IMG/VR virus record: IMGVR_UViG_3300021438_000065
Span: 1-25,249 of that record
Strand: one strand, 5' to 3'
Length of the DNA: 25,249 nt
Source of the DNA: a virus
In this document: piece after piece, positions 1-25,249 of the stretch
Layout: every line of letters starts with the position of its first letter
Numbering within the stretch: position 1 is the first letter of the stretch
Program-made: the position numbers and the translations under genes
Notes under the pieces: model-generated
What the model saw: only the letters and a program-made list of their open reading frames with translations
What the model was told of the DNA's origin: nothing
Database searches by the model: none

Positions 1-418
1 CAGAACCAGTCCCAGGAACTTCAGTTAGATTAGTAAAAGAAGGACTCCATGTTCCAACTGTACTAGATGTTAAGTTAGACAATCCGGTATGTTCCGCAGA
101 AGTAAAATGATAATACTCATCAGTAGTACCACCTTGTATGCTAGTTAAACTATTATGTGTTGGAGATACACCTAAAGCAGTATGTTGTGCTGCAGTTAAA
201 TGATATCTCTCTCCAGCAGATCCACCTTGTATTCCTTGTAAAGTATTATGTAATCTTATTGCTATATCAGTTAGAGTAGAACCAGCAAAGTTTATAACAT
301 ACCAAGGTACAGAACCAGATGTAGATACATAAGCTCTTAATTGTCTATACCATTCAAGCCATGTATAAGATCCAGGTTTATCTTGAATAGGAGGTGGTGG
401 TAAAGATCCTACAGGCAT
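1..418 (-). CDS. Phage tail/fibre structural protein, 5' part (runs off left edge)
   Basis: An open frame starts at the ATG at 416-418 and stays open for 139 codons to the window edge, so the C-terminus is missing. Its ATG overlaps the TAA of the upstream gp10-like gene by one base. The N-terminus is proline-rich (residues 6-10). Two copies of a fibre-type repeat are visible: IQGGSAGERYHLTAAQH and IQGGTTDEYYHFTSAEH. This 'QGG..(G/D)E.YH(L/F)T.A' motif is common in phage tail-fibre and neck or appendage proteins. Its place directly after the gp10-like connector fits a tail needle, fibre or appendage protein. I cannot assign receptor specificity from this fragment. Confidence 0.75.
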   Translation of the reverse strand, partial: MPVGSLPPPPIQDKPGSYTWLEWYRQLRAYVSTSGSVPWYVINFAGSTLTDIAIRLHNTLQGIQGGSAGERYHLTAAQHTALGVSPTHNSLTSIQGGTTDEYYHFTSAEHTGLSNLTSSTVGTWSPSFTNLTEVPGTGS

Positions 419-1986
419 TATGAATTATCCTCAGTATAGACTAACTCTAAAGCCTCGAATCTAATTGTATAATCTGTAGTGCAATCTAATTGGAAAGCCC
501 TTCGTCTAAAAGAACCTAATTGATATAATATAGGAAAATCTTTATTTAATTCCATTTGACGAGAAGTAGAAAAAGACTTATAATCATCATCTGTATAAGA
601 AATTCTTAAATCAGTTGTTCCATACATTATTTCATAATCTGAAACAAGTCTAAGAGAATGAAGTCTTTTCCTATTTATCGTATCCATATCATATTTATTA
701 GTTCTTATTAACATATTAATAGGATAGTATGTAACATGTGGAATTGGATATAAAAAATAAAAAGCATCATCATTTACAGTAGGAGAAAGAAAACTAATAC
801 AAGGACTATAAGCACTTTGAAAATATATATTAGAGGATGGTCCTGAAGCAGCATAATTATAACAGAAATTACTCTCAAATGTATCTACTTCTTCTGTAAG
901 AATACCATAGGACATCGTAGTTGTCCATTCATGCCATAATTTTTCTTCTATATCGTATAAAAGAGTTCTATTTGAATCTAATAAATTTATTAAAAAGAAG
1001 AAGTGTCCCATAGATCTAAAACCATACCCAACAATAGTAGATAATAGTGTTACAGGGTCTGCCCCAGTCTCTTGATCTATTATACGTTCTATAAACTCAT
1101 CTGATATTTTTTTAGGTTGAAACCCATCAATCATCCAAACACTTCGCCCTCCTGTTTCAGATTGACCTACAAAGAAACAATACCTTTCACCTTGAAAAAT
1201 ACAAGAAGGAGCAAAACAACCTATCTGTATTACAGCGGAATCATTCTTATTTAAAGGAGAACCACTAGCATTAGAAGCATCATAAAAAAATTCTATAGAG
1301 ATAGAATTAAAAGCAACTATTTGATTATTTTGTCTAGCTAAAGCTCTAATAGGATCTGGAAAACTCTCTGAGGATATAAAATTACTAACATCCCATGTAT
1401 AAGGATCATCTAGATCACAATTATATATATCAGAACCAACAGCAAGAAATATATAACCATCTAAAAACGTAGGTGAGGCTAGATGAGGAGTTGGGGGAGA
1501 ACCAGCACCTATAATTTCATTAACTGTATAATCACTTTCTATTACAAAAGCAGAAACACCATCAGTAAAAAATAAATAATCTCCTATAGTAGCCGAATTT
1601 CCAAAAACAAAACCTACTTTTCTAGTATCTGTAGTTAAAGACGCTTTTAATATTGGATCTATGCCAGGATCTTCAGGATCTTCATCTACCCATAATTCAT
1701 TTCCCCACACACTATAGACATAACCATTAAAATATGCTAACCCACGAGCTTCTTTATAATCTACCGGGGTTTCCCCTTCTGTAAAACTATATGTTTTCTG
1801 AATGTCAACTCCAGGTCTTTTCTTTAAATAAACTCTCATTTGATCTAATTGATCTACTTTTCTAGATTCAGGAAAAACATTAATAAATCTTTGATCCTTA
1901 TCAGGATCGGAATTACGATTAGAATATGCTCCAAATAAAGGAACTTTAACCTTTTGTACTGAACCTTGTTGTAATTTTTGAGGCAT
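418..1986 (-). CDS. P22 gp10-like packaged-DNA stabilisation / tail hub connector protein
   Basis: This 522-residue protein resembles the P22 gp10 'packaged DNA stabilization' family, which forms a ring below the portal and gp4 and closes the head after packaging. It has the family layout: an early segment like YLKKRPGV followed by repeated beta-propeller-like blades (Y.NGYVYSVWGNELW, GDYLFFTDG, DGYIFLAVGSDIY). A central signature IEFFYDASNASGSPL and a C-terminal RRRAFQLDCTTDYTIRFEALEL segment match the end of gp10 proteins. Length is close to P22 gp10 (about 470). The ATG overlaps the stop of the 553-residue gene upstream. Downstream of a gp4-like gene, as in P22, the order supports the call. 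The assignment is from remembered family features, not a search. Confidence 0.8.
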   Translation of the reverse strand: MPQKLQQGSVQKVKVPLFGAYSNRNSDPDKDQRFINVFPESRKVDQLDQMRVYLKKRPGVDIQKTYSFTEGETPVDYKEARGLAYFNGYVYSVWGNELWVDEDPEDPGIDPILKASLTTDTRKVGFVFGNSATIGDYLFFTDGVSAFVIESDYTVNEIIGAGSPPTPHLASPTFLDGYIFLAVGSDIYNCDLDDPYTWDVSNFISSESFPDPIRALARQNNQIVAFNSISIEFFYDASNASGSPLNKNDSAVIQIGCFAPSCIFQGERYCFFVGQSETGGRSVWMIDGFQPKKISDEFIERIIDQETGADPVTLLSTIVGYGFRSMGHFFFLINLLDSNRTLLYDIEEKLWHEWTTTMSYGILTEEVDTFESNFCYNYAASGPSSNIYFQSAYSPCISFLSPTVNDDAFYFLYPIPHVTYYPINMLIRTNKYDMDTINRKRLHSLRLVSDYEIMYGTTDLRISYTDDDYKSFSTSRQMELNKDFPILYQLGSFRRRAFQLDCTTDYTIRFEALELVYTEDNS

Positions 1987-3647
1987 TATTTTTTCCTTTT
2001 TATTCTAGAACTAGCAACATTGATTATAGTTTTTCCAAGGTTATCATAAGATTTTTGGCGATTTGTATCAAGATTATTTCCTGTATTTGTTAATGAACCT
2101 AAGAAAGAACCTAAACCAGAACTAATAGCCTGTTGAGCCATAGATTCTAAAGGATTACTTTTACTAAATAAACTTTGTATTCCTCCACCAACTCCACTAC
2201 CTAGAATCTTTGAGCCTGTTTGTCCTAAAGTATTATTTAGATTTGAAGATACTAAATCACTACCAGCAGCACCTAAACCTGCACCAAGGCCACTTAATAA
2301 AGCACCAGAACCACCTTTACCTAAAGATGATATAGCACCTAATCCACCCTTAACAAAATATTTACCAGCTTCAGCACCTAATCCTGTAGCATCTCCTAAA
2401 GCTTTACCAGCATCACTAAAAGCTCCAGTATTACCCAATACATTTGCTAATGCTCCAAGATGATTCCCGGATTGCAATGATCCTAAAGTAGACATTGCTG
2501 CCCCTAAAGGAGCTAAAGGTGTAAAAGATAAAACTGCTCCCAAACCTTGTGCAACTTTATTAAAAACACCTGAATCTTGATGCATATATTGATTATTATC
2601 TTTATTAGTCCATCCAGGCAATTGAGCAGCATTTTCAACAGGTACATACATACTGTTTTCATCTATACCTTTAACTAATTTATTCCAAGTGTCTAAATCA
2701 TTATATTCTCTTAATAAAGATTGATCAAATCTCGTAGCACCTTTATTATCAGTTCTAGAAATCATATTAGGATTTACATAACCTAAAGTATTTTTATCTG
2801 CTAATGCTGTATTTACTTTATACCCTAAAACTTTACCATTATTAATAAGAGGTGTAGAACCAAACAAAGTATTTAAACCTTTGATTTCTTCAGATTGGTT
2901 ATTTCCAGGAAGATCATAAGTTCTACCTTGATTTTGGGCTAATCCCCCACCACTAAGAAGTTGTCCTAAAACTTCCCATTTTTCTAAATCACCTCCAGAG
3001 TTTTGAGAGGTTCTATAAGATGTAGGTTGAGGAAGATTCATAGCTCCATCTTCATTAACAATAGGCTGTGAATTTGAGTTTTGATACTTAGTTGTTAATT
3101 CCCTAATGGTATCATCTAAACTTTTATAACCAATACCAATATTCTTACCAGTTTGATCTAATATATTATAAGTACCATCACCTATATCTTGTGTATTATA
3201 TCCTTCAGTCCCCCATTGACCTTTAGTATAATCAAACATCTTTGAATTGTCTTGAGAACTTTGTATACCTAATTGAGAATCTTGTGTGCTTTTAGGACCA
3301 GCAAAAGCCCATCCAGATTTTGTTAATAAATTATTAGGATCAGTAGGATCAAAAGCCCCATAATAAAATCGCTCCTGTCCAGATGTAGGTAATACATTTC
3401 CAGAAAAATCATATAAATCTTTATTAGGTGTTTGGTCATAAGTTAATCTTCTACCAGCTCCTAAAAACTCTGAGGGTGCTTCTTGTTCTTGTAATTGTTT
3501 TTTAAAGTTCATTTGAAATGATGTAGGATCACTTGTACCTAATCTCATCATTTCATTTTTATTTCTTTGACTTCCTAGTTTAGCTCTATTTACAACATCA
3601 GCAATCTGCTCTTGACTTAATACTTGCGTAGGATCATTTGTTGCCAT
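1986..3647 (-). CDS. Glycine-rich virion protein, candidate DNA-ejection/internal protein
   Basis: This 553-residue protein is not recognised by sequence. Residues 1-350 are polar, rich in N, Q, T and G, with YDFSGNVLP and similar beta-prone stretches. Residues from about 365 onward turn into a long Gly/Ala/Leu/Ser-rich region (FTPLAPLGAAMSTLGSL, then SGLGAGLGAAGSDL) and the tail end is basic (SSRIKRKK). Such hydrophobic glycine-rich C-termini are typical of phage internal or ejection proteins that insert into membranes. It lies between the gp4-like and gp10-like genes and overlaps both by start/stop sharing, so it is surely part of the virion module. An ejection role is inference; a tail-sheath-like or minor head protein is possible. 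Confidence 0.6.
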   Translation of the reverse strand: MATNDPTQVLSQEQIADVVNRAKLGSQRNKNEMMRLGTSDPTSFQMNFKKQLQEQEAPSEFLGAGRRLTYDQTPNKDLYDFSGNVLPTSGQERFYYGAFDPTDPNNLLTKSGWAFAGPKSTQDSQLGIQSSQDNSKMFDYTKGQWGTEGYNTQDIGDGTYNILDQTGKNIGIGYKSLDDTIRELTTKYQNSNSQPIVNEDGAMNLPQPTSYRTSQNSGGDLEKWEVLGQLLSGGGLAQNQGRTYDLPGNNQSEEIKGLNTLFGSTPLINNGKVLGYKVNTALADKNTLGYVNPNMISRTDNKGATRFDQSLLREYNDLDTWNKLVKGIDENSMYVPVENAAQLPGWTNKDNNQYMHQDSGVFNKVAQGLGAVLSFTPLAPLGAAMSTLGSLQSGNHLGALANVLGNTGAFSDAGKALGDATGLGAEAGKYFVKGGLGAISSLGKGGSGALLSGLGAGLGAAGSDLVSSNLNNTLGQTGSKILGSGVGGGIQSLFSKSNPLESMAQQAISSGLGSFLGSLTNTGNNLDTNRQKSYDNLGKTIINVASSRIKRKK

Positions 3648-4327
3648 TACCAGTTCCTAAAATCCCTCTGGAAAAACATAGAACCTTCTTCCAAACCAAA
3701 GTTTAAAGCTTCCTGTTTAATAATAGTCATCTCTTGCCATAACTGTTTTCTATCTTGTAAAGATAAACCATACTCAGGAGCTAATCTACAAGCAAGACCA
3801 TATGCCAAAGCATCAAACCATTCTTGAGGGAAATCTGGTTCATCTGTATTAGAAACAAAATCTTCAAAAGGTCTTTGATAATTTATAACAATAGTATTAT
3901 TACTAGCCTCTACAGAAGAAGGGGTAGGAAATATATATAAATCCCCATATATTCTTTGAGGATCATAAAAATATTGTATTGGGTTTCCACTTACACTTTT
4001 ACGCATAGGGATATCAATAAGAGATGTAGTATTCCTATTAAAAGCTTGAGTAATTTTTAAGGGTTTCGGAGTATTTACAGCTTGACCATCACCTATACGA
4101 TAAGAATTAGTACCATCAACTAAAGTTATAGTATACGATTTTATTGCCCATAAAGGCATACCATCAGCCATCCATGCTTTTACCAAAGAATTTAAAGCAT
4201 AAGACGCATCATTTGTTTGATCAGTACTAGGAGTACCTCCAGATGGAATAACTCCTAATAGTCTAAGAGCCCTACTAATAAGTAAAGCTCTTGATGTTGC
4301 GTAATCAGAAGAACCACTTGTACTCAT
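3647..4327 (-). CDS. P22 gp4-like head-tail adaptor (tail accessory factor)
   Basis: This 226-residue protein has the gp4/head-tail adaptor pattern. An N-terminal helix segment (residues about 10-60: ISRALRLLGVIPSG...ALNSLVKAWMADG) parallels P22 gp4 'AALRKLGV...DDLEAMMAEWYQDG'. A C-terminal segment (YGLACRLAPEYGL, about 185-197) parallels gp4 'HNLACRIAPDYAL'. Gp4 dodecamers bind below the portal and seal the head. The middle (about 70-160) is a beta-rich insertion absent from the shorter P22 protein. The stop at 4324-4326 of its upstream partner overlaps its ATG (ATGA). Position upstream of the gp10-like gene agrees with P22 gene order. Confidence 0.78.
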   Translation of the reverse strand: MSTSGSSDYATSRALLISRALRLLGVIPSGGTPSTDQTNDASYALNSLVKAWMADGMPLWAIKSYTITLVDGTNSYRIGDGQAVNTPKPLKITQAFNRNTTSLIDIPMRKSVSGNPIQYFYDPQRIYGDLYIFPTPSSVEASNNTIVINYQRPFEDFVSNTDEPDFPQEWFDALAYGLACRLAPEYGLSLQDRKQLWQEMTIIKQEALNFGLEEGSMFFQRDFRNW

Positions 4328-4584
4328 GGCTTTGTTCCTTTAAGTAATGCTATAAAAGCTATAAAAGCACCTGCAATAATACCAACCCATTTAACAAGAT
4401 TAATTAACCAGTGAGCAGCTTCCCAAGTTTTTACTAATTCTTTAATAACTGGAGTTAATTCTTTTTCATCTCTAATATGATTTTCAATGATAGATTTTAA
4501 TTCTATTAATATTGCATCTTGTTTGCTAAGACGTTCTTCAATATCTAAATAGTTTGCTCTTTTTTCTATATGAGGTTGTATCAT
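4324..4584 (-). CDS. Small one-TM protein with coiled coil, holin candidate
   Basis: I chose the ATG at 4582-4584 (86 residues, starting MIQPHIEKRANY) because AGGAG lies just upstream and it overlaps the previous TGA as ATGA. The longer frame adds 8 residues without a ribosome site. The N-terminal two thirds is a charged amphipathic helix likely to form a coiled coil (DIEERLSKQDAILIELKSII). One hydrophobic segment follows near the C-terminus (LINLVKWVGIIAGAFIAFIALL), ending in a basic tail. This architecture is seen in XhlA/BhlA-type haemolysin/holin proteins and in some phage membrane anchors. No endolysin gene is adjacent in the window, so the lysis role is inference. Confidence 0.6.
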   Translation of the reverse strand: MIQPHIEKRANYLDIEERLSKQDAILIELKSIIENHIRDEKELTPVIKELVKTWEAAHWLINLVKWVGIIAGAFIAFIALLKGTKP

Positions 4585-4958
4585 GTAGTTTCTCCTACAG
4601 CTATCCAAGTAACAGCATAATTAACTAATGATATAATTGTCCCATTAAATTGTTTTTTTACTAGAGTAAAACCAGTATTACTTATAGTATTTATTTCTAT
4701 TGTTTGTATATTAGTAGCACCACTTGATGTATTAGAAACACAGGTAATATAAGGAGTTGTTGCTGTTTTAAATGGTGTGCTAAAAGTTATAACAGCAGTA
4801 GATGCTGTACTATCAGTCCCTACTTGAATTAATGATTTTGACATTCCACTAACATAACTTGCTTTATCTGCAGTAGTTTTTAAATTAGTAAAATTAGCAT
4901 CAGCCTCATTCCAAGTTAAAGGAGCCCCTTTAGAAGCCCGTGTTACAATAGTTGTCAT
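4581..4958 (-). CDS. Short tail-fibre-like protein with H-type-lectin/gp53-like C-terminal domain
   Basis: The 125-residue protein opens with TTIVTRASKGAPLTWNEAD followed by ANFTNL, a very common N-terminal signature of phage tail-fibre proteins ('TRA.KG.PLTW.E.DANF.NL'). Residues about 50-123 look like the compact beta-sandwich of the gp53-like/H-type lectin tail-fibre C-terminus: 'F.TPFKTATTPYITCVS', then 'NTGFTLVK' and the closing 'VTWIAVGE' strand. Such proteins bind surface sugars as trimers. At 125 residues it is a mini-fibre with no shaft, so it may be a tip or a decoration protein. It overlaps the next gene by ATGA. Confidence 0.65.
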   Translation of the reverse strand: MTTIVTRASKGAPLTWNEADANFTNLKTTADKASYVSGMSKSLIQVGTDSTASTAVITFSTPFKTATTPYITCVSNTSSGATNIQTIEINTISNTGFTLVKKQFNGTIISLVNYAVTWIAVGETT

Positions 4959-4967
4959 TTTTTATCC

Positions 4968-5252
4968 TTAATATAAAACACTTTCTGTATAATTTAAAGG
5001 GCTCCAATAACCGTCATCAATATATGTAAGATAACCAACAGTTACAAAAGTATCTGAAGGAGGTCTTATATAAGGAACTGTTATCTTATCCTGTTTTGTT
5101 TTTATAAAATCTTGTGGATGTCTTTGTTCATAACAATTTGGACATACTATAAAACCATCCCATCTTTGTTTTGATCTATTTGCTTTATATTTTATAGAAC
5201 AAACATCACAAATTAAATTCCATTCACCAGATACAAAATAATTTTTTACCAT
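4968..5252 (-). CDS. Small zinc-ribbon-like phage protein
   Basis: I start it at the ATG at 5250-5252 (94 residues). A longer frame would need a TTG inside the preceding gene. Residues 15-40 hold two CxxC knuckles (ICDVC and VCPNC) spaced 18 residues apart, followed by EQRHPQDF. 'C..C......S..R..W.G..VC..C...RHPQDF' recurs in small proteins of phage structural modules, function unknown. It starts one base after the TAG of the gene upstream and has no clear ribosome site, so it is probably translationally coupled. The C-terminal half (YIRPPSDTFVTVGYL...) is unrecognised. Confidence 0.65.
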   Translation of the reverse strand: MVKNYFVSGEWNLICDVCSIKYKANRSKQRWDGFIVCPNCYEQRHPQDFIKTKQDKITVPYIRPPSDTFVTVGYLTYIDDGYWSPLNYTESVLY

Positions 5253-5253
5253 A

Positions 5254-5466
5254 CTACCAACCAGCAAATGTATGTGGTGAAGGTTCTGGTAATTCCTTTA
5301 TAATAGTACCATCTTCTAATTGTTCATGTAATACAGTACCATCAGTATCCCACTTATCTTCAATTAAAACATCAATTACAGACTGTCCAACTATAGGTAA
5401 AGTAAAACTATAAGCACCATCAGGTATCTTTTCATCTACACCAGGAGTATAAATTACTCTTTTCAT
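5254..5466 (-). CDS. Hypothetical small structural-module protein
   Basis: A 70-residue acidic protein with no family that I recognise. Its ATG overlaps the TGA of the gene upstream (ATGA). It ends in Gly-Trp-TAG, and the last bases plus the following ATG form the 13-nt sequence GGTTGGTAGTATG, which is also found at the junction at 7904-7916. It sits in a block of accessory virion genes (4968-7906), so a minor virion or assembly role is plausible but not shown. Confidence 0.55.
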   Translation of the reverse strand: MKRVIYTPGVDEKIPDGAYSFTLPIVGQSVIDVLIEDKWDTDGTVLHEQLEDGTIIKELPEPSPHTFAGW

Positions 5467-5762
5467 TTTTTACTCCCTTCAACTTTAGGTGGTTTTTCTT
5501 TAGGCGGTTTAGACTCAAGCTTTCCTTCTTTACGGAGTTCTGCGGAAGTCTTGAGGGTTTCCCCAGGTTTAACAAACGTAACAGTTCCATCAGTTTTAGC
5601 CTCCTTTAGTTTTTCCTTAATAGGAGGACGCTGACCTATAGGAAGGGTATCATCCACAACATAGTCAATCTTCAATTCCTTACCGCTATTCCCACGATAG
5701 ATTGATCCTGGAGGAATATGGCAATGGTTCTGAAGAATTGCCAAGATATTTACAATGCTCAT
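5463..5762 (-). CDS. Hypothetical protein with Lys/Pro-rich tail
   Basis: A 99-residue protein without a recognised family. It has an AGGTGA ribosome site about 6 bases before the ATG and overlaps the genes on either side by ATGA junctions. Residues 1-45 look folded (NILAILQNHCHIPPGSIYRG). The C-terminal third is low-complexity and basic (ESKPPKEKPPKVEGSKK) and probably disordered. Base composition is richer in G and C than the surrounding late genes and matches the spike gene upstream (5759-7906), so the two may have been acquired together. Confidence 0.55.
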   Translation of the reverse strand: MSIVNILAILQNHCHIPPGSIYRGNSGKELKIDYVVDDTLPIGQRPPIKEKLKEAKTDGTVTFVKPGETLKTSAELRKEGKLESKPPKEKPPKVEGSKK

Positions 5763-7906
5763 GATGTCACCTGTGCGTGTTGTTCGTTGGTTAATGCGGT
5801 TGGCCAGACGAAGACTTCTTTGATACTACCCCCAACTTGACTAGAACCTGTAGAATCATGACCAATAGATAAAGTGGTGCTAGCTCCCATGCCACCATCA
5901 AACGGAGCGGTTGTTCCCAATATCCCATCAGCACTAACCATGAGATCAGATCCCCATCGAACAGCCCGTTTTCTTCTTCCTGTGGTAAAATCTAAACCTG
6001 TAGCAGTCGCGCTGTTAGTTCCATCATTAGATCTGGTCAGGCTCCTAGAATCTGTAGAATCTACGCGAAGTAATACACCAGACACATCCCCTCGTAGAAT
6101 ACCAGCTGCTCGCCCAGAATTTATAGGAATGTCACTTTTAACTGAACAGAGTGCGGTACCCTGTGTCACATTAAAGGCATTGGCATAACTAAGCACATCA
6201 GCATTCCTAGTAACCGCAGCAGTCGTTGTGAGAATAGGAGTAGAAGCCCAAGCAAGAGGCTCATCCTGGAAACAATCCACATCAATTACATCACCAGAAG
6301 TTCCCATCTTTATACCAATAGTAGGGTTAGCCCCTACATCACTGGTAACTTGAACTCTTGCAAATCCGCTTGAGTTAATCTGGCTGGTTACATCTGTCCA
6401 AGAGCTGCCATTATTTCTAGTAATGCTGATGGTTCCAGTTCCGGTAATTCGCTTGAGATAAACACTGGTTGTTCTGGTTCCCGTTGCTGCTGTAAGAAGC
6501 TGAAGGATTGTTGCGTCTGTTGCTGCGCAGGTAAGACGACTTGCGGAATTTGCTACGTTATCAATTCCTGTGGTGGGAACTACACCAATACCACAAGGCG
6601 TGCAAGTGAAGTCGTCAAATACGGCACTTCCAGTTGCTCCCGTATCAGAACCAAATCTAATGTAGCTTGTAGTAGTAGTTGCAGTGAAGTATGCAGTTTG
6701 TGCGCCAGTCGTAGTTCGATAGGCAGGATCAGTAAATACATCTTGAAGCCCAGCCGCTGTCCCGACATTAAACACCATTCGATTCGAGGCAACACTTACA
6801 GTAGTAACCAAGGCGTAGCGTGCGCCGATTACCGTCGCAATAGCTTGCTCAACAGAACTAGATGTTGGTGCGGTTGCTGCCCCTGCTGCTATTGTTGCCG
6901 TTCCACGTTTTGTCCAGTCAGTGTCGGCAGCAAATCCGCTATTTACTGTTAAGTTCGATCCGTAGGTCGAGCCAGCCCACTGAATCTTTCGCATATCCCT
7001 ACCCCACAAGCAATTATTCGTACTGGCAGGTTCAGCCAAGTATCCCTGCAAACTAGAGTTATCAATAGAAGTACCATCTTTATTGGTATTAAACCATTTA
7101 CATCCATCAACTCCTGCACCGTGGAATGGAGCTGAGAGAACTCCTACTGACACATATTCACTAGCGGTTTGATCAGTTTGACCGGAGACATTTTCCGCCT
7201 GAACTCGTAATAAACTTATTGACTTTATACCATCTCCCACAAAAGCTTCTTTACGAGTGGAACTAAGAGAATTGACCAGAGCAAATCCCATTGTAACATT
7301 AGAAGCAGCAAGTGTTGCTGTTGCCAACACACTTAAATCCCACACCCCACTAGACACAGAAGTAATTGTTGCTGTACATCCAGTAGCTTGCACTGTACCT
7401 GCTACAAGATCAAAATTCGCAAAACAGTTAGTTCCAAAAGAAAAACTGTGTGCAAACAGTTGAACATATCTTATATTAATATAAGATACCCTTTTAACGA
7501 ATATGTAATTATTACCAATTATTGAAGTAGGTAACGTGGCACCCTCATTTGTAATACTCTGACCTGTAGTTGAGTTAGCACATACCAACAGGTTAGTACC
7601 ACTTACAGTAAGTCCTACTGGAACCCACGCAGCGTTAGAAAAATCCTCACTTTTAACTTGTACAAGATTCCTGACAAGCCTAGCCCCACCAAACCTAGCG
7701 CATGTTGCAGGCACAGAAATAAGTTTATTCTCGTTGTCAAAACTCCAGGCCGCTGTTACTCTTGTAAAGGTAGGATTACCAGCACCTTTAGTCAGGATAA
7801 GAGAGTTAGTGAGTGGAGCATAAAAAGTAGAGGTATCAGTGATACCTCCAAGACCTAAATAGGTTCTATAAGGTACTCCTATCCCTATTCCAGTTATTCT
7901 AGACAT
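5759..7906 (-). CDS. Large multi-domain virion spike with carbohydrate-binding-like beta-sandwich modules
   Basis: This 715-residue protein is built of repeated beta-rich modules. Residues about 75-235 contain LVQVKSEDFSNAAWV, the signature of phage head-spike/CBM-like modules ('N.....ED(F/L)SNAAW'). A second module is at about 315-420 (LTVNSGFAADTDWTKRGTATI, like CBM4/9). A third is at about 445-560 (NSASRLTCAATDA to FQDEPLAW). Residues about 565-715 resemble a concanavalin/LamG-like lectin ending in GGSIKEVFVWPTALTNEQ. No lyase or hydrolase active-site pattern is evident, so binding rather than depolymerisation is likely. The gene follows a spike-base gene (7908-8156). It is clearly richer in G+C than the flanking late genes, a sign of recent transfer. 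Confidence 0.7.
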   Translation of the reverse strand: MSRITGIGIGVPYRTYLGLGGITDTSTFYAPLTNSLILTKGAGNPTFTRVTAAWSFDNENKLISVPATCARFGGARLVRNLVQVKSEDFSNAAWVPVGLTVSGTNLLVCANSTTGQSITNEGATLPTSIIGNNYIFVKRVSYINIRYVQLFAHSFSFGTNCFANFDLVAGTVQATGCTATITSVSSGVWDLSVLATATLAASNVTMGFALVNSLSSTRKEAFVGDGIKSISLLRVQAENVSGQTDQTASEYVSVGVLSAPFHGAGVDGCKWFNTNKDGTSIDNSSLQGYLAEPASTNNCLWGRDMRKIQWAGSTYGSNLTVNSGFAADTDWTKRGTATIAAGAATAPTSSSVEQAIATVIGARYALVTTVSVASNRMVFNVGTAAGLQDVFTDPAYRTTTGAQTAYFTATTTTSYIRFGSDTGATGSAVFDDFTCTPCGIGVVPTTGIDNVANSASRLTCAATDATILQLLTAATGTRTTSVYLKRITGTGTISITRNNGSSWTDVTSQINSSGFARVQVTSDVGANPTIGIKMGTSGDVIDVDCFQDEPLAWASTPILTTTAAVTRNADVLSYANAFNVTQGTALCSVKSDIPINSGRAAGILRGDVSGVLLRVDSTDSRSLTRSNDGTNSATATGLDFTTGRRKRAVRWGSDLMVSADGILGTTAPFDGGMGASTTLSIGHDSTGSSQVGGSIKEVFVWPTALTNEQHAQVTS

Positions 7907-7907
7907 A

Positions 7908-8156
7908 CTACCAACCTAATGATACAATAGACGATGCCGTAGTTCCTGTACTCATTAAACGACCATCTTTAACCTCAACAGGTAAAAATGTTCCAGATGA
8001 TACACCAACAAAAGTAACAGCACTACCTGCAGCGGAAGGAGCTATAGCAACATCACCCCCACTACCGATATATAAAGCTTTAAAACTAACTACTGCACTA
8101 TCACTCTTAGTAATACTTGCAAAATTACAAGCAGATGAAAAAACTTTTGTGCCCAT
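7908..8156 (-). CDS. Spike base protein, RCAP_Rcc01079-like
   Basis: This 82-residue protein matches the short spike-base family typified by the Rhodobacter gene-transfer-agent protein Rcc01079. Features are the opening 'ASITKSDSAVVSFKALYIGSG', then 'GDVAI', 'VTFVGVSSGTFLPVEVKDGRLMSTGTTASSIVSL', which follow the family's 'DS..L..RALYVG..GDV.V....G..VTF..V..G..LPV.V..V..TGTTA..I.AL'. Family members form the base that attaches a spike or fibre to the particle. The large putative spike lies immediately downstream, separated by only one base from this gene's TAG. A leftward terminator lies just upstream of it. Confidence 0.7.
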   Translation of the reverse strand: MGTKVFSSACNFASITKSDSAVVSFKALYIGSGGDVAIAPSAAGSAVTFVGVSSGTFLPVEVKDGRLMSTGTTASSIVSLGW

Positions 8157-8171
8157 GAAAACCTCACTAAA

Positions 8172-8208
8172 TAAAAAATGGGATTAAGAGTATTAATCCT
8201 AATCCCAT
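8172..8208 (-). terminator. Intrinsic terminator in late operon (leftward)
   Basis: Read on the minus strand, ATGGGATTA (8200-8208) pairs perfectly over 9 bp with TAATCCCAT (8178-8186), separated by a 13-nt loop. A run of six T then follows (plus strand A-run 8173-8178). It lies in the 62-bp gap between the 135-residue gene and the spike-base gene, so it should reduce expression of the spike and connector genes relative to capsid genes. Confidence 0.8.
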
Positions 8209-8218
8209 CTTTGGGTTG

Positions 8219-8626
8219 TTACCAAGTCATACCTTGTTGTGGGAAGTAATATTGGATATAAACATAAACAATATTTGTAAGGGTGGCAGAAGCTTTAGCA
8301 TATACAGGAGTATCAGCAGCTAATTGTGTCCCTACATAAGTACCCGCTGCAGCAGCAACAGAATCATAACCTGTGGAGTTCGGTGCATAAGCATTTACAA
8401 ATTCCGCACCTCCAAGAGTAATACCTACATTAACAGTCTGTGTAGTATTAGCTCCCATAGATAAAACATTAACACCAGTAATAAAAGCAAACTTTGGTAT
8501 AACTGCTGCAAGAAAACCTGTAGCATCTGCAGCAATAGCACTTAATTTAATAACTTCAGTGTATAGTTCTTTAGCGGGAGGAGTCGTAACAGTAACACCG
8601 GCTGGTCCTACATTTGGTAAAGGCAT
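8219..8626 (-). CDS. Putative head decoration / minor structural protein
   Basis: A 135-residue Ala/Thr/Val-rich protein, beta-prone throughout, with few charged residues and no Cys. No family is firmly recognised. It lies directly downstream of the major capsid gene, between two leftward hairpin terminators, so it would be made at a high level, as expected for a capsid decoration or abundant minor structural protein. Segments such as ANTTQTVNVGITLGGAEFVNAY suggest a beta-barrel. The role is inferred from position and composition only. Confidence 0.55.
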   Translation of the reverse strand: MPLPNVGPAGVTVTTPPAKELYTEVIKLSAIAADATGFLAAVIPKFAFITGVNVLSMGANTTQTVNVGITLGGAEFVNAYAPNSTGYDSVAAAAGTYVGTQLAADTPVYAKASATLTNIVYVYIQYYFPQQGMTW

Positions 8627-8639
8627 AATAATTCCTTTC

Positions 8640-8664
8640 TAAAATAGGGGCACAAGGCCCCTAT
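8640..8664 (-). terminator. Hairpin terminator after major capsid gene (leftward)
   Basis: On the minus strand ATAGGGGC (8657-8664) pairs with GCCCCTAT (8644-8651) over 8 bp around a 5-nt loop and is followed by TTTTAG. The stem is GC-rich but the T-tract is short, so termination may be partial. It lies 15 bp past the major capsid stop codon, a classic location for setting capsid excess. Confidence 0.65.
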
Positions 8665-8678
8665 ATATTGTTTAACTA

Positions 8679-9596
8679 TTAAGCGCCTTGCGACCCGTAG
8701 ATACCACGAGGATCAGACCAACCAAACGAATACCGAGCAGTAGCTTTAAACTTAGCGTTTTCAGTATCAAAATCGTTATCCATCTCAAATTGATCACCAC
8801 GACGTTCAAAGTACTTCATACCATCCTTAACATTAGTAAGAATAAACCAGTCATCATTACCAGTACTATTAAGGTAGTGGTTAACAATAACTTGACTAAA
8901 GATACCTGATTGTTTAAGTACGTTCGGATCATTAAGATCAGTACCAACACGACCATCAGAACCTAAGATACGCTTCACTTCAAACTGCAGTTGATACGGA
9001 ATAACCAGTTTCTCAGGTTTGGCCGCAATCAGAAGACCACGATCATCACGATAACCAGCAATATCAATTACTGCTTGTTCAAGAGCCGCTTCACTAATAT
9101 CTGCATCAGTAGCAATCTTATTGCTATAAGTACCACCAGCCACATTTAAGTGTCCAGTAGAACAAAGAATAATACCATCACCACCAGTATAACCAGAAGT
9201 AAATGCACGATTATAAATATTAGCAGCAACAAGTTCTTTGGTTTGACGTAAAGAACGTGCAAGAGCTTTTGCTTTTTGAGCCCCTACTTTACCATATTGA
9301 TCATCTTCATAGATTTCACGAGTAATAATGAAACCTAATGCATAAACAAGATGGCTGTAACGAGACGTAAAACCTTGACGTTCTGTATCATACGAGATTG
9401 AAGATCCTTCAGTCTTAACCGTAGCAAGACCAAAAGAACTAAGACCTACATCTTCTTCATATGCTTTATCAGAAGTATTTTTTTCAAACAGTTTATCCCA
9501 TTCTACAGGATAATCCTGATATTCCTTACCATAAATTGCATTGAGGCCCGGCCACAACAGTTTGGCAAAGGAGGAGGAAGTAATAACACCACTCAT
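8679..9596 (-). CDS. Major capsid protein (HK97-fold type)
   Basis: A 305-residue protein in the position expected for the coat protein: after portal and scaffold, and followed by a terminator. It starts with a short arm and 'WPGLNAIYGKEYQDYPVEWDKLF', followed by a region shaped like the P/A-domain pattern seen in coat proteins of this size class: 'GFIITREIYEDDQYGKVG', 'RSLRQTKELVAANIYNRAF', 'PEKLVIPYQL' and a C-terminal 'DWFILTN..DGMKYFERRGDQFEMDNDFDTENAKFKATARYSFGWSDPRGIYGSQG'. I recognise these as hallmarks of phage major capsid proteins annotated as Mu-F/gpT-like or generic HK97-fold. It has GGAG upstream of the ATG. Confidence 0.85.
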   Translation of the reverse strand: MSGVITSSSFAKLLWPGLNAIYGKEYQDYPVEWDKLFEKNTSDKAYEEDVGLSSFGLATVKTEGSSISYDTERQGFTSRYSHLVYALGFIITREIYEDDQYGKVGAQKAKALARSLRQTKELVAANIYNRAFTSGYTGGDGIILCSTGHLNVAGGTYSNKIATDADISEAALEQAVIDIAGYRDDRGLLIAAKPEKLVIPYQLQFEVKRILGSDGRVGTDLNDPNVLKQSGIFSQVIVNHYLNSTGNDDWFILTNVKDGMKYFERRGDQFEMDNDFDTENAKFKATARYSFGWSDPRGIYGSQGA

Positions 9597-9614
9597 AATT
9601 TATCTCCTTTAAAA

Positions 9615-10247
9615 TTAGACGCCGGCCACGCCAACGTTACCATAGGTATGGACGTTAATGCGAACGAGAACTTTACTATTAGCCCCAATTTCATTATCAG
9701 GACGATTAACAATACCAATAATCTGCAGAGGACGAGTTGAGGTCGTATCTGGAGCAGTGGTAGAGTATACATACATTGGGGAACAACCAGTCAGAAGCGG
9801 GTTGGTGTGAGCTGAAGCTCCAACACCCACATTAAGACCAATAGAAGCAGCAGCCACAGAGGCATCAGCTTCAGCTTCAAAGATAATATCATCTGAGTCG
9901 GCAACCAAAACAAATTGTTTGGTAGAGGCAGGACGATAAACAGGAGTATCAAGAGAGATACTACCATTAGACATAATACCAGTAGTAGGATCAGTCTTTA
10001 CATTGACAATACCAACAACAGCCCCAAGAATAGGACCAGCAGCGATTTGAGACGAAGCTGCAACAACAGACTCAACTACAGGATATAATGAGGTAGCAGC
10101 AGAATCTGAGAGTTTAACTAAATCCCCAATAAATACAGGGACAGCTTCACCAGCAGGTACTTCATATAAACGAGCTTGGCCATTATAAGGCGACCCATTT
10201 AAATGCCGAACAGGTTTAAAACCATTAATTTTAGACGTATTAGCCAT
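9615..10247 (-). CDS. Capsid-module structural protein (decoration/cement candidate)
   Basis: A 210-residue protein beginning MANTSKINGFKPVRHLNGSPYNGQARLYEVP. 'MANTSKxNGFRPVxxxxGxPYNGQAxLYxVP' is a widespread opening of proteins encoded just before the major capsid gene in podovirus-like genomes, usually annotated as capsid or hypothetical structural protein. The middle (PVFIGDLVKLSDSA...GAVVGIVNVKTDPTTG) resembles beta-sheet decoration proteins. It has an own ribosome site (GGAGATTTT before ATG). The assignment as a cement or head-fibre base is inference from position. Confidence 0.6.
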   Translation of the reverse strand: MANTSKINGFKPVRHLNGSPYNGQARLYEVPAGEAVPVFIGDLVKLSDSAATSLYPVVESVVAASSQIAAGPILGAVVGIVNVKTDPTTGIMSNGSISLDTPVYRPASTKQFVLVADSDDIIFEAEADASVAAASIGLNVGVGASAHTNPLLTGCSPMYVYSTTAPDTTSTRPLQIIGIVNRPDNEIGANSKVLVRINVHTYGNVGVAGV

Positions 10248-10284
10248 AAAATCTCCATAAAAAATTAGAAATTCTATAACTAGG

Positions 10285-10677
10285 TTATGAAATCTTTACA
10301 GAACCATAATCTCCAGCTACAGAATTGTTTTGTTTCATGGCCTTTTCTTGCTCATCGACAGCAGCAGCTTTTTTAGCTTGATCTTCTTCAAACCATTCTT
10401 TCTTTATTTTCATAAGTACTGAAACGGTTCCCCCATCACCAACTACACGATGGGCTGATCCAAGATTTGAGGCATCAGAAACACGAGAATCACCGACAAC
10501 TAAACCATCATCGGCTACAAGCTCATAACCAGCTTGTTGAAAATTATAAACACGGCTACCAACATCATTCACAAACCTATAGTGAAAATTGGGATCTTTT
10601 TCCCCGAAGATTGATTGTGGGCCTTGTTGTGAAAGCGATTTACGAACTACTCGTTTTGGGGTTTCTTTTGCGGTCAT
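10285..10677 (-). CDS. Hypothetical head-assembly protein
   Basis: I place the start at the ATG at 10675-10677 (130 residues, MTAKETPKRVV). It has GGAG 8 bases upstream and comes one base past the scaffold gene's stop; the longer frame would start inside the scaffold gene. A basic N-terminus is followed by 'NFHYRFVNDVGSRVYNFQQAGYELV', a pattern seen in small phage proteins between scaffold and capsid genes. The end is helical and charged (EWFEEDQAKKAAAVDEQEKAMKQ). Its position suggests a scaffold partner or minor capsid factor. No biochemical role is known to me. Confidence 0.55.
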   Translation of the reverse strand: MTAKETPKRVVRKSLSQQGPQSIFGEKDPNFHYRFVNDVGSRVYNFQQAGYELVADDGLVVGDSRVSDASNLGSAHRVVGDGGTVSVLMKIKKEWFEEDQAKKAAAVDEQEKAMKQNNSVAGDYGSVKIS

Positions 10678-10678
10678 C

Positions 10679-11458
10679 TCAGACTCCTCTTGTTTTTTTA
10701 ATCTCTGCGATGTAATCATCTTTTGTCATTACACCTGCACGAATGAATGTATTCATAACACGACGTTCATCTTCTGTTAATTGAAAAGAACCTCGGCTTT
10801 CTGTATTAGTATCAGATGTACCTACTGCACTTGGTTTATTACGATTAGGATTTATAAACTTATCTCTAAATCGTTCTTTAACTTGTTTAGTAACATACCT
10901 TAACACTTCTTCTGGATCTTGGTTAGGATGTGTTTGTGCATATCCCATACCGATCGAATCAGCAAATTGACGCATTTCATCGTCCTTTTGATACCACCTA
11001 TTTTCATCAACCCAATTGAGAAATCGTGGATCTTGTTGCTGTGGAGTAACTTCTTTTACAACTTCTCTAGCTTTTTGTTCAGCTTTTAAATCTGTAAGTA
11101 ATTCTGTAGTTTCTAGATAACCATCTGAATTACCTTCTTCAAGATGTTTCTTCTGAAGTGTTTTTAATTCTGTTAAGGCTTTACTATACTCAACTTCACG
11201 TACTTTAGAATGATGTTCTTGGAGCATTGCAAGAGCTTTCTTAGTCTCTTTTAATTCTTTGCCCATAGTATCAATCTTAGAGAATAATTCTCCACGATCT
11301 ACAAACTCTTTAGCAGGACGCCATTTTGAAGGATCACCTTGATATTCTTCTTTTGGTTTCCAACCTTGTTCCCGAGCTTGGTCTTCATATACATCAGTAC
11401 TTTGAGTACTACCCTCTGTATCACCTGTATCTGCTACAGATTGAATGTCTTCATCCAT
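10679..11458 (-). CDS. Scaffolding protein
   Basis: A 259-residue acidic, helical, low-hydrophobicity protein in the scaffold slot between portal and capsid genes. The N-terminus is disordered and acidic, followed by 'AREQGWKPKEEYQGDPSKWRPAKEFVDRGELF', a signature I know from phage scaffolds ('A...GW.PKEE..GDP..W..A.EFV.RGE'). Residues about 85-145 form a long coiled coil (MGKELKETKKALAMLQEHH...LKTLQKKHLEEG). The C-terminus ends in a small helical basic segment (RRVMNTFIRAGVMTKDDYIAEIKKTRGV), as expected for coat binding. Scaffolds guide procapsid assembly and then leave or are degraded. Confidence 0.8.
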   Translation of the reverse strand: MDEDIQSVADTGDTEGSTQSTDVYEDQAREQGWKPKEEYQGDPSKWRPAKEFVDRGELFSKIDTMGKELKETKKALAMLQEHHSKVREVEYSKALTELKTLQKKHLEEGNSDGYLETTELLTDLKAEQKAREVVKEVTPQQQDPRFLNWVDENRWYQKDDEMRQFADSIGMGYAQTHPNQDPEEVLRYVTKQVKERFRDKFINPNRNKPSAVGTSDTNTESRGSFQLTEDERRVMNTFIRAGVMTKDDYIAEIKKTRGV

Positions 11459-11472
11459 TTTTTATCCTTTAA

Positions 11473-11778
11473 TTAACGTGCAATTTCTAGCTTACAAAGA
11501 ACATCATCATCATTTAGAATGAGATATTTATTTTCATCTGTGTCAGTAACTTCTTTACCTGAATAACGAATAAAACAAACTTTATCTCCAACATTTAATA
11601 TAGTAGAATCACGACCATGAGCTTCATAAGCTGTTGGTCCTACTTGTAAGACTGTACCATATTCCACAGCCTTCCGTTCTTTCTCTATAATTTGTTCTGG
11701 TATTACAATACCACCTGGAGAAACTGTTTCTTTTTTATCTGGATCAATAAGGATATGATGTAAAAGTAAAGTAATCAT
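11473..11778 (-). CDS. GroES-like (Cpn10) co-chaperonin
   Basis: A 101-residue protein with the full Cpn10 layout. The N-terminal strand 'LLLHHILIDPDKKET' corresponds to GroES 'PLHDRVIVKRKEVET'. The mobile-loop motif GGIVIP (GroES GGIVLT) is at about residues 22-27. It also has 'YGTVLQVGP' (GroES 'RGEVLAVGN'), 'LNVGDKVCFIRYSGKEV' (GroES 'VKVGDIVIFNDGYGVK') and a C-terminal 'YLILNDDDVLCKLE'. Heptamers of such proteins cap the host GroEL. Some phages encode their own to fold capsid protein, such as T4 gp31, which is not closely related in sequence. Placement inside the head operon between portal and scaffold supports a dedicated role in capsid folding. Confidence 0.85.
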   Translation of the reverse strand: MITLLLHHILIDPDKKETVSPGGIVIPEQIIEKERKAVEYGTVLQVGPTAYEAHGRDSTILNVGDKVCFIRYSGKEVTDTDENKYLILNDDDVLCKLEIAR

Positions 11779-11982
11779 TTAGTCTTCCACTCGAAAGTCT
11801 TGCATTTCACGATAAGCATGAATCATACCTACAAGAAATCTATCTTGTAAAGTATCAACTCCAGCACTATTTGCTAGCATATCTTTACAATCTTCTACTC
11901 GTTGTTCTGCCGCATAGAAGAAAGCTTTAGTAACTTTATTTGATTTCCAATCATCAAAGTCACCCTTAGTAATTTCTATCAT
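11779..11982 (-). CDS. Hypothetical small protein between portal and co-chaperonin
   Basis: A 67-residue, likely all-helical protein (ITKGDFDDWKSNKVTKAFFYAAEQRVEDCKDML). Its ATG overlaps the portal's TGA (ATGA), so it is translationally coupled to the portal. Small proteins of this type with 'W..N.VTKAFF.....R' occur next to portal genes in other phages, without known function. A portal or head-completion accessory role is inference only. Confidence 0.6.
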   Translation of the reverse strand: MIEITKGDFDDWKSNKVTKAFFYAAEQRVEDCKDMLANSAGVDTLQDRFLVGMIHAYREMQDFRVED

Positions 11983-14057
11983 TTCTTAATAGTCCCCTTT
12001 GGAATTTGTTTCTGTTGTTGTTTATGTTGTTCTGCTTGTTGCTGCATAGTTTGTTGATGACTCATTGCTTGAGTAGCCATATTAAGATGTGCTTGTTGGG
12101 CTTGCTGTCCCATCTTAGCTTGAGCAGCTTGTTGCTCCATTTGAATCTTAGAACCTTGTGTAGCCTGTGCTAAATGTGCATCAAGAACTGCTTGCATTTT
12201 CTTAGCTTCTAGTTCTTGTTGTATCTGCGCCGCTCTCATTTGCATCTCTTGTTCTTTTGTTGCTTGTTCTAATTGCATCCTATGCTGTGCAACCTGCATA
12301 TCAATTTGTGCTTTTTGCTGATCTACTTGTGCTTTAGCTTTAATTGCTTCCATCTTTGGATCAGGTTGTGGCTGAGGTTGCTTCATAAGTTTTTGTGGAT
12401 TAGGAATTTCATGAGCCTCAAGATATAACATAGTTACAGCCATAGGATCAATAGTACCTAATTGAAGAAGTTGCATTACAGCTTGGATCTTCGCTTGCTT
12501 CTCTTGTGAAGAAACAGCAGTAGGGTCAGCACCAGGATAAATGTCATTTTCCGGTCCCTTATAGTCTTCCTGTTGTACAGGTTCGTCAAGGACTGCAATA
12601 TATTCTTCATTATTCATATACTCACGGTTAAGTTTATAAATTTTTTTAAATTCTGAAGCTAATGAACGATAGACTCTTTTATAAACAGAAGTAAATACTT
12701 TCATACCCTGTTCAATAGTAGCCATTGTAGTTGTAGCAGGTGTATTTTGACCTGGCATTTTACCAACAAAGATTTCTGCTACTGAAGCTAACTCTTTACC
12801 TGATTTTAATAAAAGATCTAAAAGCTTAAATAAAACATCACTAGGTTCGCGGACAGGTAGTGGGAAGAGTTGTTTCTTAATATCATCACCTGTTGCATTA
12901 ACTGCTTTCCATTCACCAGGAATAAACCTAGTCTCACCCATTTTAATTCTAAGACCTTTTCCTATAAAACCAGATTGAAGATTGGATAAAGATCCTGCAT
13001 CTACAAGTTGATTGATAATAGTATTAGCCGAATTATTAAGAGGGCCTAAAAGTCGTCCAAAACCTAAGTCGTAAAAACCACCATCAGGATTAGGAATAAA
13101 AGAATACTTTGTATAATATTGAGTAGCATCAATAGAAATAACTTTTGATTTTTCATTTACAATAACACTATCTGCATTAAATCTTGGAAGAATCCTTAAA
13201 ACTTTATGAGAATCTAATTCTACTGTAACAATATAAGGTTCTGAGTATCCGTCATGATCCAAATCTAGAAATGTATGTTGTTCTAATATAAAGTAAGGAG
13301 TTGTAATGTCTTCCGTAGTAGTACTTTGAAAAGTCTCATTAACAGATTTAGTAAGATCATCAAGACCTACAGAAGGATCACTTAATTCTACATCAAGATA
13401 CAAACCTTGATTCTGAAGTTCTTTAATCTTTCGTTTTGTTTGTGTTAATACTTCTGTGATACGTTCTGCTTCTTCTAATCTACGACAAAAGTAGTTAACA
13501 ACTAAAGTCTTTGGTAAGACTAATTGAGAACAATTACGTTGTTTAGTTGGATTCCAATAAGTTTTCTTAAAACAAGTACCAGCAATAGGAAGACAAATAA
13601 GGAGTTTATCCATATCTTCTTCCCAATCATCCATTTCCTCTAATACTTGATACGACATATGAGCAGATATACGTTCTGCACGTTTTGTTTTTTCACCATC
13701 AGGATCAGAACCAATTACTCTACATTTAACAATCTCACCATTACTAGGAACAAGAGTAGGATAAGCTCTTGCTGCAAACTGCATAGCAGCAGTGGCTAGT
13801 AATGGGTATTTAATATTAGCTGCATTAGGCCAAGGATATGTTTTATTCCCTGAAATTTGAAGAGCTAACTCTGTCCAAGTTTTTAAATCCCTTTCCCAAG
13901 GTTCCCTAGAAGCTTTATCTGTTTCATAACCTTCAACTACATCATTACCTATAGAGATAAGAGTATCTTCATCAAGGTCTTCAGCTAAGTTTTTAGTATT
14001 ATTTATAATTGTTTCTAATTTTAGTTTAGTACCCTGTGACTTCATCTCTTCCCTCAT
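11979..14057 (-). CDS. Portal protein (P22-like)
   Basis: A large portal (692 residues from this start), the dodecamer through which DNA enters and leaves. Features include the N-terminal 'SREPWERDLKTWTELALQISGNKTYPWPNAANIKYPLLATAAMQFAARAYP', the core 'FIPNPDGGFYDLGFGRLLGPLNNSANTIINQLVDAG' and 'FVGKMPGQNTPATTTMATIEQGMKVFTSVYKRV', all typical of large portals. Residues from about 560 on are a Gln/Ala/Met-rich helix like the barrel domain of P22 gp1. Three ATGs compete: 14088-14090 (no good ribosome site), 14055-14057 (AGGA 9 bases ahead) and 14043-14045 (GAGG 6 bases ahead). I chose the middle one, but 14045 is equally possible. The 5' end overlaps the terminase gene. Confidence 0.88.
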   Translation of the reverse strand: MREEMKSQGTKLKLETIINNTKNLAEDLDEDTLISIGNDVVEGYETDKASREPWERDLKTWTELALQISGNKTYPWPNAANIKYPLLATAAMQFAARAYPTLVPSNGEIVKCRVIGSDPDGEKTKRAERISAHMSYQVLEEMDDWEEDMDKLLICLPIAGTCFKKTYWNPTKQRNCSQLVLPKTLVVNYFCRRLEEAERITEVLTQTKRKIKELQNQGLYLDVELSDPSVGLDDLTKSVNETFQSTTTEDITTPYFILEQHTFLDLDHDGYSEPYIVTVELDSHKVLRILPRFNADSVIVNEKSKVISIDATQYYTKYSFIPNPDGGFYDLGFGRLLGPLNNSANTIINQLVDAGSLSNLQSGFIGKGLRIKMGETRFIPGEWKAVNATGDDIKKQLFPLPVREPSDVLFKLLDLLLKSGKELASVAEIFVGKMPGQNTPATTTMATIEQGMKVFTSVYKRVYRSLASEFKKIYKLNREYMNNEEYIAVLDEPVQQEDYKGPENDIYPGADPTAVSSQEKQAKIQAVMQLLQLGTIDPMAVTMLYLEAHEIPNPQKLMKQPQPQPDPKMEAIKAKAQVDQQKAQIDMQVAQHRMQLEQATKEQEMQMRAAQIQQELEAKKMQAVLDAHLAQATQGSKIQMEQQAAQAKMGQQAQQAHLNMATQAMSHQQTMQQQAEQHKQQQKQIPKGTIKK

Positions 14058-15585
14058 CGTTAAATCCTGCCTCTTCTTTTTCTGTTTCATATTGTTCAAG
14101 ATCTAATTCTTCTTTAGTTAAACCTTCAGACATTAAATCAATTAATATACCCTGATAAGATAATGCATCCACAGTATCATCATGTTTAGCTCGTGGGAAT
14201 GACATACATTCATCTTCAAACATGAGCCACCATTCTGCAGATTTATCAAACTTAACCATACCCGCTCTCATACGTGCTTGTATAGATCTAGCTCTTTGTA
14301 TTTTATCTTGTCTATGTGGTTTTAACATAAGAAGATTCATATAAGTACCAGATTCTTGCATTGCTCTATTTAAATAGGGACCAATAGCTTTTGTAATCTG
14401 TGTATCTTCAATACCAACAGCAATAGGATTATATATCTTTTGTAAAGTTAATAGAGTAGTTACAATATCATTAGCTTCTAGTCTATCACGAATACACTGA
14501 ACAATATGTAATTGTCCATTTGAATCCATCCCACCCACAATAATTGCTGTATAGTCTGCTCTTTCTTTTTGAGAAATAGCTAAGTCAGCAGTAATATAAA
14601 AAGTTTTATTTTTCTTTCTATCCTCTTCAGTCATAGAAAGAAAATCACCCTTACGAAAATACCTTATAGAATCATCTACAGGATTACATAAATATTCACA
14701 AGAATAAACTTCTGGAATACCCTGATCATGAAAGTCTTGTCTAAGTTCCTCAAAGAATTGCTTTGTATTTCTAGCTGGCCAAAGTAGTTTAGAATAATCA
14801 GGATTGTGTGCTCTATATTTAACAGATTTCCACATACCTACTTTTCGCTTTGACCATATCTTTAAATCTTCTACAACAGTATTCTTAGAGTTTTCTTTAG
14901 GCATTAAAGATTCTAAAGGATCATCAAGATTCATTGGTGTACCTACAAATCTAATGATGCCATCTCTAGAACGACAGGGAATTAAAGAACCATAAACCCA
15001 TCTGCGTAATTTATCCCTACGATCTTTATTAGCAACAAGTTCTTCATTAAGAAGATCATCAATAATAACAAGATCAGGTCGTTTGCCATAACCTGCTAAC
15101 ATACCACGTAACTTTTGTTCTGCACCTTTAGCTATAATTCTAAATTTAGTCATATCACTAAATTGAATTATAAAGTCTGTATCAGTATCCTTCTCATAAA
15201 CTAAACCTTTATCCCCAAGTTTTAAACCGAAGAGTTCTTGTATATGTTTTGAGTCTTCCAGTATTTGTTTAATCTGTCCTAAGAACAAAGCAGCTTGTGA
15301 TTCAGTATCAGCAACAATAACAACAAACTCACGTTCTCTGAATAGTACAGCAGCAAGTGTATAAACAATAGTAATAATCGTTGATTTAGCATGACCTCGT
15401 GGAGCGCAGATAGCTACAAATTTATCGGTAGAGCAACATAATTCCCAAAGTTCTTTATGGAAATCCGCAAAGGCTGAAGCATCATCAAAGTATGGAGTAA
15501 GACAAGAAGAAGCAAAACCTTCTATAATTTCCTTTGTAAGTTTAGGCCATACAGGTCTTTTACCGCTCTCGTTTACTCCGCTCAC
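14026..15585 (-). CDS. terL: Terminase large subunit (ATPase-nuclease DNA-packaging motor)
   Basis: A 519-residue protein with both terminase domains. The ATPase part has Walker A APRGHAKST at residues 61-69 and Walker B LVIIDD at 172-177, followed by an SLIPCRSRDGIIRFVGTPMN coupling segment. The RNase-H-like nuclease part has ITADLAISQKERADYTAIIVGG (first catalytic Asp) and a late HDDTVDALSY (last catalytic Asp). It translocates DNA into the prohead and cuts it. The start is a GTG at 15583-15585 with AGGAG upstream, inside the end of the small HNH-like gene. An ATG just before it belongs to the other frame. Confidence 0.93.
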   Translation of the reverse strand: MSGVNESGKRPVWPKLTKEIIEGFASSCLTPYFDDASAFADFHKELWELCCSTDKFVAICAPRGHAKSTIITIVYTLAAVLFREREFVVIVADTESQAALFLGQIKQILEDSKHIQELFGLKLGDKGLVYEKDTDTDFIIQFSDMTKFRIIAKGAEQKLRGMLAGYGKRPDLVIIDDLLNEELVANKDRRDKLRRWVYGSLIPCRSRDGIIRFVGTPMNLDDPLESLMPKENSKNTVVEDLKIWSKRKVGMWKSVKYRAHNPDYSKLLWPARNTKQFFEELRQDFHDQGIPEVYSCEYLCNPVDDSIRYFRKGDFLSMTEEDRKKNKTFYITADLAISQKERADYTAIIVGGMDSNGQLHIVQCIRDRLEANDIVTTLLTLQKIYNPIAVGIEDTQITKAIGPYLNRAMQESGTYMNLLMLKPHRQDKIQRARSIQARMRAGMVKFDKSAEWWLMFEDECMSFPRAKHDDTVDALSYQGILIDLMSEGLTKEELDLEQYETEKEEAGFNDEGRDEVTGY

Positions 15586-15853
15586 TAATCATTGCTCCTT
15601 TAGCATTCCTCTTAAAACTTCGGTTAGTTGCAGGAGACTGGACAAAGAGATTAGCTAATGAGTTAGTACCACCCTTAGATACAGCTTTCTTATGACCCAC
15701 ATCTCCAATAAGAGCTGTAGGAGTAGTCCCCTTTTTCTTAGCTATAATTGACCTAGCTTTATTTCTCATCGCTCTGTCCTTTATTCTTTTACCATTTTTG
15801 TGCTCATGATCCCAGATTTTTTCAGCTTGATAATCACGTTTTCCGTTTTTCAT
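15560..15853 (-). CDS. Small HNH-like protein upstream of terminase
   Basis: A 97-residue very basic protein. Its core 'GDVGHKKAVSKGGTNSLANLFVQSPATNRSFKR' follows the HNH pattern 'D(V/I)DH..P.SKGG.N...NL.....NRS', with Gly in place of the usual Asp before the first His. The His, the Asn and the Asn-Arg are present. HNH proteins next to terminase genes assist cos-type cleavage in several phages. The replaced Asp and the small size leave open that it only binds DNA. It overlaps endonuclease VII at its start and the terminase at its end. RNA: an internal ribosome site for the terminase lies near its 3' end. Confidence 0.6.
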   Translation of the reverse strand: MKNGKRDYQAEKIWDHEHKNGKRIKDRAMRNKARSIIAKKKGTTPTALIGDVGHKKAVSKGGTNSLANLFVQSPATNRSFKRNAKGAMISERSKRER

Positions 15854-16280
15854 GAATGGAATGATAGTTCTCCTCTAGGTAATTAGCAGCATTTCTTAAA
15901 ATATCTGGATTATCGTGATAATATCCCAAACCACGATTACATGCATTACACAAAATACCCCTTATGTGTCCTTTGGTGTGGCAATGATCAACTACAGGAG
16001 CATTAGGCCCCCATGTTTTTGAGAATTCTTTATTGCATATTAAACAAGAGTTATTTTGATGTAGTAACCTAGATAAGAATTCATTTTCAGATATACCATA
16101 TTGTCTTTGTAAATATCTTTCACGAGCAGTTTCTTTATTTTTCTCATTCCAATCTTTAGTATCTTTTGCACAACAAGTTTTACATCTACATTGATATCCT
16201 GGTTTTCTATTTGTAGGTCTTTTAAAACTAAATTCACTTATTAGTTTTTCTTCTTTACATTTCGTACAAACTTTCAGCAT
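15834..16280 (-). CDS. Recombination endonuclease VII-like nuclease
   Basis: A 148-residue protein with a T4 endonuclease VII (gp49) type His-Me finger. Residues about 78-125 contain 'CLICNKEF', then 'VVDHCHTKGHIRGILCNACNRGLGYYHDNP', the family hallmark with two CxxC zinc ligand pairs and the DHCH catalytic core. An extra N-terminal zinc ribbon (CTKCKEEK...CRCKTC) precedes it. T4 gp49 resolves branched DNA before packaging, and a place in the packaging operon next to the terminase fits that role. Free-standing homing-type endonuclease VII genes exist too, so mobility cannot be excluded. Its ATG overlaps the TAA of the gene upstream. Confidence 0.88.
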   Translation of the reverse strand: MLKVCTKCKEEKLISEFSFKRPTNRKPGYQCRCKTCCAKDTKDWNEKNKETARERYLQRQYGISENEFLSRLLHQNNSCLICNKEFSKTWGPNAPVVDHCHTKGHIRGILCNACNRGLGYYHDNPDILRNAANYLEENYHSIHEKRKT

Positions 16281-16630
16281 TATTTTAGATACTTTAATTT
16301 GTAGATTGTACGGAGATAATGAGAAAGAAGTTCATCAAGAATATTCTTTAGGGGAGTTACAGAATGACAAAGAGCTTCATAGTTCTTGTCAATCCAAACT
16401 ACATCATCTTGTAATTGTTCTATAGGATCTTTACATTCACAATCAAATTCTACATCAGTAATTTTTTTATAATTACCCTGATAAACTTCAACAAAATTAT
16501 CTAATATATCTATAATCTCTTCATAGAAGTCACCAAGAGCAGTATGTTCAGCATATGAATCTGATTGCCAATGGGCAATATGTGCACAGTTTCTAGTACA
16601 AAAAACTCTAGTAATTAATTCTTCAATCAT
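16280..16630 (-). CDS. DUF5856 / Dps-like helical phage protein
   Basis: I start at the ATG at 16628-16630 (116 residues), which overlaps the terminase small-subunit stop as ATGA and has GGGGA upstream. The segment 'TRNCAHIAHWQSDSYAEHTALGDFYEEIIDILDNFVEVYQG' matches the pattern I associate with phage DUF5856 and resembles the first two helices of Dps/ferritin-like bundles ('..HW....(F/Y)..H..L..FYE...D..D...E...G'), including His and Glu positions that could bind metal. Helical structure continues to the end. Whether it binds iron or DNA is unknown. Location in the packaging operon suggests a role during DNA packaging or in protecting phage DNA. Confidence 0.6.
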   Translation of the reverse strand: MIEELITRVFCTRNCAHIAHWQSDSYAEHTALGDFYEEIIDILDNFVEVYQGNYKKITDVEFDCECKDPIEQLQDDVVWIDKNYEALCHSVTPLKNILDELLSHYLRTIYKLKYLK

Positions 16631-17220
16631 TCTTTTATTCCCCAAGAACCATCTTCAAGTTGAACCACATTCTCACCTTCAATACAATCTTTAACAAGAT
16701 CTTTAACATGTTCTTCATTTAATTTACCAGTAACAAACTTAGTAAATTGATCAGCAAGATTTTGTAATTGTGCTGCTGTGGATTGTTGTTCAACTATCTT
16801 TGTAGGTTGTTTTCTAATTAGTTGTCGTTTGTCTAATAACTGTGTAAAGGTAGTATTAATGTCTCTAAGTTTAGCTGGTATTCTTTTTACCTTACCAGTC
16901 CTAACATCAAACATATACTCACCATTTTCGATTCTATCCATGACTGCATCAAGAGCTTTATCTATTCCTTTACCAAGTCTAGTATCAAGTCTATCATAAT
17001 CATCTTTTTGTATCTCTTGTACTTTCTCTTTCCACCAAGGAGAATTTCTCCATTTGTTTAATGTATGAGTTGGTACATTTACTTGTTCTGATGTTAATGT
17101 GATAGATCCTGTAGCAAGGAATACTCCTATAGCTTCATTCTTTTTTTTATCTGACCAAAGCCCAGGTACTCCCGGTACATTCTTTCTTGGGGCTTTAACG
17201 TATCTCCACGACCCAGGCAT
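16627..17220 (-). CDS. terS: Terminase small subunit (DNA recognition)
   Basis: A 197-residue protein, first gene of the late operon and upstream of terL. Residues about 25-70 form a helix-turn-helix (NEAIGVFLATGSITLTSEQVNVPTHTLNKWRNSPWWKE), as in small terminases that bind pac or cos. The rest is helical (ALDAVMDRIENGEY...TTFTQLLDKRQLIRKQ) and ends in an acidic tail, as in ring-forming small subunits that hand DNA to TerL. AGGAG lies just ahead of the ATG, which is about 30 bases from the likely transcription start of the leftward promoter. Other HTH proteins are possible but position makes this the best call. Confidence 0.78.
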   Translation of the reverse strand: MPGSWRYVKAPRKNVPGVPGLWSDKKKNEAIGVFLATGSITLTSEQVNVPTHTLNKWRNSPWWKEKVQEIQKDDYDRLDTRLGKGIDKALDAVMDRIENGEYMFDVRTGKVKRIPAKLRDINTTFTQLLDKRQLIRKQPTKIVEQQSTAAQLQNLADQFTKFVTGKLNEEHVKDLVKDCIEGENVVQLEDGSWGIKE

Positions 17221-17256
17221 AACTCTCCTTAATTTAAAGTTACAGTATATAATGCT

Positions 17257-17285
17257 ATTATAACATATTTTTTTACCTTTGTCAA
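17257..17285 (-). promoter_or_regulatory. Leftward late-operon promoter, perfect sigma70 consensus
   Basis: On the minus strand TTGACA (17280-17285) is followed by exactly 17 nt and TATAAT (17257-17262), with TGT before the -10 giving an extended -10 (TGn). Both hexamers match 6/6. Transcription would start near 17250, about 30 nt before the small-terminase ATG. A full-consensus promoter for late genes is unusual, because late genes are normally delayed, so a repressor or other control is expected. Confidence 0.9.
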
Positions 17286-17343
17286 GTGTTTTTTACAAAA
17301 ATATAAAAATAAATTAAAAATAATTAAATAATTAAAAAAAGAC
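17286..17343. other. A/T tract between divergent promoters (UP-element or unwinding candidate)
   Basis: These 58 bp separate the two -35 hexamers and are almost pure A and T, with runs such as AAAAATAATTAAATAATTAA. They would serve both promoters as an UP element. An easily melted origin element is an alternative that sequence alone cannot decide. Confidence 0.6.
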
Positions 17344-17372
17344 TTGACTTTTGGATTTATTTATGGTATAAT
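17344..17372 (+). promoter_or_regulatory. Rightward early promoter, near-perfect sigma70 consensus
   Basis: TTGACT (17344-17349), 17 nt, then TATAAT (17367-17372) preceded by TGG (extended -10). The match is 11 of 12 hexamer bases. Start of transcription is expected near 17379. It mirrors the leftward promoter, and both share the flanking GACTTGAC/CACTTGAC context. Confidence 0.9.
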
Positions 17373-17565
17373 ACTATTATCTACAGTGAAATATTATTCA
17401 CTAAAGTTTCAACGGGCTACTCATAACTTCTTATCAGAAGGAAAGAGTGTGCGGCACATACCATACTGATGAGTACAAGGTATGCAACAATTTTCTTTTC
17501 TGTTTTTTTCTTTTTTCCTGCATACCGACAGGTATCTTGTGACAGGTAATTCCCAACACTATTGT

Positions 17566-17580
17566 GGGGGGTAAGGGGGG
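17566..17580 (+). repeat. Double G6 tract (pairs with C tract at 17773)
   Basis: G6-TAA-G6. It stands out in AT-rich DNA. It could pair with the C8-A-C5 tract 190 nt downstream, or form an intermolecular G-quadruplex. Confidence 0.7.
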
Positions 17581-17666
17581 TTTGCTCTTTTTTTAGGTTT
17601 TCTTTACTTTGATAAATAATATATATAACTAAGGTAATGTGGATTCCGTAAGGAAGACACAAATAG

Positions 17667-17679
17667 TATATACGTAGTA
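17667..17679 (+). repeat. Long-range inverted repeat, left arm
   Basis: TATATACGTAGTA is the exact reverse complement of TACTACGTATATA at 18075-18087, about 400 nt away in the same leader. A 13-nt match is not expected by chance in a region of 1 kb. Confidence 0.7.
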
Positions 17680-17772
17680 GTGAATATCCAATATATCCAA
17701 TAGAGCATTATTAAAAAATAGTATAAATTATAGCAGTGTGTGATCTGTAAATAATCATAGTGGGTAGGTTTT

Positions 17773-17786
17773 CCCCCCCCACCCCC
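17773..17786 (+). repeat. C8-A-C5 tract
   Basis: It follows GTGGGTAGGTTTT, with which it can also form a local hairpin (GTGGG with CCCAC). It is complementary to the G tracts at 17566-17580, so the two pairings exclude each other. Confidence 0.7.
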
Positions 17787-17816
17787 TCTAAAATATTCAT
17801 ATACCCTCCCTCTATC

Positions 17817-17837
17817 AAATGAGAACCATTCTCATTT
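17817..17837. promoter_or_regulatory. Fur-box-like 21-bp palindrome (operator candidate)
   Basis: AAATGAGAA-CCA-TTCTCATTT is a perfect 9-bp inverted repeat around 3 bp. Its core TGAGAAC-C-ATTCTCA matches 11-12 of 14 positions of the 7-1-7 Fur consensus TGATAAT-n-ATTATCA. A weak -10 (CATAAT, 17839-17844) lies just downstream and a weak leftward TTGATA overlaps its left edge. It could be a host Fur site or an operator for a phage repressor. Without a T-tract it is not a good terminator. Confidence 0.5.
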
Positions 17838-18074
17838 CCATAATAATAAAAGTGTTCTTTTCACCAATTTATCTTTTCAATTAGTTGGCTTCAGAATTAC
17901 ACTACCTTCTTTAGCTTTACTCTTGGCATGATTCTTGCATGTACTCTTTATTACAAAAGCCCTCTTCTTACATTCAGTATTATAATAGTACCAGTGCATG
18001 TCTGGCAAAACGCTGATTGTCACCTCCAGTCCTGTCAATATCAACAACTTTCTATCACTCCCTGTTATACACTG

Positions 18075-18087
18075 TACTACGTATATA
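18075..18087 (+). repeat. Long-range inverted repeat, right arm
   Basis: TACTACGTATATA, exact reverse complement of 17667-17679. It is embedded in CTG...CAG, so it also has a short local palindrome. Confidence 0.7.
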
Positions 18088-18156
18088 CAGCCGCCCGCTT
18101 GACCTGTCTTCGGAGAAGAAAGTTATTGACATTGCCACTCCTTACAGTGCCAATTC

Positions 18157-18190
18157 AGCAGCCAGACAAGCTCTGGTGCTATTTTTTTTT
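18157..18190 (+). terminator. Intrinsic terminator just before first early gene (attenuator candidate)
   Basis: AGCA-G-CCAGA (18157-18166) pairs with TCTGG-TGCT (18172-18180) over 9 bp with one bulged G and loop CAAGC, followed by A and nine T. It lies only 15 bp before the ATG at 18206 with that gene's AGGAGA between. Since no good promoter lies between it and the gene, the terminator must be bypassed or suppressed for early gene expression. Confidence 0.85.
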
Positions 18191-18205
18191 ATTTAGGAGA
18201 TAGAG

Positions 18206-18568
18206 ATGATTAAGTATGCTCGCTATGGAGGATATGAATGCTCCTCCAAAGGTGATCGGCGATTTAGTGCCTTTTATGCTATCCTTCCTGATGGTAAGAG
18301 CATTGAATGGCATTACCAGTGCTCCGTTAAAGGGTATTCCTCGATTAAAGAGGGGAAAGGTAAACCTCCTCTTAAACCTTGTGATACTCAGCAAGCCTAC
18401 ATCGACTTATGGGCACTATGGGCCAAAAACAACCCTGAATTGATGTATGAGTTATTTGTATTGGTAGGACCTAATGGTACGCTTAGTGATATGTTCGCTA
18501 AGACCCCGATCAACCAAGCAAGAACCCTCGCTTACTTACTGAATAACCCTAAATTATGGAGAACATAA
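18206..18568 (+). CDS. Conserved phage early protein of unknown function
   Basis: A 120-residue protein, first gene of the rightward set, with AGGAGA 9 bases upstream of the ATG. The pattern 'KGDRRFSAFYAILPDGKSIEWHYQCSVKGY...GKGKPP', then 'YIDLWALWAKNNPELM' and 'LSDMFAKTPINQARTLAYLLN' is one I recognise from early regions of many unrelated phages ('G.RRFSAF.A.....SIE..YQ...KG...GKG......Y..LW..W...NP.L......LTDMFA....NQARALA.IL'). No function is established. First-expressed position behind an attenuator would fit a host-takeover or anti-defence protein, which is inference. Confidence 0.75.
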   Translation: MIKYARYGGYECSSKGDRRFSAFYAILPDGKSIEWHYQCSVKGYSSIKEGKGKPPLKPCDTQQAYIDLWALWAKNNPELMYELFVLVGPNGTLSDMFAKTPINQARTLAYLLNNPKLWRT

Positions 18569-18654
18569 TGATTCGCCTGATCGACAACACCCTAATGCTG
18601 ATCTTCATCTTGATCTGCTTGGTTCTTCCTCGTTACTTGGAGTCACTGCTATGA
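18568..18654 (+). CDS. 28-residue single-TM peptide
   Basis: This very small ORF (MIRLIDNTLMLIFILICLVL, then PRYLESLL) has GGAGA 6 bases before its ATG, overlaps the upstream TAA by one base (TAATG), and shares ATGA with the gene after it. Residues 8-20 are strongly hydrophobic, giving one transmembrane helix with a basic N-terminus and short C-tail. The coupling on both sides supports a real gene. Possible roles are superinfection exclusion or membrane targeting; none is shown. Confidence 0.6.
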   Translation: MIRLIDNTLMLIFILICLVLPRYLESLL

Positions 18655-18818
18655 ATGCTGAAACCACCGCTGCTCTACATGTAATTGGTAATCAACTTAG
18701 TAACCAGTTCCTAGATGCTCTGTTTAAGGGCAGCGCCTACGACTGGAGAATGAACAAATACAAAGTAGAATTGCTTGATCTTGATATCATGTATCTCAAC
18801 TTCCCATTCTTGTACTAA
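18651..18818 (+). CDS. Hypothetical 55-residue early protein
   Basis: Its ATG overlaps the TGA of the one-TM peptide (ATGA), with GGAG 8 bases upstream. The sequence (NAETTAALHVIGNQLSNQFL, then DALFKGSAYDWRMNKYKVEL) is helical and soluble, ending in a hydrophobic aromatic tail (LNFPFLY). It is not recognised. Confidence 0.6.
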   Translation: MNAETTAALHVIGNQLSNQFLDALFKGSAYDWRMNKYKVELLDLDIMYLNFPFLY

Positions 18819-18830
18819 TAGGAGATTCAC

Positions 18831-19100
18831 ATGACTAAGAAATCCCTCACACTGTTAATTGTTGAATCAGCTCTTCGTACAGCAGCAAACCATGTCTTAC
18901 GGTTGAACACAATCAACCAACTAGCCGACAAAGGATGTTTGCCTATGCACTTTATCAACACCAACAACAAATCCTTTTGGATGTTCACAGTAGCCGGCTT
19001 CGACTTCCACTACGAAGAGACTGAAGCCAACAAGTTCTTTGTGAAAATCGCAGAGAACAACTACAAGGATCTACCAAAGCAAAACCTTGAACTTAGTTAG
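18831..19100 (+). CDS. Hypothetical early protein
   Basis: An 89-residue protein with a strong ribosome site (AGGAG 7 bases before the ATG). The N-terminal half is a basic helix (SLTLLIVESALRTAANHVLRLNTINQLA); the C-terminal half looks like a small alpha/beta fold (SFWMFTVAGFDFHYEETEANKFFVKIAE). It has no recognised family. It belongs to the same GC-richer early block as its neighbours and is followed by a structured gap. Confidence 0.65.
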   Translation: MTKKSLTLLIVESALRTAANHVLRLNTINQLADKGCLPMHFINTNNKSFWMFTVAGFDFHYEETEANKFFVKIAENNYKDLPKQNLELS

Positions 19101-19110
19101 TATCTCCTCT

Positions 19111-19157
19111 ATGGTCGGTCATCACTATTGACTGGCCATGTGGGAGCACCTAGCTCC
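19111..19157 (+). promoter_or_regulatory. Tandem RNA hairpins carrying the GGTCGGTCAT motif
   Basis: ATGGTCGGTCA (19111-19121) pairs fully with TGACTGGCCAT (19129-19139) as 11 bp with two G-U pairs and a 7-nt loop. A second hairpin, GGAGC-ACCTA-GCTCC (19143-19157), follows. No T-tract is present, so an mRNA-processing, translation-control or protein-binding element is more likely than a terminator. Confidence 0.6.
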
Positions 19158-19187
19158 ATTCAACCACTTCCTTGAAAGGTAACTCAA

Positions 19188-20105
19188 ATGCTTAACGCTA
19201 TCCGTTCCGCTCTCATCAACATGCTTGGTGGTAAAATCATCCAGAAGCAGATCACCGAAGCTGCACCTGTTCATAACTTCGGTCATGGTCGTACTTCTGG
19301 TCGGCCTGTCTATAACACTCAGCCGACTGAAGTTATCAAGGGCCATATGACCCCTGCTGACCTCAGCGACTTAGTTAGTGAGTGGTCAAAGTCCTCAATT
19401 GCCAATCAAGCTTCTTGGATTGCGCTTGCAGGTGCATGGCAACTCTTCGACAAGGAAATGAACAAGACTCCCGATCGTAGGAACTTGCAAGCTGTTGAAG
19501 CATCCTTGGATAAATTCCATGCTTGGAATGCTGTTAGCCCTCGTCCTTACGATGAGTCTGGTATCGAAGAGCAAGTAATCAAAATGTCAATGAAAAACGT
19601 CAGCAAGGGAAACAAAGAAACGGATGCCATTCGTGCTCGCATCCGTGGTGTCTCGATCCAAATGTTCCAGCAAGAACGGGAACGGTTGGAGAGGTTGCGT
19701 CAAGCTACCTCAGTTGAACGGATCAAGTCGTTCCTCTCGATGTGCAACAACTGCCCAAGCTGTGATGGTAACTACCATATCTCAGTGCAACAAGTTGTCA
19801 AGAAGCTTGAAGATACTTGCATGTTTCTTGCTGATCCTGCTCGCCAGTTTGACGACATCTGGGCAACATCGGAAATCTTGTTGATCGAAGGTGACATCGC
19901 TACAGTGAAACAAAACTATGGTCGCAACAACGAGAACAACGAACCCTTCGTCAATGGTGTTCTCACCAGCGACCACATGATGCGCAACAGTACTCTGGCA
20001 ACAGAGAACAATCGGGGAAAGACCGGCGAAGCTAGTAAGAACGCTGAAGTCGTTAGCAATCAGAAAGCCTACGAAGATTGGCTAGCTTCAGAACACGCTG
20101 CTTAA
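19188..20105 (+). CDS. Unrecognised 305-residue early protein
   Basis: The largest gene of the early block, with AAAGG 9 bases before the ATG. It has visibly higher G+C than the genes further right. No domain is recognised. The protein is mostly helical and charged: a basic start (MLNAIRSALINMLGGKI), a helical middle (ALAGAWQLFDKEM..., QQERERLERLRQA), then a cysteine cluster MCNNCPSCDG at about residues 184-193 that could bind a metal. The C-terminus is polar and Asn-rich. It is flanked on both sides by hairpins that share GGTCGGTCA, so its mRNA could be regulated as a unit. Function unknown. Confidence 0.7.
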   Translation: MLNAIRSALINMLGGKIIQKQITEAAPVHNFGHGRTSGRPVYNTQPTEVIKGHMTPADLSDLVSEWSKSSIANQASWIALAGAWQLFDKEMNKTPDRRNLQAVEASLDKFHAWNAVSPRPYDESGIEEQVIKMSMKNVSKGNKETDAIRARIRGVSIQMFQQERERLERLRQATSVERIKSFLSMCNNCPSCDGNYHISVQQVVKKLEDTCMFLADPARQFDDIWATSEILLIEGDIATVKQNYGRNNENNEPFVNGVLTSDHMMRNSTLATENNRGKTGEASKNAEVVSNQKAYEDWLASEHAA

Positions 20106-20114
20106 TGTAACACA

Positions 20115-20163
20115 AAGGGTCGGTCATTGATCCAAGGATCACTTGGTCATGTGGCTGACCCTT
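20115..20163 (+). promoter_or_regulatory. Branched RNA hairpin carrying the GGTCGGTCAT motif
   Basis: AAGGGTCGGTCA (20115-20126) pairs fully with TGGCTGACCCTT (20152-20163) as 12 bp including two G-U pairs. Inside it TGATCC-AA-GGATCA (20128-20141) forms a second stem. No strong T-tract follows. The 5' arm repeats the motif of the hairpin at 19111, while the 3' arm differs by G-U exchanges. Confidence 0.65.
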
Positions 20164-20184
20164 CCATTTACTTAGGAGATTACC

Positions 20185-20490
20185 ATGCTTTACAATTCCA
20201 AGCAACAAGTCGTCAATCTTACCAACGCTGAAAAGCACATCTGCAACGAAGGTCTGGCCGAACTCGCGGCGCTAACTTCCAAGAAGCGCTCGCTAGTCAA
20301 TGCCATCATCCGTGCTCGACAACGCATTCTCAGCCCATTGCGTGAAACCAAGGAACAACCCGATCCTAATGGTCGTAGTTGCAATGGTATGTTCACCATC
20401 AAAACCCGTTTGCAGTATGTTTTTTATTCGACACCGGCATACAACGGCCTCAAGAACAGCGGTCGTGAGCGGCATGTTCTCACCAACTAG
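20185..20490 (+). CDS. Hypothetical early protein
   Basis: A 101-residue basic protein with AGGAGA 7 bases before the ATG. A helical N-terminal part (TNAEKHICNEGLAELAALTS, then KKRSLVNAIIRARQRILSPL) is followed by a beta-prone C-terminal part (GMFTIKTRLQYVFYSTPAYNGL). It is not recognised. A high positive charge would suit nucleic acid binding, but that is only a guess from composition. Confidence 0.62.
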   Translation: MLYNSKQQVVNLTNAEKHICNEGLAELAALTSKKRSLVNAIIRARQRILSPLRETKEQPDPNGRSCNGMFTIKTRLQYVFYSTPAYNGLKNSGRERHVLTN

Positions 20491-20498
20491 AAACTAAC

Positions 20499-20684
20499 AT
20501 GAAAATCTCCTATACTGTCACACGAGACTTCAACATTACCGTCGCTGAAGCACAACTCATCAGAGGTTTATATAGTGTTAATGAAGATGGTTTGGCCAAC
20601 AAATTTATTAAAGAACAATATGCAGATCTCAGCCTATATGAAAGTAAAAAGATATGTGAAGCCGTAAATAACACCAAGCAGTAA
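20499..20684 (+). CDS. Hypothetical early protein
   Basis: A 61-residue protein 8 bases after the previous gene, without a clear ribosome site, so probably coupled. It starts with a beta strand (MKISYTVTRDFNITV) followed by helices (AEAQLIRGLYSVNEDGLANKF, IKEQYADLSLYESKKICEAV). It is not recognised. Confidence 0.55.
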   Translation: MKISYTVTRDFNITVAEAQLIRGLYSVNEDGLANKFIKEQYADLSLYESKKICEAVNNTKQ

Positions 20685-20690
20685 CCAAAC

Positions 20691-20716
20691 ACAGCTTCTT
20701 CCCACGAGGAAGCTGT
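20691..20716 (+). other. Intergenic hairpin
   Basis: ACAGCTTC (20691-20698) and GAAGCTGT (20709-20716) form an 8-bp stem with a 10-nt loop in the gap between two small genes. No T-tract follows, so it is a weak terminator at best; an RNA-processing or stability element is possible. Confidence 0.45.
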
Positions 20717-20753
20717 TACGGCAATCCTGCCCACACATAAAGATAAAAATAAA

Positions 20754-20909
20754 ATGAAACACGCAATTCCCAAACACTGTTCAGGCTGCAAACACCTCTG
20801 GACAAAAGGAATAAAAGACGGGACACACGACAGATGGTGCCCCAAATACAATAAATCCGCACCAAAAGCATTAGGCGAATGTAAATTAAAAAAGGGTAAG
20901 GAAATATAA
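20754..20909 (+). CDS. 51-residue zinc-binding-like protein
   Basis: A small ORF starting at ATG 20754, whose stop shares a base with the next ATG (TAATG). Four cysteines are arranged as HCSGC (residues 8-12), WC (29) and EC (43) with nearby His, a plausible zinc site. The protein is very basic (HLWTKGIKDG, CKLKKGKEI). Tiny Cys-rich proteins of the type 'C..C..L......G......C.........G.C' are frequent in phage early regions, function unknown. No strong ribosome site is visible. Confidence 0.5.
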   Translation: MKHAIPKHCSGCKHLWTKGIKDGTHDRWCPKYNKSAPKALGECKLKKGKEI

Positions 20910-21097
20910 TGTCCCAAGAAATCCGTGACATGCTCACCCAACGCCAATCTCAGTACGCTTGGGAAGCATATCTCAAGCACCGTGAGCATGGAAAAGAGCA
21001 GCCTTCGGCTGAAGAAAAACCAGAACCTACCCAAGTTCTCCCCTCGCTTCGCTCGGGAGAAGCGGAAATGGTCGGTCATAATAAACATAGCTTGTAA
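20909..21097 (+). CDS. Hypothetical 62-residue protein
   Basis: It begins at an ATG overlapping the upstream TAA, with AAGGAA 6 bases before. The first half is a helix (SQEIRDMLTQRQSQYAWEAYLKHREHG). The second half is encoded by DNA containing two GC-rich hairpins (20999-21011 and 21036-21061) and reads like low-complexity sequence, so it may be an inserted palindromic element that was absorbed into the frame. A copy of GGTCGGTCAT lies near its end. Confidence 0.55.
   Translation: MSQEIRDMLTQRQSQYAWEAYLKHREHGKEQPSAEEKPEPTQVLPSLRSGEAEMVGHNKHSL
21036..21061 (+). repeat. GC-rich palindromic element inside a gene
   Basis: TTCTCCC (21036-21042) pairs with GGGAGAA (21055-21061) around CTCGCTTCGCTC. 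Together with CAGCC-TTC-GGCTG at 20999-21011 it forms a two-hairpin block of GC-rich DNA in AT-rich surroundings, of the kind found in mobile palindromic (REP-like) elements and plasmids. Confidence 0.5.
21070..21079 (+). repeat. GGTCGGTCAT motif copy
   Basis: Exact 10-nt copy, read in frame as Val-Gly-His in the 62-residue gene; no hairpin partner is seen. Confidence 0.6.
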
Positions 21098-21112
21098 TAA
21101 GAAATTTTAATC

Positions 21113-21253
21113 ATGAACTCAAAAATCAAACGACTCCTATTCCCAAAAAGACAATCTTGGGTAATTAATAAACTAATTCAAGACACTTTAATCCCTTTAA
21201 AGATCTTTAAACAAGCCACTGCAGTTTATTTAAAAACCCTCAAGGAAAAATAA
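21113..21253 (+). CDS. Hypothetical 46-residue basic protein
   Basis: Runs from ATG 21113 to TAA 21251-21253. It is very basic (SKIKRLLFPKRQSWVINKLI, FKQATAVYLKTLKEK) and helical. The stop overlaps the next gene's ATG (TAATG). No good ribosome site lies upstream, so the support is mainly the tight coupling to the gene that follows. Confidence 0.45.
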   Translation: MNSKIKRLLFPKRQSWVINKLIQDTLIPLKIFKQATAVYLKTLKEK

Positions 21254-21396
21254 TGTATACTTATAAAAAAGAAGAACCTACTTTTACTGATGAAGAATAC
21301 TATTTTGTTATCTATGATCCTAATAATATTCAAATTTGTACTGTTAATTACGTACAAGAAGCAGAAGCATTAATCTCTCACCTTAATCAAGAATAA
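21253..21396 (+). CDS. Hypothetical 47-residue acidic protein
   Basis: ATG at 21253 with AAGGA 7 bases upstream, overlapping the previous TAA by one base. The sequence (DEEYYFVIYDPNNIQICTVN, YVQEAEALISHLNQE) predicts a beta hairpin followed by a helix, a sensible mini-fold. It is not recognised. The next ORF starts one base after its stop. Confidence 0.52.
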   Translation: MYTYKKEEPTFTDEEYYFVIYDPNNIQICTVNYVQEAEALISHLNQE

Positions 21397-21397
21397 T

Positions 21398-21544
21398 ATG
21401 CCTGAAGATCTCAATACTTATTATAGAGGTTATAAAATATTTACACAACCTTTTTTAGAAAAATACCCTGATTAGACAAAATCATTTTATAACCCATTAG
21501 ATGACATTGATTCTTTCTGTATGTATTGTATGATGTCAATCTAA
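21398..21544 (+). pseudogene. Small ORF interrupted by an in-frame amber codon
   Basis: From ATG 21398 the frame reads 25 codons, hits TAG at 21473-21475, then continues protein-like (TKSFYNPLDDIDSFCMYCMM) to TAA at 21542. A TGG-to-TAG change (Trp) would restore a 48-codon gene. It may be a 25-residue peptide, a nonsense-mutated gene, or a readthrough product. TAG is a genuine stop elsewhere in this genome (for example 5254 and 7908), so general recoding is unlikely. Confidence 0.4.
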
Positions 21545-21551
21545 CTTTTAA

Positions 21552-21577
21552 GCCCGAGTGGTGGAACTGGTATACAC
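21552..21577 (+). pseudogene. 5' fragment of a tRNA-Leu (acceptor 5' strand and D arm)
   Basis: GCCCGAG-TG-GTG, an 11-nt loop, and CAC reproduce the first 26 bases of a bacterial tRNA-Leu, including the D stem GTG/CAC and the GG of the D loop. No matching anticodon arm, T arm or 3' acceptor strand follows. The tRNA-Leu downstream does not pair with it, so this is a remnant of duplication or recombination. Confidence 0.55.
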
Positions 21578-21586
21578 AAATAATGC

Positions 21587-21615
21587 TTGCCACAAGCTCT
21601 TAAATAAGTTATAAT
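21587..21615 (+). promoter_or_regulatory. sigma70 promoter for tRNA-Leu
   Basis: TTGCCA (21587-21592), 17-nt spacer, TATAAT (21610-21615): 11 of 12 consensus bases. The tRNA-Leu begins 11 nt after the -10, so transcription would start within a few bases of the mature 5' end. Confidence 0.7.
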
Positions 21616-21625
21616 GTAGTTTCCT

Positions 21626-21710
21626 GGGGGGTTGTCCAAATAGGTAAAGGAAAGGGATTTAAAATCCCTCGGCATAAGCCTTACGAGTTCGACTCTCGTA
21701 CCCCCTACCA
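21626..21710 (+). tRNA. tRNA-Leu (anticodon UAA)
   Basis: An 85-nt type II tRNA. The acceptor GGGGGGT pairs with ACCCCCT (one G-U at the end), followed by discriminator A and encoded CCA. D stem TCC/GGA with GG in the loop; anticodon stem AGGGA/TCCCT with loop TTTAAAA, giving anticodon TAA; long variable arm GGC-ATAA-GCC; T arm ACGAG-TTCGACT-CTCGT. It reads UUA, a common Leu codon in this AT-rich phage. Confidence 0.9.
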
Positions 21711-21733
21711 TCACTTTATACTAAGGAAATTAC

Positions 21734-21871
21734 ATGAAAATTTAGGATCCCTACAAAAGAAAGGACGGTCGGTCACACATCATAATAATTAATAACAAAA
21801 AAAGAATTACCATCTCTTATCCAAGGTTTTTATTGGAACAACATTTACAAAGTCTTAATAAAGGTAAATAA
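21734..21871 (+). pseudogene. Remnant of an HNH-type homing endonuclease N-terminus with amber codon 4
   Basis: AAGGAA precedes ATG 21734, but codon 4 is TAG. Beyond it the frame reads 'DPYKRKDGRSHIIIINNKKR' then 'ITISYPRFLLEQHL', the N-terminal pattern of phage HNH endonucleases ('Y.R.DGR..(V/I).......(K/R)..(S)YPRYLME.HLGR'), and stops after 45 codons, before the HNH catalytic region. Truncation plus the nonsense codon suggest a decayed homing endonuclease, next to a tRNA as is common. A copy of the GGTCGGTCA motif lies inside. Confidence 0.5.
21767..21776 (+). repeat. GGTCGGTCAC motif copy (one mismatch)
   Basis: Matches 9 of 10 bases of GGTCGGTCAT and lies in the HNH remnant. Confidence 0.5.
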
Positions 21872-21872
21872 A

Positions 21873-22238
21873 ATAAAACTCTTTTCTTTAATTTTTGTTG
21901 CACTTCTCTCTGTTGCTTGTTCAAAAACTGCTGAACAAAAGATCGAAAGTAATATTAATTCATCAATTCATGCACTCACAGAAGACGAGCGACCACTTGC
22001 ACAAATGAATGCAAAAGCATTCTTTGAAAAAGAATTCCCTGTTGAAAAAAATGGAGAACTCACCAAAGAACGAGGAGCATTCCTCGAATGTCGACCATCT
22101 GACAGTAACTTCAATGGTCTGGTTACATGTAAAGGTCTTGTTCCTCAACATAAGGGAGGATTCCGAGAAGTTACACGTTACTGTGGATATAAAAAAGAAC
22201 TTGTGGGATGTTCAGACGAGGACACTGTATCCAAATAA
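21873..22238 (+). CDS. Small lipoprotein with no standard start codon (AUA candidate start)
   Basis: The frame 21873-22238 encodes a lipoprotein signal (KLFSLIFVALLSVACSK) with the lipobox SVAC, so Cys-17 would be lipidated and the rest (AEQKIESNINSSIHAL..., 104 residues) lie in the periplasm or outer surface. The mature part has four Cys (ECRPSD, TCKGL, YCGYKK, GCSDED) that could form disulfides. No ATG, GTG or TTG precedes the signal peptide. An ATA at 21873 sits exactly where Met is expected, with AAGG 8 bases upstream. An internal ATG (22005) would drop the signal. Either ATA is used, or the start was lost by ATG to ATA. Possible roles are superinfection exclusion or envelope modification. 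Confidence 0.55.
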   Translation: MKLFSLIFVALLSVACSKTAEQKIESNINSSIHALTEDERPLAQMNAKAFFEKEFPVEKNGELTKERGAFLECRPSDSNFNGLVTCKGLVPQHKGGFREVTRYCGYKKELVGCSDEDTVSK

Positions 22239-22246
22239 ATAATAGT

Positions 22247-22322
22247 GGGCGGTTAGCTCAGTAGGTAGAGCTGCGGACTCATAATCCGTAGGTCACTGGT
22301 TCAAATCCAGTACCGCCCACCA
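22247..22322 (+). tRNA. tRNA with CAU anticodon (Ile2 more likely than Met)
   Basis: A 76-nt tRNA: GGGCGGT pairs fully with ACCGCCC, then A and encoded CCA. D arm with TAGCTCAGTAGGTAGAGC; anticodon stem GCGGA/TCCGT with loop CTCATAA, anticodon CAT; T arm ACTGG-TTCAAAT-CCAGT. The region around the anticodon and T arm ('GACTCATAATC', then 'GGTC.CTGGTTCAA.TCCAG') resembles bacterial tRNA-Ile2(k2CAU) more than elongator tRNA-Met. As Ile2 it would read AUA, frequent in this phage. Confidence 0.9.
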
Positions 22323-22330
22323 ATCATAAT

Positions 22331-22409
22331 GAGTAATTAATTCAACTGGTAGAACAACAATTCCCGGACTCCAACATAGTTATAAGTTCGAGCCCTGTAT
22401 CACTCACCA
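22331..22409 (+). pseudogene. Degenerate tRNA (Trp-like), probably non-functional
   Basis: GAGTAAT pairs with ATCACTC except one A-C mismatch, then A-CCA. The D arm (TAATTCAACTGGTAGAAC) and the T loop TTCGAGC are tRNA-like, closest to tRNA-Trp. The T stem ATAAG/CCTGT has a mismatch, and I cannot fold a 5-bp anticodon stem with U33. The order GACTCCAAC suggests a former CCA anticodon. It looks like a decaying tRNA gene. Confidence 0.5.
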
Positions 22410-22419
22410 AGGAACATAA

Positions 22420-22641
22420 ATGAGATATCATATCGGTGATGTTGTTGAATATGTAGGTACTGATATATGGAGTAAAAGACATATTATCCATGAAATAAGT
22501 CATCATGAAGGAGATTTATCTCCTGTATATTCAACAAATAAAGGAGCATGGTTTACAGGAGAAGATTTTAAACTAATTAGAAGAGCTAATAAAAAATCTC
22601 TACGTAAATTAAAAAAAGATATAAGTGCTGAGTATAAGTAA
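22420..22641 (+). CDS. Hypothetical small SH3-like protein
   Basis: A 73-residue protein with AAGGA 7 bases before the ATG. The start 'MRYHIGDVVEYVGTDIWSKRHII' and 'GAWFTGEDFKLI' resemble small SH3-barrel phage proteins ('Y.(V/I)GD.V.Y.G......G....I.......W...EDF.LI'). The C-terminal tail is basic (RRANKKSLRKLKKDI). Function unknown. Its 3' end overlaps the next gene by 17 nt if that gene starts at the GTG. Confidence 0.6.
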   Translation: MRYHIGDVVEYVGTDIWSKRHIIHEISHHEGDLSPVYSTNKGAWFTGEDFKLIRRANKKSLRKLKKDISAEYK

Positions 22642-22975
22642 TATCTTTATTTTCGGAAGTAATGAAGCTGGTCGTCATGGTAAAGGTGCTGCTCTTTATG
22701 CAAGAAAATATTTTAATGCAACCTATGGTCAAGGTTATGGATTACAAGATCGGTCATTCGCTATACCAACAAAAGATTACAACATCCAAACACTCCCCAT
22801 AACAAAAATAAAAATCTATGTAGATAAATTCATTAAATTTGCAGAAGAAAATCCACAATACACATTTAATCTTACTAGAATAGGTTGTGGATTAACAGAA
22901 TATAAAGACGAAGAAATCTCTCCTCTCTTTAAAAATACACCTAATAATGTAAATAAACCTCTAGGATGGAACTAA
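22625..22975 (+). CDS. A1S_2505-type phage protein, macro-domain-like
   Basis: The body 'NIFIFGSNEAGRHGKGAALYARKYFNATYGQGYGLQDRSFAIPTKD...TRIGCGLTEYKDEEISPLF..TPNNVNKPLGW' follows the pattern of the phage protein family annotated A1S_2505-like ('NIFVFGSN.AGRHGAGAA..A....GA..G.G.GL.G.SYAIPTKD....IGCGLAG....I.PLF...P.NV..P.W'). It has the look of a macro-like, nucleotide-binding alpha/beta fold. Relatives typically begin M-(S)-NIF. Here that position is ATA (22634), and the only accepted codon near is GTG 22625. Binding of NAD-derived metabolites (anti-defence) is speculation. Confidence 0.72.
   Translation: MLSISNIFIFGSNEAGRHGKGAALYARKYFNATYGQGYGLQDRSFAIPTKDYNIQTLPITKIKIYVDKFIKFAEENPQYTFNLTRIGCGLTEYKDEEISPLFKNTPNNVNKPLGWN
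22748..22757 (+). repeat. GATCGGTCAT motif copy (one mismatch)
   Basis: Matches 9 of 10 bases of GGTCGGTCAT, inside the A1S_2505-like gene, read in frame as Asp-Arg-Ser. Confidence 0.5.
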
Positions 22976-22976
22976 A

Positions 22977-23198
22977 ATGACTAATGAAGAAAAGCTTACT
23001 GTATTTAAAACTTGGCTTAACGGTACTCAAATTCTATATAAACTAAAATCTATACCAGATATAGACATTAACTGGCAACAAATTACAGACCCCATTTGGG
23101 ATTTTGATTTTTATGATTATAAAACACAAATACAACAAAGACCTCAATTTGTTAAATTCATTAATGAATCCGAAATCTTAATTGAAGAGGAAAAATAA
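22977..23198 (+). CDS. Small phage protein with W-x-F-x-x-Y motif
   Basis: A 73-residue protein starting one base after the previous gene. The pattern 'EEKLTVFKTWLNGTQILYK...WQQITDPIWDFDFYDYKTQIQQRP' fits a small domain common in phages ('I...(W/L).(N/D)G..I.........W......P.W(D/N)F...(D/F)YR(I)').  The next gene holds a second version, so the two are likely paralogues. Function unknown; the domain might bind nucleotides or proteins. Confidence 0.6.
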   Translation: MTNEEKLTVFKTWLNGTQILYKLKSIPDIDINWQQITDPIWDFDFYDYKTQIQQRPQFVKFINESEILIEEEK

Positions 23199-23199
23199 A

Positions 23200-23514
23200 A
23201 TGACACCACAAGAAATAATTGACGTTATTACAGCATATAATGATGGAAAACAAATTGAATATAGAGGCATTTTAGAGAACACATGGTATCCTGCTGATAA
23301 ACCAAAATGGAATTTTATTTCTTTTACTTTCAGAATTGCACCAAAACAAACAAAAGTACTTTATCAATTTTTAGTAAAAGAAGGATCATATTTCCATGCT
23401 AGCTCTACTTTCTTCTCTACTTTAGAAGAAGCAAAAAACTACTACAACAAACAATATCAAACTATAGTACCTATCCAACGTCTTGACTATACCAAATGTA
23501 CCATCGAGGAATAA
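23200..23514 (+). CDS. Small phage protein, paralogue of the gene upstream
   Basis: I start at ATG 23200 (104 residues), with GAGGA 8 bases upstream and one base past the previous stop, rather than at the TTG inside that gene. Residues 1-50 ('TPQEIIDVITAYNDGKQIEY...WYPADKPKWNFISFTFRI') repeat the 'DGKQI.(Y)...W...(D/K)P.W(N/D)F..F.(Y/F)RI' motif of its neighbour. The remaining residues form a second segment (LYQFLVKEGSYFHASSTFFS, TLEEAKNYYNKQYQTIVPI) that looks like a small alpha/beta domain. Function unknown. Confidence 0.62.
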   Translation: MTPQEIIDVITAYNDGKQIEYRGILENTWYPADKPKWNFISFTFRIAPKQTKVLYQFLVKEGSYFHASSTFFSTLEEAKNYYNKQYQTIVPIQRLDYTKCTIEE

Positions 23515-23516
23515 TA

Positions 23517-24359
23517 ATGTTCTATATCCTACGTCGTCATGGTCTTGGTAATGGTTCTACCAAAGCAATTCAACAATATTCACAACATCCAATTACAATT
23601 CTTCGATCTGACAATTTACCTGTTTTAAATAACAAAGATACTGTATTACGTTGGGGATGTACAACAAGCATACCATGCCATGTTGATGACACACCAAAAG
23701 TTCTCAACAATACAAAAAGCATCCACTATAGTAATAATAAAAAAGAATTTCGTCTAATCTTACAAATAAAACATCCAGAAATTACACCTAAAACTTGGCT
23801 TGTTTCCGAAGACGAGAAAATTACTTTCCCTTGCATTATTAGACCACAAAATCATGCACAAGGAAAACATCTTTATCTTTGTAGTTCTTATACAGAACTT
23901 CTTAACACTTGTAACAAATTCACATTTTTAGATACTGGATATATCTCAAAATATATCCCCAAAGTAGCAGAATATCGTGTTTGTTTTATACAAGGTCTTG
24001 TTGCTTGGGTAGCACAAAAAACACCAAAAGACCCACAAGATATCGCTTGGAATGTAGCTCAAGGTAGTAGATTTAATAATCTACGCTGGAAACAATGGCC
24101 AATCTCTGTTATTGAAGCTGCTTACAAAGCATACATCCTTAGTGGATTATATCTAGGTGGTGTTGATGTAATGGTAGATAAAGATGGTCGGTCATTTGTA
24201 TTAGAAATTAATTCCGCACCATCACATACAAGTCCATATCGCCAACAATGCACTACAAAATGTATTGATTATGGAATTACCAATAATAATTTTAAACATT
24301 TACAACCAAATGAAGAATTCAAAAAATACGGCAAATGGCTCCATCCAGCCCTTAAATAA
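23517..24359 (+). CDS. ATP-grasp fold ligase
   Basis: A 280-residue protein (ATG 23517, GAGGA 6 bases upstream). Its layout is that of phage-encoded ATP-grasp enzymes: an N-terminal 'VLRWGCTTSIP...NTKSIHYSNNKKEFRLIL', 'FPCIIRPQNHAQGKHLYLCSS' (the central ATP-lid strand and glycine-rich loop), 'YISKYIPKVAEYRVCFIQGLVAWVAQKTPKDP..IAWNVAQGSRFNN', and 'YLGGVDVMVDKDGRSFVLEINSAPSHTSPYRQQ' (metal-binding Asp, Glu and Asn of the final strand: VLEINSAP). Such enzymes join a carboxylate to an amine through an acyl phosphate, as in RimK or peptide ligases. The substrate is unknown. A glutamine-amidotransferase-like gene is downstream. Confidence 0.82.
   Translation: MFYILRRHGLGNGSTKAIQQYSQHPITILRSDNLPVLNNKDTVLRWGCTTSIPCHVDDTPKVLNNTKSIHYSNNKKEFRLILQIKHPEITPKTWLVSEDEKITFPCIIRPQNHAQGKHLYLCSSYTELLNTCNKFTFLDTGYISKYIPKVAEYRVCFIQGLVAWVAQKTPKDPQDIAWNVAQGSRFNNLRWKQWPISVIEAAYKAYILSGLYLGGVDVMVDKDGRSFVLEINSAPSHTSPYRQQCTTKCIDYGITNNNFKHLQPNEEFKKYGKWLHPALK
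24186..24195 (+). repeat. GGTCGGTCAT motif copy
   Basis: Exact 10-nt copy in the ATP-grasp gene, read as Gly-Arg-Ser, a different frame from the copy at 21070. Confidence 0.6.
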
Positions 24360-24492
24360 AAGAATAAGAGTTAAAGAAATTTTCTTAAATTATTGTGAAA
24401 ATAGTGGTGAACCTGACTATTGGGAAAAAAGACTTTCTCCCAAAGATATTCGCTACATCTTAGCCCCAGAGCATAGAAAAACACCTAAGTAA
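24310..24492 (+). CDS. Small hypothetical protein with uncertain start
   Basis: The protein-like part is 'RVKEIFLNYCENSGEPDYWEKRLSPKDIRYILAPEHRKTPK', after the ATP-grasp stop codon (TAA 24357-24359). The nearest ATG in frame is 24310, inside the ATP-grasp gene and without a ribosome site. An ATA at 24364, five bases past that stop, would give a compact 42-residue protein starting M-R-V-K-E. I keep the ATG as the formal start. Not recognised. Confidence 0.45.
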   Translation: MKNSKNTANGSIQPLNKRIRVKEIFLNYCENSGEPDYWEKRLSPKDIRYILAPEHRKTPK

Positions 24493-24560
24493 TACCTACC
24501 TATCACCTATATAAAACAAATGCCTTCTAGGCCCCTTCCTGTTCGTTTTAGAGGTATTCT

Positions 24561-24737
24561 ATGAGTCTCCCAACAGTCAAAATTCTACCTTGTTCTTGTA
24601 AAAATGAATTTCAAGACAAAACTTACAATAAAAACCAACGTGTTCATAATAGAGGACAAGAAAAAGGAACACATGATAACCCATATGCTGAATATAAATG
24701 TACAGTTTGTCTAAACAAACAACAACATTCTAAATAA
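24561..24737 (+). CDS. 58-residue zinc-binding-like protein
   Basis: ATG 24561 with GAGG 7 bases before it. Cysteines occur as PCSCK (residues 11-13) and KCTVC (47-50) with 'QDKTYNKNQRVHNR' between. This fits a family of small phage zinc proteins ('PCSC.H.FQD..YG...RVHN.......(Y/W).CTVC'). Function unknown. It ends two bases before the next ATG. Confidence 0.65.
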   Translation: MSLPTVKILPCSCKNEFQDKTYNKNQRVHNRGQEKGTHDNPYAEYKCTVCLNKQQHSK

Positions 24738-24738
24738 A

Positions 24739-25089
24739 ATGATCCAAGACAAAATAGTACTCTATAAAGAAACAAAAAGACCACAACCACAAAAGCAAAC
24801 ACAAAACAAATGGCCTATACCATACAAAACACAACTTACAGAAACTTTAAGACAACTTGCAATAAAAGAAGCTATTACAGAAGGTATTAAACCAAACAAA
24901 GTCTTTGTAGATAAAATAAATCCAAATAAAACAATAAAGATTTTAAAATTTTTACCTCTACAAGAATGTCTACTTACTGGGGATGATTCTACAAATTTCA
25001 ATTTTATTCAAGCTGAAGTAAAAAATAGTACAACACATGTAACATCTATTTATACAATAAATGAAATCTTATGGATCTATGATGTATAA
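24739..25089 (+). CDS. Hypothetical protein in the ligase cluster
   Basis: A 116-residue protein directly after the zinc protein, with no clear ribosome site, so likely coupled. A basic N-terminal stretch (KETKRPQPQKQTQNKWPIP) precedes a helix (LTETLRQLAIKEAITEGI) and then a beta-rich part (KVFVDKINPNKTIKILKFLP; THVTSIYTINEILWIYDV). Not recognised. It lies between the ATP-grasp gene and the amidotransferase-like gene, whose ATG is inside its last codons. Confidence 0.6.
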   Translation: MIQDKIVLYKETKRPQPQKQTQNKWPIPYKTQLTETLRQLAIKEAITEGIKPNKVFVDKINPNKTIKILKFLPLQECLLTGDDSTNFNFIQAEVKNSTTHVTSIYTINEILWIYDV

Positions 25090-25249
25090 AGTAGCTCATG
25101 CTTGGTATCCAGATAACAACCCATTCACATGTTTTGAAAATACTTTCACCAAAATTAATTTAAAAGACCTTACAAAAGAACATGTATTATTTCTTTGGGG
25201 TGGTGAAGATATTGCTACTGAAATTTACAATGAAACTCCCTGTAAATTT
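25082..25249 (+). CDS. Class I glutamine amidotransferase-like protein, 5' part (runs off right edge)
   Basis: ATG 25082 lies inside the end of the preceding gene (8-nt overlap), and the frame stays open for 56 codons to the window edge. It reads MYKVAHAWYPDNNPFTCFEN...HVLFLWGGEDIATEIYNETPC. The strand 'VLFLWGGEDI...IY' corresponds to the 'L(V)(L)PGG.D(I/V)...LY' start of class I amidotransferases and gamma-glutamyl hydrolases, as annotated in phages ('FWGG.D(I/V)..(S/A).LY'). The catalytic Cys-His-Glu would lie beyond the edge, so activity cannot be judged. Next to an ATP-grasp ligase it could belong to a peptide or amide forming pathway. Confidence 0.55.
   Translation, partial: MYKVAHAWYPDNNPFTCFENTFTKINLKDLTKEHVLFLWGGEDIATEIYNETPCKF

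Follow-up and report, generated by a model that had tools for sequence, protein, structure and literature searches.

The window, meaning the whole stretch of DNA that was analysed, is a 25,249-base record of an uncultured virus. Leftward late genes, encoding a small-terminase-like protein, an HNH/endonuclease VII-like protein, the large terminase (terL), the portal, a GroES-like protein, the major capsid protein and a P22-type stabilisation protein, lie to the left of positions 17257-18205, and rightward early genes together with two tRNAs lie to the right. The closest named records, as judged by terL, were an uncultured phage from Manatee Spring (MW202796) and Alcaligenes phage vB_Af_QDWS535, both with at most 50% identity. 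When known-phage DNA was searched for similarity to the region between the two gene sets no match was obtained, and short core queries returned A/T chance matches only. The GroES-like (Cpn10) protein of the late operon (11473-11778) is retained in relatives. An ATP-grasp (RimK/glutamate-ligase-like) protein is encoded at 23496-24359, and amidoligase, COOH-NH2 ligase and ATP-grasp genes are present in the Alcaligenes phage relative.

We interpret 17257-18205 as a central intergenic control region in which several parts are layered on the same DNA, and we hold the four-part explanation given below, taken as a whole, to be somewhat more probable than its negation. The features assigned in and beside this region were:

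16627-17220, minus strand: small-terminase-like gene (197 aa) at the start of the leftward late operon, assigned from a predicted fold, a weak profile match and gene position
17285-17257, minus strand: predicted leftward sigma70 promoter, TTGACA-17-TGTTATAAT (12/12), conserved in relatives
17344-17372, plus strand: predicted rightward sigma70 promoter, TTGACT-17-TGGTATAAT (11/12), conserved in relatives
17379-18190, plus strand: predicted noncoding leader RNA of about 810 nt, from promoter and terminator positions and the lack of a conserved frame
17457-17484, plus strand: leader hairpin CATACC/GGTATG (helix 1), covarying with locus L014, 2/6 pairs doubly compensated
17522-17535, plus strand: leader hairpin ATACC-GACA-GGTAT (helix 2), covarying with L014, 4/5 pairs doubly compensated
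17566-17580, plus strand: G-run GGGGGGTAAGGGGGG, common to L014 and complementary to the C-run at 17773-17786
17710-17740, no strand assigned: motif A, the A-tract ATTAAAAAATAGTATAAATTATAGCAGTGTG, from the alignment of 29 relatives
17769-17787, no strand assigned: motif B, TTTTCCCCCCCCACCCCCT (terminase strand: GGGGGTGGGGGGGGAAAA), core of the proposed packaging site
17818-17836, no strand assigned: Fur-box-like palindrome AATGAGAACCATTCTCATT, 17/18, 31 nt past the C-run
17979-18008, minus strand: promoter-like site TTGCCA-18-TATAAT in the 5' arm of the rod, seen in the window and not conserved in relatives
17984-18183, plus strand: rod-like hairpin of about 200 nt (RNA z -6.5, DNA z -7.5), window only
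18161-18190, plus strand: intrinsic-terminator-like hairpin with T9, the 3' foot of the rod
18206-18568, plus strand: first rightward (early) gene, PHROG 9995, a family without assigned function

The model of the 16627-17220 product consisted of a helix-turn-helix, a long helix and a beta hairpin (pLDDT 73, pTM 0.43). Solved small terminases were among its top fold matches, with Z scores of only 5.5-6.8, and Foldseek alone gave no match at E <= 0.001. In sequence comparisons PHROG 2538 was matched at E 0.0076, other members of the protein group matched further small-terminase families, and a Protein Data Bank sequence search with the small-terminase alignment returned no informative match. The gene lies just upstream of terL in relatives, and the modelled protein has the helix-turn-helix and putative oligomerisation helices of a small terminase encoded next to its large partner. 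Support for the assignment is thus weak from sequence and moderate from the predicted fold. No relatives of the gene were found in 84,980 bacterial or archaeal genomes, so that bacterial genomes gave no prophage or host clue.

The first-pass annotation had described two near-perfect extended -10 sigma70 promoters pointing away from each other, and both were present as described, conserved and unique in the window. They were the only sites in the whole 25 kb that scored at least 11/12 and carried the TGn of an extended -10, and dinucleotide shuffles of the window contained 0.11 such sites on average. The divergent pair was located at the same place in about two dozen relatives, nearly all of which keep both promoters, and the rightward one often reads TGATACCCT in these phages. 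Judged by this conservation, strong host-type promoters would drive transcription in both directions, one serving the late operon that terS leads on the left and the other the early genes on the right. It was considered whether a G-rich primer RNA might arise, as a conserved feature, from the leftward promoter-like site at 18008-17979; this was rejected, since the site is not conserved in relatives.

The same annotation held that the rightward transcript has no convincing gene before the early region, and this was borne out, as conserved protein-coding signal was looked for in related loci and not found. When all leader frames were compared by tblastn with every fetched locus no relative was detected, and the two frames of 91 aa (17928-18203) and 81 aa (17417-17662, minus strand) had no credible Pfam match. 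The folding of the leader exceeded that of shuffled sequences (z -4.5), and no Rfam family was matched by the leaders of the window and its relatives at either gathering or relaxed thresholds. L014, the nearest relative having a leader of the window type, was diverged enough for a pairing test. All 11 pairs of the two hairpins were kept between the window and L014, 6 of them via double changes, compared with a mean of 3.0 double changes for shuffled partners (10/500 shuffles reached the observed 6), and slid versions failed. A search for more leaders of this type returned L014 itself and a chance match, L141. Among more distant relatives a different hairpin, GCGA-stem-GA(A)GC with freely covarying stems, was present in 11 of 28 leaders (0.015 expected from shuffles) and was essentially confined to the rightward strand; it is missing from the window and L014 leaders. 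The opposed GA steps on the rightward strand alone suggest that sheared G-A pairs form in the rightward RNA. The tract GGGGGGTAAGGGGGGTTTG in the leader (window 17566-17580 and L014) resembles G-quadruplex-forming transcript tracts, and in locus L103 the DNA to the right of motif B carries repeated copies of a GTGTCG...CGACAC inverted repeat and folds very strongly (z -6.3).

The rod at 17984-18183 has an RNA minimum free energy of -65.8 kcal/mol and is strongly folded on both strands. A terminator 15 bp upstream of the first early gene had been proposed, and the hairpin (18161-18177) and T9 (18182-18190) are present there, 15 nt ahead of the ATG at 18206, as a GC-rich hairpin running directly into a U-run in the manner of a predicted intrinsic terminator. 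A simple scan found 2 terminators where 1.7 were expected, which is not beyond chance, but the hairpin arms belong to the 200-nt rod, which leads directly into nine Us. That the rod is the leader of the first gene's family was rejected, as homologues of this gene occur in large phages without a rod. The rod, the hairpins covarying with L014, the element at 17710-17787 and the palindrome at 17818-17836 are additions to the first-pass annotation.

The strongest conservation across phages was found in an element at 17710-17787, which recurs in about 30 related phages and is probably conserved as DNA and not as RNA. In the alignment of 29 relatives the A-tract, with a consensus near AAAAAnTATAAAAATTTAGCAnGGTGCATTACGTCA, is separated by about 20 variable bases from TTTTCCCCCC[CT]ACCCCC, and the spacing is nearly constant. 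We scanned 2.9 million viral contigs with two versions of the C-run alone, as a bare DNA pattern, and obtained 85 loci. A small and/or large terminase match was present in 73 of these, in 73/73 cases on the strand reading GGGGGGTGGGGGGAAAA, a count that overstates independence since many of the 73 loci are close relatives. Wherever terL was matched it lay 0.55-4.5 kb downstream on the GGGGGGTGGGGGGAAAA strand. About half of the loci belonged to unrelated phages whose small subunit is of the Terminase_2 family (PF03592). In these the motif lies 19-120 nt after the terS stop and is followed by the same block order, a C-rich box with ATTTTT next, about 30-50 nt past the G-run. The group to which the window belongs has the order motif-terS-terL, and the unrelated phages have terS-motif-terL; given this difference, what surrounds the motif in both groups is the terminase module, as opposed to the leader or the promoters. 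One motif copy per record was found in 50/50 contigs (2.6-53 kb), the reversed pattern was found in none of the same 50, and the near-complete contigs of 46-54 kb carried one motif per genome. In Alcaligenes phage vB_Af_QDWS535 the motif is at 48250-48264 of the record. Immediately next to the element, toward the terminase genes, TTTAAAC-type repeats showed 8-fold enrichment. A looser GGGGGAGGGGGT version was located before terS in Cronobacter phage Ss1 and Vibrio phage VA-RY-3, and the full motif is missing from the known phages with related TerL (BcepC6B, EXVC031P and MEP301).

A unique site of fixed orientation linked to the terminase genes has the character of a pac or cos site, and 17710-17787 is a probable packaging-initiation site of this kind. 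The data on physical ends were the ends of assembled contigs in 58 records. On the non-terminase side 8 of the 58 ended within 120 nt of the motif (0.66 expected, P 5e-7) and 18 within 550 nt (3.0 expected), spread over 14-530 nt, and on the terminase side only 2 ends were found, none beyond chance. The ends did not fall at one base even in close relatives (L018 and L019 differ by 5 nt), and one record, G001, begins 78 nt from the motif on the terminase side. The simplest form of a fixed cos site was rejected, since the ends of contigs are dispersed and a contig of 46 kb is broken at another place. The one-sided pile-up is what would result if the first cut were imprecise and packaging then ran in the direction of terL, and an assembly break at the hypervariable early region could mimic it. 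The record of Alteromonas phage ZP6, for which PhageTerm was used to determine termini according to its paper, starts 335 nt before terS with no G-run at the end and neither supports nor refutes the assignment.

Two known arrangements can be compared with this site. In lambda, cos (cosN-cosB) lies upstream of terS and terL, with a GC-rich run, an A/T-rich tract and repeats preceding the terminase genes on the same strand. The likeness to the present locus, which has a GC-rich run, an A/T-rich tract, repeats and small and large terminase genes on one strand, is one of layout only. Unlike in lambda, the contig ends are scattered instead of sharing one base, the motif is separated from terS by 0.46-1.5 kb and two promoters, and the second phage group has the motif after terS. 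P22 first cuts are spread across about 120 bp around pac (PMC11226127), and in SPP1 the pac site, which contains direct repeats, is located at the small-terminase gene (PMC4737164). The position at or beside the small-terminase gene and the repeats are shared with these pac sites, as would be the imprecision of the putative cut, whereas the sequence is another one and the signal is a mirror-like G6TG6 run with an A-tract; headful permutation would be a predicted feature here.

On the early-gene side of the element, possible binding sites for host proteins were observed. The palindrome of the window is a 19-bp 7-1-7 inverted repeat (TGAGAAC-C-ATTCTCA) near the Fur-box consensus, and in 349 kb of loci of the window's group (group 1) there were five Fur-like palindromes of at least 16/18 (0.02 expected), one of them in the window and all five 47-138 nt beyond the motif B start. 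Fur-box-like palindromes were noted 31-119 nt past the C-run in the window, L022, L063, L110, L018 and L016/L058, with no conserved promoter overlapping. The relatives make the usual T/G and A/C choices of a bacterial Fur box, but the site stands in the control region of a virulent-type phage beside a terminase-linked element and not over an iron-uptake promoter. DnaA boxes in relatives occurred at 0.80/kb in the interval between 100 nt ahead of the motif and 900 nt beyond it and at 0.04/kb elsewhere in the same loci, a 20-fold enrichment that is carried by a subset of the relatives. Perfect boxes (TTATCCACA) were clustered in the early-side noncoding region, right of motif B, in L017, L031, L063 and L110. 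The window contains no DnaA box, and one-mismatch sites were at chance level over its length. The unrelated motif-bearing phages had neither Fur-like sites nor DnaA enrichment beside the motif (DnaA: 2 in 92 kb), which means that the terminase-linked element is separable from a possible origin.

The leading alternative is that the A-tract/C-run element and its flanks are a replication origin, with the repeats and A/T tract for unwinding, a G-run that may form a quadruplex or R-loop, DnaA and Fur sites on the early side and a transcript priming synthesis. This is a serious contender, although on balance we doubt it. The DnaA enrichment beside the motif in relatives, the repeats and A-tract, the location at the early/late divergence and the single copy per genome are all as expected of DnaA-box/iteron origins. 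Against this, neither the window nor the unrelated phages carry the DnaA boxes, in the latter the motif is embedded in the late operon with terS and terL on either side, and the orientation of the motif is tied to terL. It is highly improbable, in our estimate, that the clustering of contig ends and the conservation of the C-run reflect hard-to-assemble sequence without a packaging function. G/C runs and A/T repeats do assemble poorly and the ends are scattered, but the contigs extend across the motif before ending, 14-530 nt further on and only to one side; since contigs read through the G-run, sequencing failure there is not the cause of the pile-up. Furthermore, unrelated phages agree in the motif, its spacing and its orientation.

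Other explanations place the function in the RNA. The leader could chiefly be a regulatory RNA, either a processive antitermination element or an attenuator gating passage through the rod terminator into the early genes, which we consider unlikely as the main role. The strong promoter, the compensatory changes in the structured leader and the terminator-like foot with U9 just ahead of the first gene would suit such a function, and the distance of the GA-hairpin from the transcription start resembles the spacing of HK022 putR, which is located about 270 nt from its start site (PMC9378689). The put antitermination RNA of HK022 is about 70 nt long and binds RNA polymerase through two stem-loops, making the enzyme resist termination (PMC9378689); it shares with the present leader a position downstream of an early promoter and before terminators, the comparison being by position only, and differs from it in that the hairpins here vary between subgroups. 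The GA-hairpin is lacking in the very leaders of the window and L014, the relatives are without the rod and, by inspection of their sequences, mostly without a terminator right before the first gene, and the most conserved block is linked to terminase and occurs in phages without this leader. The regulatory-RNA idea of the first-pass annotation thus keeps its promoters, noncoding leader and structured rightward RNA but is not the whole story, the strongest conservation being that of the DNA element. We give little credence to the view that 17984-18190 belongs to this phage alone, as a small RNA of its own or an inserted hairpin (6S-like or mobile), the remainder being an ordinary untranslated leader. 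The extreme folding for its composition, the U9 end and the failure to find the rod at the same place in relatives would be explained, but Rfam gave no match on either strand (6S RNA covariance models had none up to E 10 in 17950-18210 or 17200-18300), there is no good plus-strand promoter just upstream of the rod, and it was not found before homologues of the first gene.

The explanation that we favour, with modest confidence, is a joint one of outward promoters, a structured leader, a packaging site at 17710-17787 and sites for host proteins with a possible origin overlap. The rightward transcript would start with the noncoding leader, whose folding and covariation point to hairpins under selection, and end at the rod hairpin with its U-run. 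On replicated concatemers the small terminase would bind the element and the neighbouring repeats, and the large terminase would first cut the DNA next to the G-run, on the side of the early genes, with packaging then proceeding toward terL. Given how widely the contig ends are spread, an imprecise headful cut of the P22 kind seems likelier than a fixed cos cut. The Fur site and, in relatives, the DnaA boxes suggest that host proteins are also active in this region, which may overlap an origin. A bolder proposal, which we regard as quite unlikely in its full extent, is that GGGGGGTGGGGGGAAAA with the A-tract represents an undescribed and widespread class of packaging signal, which in one group is coupled to a Fur site and overlaps both the origin and the leader RNA; Fur carrying iron would then help to shape or time early transcription, replication or packaging.

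The covarying leader hairpins constitute a candidate RNA absent from Rfam. Fur sites beside the element would be an unexpected contact between host iron regulation and a phage replication/packaging switch. If packaging starts at the element, a recognisable DNA signal would be linked to two small-terminase groups, and a short signature would mark the genome ends in many uncultured phages, making the packaging type predictable from contigs.

Follow-up and report, generated by a model that had tools for sequence, protein, structure and literature searches.

In this study, we describe a short asymmetric word that recurs, about every kilobase in the stretch analysed, on one strand of the early region in a group of related phages, and we propose that it probably marks where these phages have their virion DNA nicked site-specifically in a single strand, by analogy with phage tf. 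If this reading is true, it adds to the nicked phages a large and mostly uncultured clade, with one cultured member and a new word that comes in at least five dialects. We computed here the word itself, its bias towards one strand, its spacing and gradient along the genome, its indifference to coding and the switching of dialects at homologous positions.

The window, that is the whole stretch of viral DNA analysed, is a 25.2-kb fragment with its late genes on the minus strand (the large terminase subunit gene terL, phrog_38, at 14026-15585, and those for the portal and the major head protein). The early region (17928-25249) carries plus-strand genes and contains all copies of the motif. The 10-mer GGTCGGTCAT is found exactly at 19113, 20118, 21070 and 24186, and with one mismatch at 21767 (GGTCGGTCAC) and 22748 (GATCGGTCAT), all on the plus strand; in the late part (1-17900) no copy with up to one mismatch was found. 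A previous examination of the letters alone, hereafter the sequence-only reading, had given these same positions, strand and restriction to the early region, together with a CGGTCAT at 19280 that is indeed present (TCGGTCAT being listed at 19279). The 9-mer GGTCGGTCA occurs five times, always on the plus strand and in the early region.

Two exact copies are intergenic: the one at 19113-19122 lies 65 nt before the ATG of an early gene encoding a 305-aa protein, and the one at 20118-20127 follows this gene. RNA folding predicts each of them to be the 5′ arm of a hairpin. The other two exact copies are coding, at 21070-21079 in a short ORF (20909-21097), where the motif encodes V-G-H-N, and at 24186-24195 inside the ATP-grasp gene (phrog_2599, 23496-24359, plus strand), where it encodes G-R-S-F; this gene belongs to an early module that tf and LUZ24 have as well. 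The copy at 21767-21776 is non-coding, follows a tRNA-Leu gene and keeps the 9-base core intact. Finally, the copy at 22748-22757, in the phrog_2072 gene, is changed at core position 2 in a frame that reads D-R-S-F, and it is probably not a functional site: we excluded it because, in tf, words with a change at position 1, 3 or 4 escape nicking, a rule that we extend here to position 2. A protein scan of viral contigs and phages returned no relative of the 305-aa early protein; homologs were found later via other loci.

The motif is far more frequent than expected by chance, as the sequence-only reading had claimed. With up to one mismatch and on both strands, six occurrences of GGTCGGTCAT were observed against 0.39 expected, and none of 100 dinucleotide shuffles reached six. 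Of all 8- to 10-mers in the window, GGTCGGTCA shows the strongest over-representation, its five copies comparing with 0.009 expected under an order-2 model. The motif had been chosen post hoc, and we therefore considered in simulation any 9-mer with at least five G/C that is found on one strand only. Across 200 order-2 Markov genomes, such 9-mers peaked at 2, 3 or 4 copies (11, 174 and 15 genomes, respectively) and never at 5.

A search of the phage collection gave no nucleotide relative. A search with the portal protein returned 80 IMG/VR loci (78-49% identity), whose records contain the motif again. It is conserved among relatives as lineage dialects, GGTCGGTCAT, GGTCGATCAT, GGTCTATCAA, GGTCGGTCCT and GGACGATCAA. 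GGTCGGTCAT is present in G022 (5 copies), G031 (4) and G069 (5) as well as in G062, G009, G021 and G012, GGTCGATCAT in G060 and G042, and G080 has ten copies of GGTCGGTCCT. The word of the dialect tops the over-representation ranking in several genomes without prior choice, and a blind scan revealed further dialects, GGACGATCAA (L246, 7/0) and GGACTATCAA (L253, 4/0). Altogether, 46 of the 127 non-redundant records carry at least four copies of one dialect. In the one cultured relative, Alcaligenes phage vB_Af_QDWS535, we counted 11 copies of GGTCGATCA and 5 of GGTCTATCA, 16/16 on the minus strand, which is also that of its early genes. Absence at the same places in close relatives, or a background frequency, had been named as what would speak against the motif. 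It is present in relatives, far above background, and in G022 a copy likewise lies shortly upstream of the ortholog of the 305-aa early gene, as at 19113. In the literature, a search with six exact motif words gave no phage paper among the matches listed, and the listings showed neither a paper on nicks in the window's clade nor one naming QDWS535.

Two early proteins (GATase and DnaB helicase) were used to collect 159 further loci, of which 117 were kept after removal of 42 overlaps. In these 117 non-redundant early loci, GGTC[GT][AG]TC[AC] matches 283 times on the sense strand versus 37 on the antisense strand, the sense/antisense counts per word being 133/3 for GGTCTATCA, 84/9 for GGTCGATCA and 48/11 for GGTCGGTCA. 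For reversed and complemented controls the two strands are even, at 2-14 occurrences each. Restricted to the 47 loci with at least three matches, the orientation count is 236 sense and 23 antisense. Beyond the core, the flanks show only an A at -2 and otherwise weak preferences.

The sites are indifferent to coding and to reading frame. Among 217 sites in 41 one-class loci, 182 (84%) lie in genes predicted by a simple hexamer score rather than by curated annotation, one overlaps a gene end and 34 are intergenic, to be compared with a coding fraction of 81.5% for the same loci; the coding sites are distributed over the three frames as 56, 46 and 80. They are also spaced, mostly at least about 0.7 kb apart: gaps below 500 bp number 10 of 253 versus 37-42 expected, and none of 2000 randomisations gave as few. 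With the 5′ end of terL as zero and distances increasing towards the early genes, the sense sites per 2.5-kb bin, from 2.5 kb on, are 28, 27, 18, 19, 14, 8, 8, 3 and 3, declining to about 3 per bin by 20 kb, and the antisense sites stay flat at 0-4 per bin. The late half is almost devoid of sites.

Within gene families, sites recur at identical alignment columns, each phage using its own dialect. Column 311 of GATase carries GGTCGGTCC, GGTCTATCA or GGTCGGTCA (the C, T and G words), and column 253 of the same family A and G words. At column 136 of Gn_AT_II, four phages carry the A word and L176 the T word, all read as G-S-I, and column 95 of the primase reads V-D-H-H in L167 and V-Y-H-H in G105. 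Moreover, the dialects shift together across a genome. Because dialects switch at shared columns, no protein motif explains the word; a switch at one column is the trace expected of a trans-acting reader whose specificity has changed. These data suggest that the sites are under selection, although T5 mutants that lack nicks can be grown in the laboratory. The view of the motif as a one-strand recognition site that no protein motif explains thus receives strong support. The sequence-only reading is otherwise supported in part: its list of roles for such a site (replication, modification, transcription or RNA binding) omits the best match, site-specific single-strand nicking.

How such nicking might proceed can be proposed from tf, Rembedalsseter and T5, on which we base nicking itself, the position of the cut and a phage protein as its maker. 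A phage nickase would read the asymmetric 9-10 bp word and cut one strand, and nicks would therefore arise on one strand only. By analogy with tf, which is cut after the fourth base (TACT/RTGMC), the break may fall at GGTC/GGTCA on the plus strand. Nicks would then build up on this strand, most densely over the 10-15 kb with which the early half begins, and the word would evolve as dialects because a change in the nickase requires a matching change in the sites and vice versa. Phage nicking was recognised as early as the 1960s; packaging or recombination has been proposed as its role, and the enzyme is, to our knowledge, known for T5 only.

One candidate for the nickase is a small HNH-type protein of 97 aa (15560-15853, minus strand) that adjoins terL and has homologous ORFs in tf and LUZ24. 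A second, weaker candidate is a putative endonuclease VII-like protein of 148 aa (phrog_2633, 1e-34; 15834-16280, minus strand). The HNH tree requires two dialect changes, the lowest number possible, over 20 common taxa and six over all 25 taxa, and two changes are also sufficient for the GATase tree (17 taxa) and for two other early families (16 and 14 taxa). We do not single out the HNH protein as the nickase, because the trees of the other early families are equally congruent and its own needs six changes over 25 taxa; among the trees of HNH, GATase and the other early families, no protein uniquely tracks the dialect. A residue of the HNH protein as determinant (D-L-D-H for T, D-V-D-H for A) was rejected, as it fails in G105, which combines the T word with the A-type D-V-D-H, and in G034, G037 and G069. 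Searches for the reader by presence/absence and by nearest neighbour gave nothing specific. Dialect switching at homologous positions nonetheless offers a route to the nickase, whose tree must follow the dialect.

Some sites do not follow the general orientation. Promoter-proximal antisense sites are found in 6-7 genomes of one clade (L145, L149/G069, G080, G042, L167 and L183), with five in L145, four in L149, three each in G069 and G080, and others. In L145 and L149, every promoter-proximal site opposes transcription. Site orientation flips along the early region in G080, G042, G069, L149 and L145, and G080 and L167 have out-of-order sites too. These antisense promoter-proximal sites are left unexplained by nicking. 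L187 was rejected as a divergent centre, its left genes being an inverted copy of the early region.

Among other explanations, a less likely but credible one is a new kind of oriented address system that is not nicked. In it, regularly spaced, one-strand and coding-blind words in the early DNA would be recognised by a factor that changes its specificity from one dialect to another, all sites of the genome changing along with it, and would have a role in replication or DNA entry.

It is doubtful that the motif is a polar protein roadblock or repressor site acting on the elongation of early-operon transcription, as the stoperators of L5-type mycobacteriophages do. The L5 stoperator is a 13-mer, GGTGGMTGTCAAG. 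The sites described here are likewise asymmetric, mostly oriented along early transcription, numerous in each genome and densest near the early promoter, and their consensus drifts by lineage, as described for cluster A phages (PMC6550527). However, L5 stoperators are reported in short intergenic spaces (PMC9283540), in contrast to the coding-neutral motif with its 84% of sites in genes. Furthermore, their repressor is known, whereas no repressor was found among ten proteins scanned here with Pfam, and the sites of L145 and L149 that all oppose transcription also argue against such a role.

An oriented replication signal, for example lagging-strand-template priming sites read by a T7-like primase, seems to us equally doubtful. 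The GGTC of the motif corresponds to the site read by the T7 primase, phages of the clade encode a primase whose zinc domain is of T7 type, the 1-2 kb spacing would be suitable, and the flips of orientation recall an origin. Yet the dialect does not follow the primase, since G105 and L176 combine the T word with a primase of the type found where the A word is used. The near absence of sites from the late half, the out-of-order sites of G080 and L167, and a GC skew that tracks transcription, with no origin at the orientation flip, are also difficult to reconcile with priming.

Very unlikely is an RNA-level element, a cleavage or protein-binding site in the early mRNA. The sites do have the same sense as the early transcripts, and the two window copies that are arms of predicted hairpins belong to strong ones (z -3.4 and -4.8), but the other four have no notable fold. 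Accessibility around 281 real sites is the same as around identical words at other places and as with flanks that were shuffled (P 0.30 and 0.33), and one clade has antisense sites, so that RNA binding, one of the roles in the original list, is disfavoured. Chance combined with protein conservation deserves practically no credit: some copies do lie on conserved peptides (V-G-H-N-R; Gn_AT_II column 126, in five phages), but strand bias, spacing and simulations rule out chance, and the sites occupy all frames in several dialects.

Other candidates were rejected. A promoter of a phage RNA polymerase does not fit sites that are mostly inside genes and have no downstream element, nor does a T-rich terminator or general RNA hairpin, as only 2/6 window copies fold. 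A DNA uptake or Chi-like host word was set aside as GGTCKRTCA is at background frequency in three MAG genomes, not necessarily those of hosts (79, 64 and 85 matches in 5.1, 3.4 and 5.6 Mb). A GC-skew origin was discarded because the skew follows the genes.

Single-strand nicking is the reading we prefer, and we place the motif among nick sites because its anatomy matches that of tf-type sites. Nick marks of T5 and phiKMV-like phages are described as one-strand, asymmetric and site-specific (PMC3517423). The motif shares their one-strand, asymmetric character but has an unrelated consensus, and T5 marks, unlike it, need more context and are partly degenerate. A total of 542 WACTRTGAC motifs is reported for Rembedalsseter together with 60 relatives, 88% of them coding against a coding density of 89%, mostly on the coding strand and concentrated on one side of terL (PMC11780129).

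The closest comparison is with tf, for which 14 nicks are described on the top strand within TACT/RTGMC, and with its LUZ24-type relatives, which mainly use TACTATGAC (PMC3517423). In the annotation of the tf record, nicks are 14 on the plus strand and 0 on the minus strand, follow the sense strand of the early genes, are densest in the first 16 kb and leave no gap below 721 bp. As a positive control, we scanned blindly for words that are common in sense orientation and lacking in antisense. This returned TACTGTGAC as the top word in tf and TACTATGAC in LUZ24, with a one-letter difference immediately 3′ of the cut; the identical scan in the window's clade returned GGTC[GT][AG]TCA words. The tf word itself occurs 46 times forward and 32 times reverse in the clade loci (2.97 Mb), and the clade word once on each strand of tf. 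The clade thus differs from tf and LUZ24 by its word, GG[TA]C[GT][AG]TC[AC] in at least five dialects, known here from sequence whereas nicks were mapped in tf, and by one clade with antisense sites, which the tf description drawn on here does not include. Nonetheless, clade HMMs match, among others, the COOH-NH2 ligase, amidoligase, GATase II, ATP-grasp and exonuclease of tf, and its early module is homologous and partly syntenic to that of the clade. Altogether, the phages studied here share with tf and LUZ24 this early module, a terL-anchored layout and a 9-bp asymmetric one-strand word with one-letter dialects. Some 8-14 copies of it are present per 45-50 kb, oriented as the early genes are, neutral with respect to coding and most closely packed in the third of the genome next to the early end.

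Strong hairpins are predicted in the window at 19105-19187 (z -3.4) and 20108-20184 (z -4.8). In each, one of the two intergenic copies of the motif supplies the 5′ arm, and the 3′ arms of the two structures differ. Further into the same early region, tRNA-Leu(taa) and tRNA-Met genes were called within 21545-22412. By eye, the sequence around 21555 and at 22331-22412 also looks tRNA-like, yet there is no tRNA call there.

In some of the viral loci and genomes compared with the window (L145, L149, G069, G080, G042, L167 and L183), the dialect word, that is the lineage-specific version of the motif, has antisense copies where the early region begins, on its promoter side, and sense copies usually come after the antisense ones, deeper into the region. 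In L187 (G126), at 450-4400 and 5500-9200, early genes are also present in a second, inverted copy that adjoins the early region; this arrangement is a chimera or else a genuine duplication.

Palindromic words distinct from the dialect word recur in other early regions: CCTAAYRTTAGG at about 12 places at or near gene borders within 25.2-48.1 kb of Alcaligenes phage vB_Af_QDWS535 (L006), ACTAACGTTAG in 33 copies in G034, TTAACASTGTTAA in 11 copies in G080 and AGTCTAGACTA in 12 copies in L001. These words resemble operators for a dimeric regulator. The many copies of GGTCTRTCA on a MAG contig (G131:C415:16162-16548), spaced mostly by 27 bases, are a tandem repeat without relation to these phages.

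Finally, in tf (L340), the Pseudomonas phage with mapped single-strand nicks, an HNH-like ORF (16126-16413, plus strand) matches the HNH family found beside terL; its frame differs from that of the annotated tf_29 (16115-16429).
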